Of a stretch of DNA of 64,000 nt, positions 1-64,000 are shown piece by piece. This DNA is from Pegea sp. RAD2-039 (Eukaryota; Chordata; Thaliacea; Salpida; Salpidae): contig JAQGEQ010000314.1 in assembly GCA_034620365.1 (NCBI GenBank), positions 434,001 through 498,000 on the forward strand. The letters are read 5' to 3'. The stretch's first letter is position 1. Each line of letters starts with the position of its first letter. The position numbers and the translations under genes were made by a program. A model generated the notes under the pieces. The model searched no databases and was not told the origin of the DNA. It saw only the letters and a program-made list of their open reading frames with translations.

Positions 1-2690
1 GTTAAAATATTGTAAACATCATTTTTTTTCACTTAAATGCTAAAAATAAAGCTACAATTGGTGTATAATCTATTCAAAAAAATGACATTTATAACAAGTT
101 ATAAAAACTAATTATTTAAACTAATTAATTTAACTAAATAAATATTAATAATTTAAACGATTTTTTTAAAATTTATCATTCATATTCTTTTGTTAAAAAG
201 ATTTTAGTCAAAATAACTTGCACAAAACGTCAATATCATGGAAATTTTTTGTGTTATAGAAAGTAAAATAGAAGTTATGCCTGTTTATCAAGTTATATCT
301 TTGAAAAACATTATTTATAAAGTACTCAGCATTAGTTTTAATATTTTCACAAAAAACCAGTTTAGTAGCTTTACCGTTTTTTATAAAACATCAGATAAAG
401 AATTAAATACAACTTTCAGCGAAAAAGTTTTCTTAGCTTCACTTATTGAAATACAAATAACTTTCAAACATTTTTTTGTCACGATTTTTTACTTTATTAA
501 AATAACCAGACATTGTAGAAAAATTTTTCTACTAAAACACGATTTTTTTATATCATCATTAATTTAAAGTAATCATTTTAAAATGTTAATTATTTAATTA
601 GTGTTTTAATTTCATGTTGTTATTTGCAATTATTTCAAATTTTGGCAAAACAGAATTAATATCATTTAATTTGCAAAACATATGCTATATTGTTGTTGAA
701 AATTGTTTATTTTTCACACTTTAATATTTTAATTTGTTTCTTAAGTGTTCTGATCGAATTTAAACTTATTTTCTTAAACTAAACTTTAAAGTTGTAAAAC
801 TTTTTTATTACATTTTGAATGTTATAGAGTATTTTAATAAAGTCATTGAAACTTGTGAAATAAGATCAACTTTTATCTATTAGTAACCCACATCAAATCA
901 TTTATAAAAACTGTTTTCAATATAATTTTTTTATTGCAATAAGTTTACTAATAAGAAAATAAACTTAAACTTTATCAGACACAATAATGATATATAATCT
1001 AATTTATTCTGTTTTCATAATAAAACTGATATATAAGTTCTTTTTTTTACTTTTTATTACACTTTGCAGATTAGTTTATTTAATAATCTGCAGGTGTTGT
1101 TTATAATTTTTTAATTATTTATTGTTTACTGTCAATCAAATGAAAAACAATTTTTTTAGAGAACAAGATAGCCATCATTTTAAATTTATTATAAATAAAT
1201 TTTTTGAATTTATTATTAAGTAATAAGATTTATAAAAAAAGTAATAATAAAAATAGAAGAGTATTTTTAAATATTTATTTTATAATTTTTGCCTCGTGTG
1301 TTTCTATTAATAAACATTTTTAGATAAATTTAGTTTTACATAAAAGTTATGTGGGAACGAATGATTGACGCGTATAATTGAGAAATTAAAATTCTATTAT
1401 TTTCATCAATTTCTAGAATTTCAAAGACTCATTAACATAATCATTTTGAAAATTTTCCAATTTCAGTTTCTGAATTTTACAAAAAATATCAGGTTCCCTA
1501 ACACGAAAAACTAAAATGAATTTTAAATTTTATACATTTTAAAAATAGTTCTATATGTTTTGTTTATGTTAAATGTCAATTTGTTTATAATCCTAATCTT
1601 ATTTTCAACTCAAAGTTAAAGATATAATTTTTAAAATAGAGTTTTATTTAACAAACTTTAAAATAGAATAAACACAGCAGTAAAAGAAAGACAAAAACAT
1701 TTCTCATGATGAAATCAATAGATTTAAAACAACAAAACAAAAATCAATCAATATTCTGAAAATTTGAAGAAAAACTGAAAAAAAAAATAGAACAACAACT
1801 AATTAACTATACATCATGTTTGATTTGATCAAAAGTTTAAAAATTAATTTTTTTGAGTCGTTTTTTAGTAAACTAAACAACTAAAAATTGAATATCATTA
1901 GCTTCAAAAGCAAAGTCTACTTAAGTTATAATGTTACCATACTATTTACCTTGTTTTCAAACAAATTGTTTGGTTTTTGTTTAAACTGTATGTTGAATAG
2001 AAAAAGAATTTATTCAAATATTATATACAATTACTTTTGTTATCATTTGAATAATTGGAAATTTTAAACTATACATAGATTTGAATTTTTAAATTCTTTT
2101 TAAAAACCAAGTTTTTAACATTCACAAGTTTTTTATTTCTACTTCTAATTTCTAATCAATTTGCATTTAATGAACAAACTCAAAATGCTTTTTTCAATAT
2201 CTGAAGTTCATCTTTTGCTAGCTGGTGAAATGTTTTGTTTAATTATTTGAAATCAACGTTAAACTTGGATTAAATGAAGCAAATCTTATTCACATTTGTT
2301 ACTTTAGTCAAGATTTTCTTGAAATAAAACGAAATTTTACAATTTCAAAATTACTTCAATTTAAAGTTAACTATTCAAAGGAAATATTGAATTGCTTTTT
2401 ATAATTTCATTTCAAGAGTTTTTATTTAAACAGCTTCAATTTTTGATTTAATACAAAATCAGCAATTTTTCTCAAATACTAAAAAACAATATTTTTTACA
2501 GTGACCTTTTCATAATTCTTCTATTTCATAGAAGCAACATTTTGTCAAATTCTTTTCTCTTATTCCTTTCTCGTACAATTGTAAATAGCCACATAAGCCC
2601 TTCGAACAATTACTAAATTTAAAATCGAAACATTTACAATTTTTTTTCACTTTTTCAAAAAATCAATAATTAACTGAAATTTTAATTTCA
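1..2690. other. AT-rich gene-free stretch
   Basis: Very AT-rich sequence with poly-A and poly-T runs. I see no exon series, RNA gene or repeat unit. The only open frame of any size (238-567, +) has the Phe/Ile/Lys/Asn composition expected from translating random AT-rich DNA and matches no family I know. Confidence 0.6.
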
Positions 2691-4540
2691 ATTAAAACCA
2701 CCTGACAGCCAACTGATGACGTCATCACTCAACTGGTGGGTTATGACGTCACCTTCTTGTGCTTTAAACAGCAGTGAATCATATCAGTGATGACGTCATC
2801 ACTACTTGTGAATTCAAACCGACTTTTGGTAAAGTTTCGGTTGGTGGTGGGAACGGCGCTAGAGAACGCGCTCACCTGCGCTTCGCTGTGATGACGTCAT
2901 AGTCGGCGGTTTCAAAGTGCAGTGATGCATTAAAGCCATTAAGTGTGACGAAAAGCTGGCGACCTTCGAGAAAGAGACAATCAGTGATGACGTCACTTTT
3001 ACGTGAAGTGGATTTATTAAATAAAGATAAGTTGAACCGAACTGACCGCTTCACTACGTCGTGGTCACTTTGCTATGACGTCATCGACGCTTAGCTTCAC
3101 GCATGATAAGATTTTCACGCTTTACAGACCACTATAATGCTTCAATTTCCAATCCAAAACCTGTGACACGTTATAGAAGCGCGGGACGCAGTGACGTCAT
3201 CATTGTTTGTTTAATTCCCTGCTAGATTCAAGAGGAGTTTTATGAAAAAAGTGGCGCTTTTTGTAATTGGCCCAAATATTTATTTATTTAAGCACACCCT
3301 TTCAAAGAAGATATCTGATTGGTTGAAAGGATTTGCTAACGTGTTAGCGACATGAGTTTTTTGGGTGATATTATCTGCTCAGAAGCAACAAATTTTGACA
3401 TGGGAATATTTAATAACTGCCAACTTACTGCTATATGATTGTGATCGATTTCAACCAACCAAAAACGACGCAATATTTAAATAGAAAGCAATCATTATAT
3501 TGTCAATGTTTAAACAAATTAAATAATGATAAAAGGGAATTCTTTTGTAACAACTTCAGACTGAGTTTATTTCCACGCTTGATTTGATACAAATTTCTAT
3601 TCTTATCTTCTATAGAGTAAATTTATTTAAAAATAGAAGCCACTGCCTAAAATCGAACTAAAAACTCTAATCAAAACCATCCTTTGTGTCTAGTAACAAA
3701 ACTACGGCCTTCAAAACCCAATTTTTTAATAGAATAAAGTTTAAATAATGAATGAAAACTTTTTAGAATTGTTATTTTCGAAAGGGCAACAAACTAGTAG
3801 TGACGTCATCGGTTTTTTGATGTAGTTTATAGTTTGGTTGGAGTTATTTGATGATGTTTGCACTACTAACCCCCTTAAAAAAAATTTCTTGTTGCTTTCA
3901 GCTGCAAAAAATCGATAACTTTACAACAAATGTCACAAAAATGCTTTCAAAGTTGCTGAGAAAGACTTTAAAAGTAAAATAAGAGCTGTAATGACTTAAA
4001 AGTTACATCTAGCTACTTGTAGACTAGTCTATTTGCTTTTTAACTTCATAATTAGATTGACATGATGACGTCATACTGAAGGGATCTTATTTAGCGTTTT
4101 CGCGAAAATAACTCTGGATTTTCAACCTTTGAATATTAAAATATTTCTAATTTATTCTAAATTTAGTCTCAGATGTTTTGAAGGATGATTCATGATCTTA
4201 ATCCGCTAAAAATTGATGTAGAGTCAAATTCGATCAAAATTAGAAATTAAGTTCTGAAAAGTAAGGAGAAAGCATCACGATCACGTGACGTCATAATTGG
4301 CAAATCTGGAAACAATAGGATCTGGATGTAAGTGTGAGATGAACCGGAAGTTGTTTCCTGGTTTCTAAGACTCCTCATTCTAATCGATCACGTCATAGAC
4401 TGATTACGTCATCAACTGATTATGTCACACATTTGTAAGACTACATGATGACGTCACAACCGATAGAAATTCATCTTCGCTTTTATTTCTTTTCACCATT
4501 AGAAAGCAGAAAGAGTATTTACAAGAAGAAGAAGGAGTTG

Positions 4541-4554
4541 CCGCCAGGGGGCGC
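4541..4554 (+). promoter_or_regulatory. CTCF-like core motif
   Basis: CCGCCAGGGGGCGC closely matches the bilaterian CTCF core (CCASYAGRKGGCRS). A second plus-strand match, CCACTAGGAGGCAA, lies at 4576-4589. The match is by eye only and binding is not shown. Confidence 0.45.
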
Positions 4555-4949
4555 TCTTGGTGAAAGGGAAGATGGCCACTAGGAGGCAAGAGAGAGGGTT
4601 GGGATGAAAAGCAGCAGAAAATACAACGATGACGTCACTCCGATGACGTAACAGAAAGGACGGGAAATCGAAGAGAAAAGAAGAAATGTCTGCTGATAAA
4701 AAGTCGCAAAAAATCAGATGCAAGCAAAAGAGAGGCACTGAAATCTAAAAGGGGCGAAAAGGGAACGCGCGCGGGGGGCGACGCGTCATTAAAACAAGCG
4801 GAAATGACATCATCACTCGTGTAAGTGATGAAATTGAAGAAGTTAGCTGAGATTGTCAAGAGAAAGATGAAAGTATCTTCAATAAAAGATGAAGTAAATC
4901 TCGAAGCTGAGATTAGAAGTAAAAAATGTAAAAAAGTAAACAACGGCAT

Positions 4950-4962
4950 CGCCCCCTAGTGG
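4950..4962 (-). promoter_or_regulatory. CTCF-like core motif, reverse orientation
   Basis: Read on the minus strand this is CCACTAGGGGGCG, an almost ideal CTCF core. It is convergent with the two plus-strand matches about 400 bp to its left. A further plus-strand partial match, CACTAGGTGGCG, is at 5784-5795. Confidence 0.45.
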
Positions 4963-5969
4963 TGAAAATGAGTTAGACTCATTCTCGCGGATGAAAAAAA
5001 GTGATGAAGATCTCTTTCGCTCTCTTCTTACGATCCACAGAAATGTTTGTTGAAACATAAATTCCTCGGCGGTGGGAAGGAATTCACAGCGAGCTAAAAA
5101 CACTTTGACTATTTTCAGCGAAAAGTAAACAAAAAAATAAACAAAAAAATAAAAGAACAAAAGTCCTAAAGAAATGAAACTAGTAGCTAGCCACTGGATG
5201 ACAGGCAACTTTGAAAATTCATCTAATTCGCTATTAAAGAGGAATGAAAACCTCTAGCCACCCTTTGAACAGTGTTTTAGGGTCTTGGTGGTCGTTAGGT
5301 GGTCTGGGTGATAATCTACAAGTCTCAAATTACTTTATGATTGGTTGCATAAAGTTCGATTTTTATAATATGCAAATGTGTTTGAAGTAATTAGAAATTA
5401 TTAGAAGTTGATGAAGGGGACTAGCAGATGAAGCGACAACCAGCTAAGAAGGGCGTTTTAAGGGCTGTTGTCAATTGCAGTTACTTGCATGCATCCAATC
5501 AAACAGTTTCATATGAATAAGAAGAATTTGTTGATGAACAAACAAACAAACAGAAAAACAAGATAATTGGGTCACTGGAAAAGGGAGAAAAGGGGATATG
5601 TACAAAATATGGAAATTTACATCGACCAATCAGAAGCAAGCAGAACGAACAGCGCGGGAAGCAGGGAAGAGAACCACGTGACTTCAGTCCAAGTGATGAC
5701 GTCAAATGTTCACGAAAGATTTAAGTCAAAGTTGACGAGCTGTGGAAGATCGCGTCGCATCCATGTTATTAAGAAGCGGATGACACTAGGTGGCGTTATT
5801 GAGCAGCTTCAGCTGCAGCAGAAGCTGTGGAGACGGTTTCAATCGGGGAGTTGTTCATCACTACTCCAGTGCCGTTGCTATTGGTAGCCATAATCGCTGC
5901 AGATTCGCTGTCTACGCCGTTTGGTGTTTGCTGCAAGCAAAGTATGACGTCATGAAGAAGTGACGAGAC

Positions 5970-8900
5970 TTAGTGGACACTGACCACTTGTTGAATTTGC
6001 TGTGGACGGTAGTTGACGATTGATGTTGGAGGGGGTATCGGATACTGAAAAGAAAAAGACTTGAAAGACAGAAAGAGCTTCTGGAAGGTTTAAAGAATTT
6101 GAAAGTTTAATTTGAATGTTTCAATTATAAGGAAAAAAGAAGCAGTAAAAACCAGTTAGCAACACTCAAAAACCAACAAAAACCAATTAACGACCAAAAA
6201 AAAACAAGTTAACCTGCAGAAAATGAGAAAGTAACTAAAAAAATGATAAAATTTAAGGAACCAGTTAATTTAGTTTGGAATTACTGATGAATAGGAGAAA
6301 GTATAAAAGGAAAAACAAGTTTAAAGCTAAGTTACTTGGCTATATCTATTATAACTGTCATCTCAATTATTCACGTCACGTGCTCAAAGGTAACTAAGGC
6401 CGACAAGAATTGCGTGATAGAAAGAAACCGTAACAATATAATGACTAAAGGTCGATTGTTAACTAATAAGTATCTCTAAGAAACAGAAACTCCGAATAAA
6501 AGTCAAGAAGACGATATCTGTGTTCTTGATTTGAAATAGAACTTGATTTTGAATAAACTGAATAGTTTCAAGCAATCAGAAAGAAATTAAAAAAGGTGGT
6601 TGGTAGAATGGAATAAAAATATTTCTTACCATGGTTTTGTGTAACGGCTTTGTTTGGTTAGGCGTAAAGGGTTTTGCCTGAGCCTGCGAAACGAAGTTGC
6701 ATAAGCTATTACTAACTGGTTTATTGAGTTTTAGGATGATTATGGGAATATATCAACCAGTCAAACCCTTGTTGATAAAATTGAACAAATTTGTTGATGA
6801 ATTATCAAGAAAATTGCATTCAGTGGAATAAAAATAAAAATGAAACAAAAAAAGAAAAAAAAAAGGTTAAGGTTTGTGAATTGAGCAGATATCGTGAAAT
6901 GATGGTGTAGAGTAAGCTGAAATTGTTTCATTAGGCTGACTTTAAAAAAAAAGTGAAAATAAACAACACCAACAAGTAGAAAAACGGAAGTGAAAATGGA
7001 GAGGAAATGAAGTTTCATCAACAACAAACACTTACACTCATAGCAGCTGGAGGTGGCGCCAAATGCAAGGCATTAAACTGAGCTGTTAGCTGACCCATTT
7101 GTGGAACCATATTAGGAGTGATAGTATGAACGTTACCATCTATTGAAGGAAAGCTAGATGGAATCTGTTGTGGCATCATATAAGGAGGTTGAACCCACAA
7201 AGAACCACCATTTGGCATCTATGAGAGTTGAAAAGGTTATATGTGATTGATAAAAAGTGGAAATACTAACCGGGTAAGCGCCTGTGTGCCCCGGTAATGG
7301 TTGGACCATAATACCGTTTGCCACCGCCCTGTAAGCCCACAAGATGTAAATACAAGATGAAGATTTGATTGAGGATCTTACCCGTTACTCATAGCAGGGA
7401 CTTCATATGCTGAGTATTGGATATCCTCTCTCCAAGCACGAGGATTCCCATTCACAAATTTGGTGTGATGTTTGGTCTTTTTTGGACCACCATCAGCAAA
7501 TTTACACAATAATGGTTCTATAGCTCCTTGAGCTGTTGCTGAAAATGTCCAGGAGTTAGAATAGAAGAGATGAGAGGTTAGAGACTTACTTTCGTTTCTC
7601 TGATGCAAGTACTTGCCATTAAATTTTGTGATAATTAACTCACACTTTTCCTTAGATTCCATCCTAAATAAAGAGACTGTGAATAAAGTTGCGGGTTGCA
7701 AATTGATTTTACCTGGCAAATCCAACACCTTTACTGACTCCGTTATTGTCTCGAAGGATTCTAGTTGAAATTACTGAACCGAAACCGGAAAGTAAAGTTT
7801 CCAGTTCAGTTTCAGTAACAGTTCTTGGTAAGTTTGATATGTACAAGTTTGTAGGGTCTTGTTCTTGTTGCTGAAATTCAAAATACATCGTCGTCAAGAT
7901 TCAGTTGGGAAGGAAATAATAGAATTAAAAAAAGAGGTAATAAAATTATTGTTTGATTTTTCTGTCTTATAGATTATCAAAAATCTCTATAATTGCTGAG
8001 TAAACTCAACAGCTAGATTTAAAGTAGACTTCGTGACAACCGGTCTGGTGAAAGCGTTAAAATTTAAAATGGTTTGAAATTAGAAGTTGAATTTTAAAAT
8101 CATCAAATATTTGATAATATTCATCAATTTAGTAACTAATGGCTAAAAAAAGTTTAAATCGATGATAAATATTTGAAAAATTTTAAATAAATAAAGCAAA
8201 TAAAGAAGCGTGTCAATTTCTAGATGAATACACAAAGAGCTTGAAATAGTTTCAAGCAATCTCTGAAACAAAAGCTTTTAAATTCAATAAAATAATTCCG
8301 TGTGAATAAAAACCAGTTATTTGTCAATTTGATTTTTAATAATAAATGAAACATTATATGATGCTAGCTACTTTTTTTAAAATCATGCAGAGTGTAATTA
8401 GAAAGCAAATTTCACCTTGGCCATTTGTGCTTGGATACCATTTTGTCTCAGTTGTTGTACAGCATTATGAGCAGATTCATATCGATCAAAATCAACAAAA
8501 CCATATCCTAAAAAACAAATAAAGTAATCCATAAAGCTTTTACAGCTGAAGAAACGGAAAACATCTGAATATTTCTAGCAGAGAATATCAAAAAAAATGA
8601 GTAATACATCGCTGAAGATTTTTGATAGAATAATTTGTTTTGGTTTAGCAACTTTAACGTTAAAGTGTTTAGAAGACAAACCTTTACAGAGATTAGTAGC
8701 AGGATCAACAATTGCTTTTGTAGAGACAATTTTTCCATATCTGTAAATAAAAAAACAATGAATGAGAAGTTCTCTCTCTGCATCTAGACTTTTGCGGTTT
8801 CTCAAAAAATATCTCGCTTGTAATAAGAGATGACGTGTACAAATATAATAGGAAAGCCCAAGTATCTAAGTAACAAGTTTGTCAGCAGTTGCACACGTGT

Positions 8901-10997
8901 CAACAGCTTGATTTAAAGATAAAGCCTTGAGCAAGTTGCTTACTTTAAGTCTACTCAATGCAGAATATTAACAGAACCCTATAGCCGCCTAACAAGTTTC
9001 TTACGAATGATATTGTTATATAAAAAGTGAACTGCAATAAGCCTGAGGGTAGACACTGCATCATAAACTGATATTACCAGTTTGCAAACATACTAAGGTT
9101 AAAAAATTTAGTTATATGTTTGATTTTATAGAAGAAACATTTAAAGAAAAATCGATTTAACATACATGACAGAAATTCAAGTTTCTCATAAAAAGTTGTT
9201 TGACTTGTTAAAGCGGAACAGAAAAATTGAACAATTTAATAAAACCAAATGAAATATCGAAGTGAAAAGTTTTTAATAAACAATTTGAGCGAATATGAAA
9301 ACCTCAGTTTCAGCACTCTTGCTTGCTTGACATTAAAGTTTTATGAAAAATTAATGTATTCACAATCTGTAAAAATTCAGCCTAGAGATAATTTAAATAC
9401 ATAATAAAACAAACAAGCCTTTTACACATGTATCAACTTAGAACAGTTGAAATACTGCAAGCCAATATATAAGTGTAGGCGTTTTTTGAGCTATTTTAGC
9501 AGTTTTGAAACAATTTTTTTCAGATAAATTTATCATTAAATGAAGCAAAATAAGGTTAGAGATGGTGATAGATTAGTCCTAAATATATATACCCCCAAAA
9601 CTGTTTAAAGAAGTTATATCTTTTGTTTAAACAATCAATCATTACACGTATCTAGTGTTTCAGTTTGCAATAAAAAAATTACAATCGAACAAAAGATAAG
9701 CTTGACATAAGATGCACAAAAGAACTCTCAAATGGTGATAAAAAGGTTTAGGTGTAGAATACTTAGAAAAAGATTTGACAAAAATATTTAGAATAATAAT
9801 TGTAAAGTTATTCAACAAAAGTTAATTTGTTTTTGAGTCTAATTTTCTAGAAATGATGTTTCAGCGTTTTTAGCATCTATTTTAACCAATAAAAATATTT
9901 GTAATAATAGTGGACAGTTAAAAACTGAATAAATTGTAACTTGATATGTTCGGTATGAAGTATTGAAACTGAAAATTGAAAAACCATCAATTTCATTAAC
10001 GAAATAAACTGAAGATAAGACAGGTGTGAAAAATACAGCGGTTTCTATGGTGAAACGAAGCAAACTTAACATTTCCTGCTCGAAGTAGTTAGAAGGTGAC
10101 ATAATTATTACGTAATTGGTATTTTCAAGTGTAAACGAGTCAAAGTGATATTATTAAGACAAATATTGATGTTAATGGCAGTTATTAAAGTTGTAAACTT
10201 ATACTTAGTAAGTTTAGACGAAGAGCTATTGTGATTGAAATTATTGCTGGTTTTTACAAGGAAGTCAAAAAGGTAGAAAAGGAAACATACTTTAGTGAGT
10301 CATTATCTACTAGTTGTTTATGAAAAATAACAACATAAATTTTTTTTAGAAGTCTTGCTTATTATTAAACTGAATAAAATATAAGATAAAATTGTGGGGA
10401 TTTTTTGCTCGCAGCCATTTTGTACTTTTTATTACAACAAAATACACTTACTGTTTGCACATCTCATAAAGGTGCTGGTCTGTAGTACTTGCTTGTAAGC
10501 CTCGAATATAAAGATTAGTTTTACTGAGTTGTTCCTGAGAGGTTCTCTGCGAATTATTAGTTCCATTCTGGCGTTGAAGACGCTGGCCGTTTTGTTGATG
10601 TGTTATGTTGCTCTGGTTCATTGTAGTATTCTAAAACAAAAAATACATCTTTTAAAATCTATAATGGGACATACTACTAGTAGCAAATAAATACAAGTTA
10701 CTTGATAGACCACAGCTGGCTTCGTCGGCAAAATCGATGCGGCCCCGTTAGTATTTGGACTACCTGACCCGCTTGCACCAGTACCACCACTACTCTGCTG
10801 GTTGGACGAAACACTACTCCCTTCTGAAGGTGTTGGTGGCGATACACTGTTGCAGTTACCATTAGCTAATGGTGTAGGGACAGTTGGTTGTGGTGCGCCA
10901 TATTGCTAAATAAACAAACAAAAAGGTTAATAAAGAATAAAAAGTATAAGCGGCGACTTACATAAACAGAAAGATGAGGGTGACTCCAATAAATCAT
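5970..10997 (-). CDS. RBMS: RBMS-family single-stranded nucleic-acid-binding protein (two RRMs)
   Basis: Twelve coding exons (minus strand, 5' to 3'): 10997-10962, 10905-10702, 10630-10452, 8740-8682, 8507-8416, 7870-7713, 7663-7590, 7538-7382, 7328-7271, 7218-7036, 6683-6630, 6044-5970. All phases close to a 442-aa protein. RRM1 carries RNP2 TNLYIRGL and RNP1 KGYGFVDF; RRM2 carries TNLYISNL and KGVGFARME, followed by [11 protein letters not shown]. The spacing and the [14 protein letters not shown] linker are diagnostic of vertebrate RBMS1/2/3 (MSSP), which bind AU-rich RNA and single-stranded DNA and act in transcription and mRNA stability. The N-terminal exon pair is Ser/Gly/Asn-rich and disordered; the C-terminal third is Pro/Gln/Met-rich, as in the family. 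The first 12 residues come from a tiny exon, so alternative promoters are possible. The length is close to the vertebrate proteins (about 400-440 aa). Family assignment is very secure; which paralogue cannot be said. Confidence 0.93.
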
Positions 10998-13900
10998 TTT
11001 TATACTTTTATGTTCAATTATTGCAAAGATAGACAAAAAAATATTTATCGTATATACAGAGAATTACACTTGTATTAGAATTGGTTATAGTTAAGTTACA
11101 TACAATGATATAGTTACACTTTTTATATATAGACTATATATAAGAGGCTGAAAAAATAATTAGTTAAGAAAAAAGTTACTAAGTTGTCTTTAAACTCAAA
11201 AACTATAGTCTAAAATCTTGAAAATATTCAACTAGTTGTTAATACATGACTTATAGTATAAAGCTAAGACAGGAAGTAAGGTTTACTAAAAAATCAAGAA
11301 ATATTCAGCCTATAAAAAAGTAATAATAAGTTCTATGAAAACTAGAATTCTTGTAATACAGGTAACTTTGTTGAACTGGTGGCTTTATATTCGAAAAAAA
11401 GTTTTGAGATTTGAAAAAAAGAATTAAAGAAAAAGGTAATGTTGGTCTGGTCAACATAACTCAACAAGTAGAATTGAAGTTTGTTTAGTTAGATGCTAAA
11501 AACGATAAACAGGGAAAAAGCTTATACAAAAAACATATTTTAGCTTATTATGCAATAACTTAACAATTTTATAAAAAAATACAAACAACATTTAGATCTG
11601 CTTCTCATAAATCTATAATATTTGATAAAATGCAGATTAATATTTAACATGGACTATTTATATGAAAGTAAAACTTTATACAGTTTTTTTTTTATCAAAT
11701 TCATACTTGAACATAAAAAAGACTTAAAAAGTTTCAAAGTATGAAAGAATGTTACTCAAATTTCAACTTTATTTAAAGTTACTAAACAGTAGAAAATAAA
11801 TATAAATAACTCAACTATCTCTTAGAATAAAACTGACATTTGAAAATATGCATTTACTGGTCATTTTTCATTAACTCATTGTTATTTTAAGAAAAATTTT
11901 TAAAGCAAAGGCATTTATTTTGAGCGTAAACATAATGATTAAAAAGGTATTCAACAACAAAATGTAATTATGCCTTCGGAAAAGTAATATTGAAAATAAC
12001 AGATATGTGATATTAATAATTGAATTCTAATTAAATATATAAAGTTTATTATTTTTTGTTTTTTAATTGACAAGTCATGATAATAGGAAAAAAATTAATA
12101 GCTAGAAAAAGTTTGTTAATTTCATTTCACTAAAAATACAAAAAAAACCATCAATAAAAATATAAATATATTTCATATTTTAGTTCAAATATTTTCAGTG
12201 ATTCCCAGAAAATAGCCATTTAATTTTATCTAAATCAATTTACCATTACAAATTATTGAATAAATTCTTATAAAATTTAGATAAATTTATTATAAGTGAA
12301 TCAAATAGTAAAAATATAATTGATTAGTTGCACATTATTTAGAGAATAGAATATATATATTTTAATTTTTATCTAAATATTTTTGTCAAAAAATATTTTC
12401 AACTTAAATACAAATAGTTCTTGAAATGCCAAATTGTTTTTAAATATAAACAAAAACATTAGGCAAGTAATCTTCTTATTATAAACAAGAAGAAAACGAA
12501 AAAAAAGATTTAAACTGATAAATTTTTTATAAAAAATCAGAAATTAAATAAAAACACAATTGAAGAAAACTTACTTAATTTTTCACAAATGTTTATTTAG
12601 TTTCAAAATCAATAAATATTTAATAAATCAGCTTTTGACTAAAACATTCTATATTATAAAAAAAACTAAACTTTTTTTTTTATAATTTTGTTACAATATA
12701 AAAAGTTTGATTTTTAATTTAAATATAAAATCCATTTAAAATCTGCCTCATCACCAAAAAACAAATTAAAGTCCATAAGATGTCATCTTAAAGACCTTGT
12801 TTATCATCTATCAATTTTATAAGGGTTAAATTTAACAATAAACCTAATTTATCTTTTCATCAAAATTTGAAAAATTAAAGTTTAAAATAAGAAATCAAAT
12901 AAGTTTTTGCAATTACCAATGTTTCATAAACTTTATATATTTTTTACTACGAAATTAATCCGTTATTAAAGCTTTTAATGAAAAAATAAAAAGCTAAAAG
13001 ATATAAAAAAGAATCAACTCAATACAAACCGAGGAAGACAGATATAGAAACACAAGATTTAAATGATAACAACTATTATATAACATCAAGTACAAGAGAT
13101 CAGAAGAAAATAGAACTTGATATTAAGCTTGATAAAATGTAAACAATTACAGAAACTGATAGAAAAGAAAGATAAAAAATTGATAAAACATAAAGAGGAA
13201 CAGTTTGAGCCGTCTAAAATCGAAAGATTTTATCTACAATGCTTTTTGATGCCACTAAAAACCTTCCACGTAGCTAGTAATGACTCTAACTGTCGGTCAA
13301 GAGGCTGTATTGCCCCCACTAGCGGTTAGTTATTTGATTTGGTTCTACCGCTTGGTGGCGCTGTAAAAATTACTTAGTACTGAGTTCAAATTACTTTAAT
13401 TAACTTAAGTATGGATTATTTAAAAACAGCCAATTGAAAAATGATCGAAAATTTATTTGAGGTTGATAATAAATTAGTTGAGATTGGTTCTTAGATAAAG
13501 TTGTAATCATGAATTTTTTGTAAACATGAATATTAGGAATAGAAAGCAACTTTTATTGAAAATACTTTTCTGCTAACAAATTATTTGAAAGTAATATACA
13601 AAAATAGAAACATTTATAAAAACTTTAATTATATTTTTTATATTTTTGAGATTGTGTTGCTGCTAACAACAAATGTTTGTAAAGTGAATCAATGTTAGGC
13701 ATTTAGGAGTTTAAAATATATTTTTTGTATTTACAAATTTTAAATAACTTTCTGATATGCAAATGTAATTGTAAACAAAATTCTTATTTATTTAAAGCTT
13801 TGAAATTAACCAATTATTTTCTTATTTACTGTTCTATGATACTTTGTCAAATTTTTTAGTTAGAAAAATAAACTTTTAAATGGTGTTATTGTACTTTAGG

Positions 13901-16900
13901 CTGTTATCAGTCATATAAAACGCTCTCTACTTAATGATAGAAAAATATTTGAAGCTATTTTCATTCTTGATTAAATATAATTATTCTATGAAAGCTCATA
14001 AAAGTTTGCAATTGAAAAACAGTGAATTTTAATGGTTATTGCTTTAAAATTTCTGTCTTTTGAGTTTACTAAAGTGAGAAAAACATACATTGTTCCATCT
14101 TATACCTGTGTAAAAATCTTAAAATGCTTTTTTTATTGAATGCAATCAAAGCACAGCGTTATTTATTAAAAGCTTTAAAAAAGGGTTTGTAAGACCACAC
14201 TATACAATTAGATACTTTGCTTAATGAATTGTTTGTATTTGTATACTAAATGATATAGTTGAATTCACACACAAAGATTTAAAGCTTGAGAAATTGCAAA
14301 TTGCTATTATATCTTTTACGTTTTGTAGTTGTGAACTGGAAGTAAAGTAAATATTAAAGTAAAAAGTATATTTTTTCAACAGCTTCATAATTTTTCAGTT
14401 TAAGTTTGATAATATAGATTAAGTATAAACTATTTTGATAATAATTGTCTAATAATTATTCAGTTTAATTTCAATTTGAATATGAATAGCAAAAGAGTAT
14501 TATTTTAACATAAATACATTGACATAACAGATATACTCTAATGGTTTTTAACCTTTTAATTGCAACTATTAACTTAAATACAATAAGAAATGTAGAAAAA
14601 TTGAGTAATTGTCAAAATATTTTATTTTAATTAGATACTTTTTGAATTATTTGTTTTTATAATTGCTTTATTATTAACAAAACAAACTTTATTAAAACAC
14701 TATAAGACGGTACAAGCCAAAAAAGATAAAACAGCAATTTGCCAAACTAGAATTTTTTTCTGAACTTTTTTAATTTCTAAGAAATGATAAAAATCTTGTA
14801 ATACTAGTACAAATATCTTTTGTTAACTTTCAATTGGCAACATTAACTAAAGTAGCTCCTCCTATAAAGAAATAGCTGGTTCATTATTTATGAATAGAAA
14901 AACTTTTGTTAAATCTGTAGCTTATGTTTGATATTACTTTCAAACTAATTGTACAAAGCCAAAAATGTAGATACAACAGCTTATTGACAAAAAGTTTTAA
15001 TTTGGACTTATTTAAATTTTTATATAGAATTAATGAGATTATTCAAATTACCATTTCTATTAAATTATTAGTTAGTTGAATGATTCATTTATTAGCAGCT
15101 ATCATAAATTTAAATCTAAAGTAAGTTTTGTATTAATGTACACGATATTATGCAAAATAAAAAAAGTTTGAATAATTAGAGAATTGATAAAAAACTTTTA
15201 AATATTAAAACATTTTCACCTTAAAAAACTCAGCAATTTATTATCAGCTTAAATCTATCTTTACCGTACAGAAGTCTTTAATTAAACCATTCAAATCTGT
15301 AACGCTTCGTCAATGGCTAAATTTCTATAGAGGTATTTTAAATATGAATTGACTTTAGGGTACCTTATTATAATTTAGTTTGTAGTTTAACTTGATGATA
15401 TTATAAAGTAGCTAAACAAATATTGTTATACAAACTTATTCTTTAAATCATCCAAGTTTTATGTTTAGTGAGGTAATTATTTAATGTTATGAGTTCTTTA
15501 GAGAAAAGTTATTTCTATAAAACTCAACTTATTATATAGTTTCTTGATCAATCAATAATTAATTTAAAGTATAAATTATTTAATAAATTTAGTCTCAAAG
15601 GTTTAAACAGTTGTATTAATTTCAAATTTTCATGTTTTTAAATGTGATTCCAGTTCACAACAAACATGTAACCAATTACAACCACTTCCATACTTACTTA
15701 TTATTGATTAAAATGAATAGAATTTATTATCTAAAAGAGAAAAGATATTTTTGTTAAGCTTTTTAAATTCATATAATCATGAAACACAGAGTGCATTCAG
15801 TCAAAAAACTTTTAATGTCTTATATTTAAGAATCCTTTGAAACAGAAGTGAGTCTTATCTAAATTTAATAATCTCTTAGTGAATAAAAGATGTAATCTTA
15901 GCACAGTATTTTCAAACAGAAATTCTATTTAAAGTATCAATGCCTAGTTTATTTAGTTTTGATTAATATTGAGACTGATAATCTATATACAGTATTTAGA
16001 AAATCAAAAGTTTGAGTTTAATGTAGTACAGAATCTTAATTATACATTTTTTATATTAGCAAAGGTACTTTTAAAAATATGACATTAAAAGCTGTGATCT
16101 GACTGTCATTTGACAAGAAAATATTCTTTTTATTTTAATGTATTTAATGGATATACGATTAAAACACATTTTACACTTATCTAAATATAATTTTTTCGGT
16201 ATATTTGGAAAAATTATTTATATTTTACCGTTATAGCTTCCTTAACACTAACTTAACAATTCAAATAAATATTTAAAACAATTATTAACTATTTCTATCT
16301 AAGTATATAAAAACGATAAAAAAGTTACTATCAACAGTGCAACAACATTAAAAACGAAATCTTTGAAATAAATTTAAACTTACTAGTATATCGATAAACT
16401 CTTAATACAACAATTTGTATATTTACGAAACAAAATAATCATGTTTAACTTTTAAAGTTAAACAATACACTAGTAATACTTATATATTTGAAATTACTAA
16501 AACTAACAGTCTCTATGCCCAAACTCATGAACTAGAAAAATTAGATGAATTATTAATGACATTTGCTTAGTGATTGCGTTGTTCTATGTCATACATATAT
16601 TGTTTTAATTATATGAAAGAATAACAAAGTCTGTATCTATTTCTTATGACTTTTTTCTAGATATTTTTGTAAACAAACAACAGTGAAAAAGCTATTATTA
16701 AAAGAAGGTTTTAGTATAGTTCTAAACCTTCAAATTTTGAGATTAATCAATTATGTTAGTATTGATTTTGTTGTTACTATTATTTTTCAAAAAAAAAGCC
16801 TTTTCTCAGATAGTCAATAAATATATTCCATTCTGGAAATAAGAAAAAGATTTAAGTTTAATTAATGTGAAGTTTATGTTAAAATAAAAGAAAGTTTATA

Positions 16901-18384
16901 TAGAGAAATGTAAAGATAAAGTTCTTAAAATTTGAATTTAAATTATTTTTGAGATATTAAAAAATGAAAGGTTTAAAACCAGGAAATTTAATTTATATTA
17001 AATAGTAAAACATTGAAATGTATTTCATTGAACATTTTAATAATATCTTTTAGGGCTTTCTTGCTATATACACTTTTGAAATTTCGATGGTTATGAAGTT
17101 TAGAGAATTTGAAGTTAAAAAAAGTTTGATTGTAAGTAAATGTATTTTATAAACTGTTTGCAACCAAGAAAGGCATAAGTTGAAATTGGAAACAGCTCAA
17201 CATGTTAAGCTTAAATATTGAAATAATCAACTAGCATCAATTGACTTGTAAATTTGAGAATATTTTATGTATGACTGTAAAACTATTGAACAAAATTCAT
17301 TCTATTTTAGATGAAAAATAATTAAAAAAAAAGGTTATTTCTTCAGCTAAATTTAGTTAGCTTTTTACTTGTTTCACTAAATTGTAATTGGTGCTTTTTC
17401 ATTAATATTTTGTTTTGTCTTAAAATAAAAATTATAGAGTTTGATATTTTTTTTTACTTTTATCTACAACTAATAGATGTTTCTGCGTAATGTTTTCATT
17501 TTTTGCTTTCTTAATCAAATATATAAAAAATTGAGCTTTTTTCAAAACATTTTTTTTTGAAATGTTTTATAAATTGACAAATTACAAATTTTTATGCAAT
17601 ATAACTGCTACATATATACTCTAGAAACATATTGTTTACCCAAACTAAAATATTTTCTTCTTATTTATTAGTGATACTGTACTATTGTTTTCTTTTAATT
17701 TACGTAAGATATTAAATGACGTTATTTCCTATGTTTTATTATATAGGTTACTCACCAGCAACTGATACTCAGTAAGCTATACCGTGGAAATTAGTCAGTT
17801 TTTTTAATTTCAAGAACAAGTTTTAGTGATATTTCTAGGAGGTTAATTGTTAAAAAACTTTAAAAGTTTTGGGCTAGTAGAATTTTTACAGCTGCTTTTA
17901 TATACCCAGTAATATAAGACTTAGTAACGAAAGTTAATTTTGTAAATACTTAAAAATGTTGTGAAATTCATAAATAATAGTTTGTAAAATGTTATGTAAC
18001 ATTTTTAAATTACAGTCAATAGAAAGGTACTTGAAAATATTTTTGTTTTTTACGTTACAAGAAAAAGGAAGCGACGATTTGTTTATATTATTACCCAGCT
18101 TGGTTTATTCTTAATAAAATCTATTTTTTGAAAGAATTATTTATCAACATATAAATTATTTTTATCTCGGTTTAATTAAAGTTATAAAAATCTTATTCTT
18201 AGACAAATTTTATTATATTTATTTGAAATATATTTTTACTTTTTTATATAAAGTTTTGATGCTAAATGTCTCAACAGGTAGCTTAATATTTCTAACTTAG
18301 TAGAGACAATTTTATCTATAGCTATAATAAAGTTTCAAAAAAGAATTCTGTCTCCATCCACAGTATCACACCCTAAGTATTAAG
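10998..18384. other. AT-rich spacer between divergent RBMS and EPAC genes
   Basis: About 7.4 kb with no exon chain that I can support and no TGACGTCA octamer. It must contain the 5' ends and promoters of both flanking divergent genes. A short GC-richer island at about 13190-13365 carries two CTCF-like motifs; the rest is featureless poly-A/T-rich DNA. The open frame at 13117-13329 starts at TTG, has no exon partners, and is not credible as a gene. Confidence 0.55.
13312..13361. promoter_or_regulatory. Pair of CTCF-like motifs in divergent spacer
   Basis: GCCCCCACTAGCGG at 13312-13325 (a reverse-strand, imperfect CTCF-like core) and CCGCTTGGTGGCGC at 13348-13361 (forward, good core) sit 22 bp apart in otherwise AT-rich DNA. 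They are roughly a third of the way between the RBMS and EPAC start codons. An insulator role is inference from motif and position. Confidence 0.35.
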
Positions 18385-19947
18385 ATGTTTGTGGAAAGCG
18401 ACTATATGGAAATGGATAATGTAGTAAAACCTACTAACAAATTGAACTCACAGAAATGGAAGCCATCTTTATCACCTTCCAAGCCACGAATAATAATTGA
18501 TTCAGATGAAGATGATTATACTGATATGGAAATAAGAGTACGACCCCAGAAACCGTTACAGTCATCGTCAAGTCCGCCGCATGTTCCTATCATAAAAATA
18601 AATTCAAGAAGTTCAACAACAGGTCAAATAGAAATAGGAGGTTACTCACAAAACCAGGATTGTGATGATTATGAAATACTAAGTGCGATAAAAAGAACTG
18701 AAGAAGTAGAAGATGTCTACGCAGAGATGAAATCATGTGACAAATACAAACCAATCTCTAGTTTTGAGTCCTCAACACTCAAATCTAAAAGTGACCCTCA
18801 TATAAAATCAGTTGCTACAGAAACAGATGTAGCTACACAACAAATGAAAACTTCTCGCTCTTTCGTCAACAAACCAGACACTGGTAATGATTTTCGCGAG
18901 CGTCTTGGTGGCTTCTCGACGAAGCGGACTTCTCCTGTTAGAGTGAAACGTGGAAACACGTTGAAGGAGTTTTCAAACCCAGCAGCGTTTGCTGCTCGAA
19001 AATATTTGGAGCTGAACAAATTTGAAAAAGGGTTTAATGAGATAAGCATCGAAGAAAACCGTCTTAAAAAGAAGAAACAAAGGTCAATGACAATGAGAAA
19101 TCTTTATACATCGCGTGGTAGGACTCCAGATTCACAATCTCAGCATAGTTTGGATCATGGATATGTCGAATGGTTGGCTAAAACCAAACATGACTCGAAT
19201 GAAGGTGATGTTGGTCTTCAGATGACTGGAGAGAGTCGCGCAGAAGTCATTGAAACGATGCAATTATCCAAAAGTAGTAAAGAAATCGATAAATTATGTA
19301 AGAAGCAGATGAAACGATCCACCCCAAATCTTATAAAGTCCAAAAAGAGTATCTTTTCGTGGACTCCGAATAAGAAGAAAAGTCAGAATAACGGAAACAA
19401 TAACATCGGTTGGAACGATTCGAAGATGTTCTTAGGGACTGGGTCACAGACTCTTCATAACCCAAAGAAGAAGAAGACACTAACGATGACGTTGCGATTG
19501 AAAAATCGATCTGATTCGAAGTTATCGCGAAATAATCACGTCATGAATGGGAATAAAGAAGAAGATTCAAAGTTGGAGAAGAAAAACTCTTTTAATATCT
19601 CAAAAACGATGTCTTTGGAACGGATCTTTTCTGGAAAGTTTCAAAAGAGACCTATGCCCAGTGACGTCATGACTTCGAGAGAGGATTTGTTCAAAGAAAA
19701 GAGTTTGGAAGATTTGATATTTTTTGATCATCATCAACTGTTGTCTGGCTTCTCGCGGCGGAGATCAGCGAGAAACGCTTCAAATCGATTTGGAAGAAAA
19801 AAGAGTCAGAACTCGACGAGGAAGAGAGCAGATTCAAGTAAGCTCTTTGAAACCGGAAGATGTGGTGATGAGGAAGATACACCGGAAGTTATGACGCCTC
19901 CCTCTTCTCGATTAACTCCCAATCGAGAACTCTTGACCAGTTTAGCG
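18385..19947 (+). other. Disordered 521-aa N-terminal exon of EPAC with YxxM motifs
   Basis: A single long exon opens at ATG 18385; an in-frame TAA at 18328 and an acceptor-like site at 18361-18363 lie just upstream. It ends at the donor GCG|GTGAGA in phase 0, matching the phase-0 acceptor at 20106 that leads into the DEP exon. The open frame would otherwise run on to a stop at 19993. The sequence is Ser/Lys/Arg-rich and low in hydrophobics. Acidic-flanked tyrosines recur near the N-terminus: DYMEM (Tyr7), DDYTDM (Tyr45), DDYEIL (Tyr96) and DVYAEM (Tyr112). One in-frame TGACGTCA is present (SDVMTS). The join to EPAC is inferred from phase and lack of another partner; an independent gene cannot be fully excluded. 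Confidence 0.65.
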
Positions 19948-22900
19948 GTGAGATCTACATCTGTAATCTTCAGACATAAAAAGATTTGTTTTTAGGAAGA
20001 TCGAATTGAAGATGAATTTGAAGATAATCTTCTTGAAAACAAATCGAACGTAAAAAAATAATCAAATTTTAATTCCGTTAAATAAAACGAAATTTGAAAC
20101 TTCCAGAAACCGATCATGAGTGTCTTAGGAGCTGCAAAGATCTTGTTCCGTCGTCTGCATTCTAATGAGCCCTGTACAGTTCCTAGAAATGAATCTAGAA
20201 CATGCGTTTGTAAAAAGTCAGGTTAGTATTTCATAATTTCATCTTAAACGGAATAAAACTTTGTTACTTTTGTCTCCAAGACCACAAGATACATCTGCAG
20301 AGGTTTGAATATCTTAAAAAGGTTTCTGATAGTTGCTGAAGTCAGTCTTTTGCCAACCAACAAATGCTGTTTATAAAGAAAGAGAAATTAGGGAAACCAT
20401 TACCAATAACTGTCCTTTCCTTGGGTACCAGGGCAAAAACTAACAAAAAATCAACATCTAGAGATATGTAGAAAAAGGGGTCCATATTTAATGACAGATT
20501 ATGGGGCTAGGGTTCCTTTTCAGATATTTTCAGACCTCTAGCTACATTAAATTCCTGAAAAATAAAAGATTTGTGACAATAATGAAATATTGCCGATTAT
20601 TTTATTAAAAAAGTTGATAAAATTATCAACAATTTAAATTTCTAATTTTCGATACTTTATATCGATTTATAACTTTTATCGTTTTTTTTAAGTTGAGGGA
20701 AGAAAACTGGTTGATTGGTTGTTGCAATGCGTAAAATCTGTTTATGAAAACGGAACAAATGGTTACGATACGAACAGATTAACAGTTATCGGTATGTGGC
20801 AGGTCTTACTTGAAAAATCACTTCTGATTACTGGTAAGTGAAGAATTTGACTTTTTTAATTAAAATTTGGTAACTAGTAGCAACTACAAAACATCCTATA
20901 AGTATATTCGATTAAATCGATGCTGTGACGCGATCGCGTTTACGCCATAATTGCAACAATCAAAGTAAGAACCGCTCGACGCAGCTAATGACGTCAATTT
21001 GAATGTCATCACACACATTTCAACTAGAAAAATATTTTGACAAATGGACTGACTACAAAATTGCTTGCTGTTGTCATAGAGACGGAAAACGCGCGTTTCT
21101 TCGATGAAAAATTGAATTTCTCATTCGCGCACGATGTCTCAGGAGACTATACATCGGCGTGCAAAGAAGCGCGGGTGAGTGAAGCGCGATGTTGCCGGTT
21201 GTCATAGTGATGATTACGCAGATGATCTTCATAAGTTCGGGCGTCATCACATCGAAAAGTTTAGAAGAAATTGAAGCGTTCGATCTACTCCAATCAGAAG
21301 CTTTTGACGCGCTTTTTCGCGCTGCTCTTCGTAAAGCGTAAGTCGTCAATTACGCTTCTACCAGTTGCCATGACAACCAAGTCGATATCATCACACAGAC
21401 CACGTGAACGTTCTCTTGACGACCTACAACGGATCTACAACGAAATCGTCGAAATTAAATCGCTCTCAGTGCTTCAGGACTCGGTTAGTGACGTCACAAG
21501 CGCGATCACGTGATACTGAGTGTCGTTTATAGGTGAAGCGCGAATTGGCGCGAGTCGCCCAAATTCTAGTCTTTCAACAAGCTAACAGCATTGGTGAGTC
21601 GATGACGTCACTAAGTCGCGACGGATCACCTTTTAGTGAACGAATAAGCAAAAAATGTGCTGTAACAAAATGGTTGTTGGTGGTTGCTATGCCAACAGCG
21701 ACAGTTAATTAGACTTATCGATTTCACTATAAAATAATTTTTCTTTTAAATACTTAAGTTTTTTGGCAGCTGATTTTTTGGGTTTTGGACCAATTAGTAG
21801 TTTATGGTTTAAAAGTTTGAAAATATGTTTTTGAAATCTTAGTAGAAAATTAAAAAAGTTAATTTGTAAAACAGTTTTCAGGCAAGGAGATGATGGTGAT
21901 TGTTGGTATGTGGTTCTTAAAGGAAGTTTTGATGTAATAGTCGATAACAAGGTAAATAACTTACTTATTTTACAATGTTTACATTAGTCTTGTTGATGTA
22001 AGCATATTTTTATGCTAGATGACATCACTATAAGCTGACTTAATACTTAATAAAGTTCATTAAATCATTAAACTAAAAACTATTTGATTTTGTAATCAGA
22101 AGTTTTCCTTTAATTATAATTTAACCAATTAAAGGTATAGATGAACGTTATTGAATTAGTAACTAATATTTTAGTTAAATTAGGTAAATTTCATGAGTAA
22201 ATTTACAACCATTATTTTTATAGATGAAATATACCCTCAAAATACTGTTTTCTTAAATGCTAGAAAATTAATAAAAAAAATTTAAACATTTTGGAGTAAC
22301 TAACCATAAAGAAATAAAAAAGATTTTTAAATTACAAAATGTCAATGTCGATTTGTATTCAGAGATACAGGCTTTAGTCAACTTGATCTTATAATAATAC
22401 ATACATAATTTATATTTTATTGTTTTACAGAGAGTGCATTGTATGTACCACGAAGGTGACGAATTTGGGAGGCTTGCATTGGTCAAGAAAAAGCCAAGGG
22501 CAGCTACTATTATTACCAACGAAAATGATAGTCAGCTTTTAAGTATTAGTAAACAAGATTATGAACGGATATTAAAGGTTTTTATCAAAAATTTAGCTTG
22601 AATAAATTCAATAAAGGCTGATGAATAAGTTATATTGATGATAACATATAGTGACGTAGTGTATACGTACATTGTAGATAACTGATAAGTGCTTCTTTGA
22701 TAAAATTATTTTTCAATTAAAACAGTTTATCAAAAATTAGTTACCTAATTTCAGTTCTTCAATATTTGATGATTTTGTGATAAATTTTGATTAACTTTCT
22801 ATAACTGTTAGATTAAAAACAATCAGTAATTGTTGTGATTTTATAAAAGCTTACATAAAATATTCTTCACATTCTTGTAATAAGTGACACAATGACCAAC

Positions 22901-25414
22901 ATCTTGGCAGTTTAATTTGTCACTAAATATTAATCTGAAAAAAGAAATCCATTTTTATAATTAGAATAATCATAATTATGTCTTTTCAGGATGCAGAAGC
23001 AAATACTATCTCATTGAAAGAAAACAATGAAACAGTTTTAATTTTTCAAAAAACAGAATTGACTGAAGAATTGACTGAAGAATTGACTGAAATCGATAAA
23101 GGGTATACAATATCTTCAGGTATATACTTTGTTTATAATTTCAATAGAAATTTATTAAAAATACAATTGATACCATAATATGAAATTCTATTTTCGCCAT
23201 TTGTTTGGTTAAATGAACTCATAAAAACAACTTTAAATTCTCCTAAAAAACATTTCAATTGAAAGTCAACTGACTTATTGGCATTCTGACTTAAAACTTC
23301 TCAAATAAAAAACCAAAATCCAAGAAGACTTGATCTATAGACATGATCTTCTTCTGAATATTTCATTAAAAATCTTTTTTTTTCAGGAAAACCTGAAAAG
23401 ATTTTGGAGTACATCATCAGAAACTCTGTAGTAGATAGATCAGCTGATTTTGATACAGAAACTTTTATCCTCACTTATTGCACATTTATGAGTTTTAAAG
23501 ATCTCTGTAGGATCTTATTAAGTCTTTATCAATCCACTAAGGAAGGGGACCTGAAGTTGGCTCTGAGTATGAAGAGGAAAGTGATTTATTTCGTTGTCAG
23601 ATGGAGCTACATCTACACGGATCACTTTCATCATCAAATGGCTCAAAGTAGTTTTCTCCAGGTGATCTTTATCATCAACATCATCAACATCTAAGACTTC
23701 TTATTTAGGAGCTCGAAAGATTAATCTTAGAAGATACCAATAAAGATGAACAATTTTCACAACTAATATTAGATTTCAATAATATTCGAGAAGAGTAAGT
23801 TGTGAGTTTCATGATGTCATCAAAAGATGACGTCATTTTGTGCTACAGAAGAGTTGTAGAGAGTTTTTCTGATCTGAGTGAGAAAAGACGAAAGAATAAA
23901 TTTGATGAAATGCAATTAGAGATTTATATGAGCGATTTTGCTTCGATTGTAATAAAAACGTCTCTTCAGATGACGGTAACGACTTCATCTTCATCATTTA
24001 ATCTTCTAAAATGATCTTATAGGTCACAGAAGTAATTCAGGTTGCTTCCAAGAAGCTAAGGATTCTAGAATCTCAAACTTTGAAGTTATATGAATGGAAA
24101 GAAGACGGAGGTAACGAACCATTTTAGCTAAAGTCCATTTTTGGCACAACACTAATTTTTCTCTAGAACTAGTTTGTCTTCCCGCCAAAATGTCTTCAGT
24201 GGCAACTTTAATTTCAGTTAACAGTCGACTTTATCTACCGAATGCTGAAGTCGATGTGACCATGGTAACTTGTTGTCATGACATCACAATTGTTTAATTA
24301 ATCATTGATGTGATTTCAGTTGAAGTTCCCTTTTGAAAATAATGTCAAATTAAATGAAGAAAATTTCCTGGAGTTCCTCGAGACCAGCTCAAACGAACTG
24401 GCTTTTGCTATTACTGAATATGATGTCAATCTTCTAAATAACATCCATCCAGTAATTGATCTTTTTAATCTTTGATAAACGCAAGATACCTTCCAAAAAA
24501 TCTTTCTACAACAGAGTTTATTTTGTTTTCCAGCTGGAATATATTTTCAGTATTTTTGGACCATATAATTTTAACGAAGTTATTTCAAATCTAAACTTGT
24601 TTAGTCGCCGTTTCAATGAACTTGCTTATTGGGTTCCTACTGTGATCTGTACTTGTCAATCAATAACTTTACGGGCCTCTTTGATTAGAAAATTTATCAA
24701 AATTGCCATAGGGTTAGCTTAAAATATATAAAGTTAGGTTGTTCGAAAGCTAACAATACATTTACAGCTTGAAAAAGATCCACAACCTAAACGCCTTTCT
24801 GGCAATAACTATTGGAATTGGAAATCAAAGTGTTATTAGGTTACGAAATACTTGGAGTAAAGTTCCTGTAAAATACAGAAATCTATTTTTTGATGCTGAA
24901 AAACTACTTGTAAAGATTCGATTCGTTATTTAACTACTTCACTAAATTATTTGTTCATCAGGACCCTTCTAGAAATCATAGAGCGTATCGCAAGTATGAA
25001 GCAGTTGTTGACGGCGCTCGTATTCCTTACTTTCCTCTTATACTCAAGGATTTAACTTTTAAACACGAAGGCAATTTATCATGGAAAGACAAAATGTTGG
25101 ATTTTGATAAAATGGTCAGAAACTTTTCTGAATTTATTAATTAGTGAATAATTCCAACTAAAGTTTTGTTTTATTACAGAGTTGGCTTTCTAATTTGATT
25201 ATAAAAGTTTGTCAGACACAATTTAGCGAATTAGGTAAGTGGTTTACATATGATTACGTCATTACGATTAACTTTTTCAAATATCTAAACAGTTTCTGAT
25301 GAATCTATAGAAGAAAAAGAACTGGAGAAAGCAAGGAAGCATGTACAAAATCTTGTTGTGATCATGGACCAAAAGAACTTGAACACAAGATCAAATTTAT
25401 TGGAACCCAGATGA
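18385..25414 (+). CDS. RAPGEF3/4-like: EPAC-type cAMP-regulated Rap guanine-nucleotide exchange factor
   Basis: Twenty-one coding exons close in frame to 1328 aa: 18385-19947, 20107-20221, 20693-20833, 21080-21174, 21222-21337, 21399-21483, 21533-21593, 21875-21951, 22431-22577, 22990-23119, 23387-23661, 23709-23794, 23849-23975, 24023-24110, 24167-24264, 24320-24451, 24534-24712, 24768-24909, 24962-25114, 25180-25234, 25293-25414. Domain order is EPAC: DEP (about 530-640, with GMWQVLLEKSLLIT), one cNMP-binding domain (about 700-815; phosphate-binding cassette EGDEFGRLALVKKKPRAATI keeps the phosphate-contact Arg), DAEANT hinge, REM (about 843-960), RA-like (about 1005-1068), CDC25 homology domain (about 1075-1300, with DPSRNHRAYRKYEA and FTHEG-like FKHEG). 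It should load Rap GTPases with GTP on cAMP binding. One cNMP domain makes it EPAC1-like in layout. Oddity: a 521-aa disordered N-terminal exon absent from vertebrate EPACs (see separate entry). Confidence 0.93.
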
Positions 25415-26045
25415 TAGAACATTTCATCTTTTCTGCCTTATGTCTTAAATATTTAAACTTTTTGTTTTAACCAAGCTTTGTATGTCAAAGAGTTTTTTCT
25501 CTGGTGTTTGATAAATTCATTTATAAAGAATTTTATCAAGTTTATTTTTATGAGCTTAGAGTTGAAGTAAGTTAGATGGAAGTGAACATAAAATGCAATA
25601 TTTTTTATCAACGATTTTTCTGTTAATATCACTCCTAAACGTCAAGCCAAAACCTTTCTAAATGACAAGAGCATATTGTTTTTGTTATTTACATATCTTG
25701 TTTTTGTATCTTTTCTTGTTTCAAGCGTTCATTGATGATAAATGATACAAGAGATAAGAAGTTTACTGATAATAAAAGCACATCACAGAAACACTTTGAG
25801 TTATATTTATTTTTTAATCTTGATATTATCAAATTTTTGGACTTTGAGCTGTGACTCGCTGAAGGGTAATGGAGTCCTTCAAAAAACTTTCAAAGTGAAA
25901 CATAAAATCACTAAACTGATAATCTGATTCGAAAAACCAGAACACAAAGAAACATAAAACTATGAATATTAGATGTAAGATGTAACAGAGAAAGATGTGA
26001 TATATTAAACTCGTGTTGTTGATATCCTTTGAGAGAATCGTCAAG
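25415..26045. other. Tail-to-tail intergenic spacer (3' UTRs)
   Basis: Between the EPAC stop (+) and the stop of the minus-strand unknown gene. It is AT-rich and must hold both 3' UTRs, which may overlap. No other coding signal is seen; the open frames at 25742-25927 (+) and 25829-26044 (-) overlap each other and look random. Confidence 0.55.
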
Positions 26046-28066
26046 TCATGAGGAGCTTTTAGAAAAGTGAAAAAATGTTTTGATATTTGCTTTAAGCTTG
26101 TTTGAGCTCTGAAAATAAATGATTTTAATAAATTCCTAAAAGCTAAACAATCAAACTAACTTTGAAAAGATGTCTTTCATTGATAAACTTGAATTTTTTG
26201 ACAGAATTGAAGAGAAAAGCTAAAAAATATTTAAATTATTTGTGAGATTGATAAAAACTTTCTTAATATGATGAAGTATTTAGTTAAAAAGTTAACTAAC
26301 CCGATTTAATTTGTAGTTTCTGAACGAACAAGTTGAAGATGAAGAGCATTTTGCAAATTGATTATTTGTTGACTCGTCAAGTACAACAGAATTCACAAAG
26401 AAATGTTTTTTCCATTTTCTACCTGAAAATTTAATACTTTCCAACAAGCTTAAACTATATCTGCTTTTCATTGGAGACATCTCAACAAATGTCTTCAGAT
26501 TACTCTGAAAAAGAGGCTTTGGAGTGCTTGTGAGCTGACTTCTACAACCAGCTTTTTGAATTAGAGACAAAATGCGTTTTTTCGGTTTTGGCTTCAACTT
26601 TAGAGTTTTCATAGTCGAGTCACCACTCGCGTTTTCATTTATCAAATTAACATCCTGACGTCCATCACTAAAGTTGTCGATTCTTCTGTTTCTATGACAA
26701 CCGGTCACTTGAAGTCCTTTTGTTGCTATGGGCGAAATCTCCTCAGCAACCACTTTTTTAGGGGAACAGCTTTTCTGCAGCAATTTAGTCGCGTGTTCGA
26801 GAGCTTTCTTATACTTGCCATCAAGTGGTTGGGTGTTGTTGCCATGAGCAACCATCAGTCGTTGTAGTCGCTGTAACTTCTTCTTTTTCTCAGTAACCTC
26901 ATCAACATTTTGATGGGCTTCAAACGAGCTCACATCTGCTGTGATGTCACTTTCAGATTTATTTTCAATCGAAGGCACGCTTCGCGCTTCAAAGCTCGCG
27001 TTTTTTTGACTCTCTACCGACTTGCTTCGAAAACAACTTTTAAAATCCTTTGATGACGTCATACAGTGTGTTTCGTCAGACAGACTTTCGTTAAATCGCT
27101 TTTGCATTCGATGAAGTCGGCTGGACGGCTTGTGGTAGGGCAAATTCTGGTGTCGAAGGCACTGTCGCTTCGCTGACGTCATTACGCGATAGTAGGAAGA
27201 CGGTCTGACCACTGGTTGGCAATCGCTTCTGCTACGATGTAAGTTACAAGAGCGGCGAGTATTTTGGTTACTATAGATCGCTCCTGAGTCTGACGTCATA
27301 GCAACCAGAAGCTGTGGATTGGTTGATGGTTGTGTGACGTCATAGAGATCCTTGTTGAGAAAGCGATCTTTTCTAGAATCTGTTGTTAGATCATCTAGAC
27401 TGTAACTCTTTGTTAATCTTTGATGCACGCTTTCAGAATCGACTCCTGAAACGCGATTCTTCGATTTAAAGAAGATTCATGAATTTTGTAACTCACCAGT
27501 ATATGACGTCATACTTTCAGTATCAGCCAAATATGGTGATGTGTCATCATGGTGTGACGTCATTGGTAGTGACGAATCGTCGCCACTTCTCGATGTCAAG
27601 TCATCTAGATCTCTGTTGCAAGAAGCAATTAAAAGTTTGAAGATTGAATTTATGAAATTACTTTTCTTCAAAACCAACTAAAGTTTTTAGAGAGCTTATG
27701 TCTTTGTTTACATCTTTTAGAAGTAGGCCGACTTTCTGAAGTAAAAAGTTTGATTTTAATAAACTGATTTGTAGAAAAAAAATCATTTTTCTTTTAATAA
27801 TGATCCAAATTTTTTAAAGTTGGAAATAAGGTCTTGTAAGTTCAGATTTGATGACTAATAATCAATTTTTCAGAACATTTTAATACAATTAACTATCTGA
27901 GTGTTTAAATTAATCAAACATTTTCTTGAACCAAACTAGAAATCATCTTATAGAACTTTATAATAATTTTGATAATCTAATTTAAACTAATATTTCATAG
28001 AATAATGCCAATAAAAATTACTTTAAATTGCTTGTAGATATCTTGAAGACCTGTTTTATCTTCCAT
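26046..28066 (-). CDS. Unrecognised 480-aa disordered protein with short N-terminal helical region
   Basis: Five exons (minus, 5' to 3') close in frame: 28066-28022, 27735-27662, 27612-27497, 27445-26301, 26108-26046. The first 40 residues (MEDKTGLQDIYKQFK, then KVGLLLKDVNKDISSLKTLV) look amphipathic and could form a short coiled coil. The remainder is Ser/Arg/Asp-rich and disordered, with two related segments, EKDLDDLTSRS and KSYSLDDLTTDS. The tripeptide Met-Thr-Ser occurs five times, each encoded by ATGACGTCA. If the last intron is not spliced, the protein ends 21 residues earlier after LNRVS. I do not recognise the family. It lies head-to-head with SLC9C copy 1 (about 200-250 bp apart) and tail-to-tail with EPAC. 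The clean phase closure across four introns is the main evidence that the gene is real. Confidence 0.72.
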
Positions 28067-28310
28067 TATAAACTTTAGAACATCTTAATAATTCCAAATA
28101 AGTAATAAGCGTCTGTCATAGAAATAAGAAAAATTTGATAAAATGTAAAATGATTAGTTAAAAAATAAGCAACCTCAAATTTATTAAAATTGTTTTTCAG
28201 TTATTATGATGTCATAATAGGCTTTCTTAATGTTATTCTAAACTTCTGCTTAAACTGAATTATTTGCAGACGAACAAAATTTTGAAAACTTTGTGAATAG
28301 TTACTGTATT
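28067..28310. promoter_or_regulatory. Probable bidirectional promoter
   Basis: Only about 240 bp separate the ATG of the minus-strand unknown gene (28066) from the first usable ATG of SLC9C copy 1 (28311), and an acceptor-like TATTTGCAG precedes 28270. Both transcripts must start here, or one has a distant leader exon or is trans-spliced. No TATA or CRE element is obvious apart from TGATGTCA at about 28209, a degenerate CRE. Confidence 0.4.
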
Positions 28311-31300
28311 ATGGCGATTGAAGTTTTCATTCCAGAAGAACCACAGTATGTAATTCTGTTTACTTCAGTTAGTCTAGCTATTGGAGGTAACTTTAAAAAT
28401 TTTTGTTTGTGTTTTAAATTTTACAAACTTTTTAAAGTAATTCTTAGTGTTAGTTTAAATTTAATATCTTATTTCAAACACAAAACCTGGTAATATTTTT
28501 CAGTTTTTGTAATAAGTTTATAGAAAATAGAAAATATTTATCATGAGTTATTTATTATAAAAGAAACATGTAATTTGGAAATAACCTTATAAAATATAAA
28601 GTAATTTATACAATATTTATTAACGTAATATAATATTTAAAAAGTAAAATACAATAACATGGAAAAAAACCTTTAATATAAGAAATATACTTTTAGAGAA
28701 TATTTATTTGTATTTTATTGAAATTATTTACTTACTTAGATTAATGATTAAATATAACTTTATCAAAACTATAAATTTATAAAAAGGGAAATATTTACTA
28801 AACAAACTGTCACTTTTTTATAATTTTATTTTATAAAACTATGAAAGATATATTTAAAATTAAACAATTTAGAAAACTAAAAACAAATAATCTTATCAAA
28901 TAATTATTAACTTATAAATCATTTGATATCTTCTAATTTTAAATTATTTTCAGCTTTCTGTAGAGTCTTACAGCCAATTTGGGCAGATTATGTGAAAGAA
29001 TGTAACCTACCTTCAATATTAAATGTTCATTACTCAGCAATACTTCAGATTATTTCTGTAATTTTGGGCACAATTTGTTATCAAGTGAAAGTAAATTAAA
29101 GTTTTAAACATTTTTAAATCGCGTCAATCGCGTCAATCGCGGAAGTAAAAGCTTTTTACAAGTGTTTGTTGGCTGATAAACTTTTTTGCTTATAAGCAGG
29201 AACTAATCAATCTTTTATATTTTTAATGATACTTAAACAATTACTAATTAATTTTTCGGTGATTATTTTCTACAGGCTTTACAGAGGTTCCTTGTATATT
29301 CTATCCAAACATCAATACTTCATTATATTTTCTTTCCAATTATTGTCTTTCAATCAGCTTTCTGTATCAACAAAACCGCTTACACCAGGTAACAAAACCA
29401 ATCTATAAAATCACGTGACTTTTCAATCTGTTTTTCAGAGCCATGTCAGAAGTCATATTTCTCGTGCTTCCAGCGTTCTTTGTGACGTTGACTCTTTCCG
29501 CTTTTGTATCTAGTCTCATTCCTGAAGTCAAAGAAGTTACTAATTGGGCAGAATTCGTTCTAATATGCGTCATATACGCGACTATTATGACGCCAACATC
29601 GCCTAGCGCTACTATAAATGTTCTTAGAGAAATCGGTTGGTAGTCACGTGATTTAAACTGTGATTTTGATGAATTATATTTTATAGGAGATATAAAAAAT
29701 ATAGGATCAGTTTTAGAAGCAGAATGTGTAGTTTGTAATTCACTTTCAATAGTTTTGTTTGATCTGTTGGTTGTTACACTCAGTACTACACTTGATGCTT
29801 CTACTTCAAACACTCGTAAGTTATTGACATTAATTTCAAGGTTCTTAAAATTCACTGAAGTACTTTACAACATTGTTGATGCTTTTAAAAGCCTTAGATG
29901 CTTGTTTTCAATTGAAGAATAATATTTTGTTTGTTCTTACATAACCAAGCTTTATTTATTCATCTATTTATTACAATAAATGTGAAGCAGGGTACCTGAA
30001 AAGAGCACCTCTCGCTAACACATATTCTCACAAATGTAATCTATAATAATACCTATAAAAAGAATTTTATGATTTCAACTTTAAAAATTAAATCAATAAA
30101 AACTTCAGTTTTAAGTCAGAATTATATTTTATTGACGCGGTTACAGAATCACAAGAAAAGTGTTTGCACAAAAAACTCATAAAATACAATTATTCGACAA
30201 AAAACGTCGTGACAACATAAAAAAAGCGATTTATAAATCAGTAACCTCATATAAACATCAACAACCTATATCTTGTCACAAAGATAAACTAAAGACCTAA
30301 AAAGTGCTAACAAAAACATATTCTCTTTCAGCCGCTGTTTTTATTCTACTGGTCGCTCGTTATCTGTTGTGTGGACCGCTTTTAGGATGGACATTTGCTG
30401 AGATAATCAGTTATTTTTTACAAAAAGTCTACTACGACGCGATTTGTGAATCAACTATTGTTTTGAGCAGCGTTTTTCTTCTTTTTTACATCGCTGAGAG
30501 TGTAAGTATTTTAAACATTTAGTAAACTATTGATTTGTATACGAAGTTTTTAATAGCTTGATACAAGTGCGCTTGCAGCTGTCGGAGTTTTTGGAATTTG
30601 TCTTAAGCCGTCATCATTTACTCCAGAGGTTTTTACTGCCAACACAATGTATGGTTTAGTTTCTACCTTTATTTAAAAATTGTAAAATCGGTTTGAGATA
30701 AAATGATCTTAATTATTAATTTATTTATTTACTTAACACGTGGCTGCGAGTGACAAATTCAACAGTTTTTATTGTGAACAAAAACCAAATATAATGAGCA
30801 AAAAGGTAATTGGAAGGTAACGCAATCTAAGATTTATATACAAAGAATACAAACACTAAAGAGCCCTAAATCATGCATCAAAAACTGTAAAATGACAAAA
30901 AAAAATAGAAGAAAGTGAGGAAGTTAGCAGTGTTACACATCACTTGATAAGGAAACTACTTAAACCGTGATTTTTAACAAAAATTGAAAAGATACGATGG
31001 ACTTTGATGTAGTGATGGAATCAGAAAAAGAATCCAAGCTTTGGTGACCTTATTAAACATATGTTACTCTACTGGGTCTTGTTGAAGTTGTTGGGCGGTT
31101 TAATTTTAAATGAAGAGCCTCTGAGAACGAATGAAAGACTGAATTTAAATTTTAAATGTATTTAAAAAGCGATGAGGATACAAAAATCAGAGTTTATAAG
31201 AAATAAAGTATTTGAACTAATTTCTTTTGTAGTATTTGGAATATGTTCAGTTATATTGTGACAACTTTTATCTACGTTGTGGCTGGGTTAACAGTTGCAG

Positions 31301-34300
31301 ACTCTTATTACTGTCTTACAATGACTGATGTTTTGTTTGTGTTGTTAGTATACATCACTTTGCCTGTAATCAGGTAACTTTTTATCAATTAAATTATTGA
31401 AAAAAAAAACTCCAAATTAATTTCTTGAAATTTTATTTTTCAGATTCTTTTCCTTGAGTACAGTTCTTAGTTTTTTCAAAAATAATCAGATTATTGAAAC
31501 GTCTGGAAGTATTTGGAAAAATATCTTTATTATGTCATGGGGCAGTTTGAAAGGAGCAGTGGGTCTCGGCCTAGCCCTGTACTTATCGCGAATGGGGAGG
31601 TATATTTCTCAAAGTTCTATCTCTTAATCACATTTAGAAGATTTGTTTAAGTTGAGTTTCGGGGTTTCCCCTAAAGAGAATTAATAACATTTAAAAAATA
31701 GGGTACCAAAAATGTTCCGAAAATTCAAATTGTTTTTAATGAAACTGATCCTAAAATTTCTTTTATTTCTTGTATTTAAAAGAGAAATATTTTATGTCTT
31801 TATGAATAGATTTTGAAATCAAGATAAATTTTTACTTAAAGGGCGAGGTTGAGTTACATTGACAATAAAAAGGAAATTTGAAGATTTAGTAGATATTAGA
31901 ACGTTTAGTCATTTATCGCTCAAAACTTGATACTATTTTCATATTTTAAAAGTTAAATAGAAACTGAAACTAAAACACTTTAAAAGTTTCAGTTCATTTT
32001 GTAGTAGACAGAGAAATCTAATCACTTCATCTTCTGTGTTTCAGAGATATGACATCTGATAACTATAAATCAAGTCTTGGTGATCTTGTTCTTTCAAAAG
32101 AAGGTTCATTTGCGTTTAGGATTTTTTTGAAATTACTAAATTGTTGACATATTATTCGAAATCATTTATTTAAAATAATAAATTTTATAAATTAATTATA
32201 TTTTATTTTAGATTTGGAAATTAAGAAAGCGTTTCTTAAGGTAACTCCTAATCGATTTTTGTTGAACAATTTTATATACTTGTTGAATTTCATCGAAAAT
32301 TAATCTTTTAAAAACTACTTCTTCTTAAGGTGGTCATTTATATTGTTGGTCAACTGCTTCTAACTTTGATTATCAACACTAACACTGTAGAAGCTGTCAC
32401 TCGATTTGCAGGTAAACTTATTTACAAACTTGTTACAATTTTTAAAACACAAAATGTGGACAGATTTTTCTTATTTTAATTTATCTAAAAACTCTCTATA
32501 TTTTCTAATTATGTTCCTATTGCATTTTCTTTTATTACATACTTTCTTATATTTTAACAAGGCTGATAAAGCGATAAAAACAAAGCTTGATACAATTGAA
32601 ATCTACAGATTTAACAGTAACTATCAACTAAGATAACAAACATATAACATCTGATTACACAATTTTAATAATTTCAGTTTTACTTATGCGGTGTAATACT
32701 CTTTTATCATATCTTTAAATACTTGGATATATAGCGATTATCACACCCGCTTAACACGTGAAAGGTCTCGGGTTCGAGCGCATATTTCAAACGATAGAAA
32801 GTTCATAAAAATCTGGTAGAAGGGTCTTTTATGATAAGACGTTTAGGAGATAAATTATGGATTTACATAATTTCTGTCCTGACTTACAACATAAATCAAC
32901 AATTAACGAAATAAATAAAGTCAAACTGAAATTTTAACATTTCTTAGGAATGCTGCGGATAACCGATACACAACACAACACAATGAGACAAGTTGTTGAT
33001 ACTCTGCGTCGTTGTAGAAGGATGTTTATCTGTATGCTCCAAAACGACTCCTTTCACTGTGGTGCTCATTGGAATATAGTCAGGAAGATGACAAAAGTAT
33101 CTGATCCATATGAGAAGTTTCTAGTTCAAGGTTGCCTCCTTTTTTCAAGATCTTTTTTCGGGAATAACTTTCAATTAAATGATCAGAAAAAGAAGATGAT
33201 GATGTAAGTTCTGTTGAGAATTTATCAGAAGCTTCTGTTTCATCAGATGAAGAGTATGATGAAGTTGATGAGAACAAGTTGTGGTCGGTTGCTAAGGTAA
33301 CTGATGTAGTTTTGATGAGTGGTATAGAGTTTAATATTTTGAATAGATGAGTAAAGAATACGGAACAAAATATGAGTATGATTATGATATGATGAGATTA
33401 CGAATCATCAAGACTTTGAAGGTAGATTTCTGATTCTATCATTTATTTTATATTAAAGATGAATCTTGTAACAGCTTGCGTATGGAAAACAATGCGATCT
33501 TGGCTTTATATCTAACTATGAGGCTAGGATCCTTATTCAAGCTGCAGATACTGCAAAGGCGAAAAGAGGACTGTGAGTCATATGATTTTAAAAGAAGAGT
33601 TTTAATAAGATAGCTACAATCAATACCCAATGCTCCAAGTCATCATCTTAGCCAAATCCTATAGCGATGGTGGCGGAAGATGACACCCGGAAACCGTAGA
33701 CGCGATTCTGCTTATTTGTTGCTGACGTAGACGACAGCAATAAAAACACTAAAATGACAATCGAAAGACAATCACAAAATAAAAATAAAAATATTTTTCA
33801 ACATTTTGTTGAGATTGAATTTTATTTTTTAATCTGAATATTTTGATTAACTTCTTGATCTACAGGTTTGTTGCTCCAAACCTACTACGAGAACGATGGT
33901 TAGTTTCACGAAGAACAAGTATGATGCAGATTAAACTGGATAAACTTTTAGAGAAGATATACAAACGTCGTCAATACAAGCACACGTTAGTCTTGTTGTG
34001 ATATTTTTCGATTATTCATTTTTACACAAATTCTTCTGATTATTAAAAAAATTTTTGCAGTTCAAAAAAGACAACAATTTTTTTCAAAATTGCTACAAAT
34101 TTTATGTTTCAAAACACCATGGATTTAATTGTCATGCTGAATACTGTGACATTATGGCTTTTTTACTCTAAAGGAAGTTTATACCGGGTAATTAAAAAAC
34201 TTTGAAAAACTTATTTAATATTTATCATGTAAAAAATTTCTATATTTAAATACTTTCTAATATCTTTTATTATTATTTTAGTTTATCGATGGACTATTTA

Positions 34301-37300
34301 TCGCAGCATATCTATTCGAGTTTGTGGTGACTGTAAGTCCATTTTTAGTCTGAAATTTTTAGTGTTTGATTAATAATTTGTAGGTTGTTGGTGTTGGTGT
34401 CATACAATATTTAAAAAGGGTTGAGAATTGGATGGATTTTGTAGTTTTATTATCAGCTATTGGTGACTTTGTTATCGTTAGTTTATATGATGTTGATGCT
34501 TCAACACCGTAAGTTAAATTTTTGATTGTAACTAATATTCTCTTTAAAACAAACTTTAGTAGTAATATGAAAAGTTTAATTAATATATTTAGAAAATGAA
34601 AAATTTTAAAATTAAAGTTTTGAATCTAAAACGTAAAGAATTCTGATAAAAAATTTTCTAACTTTGATATAAAAGAGGTTTAAATTATTCAACAAAGTTT
34701 TGATGCAATTATTTTTTAGGCGATCGAGTTTTTTTTACACAATTCATTTTATCCTCATCACCTTGAAGTTAATCAGGATTATTCGAGTTTTTATTATTAA
34801 AATCATTGAAATTATTATGGAAAAGTTAAACTCAAAGTACTTTAGTTTCTTCATTTTTATATCTAAGTTTAAAATGATATAAAAATCATCTAAACATTAA
34901 AATGATTCCATAAACTTATAGAATCTAATTCAATTGTAATAAATTTCAGAATCAAAAGTTGTTACAACGTTGGTAAAGGTTTTTTGAAAGGTGACGAAAA
35001 AGTCTGTGAAGTTATAAACACTCTTGTAAATGACCAACAAATCCAAAAGTTCATCTTGATGCGCTCTCGTCAAAATCGAATGCAAGTTGTAAAAGAGCTA
35101 GGTGAGTTATGATGACGTCATCAAAATGTGATGACGTCATTTGAAAAGTTTCAAATCTCACCGGTTTTAATTTGAATCCAGGAATCTTGCAACGGAATCA
35201 TCCACGCTTAGTAATCGGAATCAAGACAAAAAATGCGATTCGTAAAATTATCAACAAACTTTATGATTCACTTTATTCATTGAAATTAGGTAAGAAGCTT
35301 TTAGTGCTTTTAAAATGATTCTAAAATCTTTTATTTCCGATAGATGGCGTCTTAGATCATCATGAAGAAAGGCTTCTACTTAGAAAGCTGCAAGCAATTG
35401 TGAAGAATGTGAGTAACTCGCTGGAATCAGTTGATCCTGCTAGCATCCAAGAGCTCTTAGAGAATGTCAGATGGATGAAAGGTTAGTGATCTTTGTCTGA
35501 AAATCTTTTATAACTCTTTTGCGTCGATAGGAAATAAACAACTTCAAACATTTGTGATTGAAAACGCTGAACTGAAATCCTATGACCCAGAAGACAATTT
35601 AGTCCAAGAAGGGGACGCCCCAGATGGAATTTACATATTAGTCAATGGAATGACTCGAGTATGATGTTTGAATCTTATTCTAGATATTTAATCTTCAAAT
35701 TTTCGTTTAGACTACTCGGTTACCAGCAGGTAGACTTAGCTTACAAAAGTCAGTGCTTTCAAGCAAGAAAAACTCGTAAATAATCTGCAGAAGTTTCCAG
35801 AACTTTTTTTCAAATAATTTTTTAACAGGGTATCAACACAACGAAGCATTCAAATGGCTGAAGATGAAAACGAGAACTATTTAACTTCTGGTAATATAGT
35901 TGGTGAAATTGGTGTTATGACTGGCGTAAAACGAAGCGCGACTGTTACCTGCGAGACTCCAGTGACAGTGAATAGATTTCCATTTTTATTTAAATTATTG
36001 TTGCATAAAAAGTTTTTAAAATTAATCTTGATGAAATAAAGAAGAACTCAAGTAATTATGAAAGTCCACTTAATCATCAGGTGTACCATAGCTGGATTCA
36101 AACTACATCATCCACTATTAATTCGAACACCATAACCTTAATTAATTATCTTTTTTAGACCATTTTTCTTTCGACTAAAGATATGTGGAACGCGTTTGCA
36201 AAATTTCCAGACGTTAAAGAAATGGTTTGGAATGTGATTGCCATTCGGATAATTGCTCCTCTTTATCAAGGATCAAGAGGAACTCGGGTTAGTGAATTGA
36301 AACTTTATCAAATTGAAAAAAACTAATTTGTTGTCAACAGGTCATGACTAAAGAGAATTTAAACAATCATTTAGCAAAAGGTAAACTTGCAGAAAAGTAT
36401 GAAATTTGAGTAGATATATCTCATCAGCTGATTTAGAACAGAAAATCTGAAATAAAACCTATTTGGAGGTCACTGTCCCAGGTCCCCGACCCTATCACTA
36501 AAATGCGATCTAAATACTGGGAATAGTTCAGCGCACGCTGCTCTACACTATAATCAAAGCGTATGCGTTCAACCAACAAACCCAACAGCTCACCACCAAA
36601 TACTATTTCGCTTAGGATAATACTAATATAACTATGAGCCCGGGTGTAAGGGACCTACAACTTAGGGGGCCTTTTGTCACTATCATAACCTACTTCTTAA
36701 ACTTTTAACTTTCAGGGCATATTATCGAACTAACTGGCAATAGTAAGAGCTTCACAGTTAGTGAAAACGTTTCTGAAGTTTTTCTGGTTCACGGTTCTAT
36801 TAAGTGGTCAAATATGGAAGATGTTTTTTATGGCCCTTGCATACTGAAAGTTCATTTCGAAACGGTGGGTAATCTTTTGATATATACAAGCTTGTATTTA
36901 ATCATTGAGATAAATTAACTGATATTTTTTTTGATTTTGTTTCTCAGCTTTTCTTAGCACACTCAGAGTTTGCCATTTTGTTAGTCATTAATTCAAATAC
37001 TGAAAAATTTTCAGAGAAAGGTAAGTTCTGTCTTTTAATTTCATCTTTATTCTTAATCAATTTACACCTTGTTAAAACTCTTTAAATTTTTATTACTTTT
37101 GTTCAGTTTTTTTTTCAAACTTATACCAGTTCACAGAAATAACATTTAATTTAAAGAAAAGTAACAAAACAAACTTTAAAGTTTTGATACAGTGTAAAAG
37201 TGACTGATAGTAGCTTCATTATACAAATCGATTAATTTTTACACTGAACCATACTTAGTGAGTTAAGACTGATTGAAAACAAACAAAAAGTAAATGAGGT

Positions 37301-37850
37301 AAAAAAACCACATGGTCCATCATACACTCAATGATAATAATCTTTAAAAAGTTTATCTGTTTTGTTTATCTCCTTAAAATCAAAGTAAGAAAAGAGAGTT
37401 TATAAAATTGAAACGGAAGTTAAAAAAAGTAAAATACTTTTCACTTAAGATAAATTAAGTGACTGTAACGACGTCTTGATTTATAATTTGAATAAGTTAG
37501 TCTTTTACAAGTAGAATAAAAAATCAAACTTGATTTTACTGGTTGGTTTATGACGTTTATTCGTTGCACTCTGAGTTGACCTCTTATAGAATCAATAGAA
37601 TTTTGTTGTTGTTGTTACTTGTGAAAATTTGTGTTTCTAAATATGATGTTTAAATCAATTTTGAATAAAATGTAAATTTAGCAGAAGATTTTAAAATTGA
37701 TATTAGTTTTCTTCAGGAGTTTATAAATAAAATTCAAAATGAAATTTTCTAAAATTGAATAAACATTTTCAGTTAATAATTTGTTTTGTAGAATGGAAAA
37801 GCATGATGAAATTAGGAAGCAAAAAAAAGCTTAGAATGAAAGATATATAA
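28311..37850 (+). CDS. SLC9C-like: SLC9C-type (sperm NHE-like) exchanger, tandem copy 1
   Basis: Thirty-two exons close in frame to 1188 aa: 28270/28311-28386, 28954-29090, 29276-29388, 29439-29635, 29687-29815, 30332-30501, 30557-30648, 31233-31373, 31444-31599, 32045-32103, 32212-32240, 32330-32411, 32948-33130, 33187-33296, 33347-33421, 33475-33572, 33866-33985, 34061-34187, 34282-34332, 34384-34508, 34720-34836, 34950-35101, 35182-35289, 35344-35481, 35531-35658, 35711-35775, 35829-35967, 36159-36287, 36341-36380, 36716-36864, 36948-37020, 37792-37850. Order: NHE membrane domain (about 1-460; ILHYIFFPIIVFQSAF, SWGSLKGAVGLGLAL), acidic linker, voltage-sensor S1-S4 (about 656-796), CNBD (about 930-1080; GEIGVMTGVKRSATVTC). 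Known SLC9C1 exchanges Na+/H+ in the sperm flagellum under voltage and cAMP control. Odd: the usual Asp-Pro/Asn-Asp signatures read TSP and CNS here, and S4 (LKLIRIIRVFIIKIIE) has few charges. The start is uncertain: an in-frame TAA lies upstream of 28270. Confidence 0.9.
29950..30040 (-). mobile_element. 3'-tail fragment of resident LINE/SINE, reverse orientation, in SLC9C copy 1 intron
   Basis: Read on the minus strand it matches the 3' tail of the LINE copies at 50381-50460 (TTTGTGAGAATRTGTTAGCGAG, then GGTGCTC and CACATTTATTGTAATAAATA). Only the tail is present, so it could derive from the LINE or from the SINE that shares this tail. Confidence 0.75.
32730..32790 (+). pseudogene. tRNA-Val(AAC)-like relic or SINE head
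   Basis: The segment GCGATTATCACACCCGCTTA, continuing AACACGTGAAAGGTCTCG and GGTTCGAGC, resembles eukaryotic tRNA-Val(AAC) from the D-arm to the T-loop, with anticodon AAC and a B-box GGTTCGA. The acceptor stem and the T-stem do not pair, so it is not a functional tRNA. It lies in the intron of SLC9C copy 1 between 32411 and 32948. It may be a tRNA pseudogene or the head of a SINE whose tail has decayed. Confidence 0.6.
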
Positions 37851-40800
37851 AAATGATAAAGTTAAAAGACAAGGAACAACATTTGTGTAAGTTTCTTATT
37901 GATACTGGAAAACCTTCCAGTGAATACTTAAGATTTAAGCCATCAATAAACCAAATGATGAAAATACTTCGAGGCAAATTTATAAAATCAAAAATAATAA
38001 TAAATAAAGTTTATAAAATGCTGAACAAGGAATTGAAAAAAATCAGAATCCTAAGTGACTTATTATAGTTTATCAGCGGTTTAAGTCACATATATTTTCA
38101 CAAAGCAATTTAGTTATATTTAAGGACTCCTAACTACAAGAAAGACATAAAATTGATGTTATTTGATTATAGCTTATAGAAAGTTAATAAAAAAGCTTGT
38201 TTCTTAAGTAGAAGTTTTTCACGCTGTTAAAAAAATGGTTTAATGTTAAAGTTTTTAAAACGTAAAAAAATGCTTTTGTAATTAAGAGTGATTTTTTGTT
38301 GAATAATATAAATGAAGTTTGAATTTTCACTTAAAAACCGCTTTTAAAAATCATTTAAGAAATTTAGAAAATGCTTTAAATACTATAAGTGACAAAAACA
38401 TCAATTATCAGCAGATGCCAAAAAGTCTTGTTCATAAAAACTCTTTTTGCTAAACAAAAACGTTTTTAGTAACAAATCAATGCCAGCGATAAGATTTTAA
38501 GATAAAAACAACCAATAAAGTTGTAGAAAAAGCTCAAAAGTTCAATTCATGCAAAACAGTTTTACTTAATTACCAACAAAAGTATGAAAGCAAATTATCC
38601 AGAATTTCAGAATCTGACGTCTCTATTGAGTTTTGAATCAAACAACTGATCCCAAATTAAAAATCAGTTTAAATTGCATCCTTAAAACATTGATCCTTAT
38701 CTTCATCAGTACATCCGCCTTTTATTGATTATATTTCAAACAAACTTTACGTAAAGACTTTCAAATTTTATAGAATCAAAGCAAGTACAATGATAATATT
38801 AACAACGATAATAATAACTAGAATAATAATAAACATATACTGATATTCCATTTCTTATAATCTTGCTGTTGAAAGAAGCTATTGAAGACACAAGAGTTAT
38901 TGGAGTAGTGAAGACAACTCCTTAATAAACGTTATTTAGTTTGACGCTTTCATTGTGCTGATGACGTCATCAATTACCCTTTTTCACGTTCTCTTCTATT
39001 TATGAGTTTTAGTAACTTAGAGATAGTTTTTCACTTTTATTCATTTCATCTTCATTAGCGATGACGTCATCGTTTCTATGAAAATAATAATATTTTTTTT
39101 TGAGTTTTGGATTAATCTTCATCAGATATTATCAAAACTTAGTGGAGATTAATAAATTTTTTTTAGATTTTACAGTTTGAAAAAAGCTTTTTTAATTATG
39201 ATATTAGTAGCTTGCAATAACTTCAAACTATTTATCTAGAAACGAAATTAAATATATCTATTTTTAAAATATGACTCTCAATTCATTACAACTAATAGAA
39301 CCTGATTCAATAACTGTAACTAAACTTTAAGTTTCATAAAACTACTTTTTAACTTGGTTAGAATAATGCGTCAATAAATTATTGATTAGTTCTTTTATAA
39401 CATTAATTATTTAAGCTTTAAAAAAATCATTTATCAGTCATTCATACTGTTTTATATCTACTACACAAAAGAAAACTTCAAAATAATCTTTAATAGCTTT
39501 CAGCATTTAGTTTTTGTAAAACGCTGCGTAACAAATGAAATAAACCATTTTGATACTTTTAATTTTTTTATTCTAACCTTTATCAAATATTAAATTGATT
39601 CATAATATCCACAAATTAATTGACATTCAGTTTGATAATTTCTTTTCTATTAGTCCTTCCCTCAAGTTATATCAGCTCAGACGACACACATTACATCTTA
39701 ATAAGCCCATATCACCTGGTACATTGGTCAGAGCAAATTTTTTCTTATACCGAACAATTAGTACATGGAATCAGCTACCATCAGACATTGCCATGTCGAA
39801 GTCGCTCGCGTTGTTCAAGCAGAAGTTGAACCGTTATAATATTGCCAACATTGTCATTTCTAAACTGTGTTTTTTTCTCTTTTTTATATTATTAACATTT
39901 TATGTAATTGTTCACTGTTATATGCTTTGAGTGATATCGAAATACCATGTGTTACATTTTTTACTTTCTATATTTCTAACGTAATAGATGTTATTTGTGA
40001 GAATGTGTTAGCGAGAAGTGCTCTCTTCAGGCACCTTCCTTCGCATTTATTGTAATAAATAAATAAAATTAATCATGACTTTATACTCTCTAGTTTTGAC
40101 ATTTAGTTTACTAAACATACAGCTACAGATATAAAATAAACTTTTATAAGAAACAAAAAAATGCTAGCTTACAAAGATGTAGCACAATGATTGTTAAAAA
40201 ATAACAACACTGCTGAGGTATAAGTAAATATAAGTTATAAATCAAAGATAGAAATAAGTGAAAAAAAACTGCTAGCATTTTATATCACTTGTTAATAAAT
40301 TACTCAAACCACATTTTTAATACAATTTTATGAGTAGAACTTGTTTCTATACTTGGAATTTTATACTTTCTATGAAACTAAAAACTAAATGAATTTAAAC
40401 ATATAGATCCATATAGGTAAATATTTACTTGTTAATTCAGATTTTCTCCAACATTTTCTGAGTTGGTTTTTAAAACAACTTTAAATAGACGACAAATAAT
40501 TCATTTTTATAAAACACATTCGTTAAAAACACACTTTTTTTAAGTTTACTTGTTAAACTTTCATGTTTATTTTCAAGCAATTGTCAACCTTCACCCTTAG
40601 ATCATTTAATTTTCATGCAATTAGCTTTCAAGCAAATTACTGTTGATTTGTTGTTTAGAGAGCTTACAAAAGGCTATCGTTGATTTTGCTTTTTAGGATT
40701 ATATAATGAACTGCTTCGGAAGTGTCGACAAAACACTTAGAAATGACAAAAGAACTAGAAACAGTTTTTAGAGCTGTGTTTTCACCTGTGTTCATGGTAT

Positions 40801-41437
40801 TTCAGTTGAAGCAAATTATATAAAAAATTAGTGTTTTATAGAAATGTTTAAAATTTAAATCAGTCTTAATTTAAGAGAATAAAGTTGATATTAATAGTTA
40901 AAAAAAATTAAGATAAATTGAAGACTGTATTATTCAATCCGAATTTCAAAATTTAATCATATTTGACGAGATTAGAAAACTTTCGACAAAAATATTTACA
41001 GAAAATGTAAATTTTGGGGTTAATTTACAAAGTAGTTAAATTACAAATATATATTTTATGCTGTCAGCTTATGTATAAATAATAATGAAAGTATCTTTCC
41101 AGATACTACTATTACTATAGGACTGTTAGAGGTTTATTTTGTTCTAGATACTACTCTCATGAATTGGCTTGAAGTAGTGTGCGCTGAACTATCTATATTC
41201 TGAGGCGCTATTCGTTGACACTGTTCAGTGACATAAAATATTAGTTTATGACGTAACTATGGTTATAGTCACATAAAACTTCTTTCTACAATTTAGATAT
41301 AATTTTGATTATAAAGTTTCAATTAAAGCTAAGAGAAAATTAAAAAGTTTTCTTAAAAATGAAAAATAAAGTTGATTTATTCTGAAACAATAAAAGTTTC
41401 TATTTCATAAATCGCCTCGCGTCTTGCTACATCTAAA
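37851..41437. other. Spacer between the two SLC9C copies
   Basis: Mostly AT-rich DNA with one LINE fragment (39590-40070) and two TGACGTCA octamers (about 38961 and 39061). A 71-codon open frame (37853-38068, +) begins two bases after the SLC9C copy 1 stop; it is Lys/Ile-rich and has no recognisable homology, so I do not call it a gene. No other exon series was found. Confidence 0.55.
39590..40070 (+). mobile_element. 5'-truncated non-LTR retrotransposon (CR1/L2/Jockey type), 3' end
   Basis: Encodes the conserved C-terminus of the resident LINE ORF2 (39595-39930): FFSISPSLKLYQLRRHTLHL, then FFLYRTISTWNQLPSDIAMS and SLALFKQKLNRYNIANI. The 3' tail GAGAATGTGTTAGCGAG ends in an (ATAA)n microsatellite at about 40050-40070, typical of CR1/L2-like elements that lack a poly-A tail. 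It is more diverged than the copies at 49.4 and 51.0 kb. Confidence 0.85.
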
Positions 41438-44400
41438 ATGGATGAGTTTTGTGAAAAGCTTTTGATTACTAACGTGAGTTTTAACTCAAGTAAAGGTGAT
41501 CTAAGATTACTTCAATTTGGATTTAAAAATGAATTTGATGGAGTTCTTCTTCATTTTCTTTTCATCAGTCTCTTGATAGGAGGTTTGTGAGATCTTTTTA
41601 CTAGATAGTTTATCTTATATTGTTAAAAAAAGAATTTGTTTAAAGTGCTTGAGACTTATTTCTACATTAATCTTATTAAATGCTAGACTGAAATTTATTA
41701 AATAAATCTCCTTTCTTCAAATATTGTTGACAACTTTTAAGTTTTTTATTCTTGTTTCTGATATAGCTATCTCCAGAGCTATACTGAGAAAAATTGCGGT
41801 TATATTTGAAGATTCAGCGAGATTAGGACTTCTTAGATGTAATTATCTACTGGCTGTGTTACTTTTTGGAGTTATATTTTGTGTCATACACTTATATTAT
41901 CCGAGTGTAAGAAAAAAAAAACTTTTGAAAAATATATTTTTTTCTTATCTATAATTTTAAAATAAATATAAAAGCAATAAACTAAAACTGTACATCTTTA
42001 AACCCTAGGTTATTCCAGCCAATTTTATTCACTCCATCAACTCAACTCGACTCTATTCATTCATATCTTTATGCCAATGCTGATTTTAGAATCAGTCTTT
42101 TCTATAGACCAAGGAGTCTTTAGAAAGTGAGAAGTAGCTCTCTCATGTCTTTACAAGCATCAATTCTTTCTTTGACTACGCAGGAGCCTTTTAAGTGGGC
42201 TTTTACTGTCAACTAGTGAAATTTTGTTGGGTTTTGTGACAATTGGGTCTATCTTCCTTCTATCGGTTCGAGGTGTAGTTAAAGGGTTTGGAGTTGGTGA
42301 AATTTACGTCTGTTTCGCTTTTGGAGCGATTCTTAGCGTCACTGATCTAGAAGTTGTCGCTTTAACACTGAAAAAATCAGGTGAGTTGATGACGTCATAA
42401 TGAAAGTTGTGATGAATGACGCCATTCAGCTTTTTATTGTTTTCTTTAAAAATCAAATTGAAAATTATTAAATAAAACTTAGAATTAATTCATGATGCTT
42501 TATACTTCAAAATTTTTAATTAAAAAAAACTTGTTGTCAAAGTTCTAGCTAGTTATATGATTTTCAAAATAAGTTATCAGATATATATTCAAAAATAGAT
42601 AAATTTGCTTTATCTAAAACTGAACAGCAAATTTCTTAACGTTTTTCGCATAGTTTAATATTTGATTCAAAATATAATAGATTTGAAAGATATGATAAAA
42701 GATTACTACACCGTATATGTAAATTTGAAATGAAGAAAATAGTTTATTCTTATCCTGTAGTTGCTGGTGAACACAGTTATTAATCATTTTATTAACAATT
42801 ATCATATAAAGGAAATCAAAAATATATTGGAGAGATTACAGAAGGGCAAGAGTTATTAAACAAGGGGTTTTCAATTTGTATCTTTACTTTATTCTACAAC
42901 TTATTCGTATCAGAGCTAAGTAGTACGGAATTTACAGGTTTGAAATTATTAGGTAATTAACAAATAAAATAATTAAGAAATCTTCTGCAGCTAGTAACGT
43001 GGCTATCTTGTTGTTGATGGAGCTTTTTGTTGCACCTTTCATAGGCTACATACTCGGAAAAATTACTAGTTTTACATTAGGGATAATTTATTCAGACAAT
43101 TTAATGCAAATTATCTTTATCATTAGTTTTTTGTACACAACTTACTATGTTTGCTATATTGTGAGTACCACATGATTATTAAGATTACTTTAATAACTTT
43201 ATAACTTAGATTGGATCTAGTGGTGTAGTTGGAATAGCTATTTATGGATTAAATCTTGACCACACTGCTATTGTAGCCCCTGTACAAAAGCTAGTTGTCA
43301 AGTAAGTTAAATTTTTAGTGTTCTATCAACTAAACCTTTCCGCAGTTTTTCAGCTTTGCTTACTCAAACTGCTAGTATGGTAATATATGCAATTGCTGGG
43401 TTTCTATTTGTCAACAATATTACAGTTATTCAAGTCACTGATGTATTTCTAATCATCTTCATCTACTTAACAATACTAGCAGTCAGGTTCTTATCTATTT
43501 CTTATCGTAGTTAGTTCTTCATTTTCTTATTTTAGGGGATTCACCATCCTTGTACTTCTTCCATTCTTCAGAAAGTTAAAGATTGATTTTTCTTGGAGGC
43601 ATTTGGTGACTATCACCTGGGGAGGAGTACGGAAATCTGTGTCTCTTCTTCTTGTCATCTTCTTCTACTTACGAACTCAGTCAGAAGCTTTTTTTTTAAC
43701 TATTTATAAATTAAACTTTTTTATTTTTTTATTCATTGGTTTTAGAGTCAAATAATTTAGTAGAAAGAATTTATAATTTTTTTCATCAAATTTTATTCAG
43801 TGAATTGAGATTTGGATACAATTTAAAGTATGAAGAATCAGCAGAAAAACCAACTGAAAAACGTAAGCAGACTTATTCAAGATTCAACAGAAATAATTTG
43901 ATAAACTTTATATATTTACTTTAAGAATGTTTTTTTAATAATTTAATAAATAATATAAAAGTTCAAATTGATTTAAATTTATCAACAGATTATATTGCTT
44001 CTGATGAATTTGCTCAGACCTTACAGAAGGTATGAAATAAAACTTGTAATTATTTCTTTATTCTAATCTAGTAGTAACTAATTTGTTTTATAAAATTCCT
44101 GAGCAAAATTACTAACTGATCGACTTATTTCAAATAAATATTAAAATATCCAATTGCTTTTAGATTCTCATTTATGTAATTGGAGTTGTGATTCTAACAA
44201 ATTTGATTAATGAAACAACTACTGAGATTATGATGAGGAAAATTGGTAAGAAAACTTCTCAAAAACCAGTTCGAAAATTACTTTGAAATATATACTTGAA
44301 CAGGAATGTCTCAAGTAACTGATACACAAATGAACACAATGTCCAAGGCACTCATCCAATTAAGGGCCAATGTCCAATCAGTAATTTCAAACATGCAAAA

Positions 44401-47400
44401 CGATGCATTTTTCGCTGACGCTCGTTGGTCAGTTGTTGTCACGACAACAAAAATACAAAATCCTTATAACAGTTTTCAAAGATCGGTAAGATACTTGTTT
44501 GCGAGCTACAGCTGTTTAGAAGTTTAATTTTGGTTTTCAGGGATCTACTGTAGAACCAAATATAATTAAAGCTACAACAACTTTCCGGAATATAGCATCG
44601 ACAATTACAAACAGAGTTTCTTCTTTTGGTAGTATTGGTCATCAAAAAAGTCTGATACTTTTTAGAAAACAGTTTGAAGAAGCCCGAATCAGAGTAATAA
44701 AAGCTTTGAAAGTAATTATTCATCTAAAAGTAATTTTCTTGCCGTCGATTTTTTAATATTATTTATTTTAAAGGCTTCTTACGATCGGCAGCATAGGGAT
44801 GGATTGCTAACTGTACCAGAGGCCAGAGCACTGGTCAGTATTACGGATTATGCTGCTGGAGTTAAGGGACTGTAAGTGGACAAAACATACTTTTATAGAA
44901 TTAATTTATAAAGTTTAGTCATCTAAACATCTTAACTACAACAAATATCAAAATTAAAATCGTTAAAATTAATTTAAAAAAGCCCTGATTATGTAAGTCA
45001 TAAAAGACCCTAGAAAGTCCCAAGGGAAAAAAGGGCTTGGTTCTGCTTATAGATGGTCCAGAAACATGGGTCTTCTTTAGAGGCGACAGCGACACAAAGC
45101 ATCAAAAGAATCTGCAAATATTTTGGATGTTATAACTCAATTTTTGTTGTTAAGATCACAACACAAAAGCAGAAATTCATGAAAATAAAACTTGTTTTGA
45201 ATTTTTCAGGTATTTATCAGTAAACGATATCAACAAATTCTTTCAAATAAAAGGTGTCCTTATTCTTATGATCAAAAAACTAAATGATTTGATGTATGGC
45301 AAGAAAACCTCTAACCTTGTCCCTCCAAAGTAAATTCAATTTCACTTTTAAAGCTTTACTGCAAACTAATTTACATAAAATCTGATGTTTGTTGCTTTTG
45401 GTTTGATTAAATTGTTGTTTTTCAAGTGGAAGGTTTAGAAGACAGTTATTTAAATGGGTTAACTCAGACAGATTTGAGATCATTATGCAAATGATTATTG
45501 TATCAAATACTGTTCCAATAATTCTGGATTTAACTGCTAAAGATACTTGGAATGCTGCAACGACTTGGTATCTTGTACTCAACGTACGTTTAATAATTTT
45601 CAATTCTTATAAGTTTCATTTTAATTTTCATCCAAAATATTTTAAATAAAAACAAAATCTAACCATTGATAGTCAAAATTTAAAAAGCTCGTAATAAGAA
45701 ATTAACAAATAAAGGTTTTGTGGTTTCATCTTCTTTTATTTTTTCAGATTTTAAACATTATTTACATCTGTATTTACATGATTGAGTTCCTTTTAAAAGT
45801 GAGTTTTTCATAAATTCATTGAATAAACTGATTTGATCAATTTGAATGCTTGAAAATTTTAAATAAATTCACGAGTGATTTGTAGGTTATTGGTTTAGGA
45901 ACTATACAGTATATTAAGATTCGTTGGAACCAATTTGATGTCCTTATATTGATCTTAGCTTTGAGTGAAATTATTGCGGACACAGTGATGAAAGAAACAA
46001 GTGGAACTGGGTAGAAATTATTGATCAGCTGGTAGCTGATGACTTTATTATGTTAATTGTAGATCAGAAGTTTTAAAATTTGGTAAAAGTACCAAAGTGA
46101 TTCGAACTTTAAGAGCAACTCGACTTTTACGACTTTCAAAAACTGGATTTCCCAGGATTTCAAATATTTTAAACAGATATTTGAAAAAAAGGTTTTTAGG
46201 AAATTGTAAAGTTTTCATCTTTTACTTTTGTATCATAAAATAGAGTGAACTTTGGATTTAATATTGGAAAAGGTTTCTTGTTTGGTGAAAATGAAATTGT
46301 GAAGTTAATAAAATCGATATCAACTAATGAAGGTGTTCAGAGCAAGATGGTTCGGTTATCGGAAAGGAATCGAGAGGAAGTAACTGACAAATTAAGTTAG
46401 TTGTTCGATCCAAAATGGATTTCTAACTTTTTTGAAAATGATTTTTTTTCTGATTTACTTTTAATTAAAATTTCTTTCAAAAACTTAATTTTTTATTTTG
46501 AATTAAAAATAAATTTTTGGAAATATTTTTCATTCAACTAATTTTTTGTCATTAAATTTGAAATGATACTTTTACAGATCAACTACAAATTGATTACAAT
46601 CATGTCTGTGTTCGAGTCCGTACTAAAAATGCTATTCGTCTAATCCTAAACCACCTCTGGCAAAAAGTCAACAAACTCGTATCCGGTTAGCTCTTCAGTA
46701 AATTCAGACTCTTTCTGATATGATCTTTGATCTTCAGAGGGAAAACTCAGTGAGTATGAAAGTAGTTTGCTCCACAGAGCAATTAAAAAGCAGATGAAAC
46801 AAGAATCTTCCTTGTCTCTACATCTTCATCCCAGATCTGATGATCTTATGATCCAACACATCTCATGGATAAAAGGTCAATCATTACTTTTTCATCACTT
46901 ATGACGTCACACAGCTGTTGTAGGTAACCGACAGATGACGTCATTCTTCTCGACTCGCACCCTAACGCGTAACTATGACTTCAACGAACGAATACTGCAA
47001 GATGGAGATGCTTGTGATGGAATCTTTATCATTACAAGCGGAATGGTTCAAGTAAATTATCTTACTCATCACTACTTGACTTCAATCAATGTTTTTGTAG
47101 CTGATTGGTGATCTAGATGGTCACGTGGGTCACTTACGTCATCATCCAATTCTCATTAGCAGCGAAGATATGTAAGTAAAGTAATTTGAGAGGTTAAAAC
47201 TATCAACTGTTCTCTGTTTAGTCACACATCTACCTCAGCTATTAACTACTTGGGTCCTGGTACTGTTTTGGAAGAGCTGAGATTCCTGATCAAGTCTACG
47301 AGGAGCTTGACAGCACTTTGTAAAACTGCAGTAAAGGTTTAGAACACTTTGATTTAAATACTGAATCCTGAATCTGTGATGTGATTCAGACGGTTTTTTT

Positions 47401-48493
47401 GCCTGAAGAAGCATTATTGGAATGCTTTGAAAAGTTTCCTAATACTGAGAAGAATATGTGGAAGTCTTTAGCTGTAAGGATCGCTCTTCCCTTGTACCTC
47501 ATAAGTCCTAAATATGAAGTGAGATTCGTCTGTTTCAAAATTGTTTAAAAATTAAATTATTTTCAAACTGACAGAATATGAAAGTTGAAGCATTAGCTCT
47601 TCGTATAATTGATGGTAAGTTTGATCTTCATCATTACTCCAATCTCTATTTGATCTTCTTCTAGGTTATGTTATTGAATTAACATCTGAAAGACCCACAT
47701 TAAATATTGATCAAACTGTTAGTGAGATTGTAATCATTCATGGAAAAGTTGAATCAAAACAAAATGAAAGTATTCTAACTGGTCCACTTATAGTACCGCA
47801 AGAACTGTCTGAGGTAAGCTTCATGAAATCATCTTGTTGCCACTAGATGGAGCTAATCACGATTTTGTTTAGGTCACTTTGCATTCAGGAAAATTTGCAA
47901 TTATCTTGATTATTCTTCATCGCCTAAATGTCGGTCAAATGATTGATCGAGAAGCTATGAGTAAGTTTGTTTGGATTAAAAAACGTTTTTTTTTATAAAT
48001 AAATGAATATAATAGTAATCAGTGAACGATTTTAAAATGTTGTTAGCAAAAATACAAACTGAAAACTCGAAATTTCGGTCCAATTAGGTTATTAAGTAAT
48101 GAAAACAACCAAAGGTCTAATAATATCATAAAAGGAACCCAATTTTCTCATTTACTTTCGACAGCTTTTTTCGCTAGTAGATTTCTCAACGTATCTCCAG
48201 ATGCTGATCCTTAGTGTTGTCCTGGTACTTAGCAACAAGAAAATGATTTCCCAAAAATGTCCACCTTACCTCTTATCGTCTCTTTACCAGTTTTCTCTTA
48301 TGGTTGGCCCACAAGGGATTGACTTCCGGGACTGTAGATGGCTTTTTTATTAAATGTCCAGATGAAGCTATTTTCATGGTCGTTTAAATGGTCAGTGTAA
48401 AATTGTTCGCTAAAAATAGAATTTGTTTTAGATACAGAATCAGACAGTGAATCAAATGGAAGTGAAAATGAATCAAATCTTAGTTTAAAGTAA
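41438..48493 (+). CDS. SLC9C-like: SLC9C-type (sperm NHE-like) exchanger, tandem copy 2
   Basis: About 30 exons, roughly 1240 aa: 41438-41582, 41767-41904, 42009-42126, 42184-42380, 42812-42937, 42991-43160, 43210-43301, 43346-43486, 43536-~43679, ~43746-43862, 43989-44029, 44164-44245, 44304-44485, 44541-44711, 44774-44871, 45210-45329, 45427-45583, 45748-45798, 45886-46010, 46063-46191, 46244-46395, 46578-46685, 46738-46875, 46924-47051, 47101-47171, 47222-47336, 47390-47518, 47575-47614, 47665-47813, 47873-47960, 48432-48493. Exchanger domain: SVTDLEVVA keeps the TM4-type Asp, WGGVRKSVSL keeps the Arg, but EGQELLNKGFSI has Asn-Lys where Asn-Asp is usual. S4 is strong: KVIRTLRATRLLRLSK, a basic residue every third position. 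The CNBD cassette is degenerate (EELRFLIKSTRSLTALC) but keeps an Arg. It ends in an acidic Ser/Glu/Asn tail. The join between 43679 and 43746 does not close with a strong splice pair (a weak acceptor at 43767 would fit). Many exon lengths equal those of copy 1, showing tandem duplication. Confidence 0.88.
47840..47853 (+). promoter_or_regulatory. CTCF-like motif in an SLC9C copy 2 intron
   Basis: CCACTAGATGGAGC in the short intron between 47813 and 47873 resembles the CTCF core. Single match, by eye only. Confidence 0.25.
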
Positions 48494-48820
48494 TCAAAGA
48501 TTAAACAAGATATCAAGTTGTGAAAATACAAATCTTCCATCAAGTCTTTACGATCAAACTTAATAAAATTTCACAACATTATCGCTTAGTTTAATTTATT
48601 GAGCTGTCTGTGCTAAAGGTGTTTGAAATAATATATTTTTCTTTATGTAATTATGTTTGCCTACAAACCAAATTATCAAACAGTTTTAAATGGATTTTTA
48701 ATGAATTAAAAACTTGAGTTTTCAATAATAAATTATGAATAAAGCTATTGCTAACTTAAATCTTTTGTATTCTTGTGTACTTATTAAATTTCTAATTTGT
48801 TAATTCTAATCTGTTCCTAA
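48494..48820. other. SLC9C copy 2 3' flank
   Basis: AT-rich sequence directly after the stop codon, presumably 3' UTR. No further gene seen. A candidate polyadenylation signal AATAAA occurs near 48840, just inside the repeat that follows. Confidence 0.45.
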
Positions 48821-49400
48821 CATTTATAATCAAAATGTAAATAAAAAATGTATGGAATGCGAAATGACATTGTTTAATTTTGTGGAAAATTTATATAGCA
48901 GTGAACTTCAGAATAATAATAAAACAAAAGTTTTAAATAAACTGATTTGTGTTTAAGAGCTCTTTTTTAGTTTGTTTGTGTTTTGGGTAATCTGAAATCT
49001 ATTATTACAAAAGAAACAAAGCTTTAGCTGGATGAAGAATTGTATTAGATATAAAAATACAGAAGCAAAATTTATTAATAATGAGAATTTTAAATTTTCA
49101 CTTTCCAATAATAATAAAAAGTTTTGTGAGTTGAATATTTTTATGACACATTTTATCATGATAAGATAGGAAGTAGCGGAAGTTTAATCACCGCTGGATA
49201 GCTTCAAGTAAGAAAATCGAATTTTTTTAATCTTTGAAAATCTTTGTTTTGTTTTAATGAATATTAAAACAATTATTTAACAAAAATTAACTATATAATA
49301 ATCACTAACTACTTAATTTACCAGCTAAAGTTTCTTTTTATCTAAATTAAATATTAACAGGTCTTATTTTTAAACGTTTATTCATAATAACTTCTCTTTT
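48821..49400. repeat. Dispersed repeat, partner of 58528-59110
   Basis: The first 250 bp are nearly identical (roughly 95% by eye) to 58528-58775, starting CATTTATAATCAAAATGTAA; the remainder is alignable but more diverged (shared GGAAGTAGCGGAAGTTTAAT). Both copies lie just 3' of a gene (SLC9C copy 2 and the GPCR) and just 5' of a LINE-containing block. It has no coding content. It may be an independent repeat or the upstream part of a larger duplicated block. Confidence 0.8.
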
Positions 49401-50466
49401 TGATTTTCATTGAAGACCTCATCAGAAGACTGATAACAGTAGACAATGTCAGTGTGTTTGTGTATGCAGATGACATCAAGCTATTATCTGGTTCTCACTC
49501 AAAACTCCAAACTGCACTAAATATTGTAGAAAACTGGTCTGCGAATTGGCAACTTAAAATCCAGCCAACAAAGTCTGAAGTTATAACATTCTCCCGTAAG
49601 CCAGCTGCCAACTTCAGCAACCAATACTACATCAATGGATCTATTCTTGAACGAGTATCCTCAGTCATAGACCTCGGCATTACTCTGACATTTGACTTCA
49701 AATGGCACAGTTATGTTTCCAGAATTTTTGGAAAATCTATCAAGCTTGTCCACCTCATCATAAAGACTTTTAATTCTAAAGATCCATGATTTTACGTCAA
49801 CCTTTTCAAACTGTACATACGCCCTATTCTTGAATACAATGTCAGTGTATGGATGCCATATCAAGTTGGTGATATCAGAAAAATCGAATCTGTTCAGGCA
49901 ACATTTACGAGATTGGTTTGCAGGAAACTTAATATCAAATACGAGAGTTATCAGCATCGTCTCAGCTTCTTCAATCTAGATACTTTGGAAATCCGAAGAA
50001 TTAAATACGACCTTATTCTGATTTTTAAAATTATTCACAACCTAATTGATCTTCAGTTTGATGACTTTTTCTCCATTAGTCCCTCCCTCAAGTTATATCA
50101 ACTTAGAAGACATAAATTACATCTTAATAAACCCACTCCACCAGCTACGTTAACCAGATTAAGTTTTTTCTCATACCGCACAATCAGTACATGGAACAAT
50201 CTGCCATCAGAGATTGTCATGTCAAAATCACTTACGCTGTTCAAGAAAAAGCTGAATTGTTATAATATCGCCAACATTGCCATTTCTAAACTGTGAATTT
50301 TTCTCTTTTACAATACTATGATTCTGTGCAATTCTTCATTGTCATATGCTTTTTCGTTTACACGTCAAATAGATCTAATTTGTGAGAATGTGTGTTAGCG
50401 AGAGGTGCTCTCTTTAGGCACCCTCCTTCACATTTATTGTAATAAATAAAGAAATAAATAAATAAT
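49400..50466 (+). mobile_element. 5'-truncated non-LTR retrotransposon with RT YADD box, copy 1 of tandem pair
   Basis: Encodes the C-terminal half of a LINE reverse transcriptase: VSVFVYADDIKLL (catalytic YADD), then VIDLGITLTFDFKWHSYVSR, LYIRPILEYNVSVWMPYQVG and the conserved C-terminal domain ending NIAISKL at 50296. A TGA at 49787-49789 interrupts the frame where the second copy has TGG (Trp). The 3' tail has GAGAATGTGTGTTAGCGAG and an (AAATA)n end near 50466. The 5' end is truncated inside the RT palm. It belongs to the CR1/L2/Jockey group by the VSVWMP..I.KIE.VQATF and STWNNLP motifs; the exact clade is not resolved. Confidence 0.9.
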
Positions 50467-52323
50467 TACGTTAAATAACTTCTTTCAAATTTATTATTTC
50501 ATTTTTAAATTTTGATAAACAAATGTATGTTGTCATCTCACTGCTAAAACTTAATTGGTAGATTAGTGGAAATAAATATATACTTTCATGATAAATGTAT
50601 TGATAAGAATTTTTTTTATACCTACGTGTTATAACAAAGTTTTAATCACTTTCATTTGGTTTAAATCATGCCATGAAAATATTAAAGTTTTTATATTTCA
50701 TCTGAAGTTAAAGATTATATGATTTATATCAAAAGTATCTATTAACTTTTATTTTTATATATTTTGTGTTTAGTGTAATAATAAAACTATTTTCCTTTAA
50801 ACTCAATTAAAATAATCTGTGTCTTGGTACCGAGTTGCAAATATCAATTTTTGAAAGTAATTTTTGAAATCATTAAATTGAAAATTTTATTGTTAAAATA
50901 CACGAAAAGTAAAATCTACAATTGGAATTACATCTAATTAACATCCTCAAATTCACACGCCTCAAATTCATAAGCCAGCTGCCAACTTCAGCAACCAATA
51001 CTACATCAATGGATCTATTCTTGAACGAGTATCCTCAGTCATAGACCTCGGCATTACTCTGACATTTGACTTCAAATGGCACAGTTATGTTTCCAGAATC
51101 TTTGGAAAATCTATCAAGCTTGTCCACCTCATCATAAAGACTTTTAATTCTAAAGATCCATGGTTTTACGTCAACCTTTTCAAACTGTACATACGCCCTA
51201 TTCTTGAATACAATGTCAGTGTATGGATGCCATATCAAGTTGGTGATATCAGAAAAATCGAATCTGTTCAGGCAACATTTACGAGATTGGTTTGCAGGAA
51301 ACTTAATATCAAATACGAGAGTTATAAGCATCGTCTCAGCTTCTTCAATCTAGATACTTTGGAAATCCGAAGAATTAAATACGACCTTATTCTGATTTTT
51401 AAAATTATTCACAACCTAATTGATCTTCAGTTTGATGACTTTTTCTCCATTAGTCCCTCCCTCAAGTTATATCAACTTAGAAGACATAAATTACATCTTA
51501 ATAAGCCCACTCCACCAGCTACGTTAACCAGATTAAGTTTTTTCTCATACCGCACAATCAGTACATGGAACAATCTGCCATCAGAGATTGTCATGTCAAA
51601 ATCACTTATGCTGTTCAAGAAAAAGCTGAATTGTTATAATATCGCCAACATTGCCATTTCTAAACTGTGAATTTTTCTCTTTTACAATACTATGATTCTG
51701 TGCAATTCTTCATTGTCATATGCTTTTTCGTTTACACGTCAAATCGATCTAATTTGTGAGAATGTGTGTTAGCGAGAGGTGCTCTCCTTAGGCACCCTCC
51801 TTCACATTTATTGTAATAAATAAATAAATAAATAATTACGTGAAATAACTTCTATCAAATTTATTATTTCATTTTTAAATTTTGATAAACAAATGTATGT
51901 TGTCATCTCACTGCTAAAACTTAATTGGTAGATTAGTGGAAATAAATATATACTTTCGTGATAAATGTATTGATAAGAATTTTTTTTATACCTACGTGTT
52001 ATAACAAAGTTTTAATCACTTTCATTTGGTTTAAATCATGCCATGAAAATATTAAAGTTTTTATATTTCATCTGAAGTTAAAGATTATATGATTTATATC
52101 AAAAGTATCTATTAATTTTTATTTTTATATCTTTTGTGTTTAGTGTAATAATCAAACTATTTTCCTTTAAACTCAATTAAAATAATCTGTGTCTTGGTAC
52201 CGAGTTGCAAATATTAATTTTTGAAAGTAATTTTTAAATTCATTAAATTGAAAATTTTATTGTTAAAATACACGAAAAGTAAAATCTACAATTGGAATTA
52301 CATCTAATTAACATCCTCAAATT
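49598..52323 (+). repeat. 1374-bp direct tandem duplication (LINE tail plus 3' flank)
   Basis: The unit running from the LINE segment AGCCAGCTGCCAACTTCAGC through its tail and about 490 bp of flank, to AACATCCTCAAATTC, is repeated with a constant offset of 1374 bp (for example open frames at 49853 and 51227). Identity is about 98-99% by eye. The junction at about 50954-50972 has CCTCAAATTCA next to a short imperfect filler. It is DNA-level duplication, because non-LINE flank is included. Confidence 0.9.
50970..51833 (+). mobile_element. Truncated LINE, copy 2 of tandem pair
   Basis: Same element as the copy at 49400-50466 but beginning at the duplication boundary, so the YADD box is missing. 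It has TGG where copy 1 carries a stop, so the reading frame runs through the conserved C-terminal domain to the stop at 51670. The 3' tail ends in (AATA)n near 51833. Confidence 0.9.
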
Positions 52324-53675
52324 CTTGCTGCTCACTAAAACTACTCATTTATATGAATTGTAAATGATGTCACAATTTAATGATGTCAATTAAAATGATC
52401 TGTGTCTTTAACTTTAATAATTATTATTTACTTTAATTTTTAATAATATTTTTAATTAATTCAAAATCTAAACATTTTTATGTAAATGTAAAATTACAAG
52501 TATAATGTTAATTTTGAAATAACAATTTGCTCTTTAAATATTAGAAATATAAAACATCATTTTTTAGTTTTAAATAAAAATTAGATTCACGGTTTTTAAG
52601 ATAAAAATATTTGTCAAATTGAACTCTAAGTTGATTTTGAAATTATGTTCGATGTTTGTTCGGAAATTTGTTTAAAAATTAATTCAGAATGATTCCAAAA
52701 TTATAAAAACAAAATGTAAATTCAAGTTACTTTTAATTTACTTTTAATACAATTATATTTTCAATTTAATTAACATGAAGAATTTGAATAGCTAAATCAG
52801 AATTTTAAAGTTTGTTTTTAAACCATTATATTATTTCATAGATTTATAAAAGTATTTGTAATTTCACGAAACTATTCAGTAAATCATCAACTTATTTTCT
52901 TCACGTTTTTACTTAAATAGTTATTGGATTGATTCAACTTCCTATCTTTGTGGATAAAATAGTTCCTTACCAAACCTTTTGTGCCTTAAAATTAATTAGT
53001 TGTTTAAATTGAGAGCTCTTCTTAATTTTCTTTTTAAGTTTTAGAAAATTTTTGTTTGAAAAATAAATCTTAATCTAAATGAATGTTACAAATACTATTA
53101 GAGTTTTGTTTTTATAAATTAAGTCTTTTATTTGAAATCTAAGAGCAGAAAACTAACAAATGGTAAACTATATTAGAGTTGAATAATTGACTAAAATTTA
53201 TTTCAGTTTGTAATTAGTCTTTTAAAGGTCAAAAAAATTACTTGTTTTGATAAAAATATTAATTCACAAAATTTTAATTCTAAATTTGTATATTTAGTTT
53301 ATTAACTCTCTTTTAATTTTGTGCAAATAATTTTAAAACCCTTCTTTTATCTGACTAAAGGGTGGTTATTTAGTTTAAAATTACAATTTAAGTAATTATA
53401 AGTTTTGGTAACTTTACAATCATGTGTGAAATTATTATGTTTCCTCTAAGCTTAAATCTTTATTATTTAAAGTCAAAAAAGTTTCTTGATTCAAAGCGCA
53501 TTAATTTTTAGAGTTTTTTTGAAGATATATTTCAATTATTTAATTTCCTGTAGTTTTTTTTTAATTTTAAATAAAACAATTGCTGTAGGTGTAAAAACTT
53601 AAACTAATCTGATTTCAATTTCAGTTTTGTTTTAAGTGCTTTAACTGAAAACAATAATATAAGTTGTATTTAAAA
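52324..53675. other. AT-rich GPCR 5' flank
   Basis: Extremely AT-rich with no repeat match or exon that I can identify. It should contain the promoter of the downstream receptor. An acceptor-like TTTCAATTTCAG ends at about 53624, 51 bases before the ATG. Confidence 0.5.
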
Positions 53676-56600
53676 ATGCTGCAACTTTTTCAATGGATTT
53701 CTTTGGTGGTTTTGTTTACTTTCACTTTGAGTGGAAATTGTGAGTAACTAACAAATCATTAAAAAACAATTAATTTACTTTCTAAAATCATTAAAATTGA
53801 AAATAACTTTTAGATACCGTTCTCTTGTTCTGATAATTAATATTTAAAGAATTTAAATTATAATTTAATTTGACTCTAAATTATTGAAGCTTTTCTTTTT
53901 TTAATTAATTTCGAAATGCTTCTATTTAAACAGATGATTTTGCAAGACATTATGATAGCAGTAGACCTTGTAGGCCTGAAGACGGATATCACAAATGCCG
54001 AGCTGCAAGAATTGGTTACAATTTTAGAATTGGTGATGAAGTTTGTGTTACAAGATATTTGTCTAAAAGGCAATGTGGAGTTACATTGAAATGTACCGAT
54101 GATGAACTTCTGTGTCAAGAAAGGTGAAAAATAAATTTTGCTTATTTGTAATTGCATATTTTAACAGAATTTATAACATATTTAAAGTTTTAATTCCTTC
54201 ATTGACTAATTTTTTTCATACTATTTCATTAATTCTTTCATATTTTTTGCAAAATTAAAAAAAAATAGAATCGTTTATTCAAATAAGGTTAAGTAGTTTC
54301 TAATTCTGCAGATTCAAAGTTTAAACAAATATTAAAATCAAAATCAAAACTAAAAAACGTTTAATTTAAAACTTAATATTTTTCTATTAATTTTGTTCAA
54401 ACCATTCATCGATTAATTTTCTCAAAAGTTTTTAAGTTTGCTTCAAATGATTTTGTAATCAAACTTAACTTCTGGGTTAAAATTAAAACTTTCATAGAAA
54501 ACTGAATAAAAATTGAAGCAAGACAAACTGATATTTGTTGTGATTAATTTAATTGAGATATTTAAAAAAGTTGACTAGTTTACTTGGGTGAAGAAAATAA
54601 TTTAAAAAATTGATCAAAAATATTCTTAAACGAATTGTTTAAGCAGATGTGTGAAACGAGAATACATACATTCTGATTGTGACAAAATAACTTCCACTTT
54701 TTTACAACTTCGATGTCATCCTGATGAATTTCTGTGTCCGAAAACTAACAAATGCTTTACAGGAATAGTACGGAGTAGTCGTTCGTATATATATTTTTGG
54801 CATTATTGTCAGATTAAAAAGGTTTGTAATTTAAAAAATAATATTTAATTAAAAAAATGACGTTTTCATTTACTGGTTTATAAAAACAAAAATTAAACGG
54901 CCTACACTTTGATAAAGAAAAATTTATACAACATTAAATATCTAATATTATGAATAATACTTAACTTCTTATATTAATTTATAATTATATCAGTTAAATT
55001 ACAATTCTTAATCAAAACGAGTTTGTTTTAAAAAATAATTTCAGTAAGACTATACTCATTATAAAATATTTTAGTTAAGAATTTCAATTTTTGTCAGTTT
55101 TTTCAAAATAAACGCAAGCTAAAAGAAATTGTAATTTAAAATAAAATGAAAGATTGTTGAAAGCTAAATAGAATAAAATAAATAATTAGTTACAGAAATA
55201 TCGTATTTTTTGAAATATGATCGATACATAAGGAATGTTTTTAAAATATTTGAATTATCTCTTATATTTTATATTATGTTTCAGTATGATGAATTTGGAA
55301 AGCGAATATATAAACTTATTGATTCATGCGATAATGCTACAATGTATCAATGTCTTGATAAATACAACAGATGTATTCTTCGAGAATGGGTGAAGGATGG
55401 AGAAAATCATTGTAAGAATGGTGATGATGAAGCTGGTAGTTTAATATGCTTTAATCAGACTGAGTTTACTTGTAAGGATAATAATCGATGTATTCCTCGA
55501 TATCGTGTCAATGATGGTTTCAGTGATTGTAAAGATAGTTCAGATGAAAGTAATACTCAGACAAATTGTTTTTTCCATGAGTTTAAATGTAATTTAGATA
55601 AAAGGAACAAAACCCGTTGTATACCTAGATCCTGGGTGGGTAACTCAATTAGAGATTGTGAATCAGGAGAAGATGAAAGTCATAGATTCGAAAAATGTAT
55701 AGAAAATGAAGTTGAATGTTTAGATAAAAGCAGATGTCTTCCACAAATACTAATTTGTGATGGAATCTTGAACTGTAAAGATGGAAGTGATGAAATTGAA
55801 ATGTGTGATCTGAATAATTATGTGAGAAGTTTCAGAGGTGAAATTGTTTTCGTTACTTCAAAGTCAATATTTAGTGGATTGAAAAACTTTTACATCGAAG
55901 GGTTACAATATTATTCTAATCTTGTTTTCGGTGATAATTGTCAACTAAAAACTAATAGCTTTATTGGATTACCAAATAAATTCCAAAATCAAACAACTCC
56001 TGATAGCAACATGTGTTCAAATATACAAGAAAAATGTTTAAACGAACAAAACCAGTTTATTTGTTCAAAATGTTTAGATAACAAAACTATAATATTCAAC
56101 TCACAAGTTTGTGACAACATAATCGATTGTCCCGATGCATCTGATGAATGTACATGCGAGAAATCTTCAATTGAATCGCTTTGTCAGAAGTTTTATCCAG
56201 ATTTAACATCAGGTGATTCAAAAAATCTCCCAAAACATCATTTTGAAATACTTTGTAATAATATTGATGATTTAGAAAATGGAACAGACGAGAATGTTTG
56301 CAACAAACAAGTTTTGTCTTTGTTATTTGACTCAAACCAAAAAAATAAAACACTGCATACTTGCTCATCACACAATTTGAGAAAAAACGAAACTAATAGA
56401 GTCATTTCAGTTAGATCATGTGACCATAAAATTGAATGTCACTTAAAAGACGATGAATGTTCAGAACTATGTATCAACAGCAGCTTAAAATGGTCAGAAA
56501 ATGGATTTGCAGAAACTTTTAATCAAAATTTTGATAATTTTAGTTTAACTGAATGCTTTCCATTTTTACGACTAACAAGCAGTTTATCTTCTAAAAGATC

Positions 56601-58257
56601 TCTGTACTTAGTGATAGATTACAAAAACTTACCGCCAAGTTTATTTTTAGAAAATAAATTACTAGATATTTCAAGCAAAATTATGATAGAAAACCAAAAC
56701 CTTTACAATAATAAGTCACTTATTACGATGAAAATTGATCGTTACAAAAATATCACAATCAAATCGATGTTAGATTTTTGTAACATCCGAAAGTATTTAT
56801 GTTCATGGAGGTTTTATTGTAAGTCAGAAGAAATTGAAAGTATCGACTTGACTAAAGTTTGTGATTACAATGTTGATTGTCTAGATAGTTCAGATGAAAT
56901 GAACTGCTCGAAAAAGACTCATTTCTACTGCTGGAATAACAATTCCAAGTTTATTGAAAAAAGCAAGTATTTGGATGGTCGAAAAGACTGTTCTGATGGT
57001 TCAGATGAATGTTTAAACTACTTTTCATCGGTATATGAGATGATTAAAAGCGACTTTCTTCGTTACTTTATTTGGTTTGTCACAGTTCTTACAATAACTG
57101 TTAACATTTATGTTATTTGGAAGCATTGTTTGAAATTAAAAGAAGCTGAAAGTAAAAGTTCAGTGAAGTATGTGAATACATTTCTTTTATGCCAGCTAGC
57201 AGTTTCTGATTTAGTAATGGGAGCCTCTTTGTTGATACTTGGTGTCAATTCATTTCAATATTCAGGTCAATATTGCATTCATGATCTTGAATGGAGAGCA
57301 AGTACTACTTGTAACGTGGTTGGTGTGCTTGCTGTGTTTTCATCTCAAACATCAATGACTACTTTAGTATTAATCACAACTTTGAGATTGTATGTTACTA
57401 TTTGCCCATATAAAACTAATCGATTAAACCACAAGCTCATCAGACTTGTTTCATTGCTTTCTTTGGTGTTTTGTTTCCTGTTTGCAATGATTCCAGTTTG
57501 GTTCAAATATAAATTTGCTGACCAACTTTATATTGAATCAAATCCTTTTTTCCTAGACCAATCGGTAAATTACAGCACAATTGAAATGTTTTATAAAAAA
57601 ACTAAAGTAATTCTCAGTAACCTTCCTAATACATCATCAATGTTCAACAACAGCCTTGGTACAAACTTCAGCTATCAATTCATTAAAACTTATTTCGAAA
57701 GTGGAAAAAGAGGACCTCTATTTCAGTCCAGAAATGTTAAAATCAAAAACGCGTTCGGATATTTCAGTACCTCTCCTGTTTGCTTTCCAAATCTTTATAC
57801 AAGTATTTCATCATCTCATTTTATTCTTTCATTGATCATTATAACTTTCAATACTTGTTCACTTTTATATATTTGTGCAGCTTATAGCTACATTTTCTAC
57901 ACTACTAAGAAAAGCTCAAAATCTGTTAAACAATCAAAAAATACAAATCAAATGGGAAAAATGAAATTACGAGTTTTCCTCATCATTTTAACAGATATGT
58001 CTTGTTGGTTACCAGTTATAATCATGTCTATTATAAGCTATAGTGGATACAAACTTGATGGTGAAGTACTTCCTTATTCTGCTATCATTATCCTACCAAT
58101 CAATAGTGCAATAAATCCAATCATTTATTCAGGTATCGATAAAACCATTACAAACTTCATTAAATTAAAATGTTGTAGAATCAAGCAAGAATCAGTCAAA
58201 AAAACTGAAAATATTGAACTTAAAACCATTAAATCGGCTGGAACAAAATTTGAATAA
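53676..58257 (+). CDS. LDLa-repeat class A GPCR (LGR/RXFP/GRL101-like, no LRRs)
   Basis: Four exons close in frame: 53676-53739 (signal peptide, MLQLFQWISLVVLFTFTLSG), 53934-54123, 54647-54821, 55285-58257; 1133 aa. The ectodomain has about seven LDL-receptor class A modules by their Cys and calcium-site spacing (for example RCIPRYRVNDGFSDCKDSSD and CDYNVDCLDSSDEMNC), plus further Cys-rich segments. TM1 begins near residue 737. Family marks of leucine-rich-repeat GPCRs are clear: LAVSDLVMG in TM2, SPVCFPNLY in the second extracellular loop, LTDMSCWLP in TM6, and INSAINPIIYS in TM7. The DRY motif at the end of TM3 is replaced by LRLYV. No leucine-rich repeats are visible between the LDLa array and TM1, unlike RXFP1/2 or snail GRL101. 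Likely a surface receptor for a peptide or lipoprotein-like ligand; the ligand is unknown. Confidence 0.92.
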
Positions 58258-58527
58258 TATACATCATATCACAAATAATGGTTTTAAATGGTATTTTTAC
58301 ACTTGTAATCAGAATTTGTTTTATGGTTTGAGTCATTGTGTATTTGTCTGTTTTTGTAACATAAACTTTCAATGTTAAAAATTTAAAAAGTCGTTAAGTG
58401 TGCTTCAATTTAAGTTTTCCGAAAAATTTTTTCAATTAAAAAAATATTTAAAAAAATATCAATTTTTACTTTGAGGTAGGTTTACTATTTGTATGTATAT
58501 AGTATTTGTTCATCGTACTATTTCAAA
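58258..58527. other. GPCR 3' flank
   Basis: AT-rich, presumably 3' UTR. A candidate AATAAA lies near 58546 at the start of the following repeat, in the same position relative to the gene as its twin after SLC9C copy 2. Confidence 0.45.
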
Positions 58528-59110
58528 CATTTATAATCAAAATGTAAATAAAAAATGTATGAAATGCGAAATGACATTGTTCAATTTTGTGCAAAATTCA
58601 TATAGCAGTGAACTGCAGAATAATAATAAAACGAAAAGTTTTAAATAAACTGATTTGTGTTTAAGAGCTTTTTTTTAGTTTGATTGTGTTTTGGGTAATC
58701 TGAAATCTATTATTACAAAAGAAACAAAGCTTTAGCTGGATGAAGAACTGTATTAGATATAAAAATACAGAAGCAACATTAATTAAGAATAAAAATAAAG
58801 TTTTTATAATTACGAAATTATTTTGTGAGTTAAGTTTTTAGTGAAACATCTTAATAGAATAAAATAGGAAGTAGCGGAAGTTTAATTAACGCTTGATAGC
58901 TTCAAATTAGAAAATCAAATTATTTTGATATTTAAATTACTTTCTTAATCAATATGAAAGCAGTCATTTGTTAACAACTAAAAATATATAACAAACACTA
59001 ACTACTTTATTTACCAGCTAAAACTTTATCTTTAACTAATTTAGGTCAAATTAAGTAAACAGAATTTATTTTTAAATTTTCTTTTACAGTAGGGATACGT
59101 TTATTCAAAA
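58528..59110. repeat. Dispersed repeat, partner of 48821-49400
   Basis: See the partner entry: the first 250 bp are nearly identical and the later part is diverged. No coding content. Confidence 0.8.
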
Positions 59111-59565
59111 ATATAATTTTAATTTTAAATTTCATTAAACAAATTTTTCTGACTGCTAAAACTTATTTGGTAGTTTGGTGAAAATAAATTCATCAATTTA
59201 TAATAAAAGTTTCGATAAGAAAAGTTTTCTATAGCTACGTGTCATAACAGAGTTTTTTAAAAATTAATTTTTTTAATCTCATGTCATCAAAATATTAAAT
59301 TTTATATTTCATCTAGAGTTTTGTTTATATTATTATTTGATTTTATCAAAAACAGTTTTGAATTAAATTTTTTTGAACTTTAGTATATTAATAATATTTT
59401 ATTTCTTTTTAATAGGACTGAAAATATTTGTATTTTCGTACCAAGCTGAAAATATGGATTTTTAAATTGAGAAACTGTTTTGAAATTAATAATTTGAAGA
59501 TTTTCAATGGAAAATTAATAAAATACACAAAAAGTAAAATCTACAACTAACTTTTAAACAATTAA
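59110..59565. repeat. Diverged copy of the LINE 3' flank of the 1374-bp tandem unit
   Basis: Similar in order to 50480-50960: CTGCTAAAACTTATTTGGTAG against CTGCTAAAACTTAATTGGTAG, then a TTTATATTTCATCT block, GTACCAAGCTG against GTACCGAGTTG, and a shared end AAGTAAAATCTACAA. Here the flank precedes the LINE rather than following it, as expected for a differently phased remnant of a tandem array. Confidence 0.65.
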
Positions 59566-59619
59566 ACAAGTATCAGTCAAATCAAAACAATAAGTTTTTC
59601 TATTAAACTTGTATAAATT

Positions 59620-61064
59620 TTCTAGACATAATACCTCCCTTGCTTGACAACAGCGACCAGCTTGTGATGAAACCAGAGAATAAAGCTGAGTTGCTAAACA
59701 ATCAATTTAATATCGTTTTTATTTCCGATGATGGCATCACTCCTTATTTTTCCTACTTCGAAATTCTTACAAATGTCTCTGAAATAATTGAGTATCTGAA
59801 ATGATAGTCAAGTCACCAGTAGTATGCCTCAGAGTTCTGTTTTGGGTCCCCTTCTCTTTTCAATTTTCATTAAGACCTCATCAGAAGACCACTGACAGTA
59901 GATGACGTCAGTTTCACCTCATTGGCACCTCAGAATCCATCCCACAAAATCTGATCTTATCAACTTTTTCTCTTAAGCCAGCTGCAAATTCTTTAAACTA
60001 ATATTCCATACATTGTTTTATTTTCTTACAAATATCTTCGGTGCAAGACTTTGGTATTAACCTATCATCTGACTTTAAATGACAAAATTATGTTTTAAAA
60101 ATCTTTCCAAAATCAATCAATCTTGCCTAGTTTATTATACGAAATTTTATTTCTAAAGATTCATACTTCTTTGTAAATCCTTTCGAATTGTAGGTACGTT
60201 CAATTTGTGAATACCATGTTAGTGCATCCATGTCATATCAAGTTAGTGATATTAAAAAAATTGAGTCTGTTCAGGCCACATTTACGAGAGTAGTATGCAG
60301 GAAACTTAATATTAATTACGATAGTTATAAACATCATCTTAGCTTCTTAAATTTAGATACTTTGGAAATTCGACGAACTAAATACGACTTAATTCTTATT
60401 TTTAAAATTGTTCAAAATTTATTTGACTTTTAATTCAATGATTTCGTTTCCATTAGTCCTTCCCTCAAGTTATATCAGCTCAGACGACCAACATTACATT
60501 TTAATAAGCCTATATCACCTGCTATGATAATCAGATCAAATTGTTTCTGACAATTAGAACTTGGAACCAGCTGCCATTAGACATTGTCATGTCAGAATCA
60601 CTTGTATTATTCAGGCAGAAGTTGAACCGTTATAACATGTTCTGCTTGGTGGCGAAGCGGTTACTACACCTACCTTCTAGCTAGGAAGTACCGTGTTCGA
60701 CCCTAGGTGGAGACATATTTATAAAACTCCTGAGAAAAACCATAAGAAACTCGTGAGAATGTATGTTAGCGAGATATGCTTTCTTTAGCTACCCTCCTTT
60801 GCATTTAATTATATAAAAAATCGAAATATTGCCAACACTGCCATTCCTAAACTGCGTTTTTTCTCTTGTTTTTATTATTAACATTCTATTTAATTGTTCA
60901 CTGTTATATGCTTTGAAGACTACCGAAATACTATGTGTTACATCTTTTTCTTTCTATATTTCTAACTTGAGAAATATTATTTGTGAGAATGTGTGTTAGC
61001 GGGATGTACTATCTTCAGGCACTCTCGTTGGCATTTATTGAAATAAAAAATAAATAAATAAATA
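59620..61064 (+). mobile_element. Degenerate LINE with internal deletion, split by a SINE
   Basis: Retains three separated parts of the element: a pre-RT segment (LLDNSDQLVMKPENKAELLN at about 59640), an RT motif resembling VPQGSVLGPLLFLIFIN (MPQSSVLGPLLFSIFI at about 59827), and the C-terminal domain (60230-60640) with several frame breaks. Sequence between RT motif 4 and the YADD region is deleted or scrambled. It is interrupted at about 60640-60825 by a tRNA-derived SINE, then resumes to its own tail at 60982-61064. This is the oldest-looking copy in the window. Confidence 0.85.
60640..60825 (+). mobile_element. tRNA-derived SINE sharing the LINE 3' tail
   Basis: The head is tRNA-like with a Pol III A-box (TGGCGAAGCGG, 60650-60660) and B-box (GTTCGACCC, 60695-60703). 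The anticodon stem-loop CTTC TAGCTAG GAAG would give anticodon GCT (serine) if intact. A short body is followed by GTGAGAATGTATGTTAGCGAG (60753 on), CTTTCTTTAGCTACCCTCC and an AT-rich end, which is the 3' tail of the resident LINE. It interrupts the LINE copy at 59620-61064. The shared tail implies mobilisation by the LINE machinery, as in known stringent LINE/SINE pairs. Confidence 0.8.
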
Positions 61065-61608
61065 ATAACAACAGTTTGCATTTAGAATCATCAAAATTTC
61101 GTTGTTCAATTAAAATTTTAGAATTAATCAGAGGAGTCTAAATTGTAGTATTATATTTGAATAACATTTTTATAAAGCAACTTTAGCACTTGTTAAAAAG
61201 AAATAAAGTATTTCTGTATTTCAGTAATAAATGTTTAGATTTAAAGAATTAAACATTTATGCTTTTGTTTGTCATCTTAGTTCCTAACTCAAAAGTTCAA
61301 CTTAAAATTTGTTATAGAATAAAATATTAAGCTTTTGTTCATTTTAAACTATGTATATATAAGATATCACAGTATATTGTGATTGTTTCTGCTACTATAA
61401 TTCCTGTTGTTTTTTGTTATTGTTGCTCCTTTACTTTTCAACTATTCTATCTTAGCTTTATTTATCGTGTCTTTTATTTGTCTTTTTCATCACTGTATTC
61501 TTTTTGTCTTCTGTATTTTTGTTGCTTCAGTTCTTGCTTCTTACAATTTGTCTTTTTTTCTGCCTCTTTTAATTTTACTTTTTTAATCGTTTCAGTTGTT
61601 TCAGTTGC

Positions 61609-61742
61609 CTCTTCTTGTTTCTGATATAGCTATCTCCAGAGCTATACTGAGAAAAATTGCAATTATATTTGAAGATTCAGCGAGATTAGGACTTCTTAGA
61701 TGTAACTATCTACTGGCTGTGTTACTTTTTGGAGTTATATTT
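61609..61742 (+). pseudogene. Displaced copy A of SLC9C copy 2 exon 2
   Basis: Nearly identical (about three mismatches) to 41750-41880: it includes the end of the upstream intron (TTCTTGTTTCTGATATAG acceptor) and the exon up to GGAGTTATATTT, but not the donor. It encodes AISRAILRKIAIIFEDSARL and onwards. Because intron sequence is included, this is a DNA-level copy, not a retrocopy. Confidence 0.9.
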
Positions 61743-61750
61743 ATTAATTA

Positions 61751-61848
61751 TTTTAAGTTTTTTATTCTTGTTTCTGATATAGCTATCTCCAGAGCTATAC
61801 TGAGAAAATTTGCTGTTATATTTGAAGATTCAGCGAGATTAGGACTTC
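61751..61848 (+). pseudogene. Displaced copy B of SLC9C copy 2 exon 2
   Basis: A second, shorter copy directly after copy A. It begins further up the same intron (TTTTAAGTTTTTTATTCTTG) and breaks off at GATTAGGACTTC. It keeps the acceptor and the first part of the exon with a few substitutions. The two copies share a reading frame across their junction. Confidence 0.9.
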
Positions 61849-62369
61849 ATTTGTTTTTTTTTCGGATTTTTCTTTTTTCGCGTATTTTACGTGACTTACG
61901 TACTTTTTTTTTCCTCTTTTTGTTTGTGTTGCTTTCATGTTTGCCTATTTTTGATTATCTAATTTAATCTTCACATCTTTTTCTTGCCTAGTTTTAGATT
62001 ACCTTTTTTTATTGCTTATTTTATTTTCTGCCTCTTTTAATTTTACCGGTTTGTTCTGGCTTTTCGTTTTGGGGTTTCCTATTTTCACCTTTAATTTTTT
62101 GCTTTTTCCTGTTTTATAATTGTTTCTATCGTTATTACTTTTTTATTTTTGCCTCTTTGATAATTTTGGTTTTTTCCTTGCTTGCTTTTCACCTTTTTCA
62201 TGCTAATCTTTTTTATGATAGCTTCATATTTTAATCTTGGATATTTGTGGATAATTTAAAAAATAAGAATTAAGTTGTATTTAACGCGTTGAATTTCCAA
62301 AGTACCTAAATTGAAGAAGATTAGACGCTGTTAATAACTATTGTATTTAATATTAAGTTTCCTGCATTA

Positions 62370-62550
62370 CAATCTCGTAAATGTTGCCTGAACAAACTCG
62401 ATTTTCTTGATATCACTAACTTGATATAGCATCCAAACACTAATATTGTATTTAATTATTGGATTACGTACAGTTTGAAAAGATTGATAAAAAAGCATGG
62501 GTCCTTAGAATTAAAGGTCTTTTTAATAAGGTAGACAAGGTTGAATGATA
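62370..62550 (-). mobile_element. Internal LINE fragment, reverse orientation
   Basis: On the minus strand this matches the LINE region around 49770-49920 (CTTTTCAAACTGTACATACG-like, GATATCAGAAAAATCGA-like and GCAACATTTACGAGATTG). It is truncated at both ends, so it is a broken or rearranged remnant. Confidence 0.75.
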
Positions 62551-63519
62551 ATATCTATGTTTCTTGAAATAAATACATGTGCAACTTTCTCAAACAGAGT
62601 TTTTAATAACTAACTAAACTTTGTTCTACTTTGATAACCAACCTTAGAATTTTCCTAAGAACAATTTAACTCTCAACAAATTTTTTGTTGAAATATTTTA
62701 TAAACATATCAGTTTCTTTATTTTCTTTACATTTTGTGTACTTTTAAACCCTAACTTCCTGGTATATTTTCTGTTAGTTTATTATAATTAAGATCATTTT
62801 ATTGTCTTTCTGCTAAAGTTACTATGACCGTTATAACAGTTGTATAATTTTTCATAAGAAAGCACATTTTGACCTTTCTACCAAATTAACAATTTGACAA
62901 AATTTAATGCCAACCAGAAGAGAATCAGGATACAACAGTTTCTACAAAGTTTCAGTAATAACAACGACTAAGAAAATTTGAGAATGCAAAAGAGCTTTCA
63001 ATTGGAAAATTATGTTAATAATCGACCGCACGTTGAATAACACACCGAATGCAGTAACCCCATGTATTATACAACTCTCTTCCTAAAAAGTATTTTATCA
63101 CAACTTACAGTGTTTAAGATAATATAACATATACCTTTATTCAAATACAACTAATTTATAATTTGATCTTATTGCAAGCCCTATTTGTAAATGACAAACT
63201 TATTAAAATAGAATCATACTAATTTTAAATTAAATTTGTACTTAAAGAATAGGTCAACTTAAACTTTTGACAATATATTTACTACGAAATGAAAAAATCA
63301 TTAAATTTATTTCAACTCTAATTTTCGTTTATTAAATTTTACCATTACTTATTGAAAAATTCGAATAAAACGCAAGTTTGATTTAAATCTTAATACAAGA
63401 CAAACTAAATATCAAATTAAAAAAGTAATGCTTGAAAAATCAGAAGAAAATGCTCAACAAAAAGCATTCGTAAGTTTTAGTTATTCTTTTTAAATTTTAT
63501 TATATTTTTTCTGTGTTTG
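62551..63519. other. AT-rich stretch, nothing recognised
   Basis: No exon series, repeat match or RNA gene that I can support. Confidence 0.5.
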
Positions 63520-63525
63520 TCTTTC

Positions 63526-64000
63526 TTATTGTCGTTGTCTTTGCTGGTGGGGTTGTTGTAATATTTTTTCTTGTTGTCGTTTATATTCCTGTATTTTTAA
63601 CAAAAGTTGTTGTAGTCGTTGTTCTTGCTGTTGCTGTTGTTGTGTTTCTTGTTGTTTTCGTCTTTCCAGGTAACGTTGTTGTCTTTCTTGTTGTTCACGT
63701 CTTTCATTTTGTTCTTGCATTTGATGTTGTTCTTGTGTTTCTAGCTGAACTAAGATTAATTGTAGATCTTGCTGACGTTTTGATTGTTCTTGCTGTCCTT
63801 GTAATAGTCCATCTTGTTGTTCTTGGCTTTCTTGTTGAAGTTGTTTTAATCGTAGCACGTGTCGTTGACATATTTTTGTTTGCCACAGACTGTGTTGCAT
63901 CTGCAATTCTAGCTGTTGCTGTTGTTGTCTTTCTTATTGTTCTCGACTTTCTAGTTGTTCTTGAGTTTCCAGGTAATGTTCTATTAATTGTTGCACGTGA
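63526..64000 (-). other. Gln-rich low-complexity reading frame, possibly partial or decayed gene
   Basis: On the minus strand one frame is open from the window edge down to TAA 63526-63528, except for one TAA at 63934-63936. It encodes Q/E/R-rich sequence with heptad-like Leu spacing (for example ETQEQHQMQEQNERREQQER), typical of a long coiled coil or of a translated CAA/CAG repeat. Both stops sit in an identical word, read CAATAAGAAAGAC on the minus strand, where sister repeats have CAACAAGAAAGAC. It could be a decayed Gln-rich exon or a non-coding microsatellite. It continues past the right edge. Confidence 0.4.

Follow-up and report, generated by a model that had tools for sequence, protein, structure and literature searches.

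The locus analysed here raises the question of what two neighbouring genes of the sperm NHE (SLC9C) type may do when residues of the canonical exchanger site have been lost from both and the sensor domains persist. The window, a stretch of 64,000 nucleotides from the salp Pegea sp. RAD2-039, carries both genes on the forward strand.

Two SLC9C paralogues and the loss of ion-site residues

Copy 1 (28311..37020) has 31 exons that could be found, encoding 1167 aa and open throughout; its last, C-terminal exon, past 37020, was not found. Copy 2 (41438..48493) also has 31 exons, ends at a stop codon at 48491-48493, and is a member of a multi-copy family. All introns in the two 31-exon models (60/60) are bounded by GT..AG. 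For both copies, the matches to sea urchin SLC9C1 fall into two stretches that together span most of that protein (E = 2.4e-119 for copy 1 and 9.5e-135 for copy 2), in agreement with an earlier note on this DNA, which had described two adjoining SLC9C-type genes with nine matching exon lengths in identical order. The exon models reproduce those nine (51, 125, 152, 108, 138, 128, 129, 40 and 149) at the end of a series of 17 lengths common to both copies and in the same order, the preceding ones being 113, 197, 170, 92, 141, 82, 98 and 120, with copy 2 spliced as its other genomic copies are. We read this series as a sign of shared ancestry.

Both proteins have the architecture of SLC9C1 from the sea urchin Strongylocentrotus purpuratus (PDB 8otq and others), with an exchanger, a voltage-sensor domain (VSD) and a cyclic-nucleotide-binding domain (CNBD). 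Judged from sequence only, each contains an exchanger domain of the NHE fold, PF00999 scoring 71.2 bits in copy 1 and 83.5 bits in the copy-2 consensus against a cut-off of 26.2, compared with 225.8 in sea urchin and 99 in Cebus SLC9C2. A C-terminal CNBD is recognised by PF00027 at 41.1 bits in both copy 1 and the copy-2 consensus (cut-off 27.5), and the window genes match the CNBD of SLC9C1 (chain 9ydf). Behind the exchanger, both copies align with the voltage-sensor-like S1-S4 of sea urchin. PF00520 was found in P0122, a relative of copy 2, yet went undetected in copy 1, the copy-2 consensus and sea urchin P0002, and the Pfam test of this domain is therefore not decisive. In trees built with FastTree and with IQ-TREE (41 taxa), the two copies fall within SLC9C, clustering with five SLC9C proteins from ascidians at a FastTree support of 1.0. 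These are their nearest relatives in the tree, at 31-36% identity, and the tip branch of copy 1 is 1.7-2.0 substitutions per site. Both window genes are old SLC9C paralogues.

The Asn-Asp pair at the ion site of CPA1 electroneutral exchangers is absent from both proteins, being replaced by Cys-Asn in copy 1 and by Asn-Lys in copy 2. We aligned both with 100 other SLC9C sequences (P0002-P0101), taken from the best 120 of 171 matches and including near-duplicates and fragments; the sequences were collected by their resemblance to an intact exchanger, a bias toward intact sites, no mammalian SLC9C1 was recognised among them, and Cebus P0001 and three bacterial proteins were left out of the counts. 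At the column of Asp238, copy 1 has N and copy 2 has K, compared with D in 95 of the 96 readable other sequences and E in one (P0083), while Asp209 and Glu233 are present in 96/96. Sea urchin SLC9C1 has D209, E233, N237, D238 and R431, and the ascidian proteins (Ciona, Styela, Phallusia, Clavelina) keep Asn-Asp in all five aligned, two of them from Ciona, unlike the window copies. According to PMC10620092, peak currents of the sea urchin D238A mutant were below wild type, like those of empty liposomes.

Copy 1 lacks D209 and D238. Its exon 4 (29439..29635) reads T-S-P, with Ser for the Asp209 of T-D-P, its exon 5 (29687..29815) reads EAECVVCNSLSIV, with Cys-Asn at Asn237-Asp238 and Glu233 kept, and its exon 9 (31444..31599) reads WGSLKGAV, with Arg431 changed to Lys. 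Copy 2 lacks E233 and D238. Its exon 4 (42184..42380) has T-D-L, with Asp209 kept and Pro210 changed to Leu; its exon 5 (42812..42937) reads EGQELLNKGFSI, with Gln for Glu233, Glu for Ser234, Lys for Asp238 and an unchanged Asn237; and its exon 9 (43536..43679) reads WGGVRKSV, with Arg431 kept. Asn-Lys occurs at the site in all five copy-2 copies read there. The alignment thus upholds the earlier note on the missing Asp in both copies and on T-S-P and Lys in copy 1, and corrects it in two details: the copy 1 pair aligned to Asn-Asp, gap-free nearby, is Cys-Asn, with Asn at the Asp position, and copy 2, said to retain T-D-P and Arg, retains T-D and Arg431 but has lost the Pro, besides carrying E233Q and S234E. 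Some of the ion-site architecture persists, since both copies keep R399 and copy 2 also has D209 and R431.

The earlier note had also allowed that the pair might lie intact elsewhere in the proteins, be restored by another exon, or survive in a third gene. The alignment with the 100 sequences did not restore the site, and a motif scan of the three forward frames across 28-49 kb found no plausible alternative Asn-Asp exon in the introns. The one motif match, at 42397 in copy 2 intron 4 (IMKVVMNDAIQLF), lacks a preceding EGE and looks like chance. A third, intact SLC9C type was not found when Clavelina SLC9C was compared with the genome exon by exon, with 37 of 114 candidates scored; the query matched only copy 1 (its exons on contig C374 only), members of the copy-2 family and, on C83 and C52, ordinary NHEs. 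A genome search with PF00999 gave matches on four contigs (C83, C52, C29, C34) and passed over both window genes, so a search of this kind can overlook genes that are divergent and rich in introns. Of these four ordinary NHEs, the C34 match stops short of the ion site, and the three that can be read there all keep Asn-Asp. The genome also contains the catalytic core of soluble adenylyl cyclase (sAC; E = 8.5e-79). Profiles PF15149 (CatSper beta) and PF15049, presumably the TMEM217 family, gave zero matches, and because the controls gave none either, these negatives carry no weight.

Sensor domains and the unequal distribution of constraint

The VSD of copy 2 is encoded within 45427..46191 (S1 45427-45583, S2 45748-45798, S3 45886-46010, S4 46063-46191), and it retains each of the seven basic positions examined in S4 (K797, K800, R803, R806, R809, R812, K815). 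Among its countercharges N691, Y743, E746 and D767 persist, with Asp in place of E698 and Glu in place of D777; the S1 Asp at 698 is shared with ascidian SLC9C that have an intact exchanger site. In copy 1, whose S4 exon lies at 34720..34836, the four outer basic positions are lost, leaving K/R/R at 809/812/815 (3/7), and E698 is F. The sequence features of an S4-type voltage-gated protein, regularly spaced basic residues and countercharges, are thus present in copy 2 and not in copy 1 alone, as the earlier contrast between a full and a weak S4 had anticipated (seven versus three of the seven positions).

The CNBD followed a different course. Copy 1 has an intact cassette (VGEIGVMTGVKRSATV, exons 25-28, 35531..36287), with GE...R, as had been noted, and the description of the copy 2 CNBD (exons within 46924..47518) as degenerate was overstated. 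Although the window copy reads VLEEL, with a Gly-to-Glu change found in 3 of the 18 readable copies, Gly-Glu is present in 14/18, and all 18 (19 aligned) retain the Glu and Arg of the phosphate-binding cassette. Because copy 2 keeps these key residues for cyclic-nucleotide binding, a division of cAMP sensing between the copies is not clear.

We compared the copy-2 consensus with P0122, which is 90% identical and matches copy 2 exons 7-31 without interruption, and is therefore probably spliced. In this single pair, with the exchanger part limited to TM8-12, 19/111 exchanger sites differ and only 2/93 in the S1-S4 helices, whereas 16 disjoint pairs of other SLC9C, pooled, show the reverse pattern (74/1813 in the exchanger versus 188/1489 in S1-S4; odds ratio 24, Fisher p = 1.9e-8). 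The ratio of exchanger to VSD differences is 7.96, compared with a largest value of 1.63 (2/114 versus 1/93) among 36 SLC9C pairs; a first set of 41 pairs held two high ratios (3.40 and 4.11), both involving P0084, later left out as a fragment without PF00999. The copy-2 consensus and P0122 share an identical S4. Most of the exchanger changes (13/19) exchange one hydrophobic residue for another, which argues that this domain is still constrained to fold. The segment ICH5-7 differs at 8/129 sites, and the C-terminal end (17/93) is as variable as the exchanger.

Domain-wise branch lengths, expressed relative to the rest of the tree with 30 bootstraps, agree with these counts. The exchanger is fast in both genes (0.207 in copy 1, 0.175 in copy 2), the VSD is fast in copy 1 (0.154) and slow in copy 2 (0.026; 0.014-0.039), and the CNBD is slow in both (0.049 and 0.070, with overlapping intervals). 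ICH5-7 evolves at 0.139 in copy 1 and at 0.162, near the rate of its exchanger, in copy 2, and the mean ascidian tip rate is 0.011-0.013 across exchanger, VSD and CNBD. As copy 1 is known from one sequence, its constraint rests on long-branch estimates.

Amplification and state of copy 2

The earlier note had seen only two genes, and this did not hold: copy 2 represents an amplified family, with its CNBD exons at no fewer than 23 places in the genome. Part of the family lies in repeated units of about 10.4 kb that also hold a GPCR gene. In the window, such a unit comprises copy 2 exons 22-30 (46488..48377) and a further part at 51832..58957 containing the GPCR gene (ORF 55186-58257). Downstream, 60926..61629 is a sequence that also makes up, at 97.3-97.6% identity, the 5' flank of the C378, C179 and C354 copies, the three without exon 1, and 61599..61848 holds two fragments of copy 2 exon 2 that include some intron DNA (94% and 98% identical); all of these lie on the forward strand.

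The window's own copy 2 may be in decay. Its exon 3 (42009..42126) has a 5-bp repeat insertion near 42035-42045 that the four other copies read (C378, C174, C179 and C354) do not have. With the usual splice this causes a frameshift and a stop at residue 120, and with the donor shifted by 2 nt the frame is open. Across exons 1-21 this copy differs from the consensus by seven nonsynonymous and five synonymous changes. In the stretches read, many units hold no exons other than 22-30, and some partial copies contain stops. Even so, naive counts over few changes gave dN/dS-like ratios below 1, with 0.37 across 19 copies for exons 22-30; among the five near-full copies, the C174 copy gave 0.14 and the remaining four gave 0.21-0.47.

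Candidate functions and known SLC9C systems

We consider it somewhat more likely than not that both genes descend from one tunicate SLC9C and encode sensor proteins that have given up canonical Na+/H+ exchange, copy 2 being the one with the voltage sensor. The ion-site losses in both paralogues, the fast exchanger domains and the nearly fixed copy 2 VSD all point in this direction, adding to the earlier suggestion of non-transporting voltage/cNMP sensors. The exchanger half of both proteins would persist as a membrane scaffold, and hyperpolarisation would move the copy 2 S4, which would act on an intracellular partner instead of an exchanger. Judging by mouse and sea urchin, the likeliest partner would be sAC, and the proteins are presumably expressed in sperm. 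Copy 1, with most of its outer S4 charge gone, may serve as a modulator or partner whose CNBD answers to cAMP. The helices of ICH5-7, which would relay the S4 movement, evolve fast in both copies; this does not favour strong conservation of the path to a partner, although in copy 2 they differ from P0122 at only 8/129 sites.

It is unlikely, in our estimation, that the proteins still move ions with another substrate or stoichiometry, Lys238 in copy 2 and Asn238 in copy 1 lying in a changed site. The retention of R399 in both copies and of D209 and R431 in copy 2, and PF00999 scores above the cut-off in both, would suit such altered transport, which the authors of PMC10049371 propose for the mammalian TS/IC forms. 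A new transport function should be constrained, however, and, measured against other SLC9C, no part of either copy evolves faster than the exchanger (ICH5-7 being close in copy 2), which also varies more than the VSD between copy 2 and P0122. Decay, with the copy-2 family an amplifying repeat turning pseudogene, copy 1 a fast-evolving relic and the losses due to relaxed selection only, seems to us quite unlikely: the frameshifting insertion, the nonsynonymous changes in the window copy, the partial units and the stops would fit, but copy 1 is open across 31 exons despite its long tip branch, the copy-2 ratios are below 1, and the S4 of copy 2 is identical, and its VSD nearly so, in P0122.

The heteromer proposed in the earlier note, a single unit in which copy 2 senses voltage and copy 1 cAMP, is improbable. 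Its voltage side is borne out by a VSD kept in copy 2 and eroded in copy 1; the genes adjoin, the rate estimate for the CNBD is lower in copy 1, with overlapping intervals, and SLC9C1 is taken to be homodimeric (PMC10620092). The cAMP side fares worse, since both CNBDs are kept and slow and that of copy 2 is not clearly worse than that of copy 1. Given the many copies of copy 2, the two subunits may also differ widely in dosage, and, with Asp238 supplied by neither subunit, the heteromer would not rebuild the canonical ion site. That copy 2 is a voltage-gated proton or ion leak through S1-S4 is very improbable: its S1 Asp 698 also occurs in ascidians with an intact exchanger site, so no observed residue indicates a new pore.

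Loss of the Asn-Asp pair has parallels in mammals. Sea urchin SLC9C1 is described as a voltage- and cAMP-gated exchanger (PMC10620092, PMC6052114), and mammalian SLC9C1 (NHE10, sNHE) is reported to have ND replaced by TS and to have lost three of the four outer S4 charges (PMC6052114), while in SLC9C2 (NHE11) ND is IC (PMC10049371). By published description, the ion-site pair of mammalian SLC9C1 is thus also replaced, by other residues than here, and its S4 is depleted, in contrast to the complete S4 of copy 2. Cebus SLC9C2 (P0001) resembles copy 1 in R431K, in 3/7 basic S4 positions and in its rate pattern (exchanger and VSD fast, CNBD slow), but it keeps D209 and represents an independent lineage, as copies 1 and 2 group with tunicates. 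Mouse sperm without SLC9C1 are reported to be immotile, to have an unchanged bulk pH (PMC10620092, PMC6052114) and to lack full-length sAC, with motility rescued by cAMP (PMC12867704, PMC6660944); TMEM217 binds SLC9C1 through the VSD, and without it both SLC9C1 and sAC are lost (PMC12557800).

It is quite possible, and we put it forward tentatively, that copy 2 is a voltage-sensing pseudo-transporter, its S4 sensor carried by an inactive exchanger and passing membrane potential directly on to a partner such as sAC, in an animal whose whole SLC9C complement is without proton exchange. If so, the sensor half of SLC9C would have a function separable from pH, as suspected for mammalian SLC9C1. Mammalian SLC9C1 and SLC9C2 are also described as lacking the ion-site pair (PMC6052114, PMC10049371). 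A separate lineage in which the site is lost and the VSD is held more tightly than the exchanger would offer a natural test of transport-free voltage-to-cAMP signalling. In this lineage, part of the sensor gene has been amplified with the GPCR gene in tandem units.

Ion site and structure of the paired SLC9C genes

Both SLC9C paralogs in the window lack the exchanger aspartate, as had been proposed from the sequence alone. In an alignment with 100 other SLC9C sequences, numbered after sea urchin SLC9C1 (PMC10620092), Asp238 is Asp in 95 of the 96 sequences readable at this column and Glu in one, while copy 1 has Asn and copy 2 Lys. Asp209 and Glu233, found in all 96 readable sequences, are Ser and Glu in copy 1, and Asp and Gln in copy 2; Asn237 (89 of 96) is Cys in copy 1 and Asn in copy 2. 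Arg399 is present in all 100 sequences and in both copies, and Arg431 (Arg in 89 of 100, Lys in 11) is Lys in copy 1 and Arg in copy 2, so the alignment bears out the substitutions first read by eye in copy 1 at positions 209 and 431, and the presence of the usual residues at both positions in copy 2. Asn237 is absent from seven sequences, all labeled as ray-finned fish (P0052, P0058, P0060, P0073, P0077, P0083, P0098); the residue at position 238 is Asp in six of these and Glu in P0083 (Osmerus).

The motif is present in ordinary NHE genes on three of the four contigs with PF00999 matches, as LNDAV (contig C83), LLNDGV (C52) and ILNDAV (C29); the fourth (C34) is unreadable at the site. Loss of the motif is therefore not genome-wide. 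A motif scan around both genes revealed no hidden exon bearing Asn-Asp, and a genome search with an ascidian SLC9C query found no third SLC9C type among the candidates scored.

Gene models were assembled manually, using splice sites and phases. Copy 1 (28311-37020, + strand) has 31 exons and 1167 open codons, and a terminal exon was sought in this model and not found; copy 2 (41438-48493, + strand) has 31 exons and a terminal TAA. All 60 introns have GT..AG borders and they are small, with medians of 81.5 and 57.5, in an assembly of 106 Mb. With the splice pattern of the other copy-2 copies, 17 equal exon lengths are shared in the same order, extending the match in the earlier note. Sea urchin SLC9C1 is matched along most of its length by copy 1 (E 2.4e-119) and copy 2 (E 9.5e-135). 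Copy 1 is 24.3% identical to the copy-2 consensus, and each is 31–36% identical to four ascidian SLC9C proteins. The two copies paired in a FastTree analysis of 100 sequences (support 0.952) and joined five ascidian sequences with support 1.0. The grouping was identical in a 41-taxon IQ-TREE, with supports of 86 and 100 as read from rerooted labels. Copy 2 and the five ascidian sequences have an S1 Asp in common. We therefore regard the animal as a tunicate.

Ahead of the ATG of copy 1, at 28263-28269, an acceptor-like TTTGCAG may mark an extra 5' exon or a trans-splice site. Open frames at 39577-39930, 49391-50296 and 50942-51670 look, by eye, like the final part of a non-LTR reverse transcriptase; of these, 49790-50293 and 50942-51667 were tested and had no Pfam match at E 0.01.

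Inverted constraint and the sensor domains

Relative rates were calculated as per-domain branch length divided by that of the rest of the tree on a fixed topology, with ranges from 30 column bootstraps. The exchanger rate was 0.207 (0.153–0.254) in copy 1 and 0.175 (0.135–0.207) in copy 2, compared to 0.260 in Cebus SLC9C2 and 0.012 for the mean ascidian tip. For the voltage sensor (VSD) the corresponding values were 0.154 (0.108–0.218), 0.026 (0.014–0.039), 0.092 and 0.011, a six-fold contrast between the copies on long branches prone to saturation; for the cyclic-nucleotide-binding domain (CNBD) they were 0.049 (0.029–0.066), 0.070 (0.042–0.099), 0.043 and 0.013. Cebus SLC9C2 thus shows the same pattern across domains as copy 1.

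Independent evidence comes from P0122, a relative of copy 2. This protein of 917 residues, encoded on a JGI contig of 2,832 bp, matches exons 7-31 of the model (90% identity, 74% of the query) and has a similar C-terminal end. Because it is uninterrupted across 24 intron positions, we infer that it is a transcript from a related species. Between P0122 and the copy-2 consensus there are 19 differences over 111 sites of the exchanger (TM8-12) but 2 over the 93 sites of S1-S4, or 5 over 156 once linkers are included. ICH5-7 (the helices joining VSD to CNBD) has 8 over 129 sites, the CNBD 9 over 149 and the C-terminal part 17 over 93. In contrast, 16 non-overlapping pairs of other SLC9C proteins with 80–95% identity have, when pooled, 74 differences over 1813 sites in the exchanger and 188 over 1489 in S1-S4 (Fisher odds ratio 24, p 1.9e-8). 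Constraint is inverted: other SLC9C proteins conserve the exchanger and vary in the VSD, whereas here conservation lies in the VSD and variation in the exchanger. Of the 19 changes in the exchanger, 13 swap one hydrophobic residue for another, so folding of the scaffold is still required.

The S4 described earlier as full in copy 2 and weak in copy 1 is upheld, with the seven basic positions examined kept in copy 2 and four outer charges lost in copy 1; the charge-transfer center (Y743, E746, D767) is present in both. The copy-2 CNBD had been called degenerate. Its cassette (consensus VLGELRFLIKSTRSLTA) keeps its Glu and Arg in all 18 readable copy-2 copies and its Gly in 14, with Glu in three (the window, C378 and one C377 copy) and Asp in one; P0122, like the majority, has Gly-Glu. 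The degeneracy is thus partly a peculiarity of the window's copy.

Amplification of copy 2

Searching the genome with copy 2 located CNBD exons of this type at 23 or more places on 18 contigs, window included, a lower bound because 38 of 205 candidates were scored; 13 of the 16 sized contigs are 16–48 kb. The ion-site exon occurs in at least four more places, and LLNKGFS is present in all five copies read, these four and the window's. On contig C217, a repeating unit of ~10.4 kb joins copy-2 exons 22-30 to a stretch holding an intronless GPCR gene, which encodes five LDL-receptor class A repeats (PF00057) along with a rhodopsin-type 7TM domain (7tm_1). This gene, at 55186-58257 in the window and also at loci L008/L009, has been amplified jointly with the 3' end region of copy 2 in these tandem units. 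Farther along the window's contig lies another copy of the GPCR stretch, with copy-2 exons absent from the 19.6 kb read there.

Compared to the consensus, exons 22-30 of 19 copies carry 107 nonsynonymous and 82 synonymous changes (a per-site ratio of 0.37, shared changes being counted repeatedly), or 73 and 43 when only unique changes are counted (ratio 0.48). In exons 1-21 the corresponding counts are 3 and 6 in C174, 5 and 7 in C378, 7 and 5 in C179, 8 and 5 in C354, and 7 and 5 in the window's copy, which also has a 5-bp insertion. With the usual splice the insertion leads to a stop at residue 120; with the donor moved 2 nt the frame stays open, and the insertion could also be an assembly error. 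Given these changes and the insertion, other copies probably represent the family better than the one in the window.

The C378, C179 and C354 copies begin with exon 2, and their 5' flank matches 60926-61629 of the window at 97.3–97.6%; the C174 copy includes exon 1 and shares its upstream region with the window's copy 2 (98.4%, 700 bp). At 60926-61848, the flank of the exon-1-less copies is followed by two near-identical copy-2 exon 2 fragments in tandem. An older relative at L029 (C71:557900-561223) has exons 88–98% identical to copy 2, with exon 21 after exons 12-14 and exons 15-20 (VSD) unmatched there.

Possible function and relation to known SLC9C proteins

On balance, we lean toward the view that these are non-exchanging sensor proteins, in which the exchanger domain would have given up ion exchange and S4 movement in copy 2 would be relayed to an intracellular partner. 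Our confidence is slightly reduced by the high relative rate of ICH5-7 in both copies (0.139 in copy 1, 0.162 in copy 2), which counts against a simple story. A catalytic core of soluble adenylyl cyclase (sAC) is encoded in the genome and matches Adenylate cyclase type 10 (PDB 4oya) at E 8.5e-79. By analogy with mouse, where TMEM217 binds the SLC9C1 VSD and sAC disappears when TMEM217 is missing (PMC12557800), and sea urchin, where association of SLC9C1 with sAC is reported (PMC12867704), sAC may be that partner.

Motif loss is already known within the family: the motif reads TS in mammalian SLC9C1, in which three of the four outer S4 charges are also gone (PMC6052114), and IC in mammalian SLC9C2 (PMC10049371). 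A degraded VSD has also been recorded in a ctenophore sNHE (PMC6660944). Searches of open-licence PMC papers turned up no work on the ion site of tunicate SLC9C. As far as we can see, what is new is ion-site loss in all the SLC9C genes read in an invertebrate chordate, together with the inverted constraint, the voltage sensor split between paralogs, and the amplification.

Among the relatives retrieved, the SLC9C-like P0061, whose EukProt record is labeled Nk52, has all three domains (exchanger, VSD and CNBD). We take this label to denote the ichthyosporean Chromosphaera perkinsii. If so, VSD-bearing SLC9C would extend beyond Metazoa, contrary to the restriction to Metazoa found in PMC6660944.
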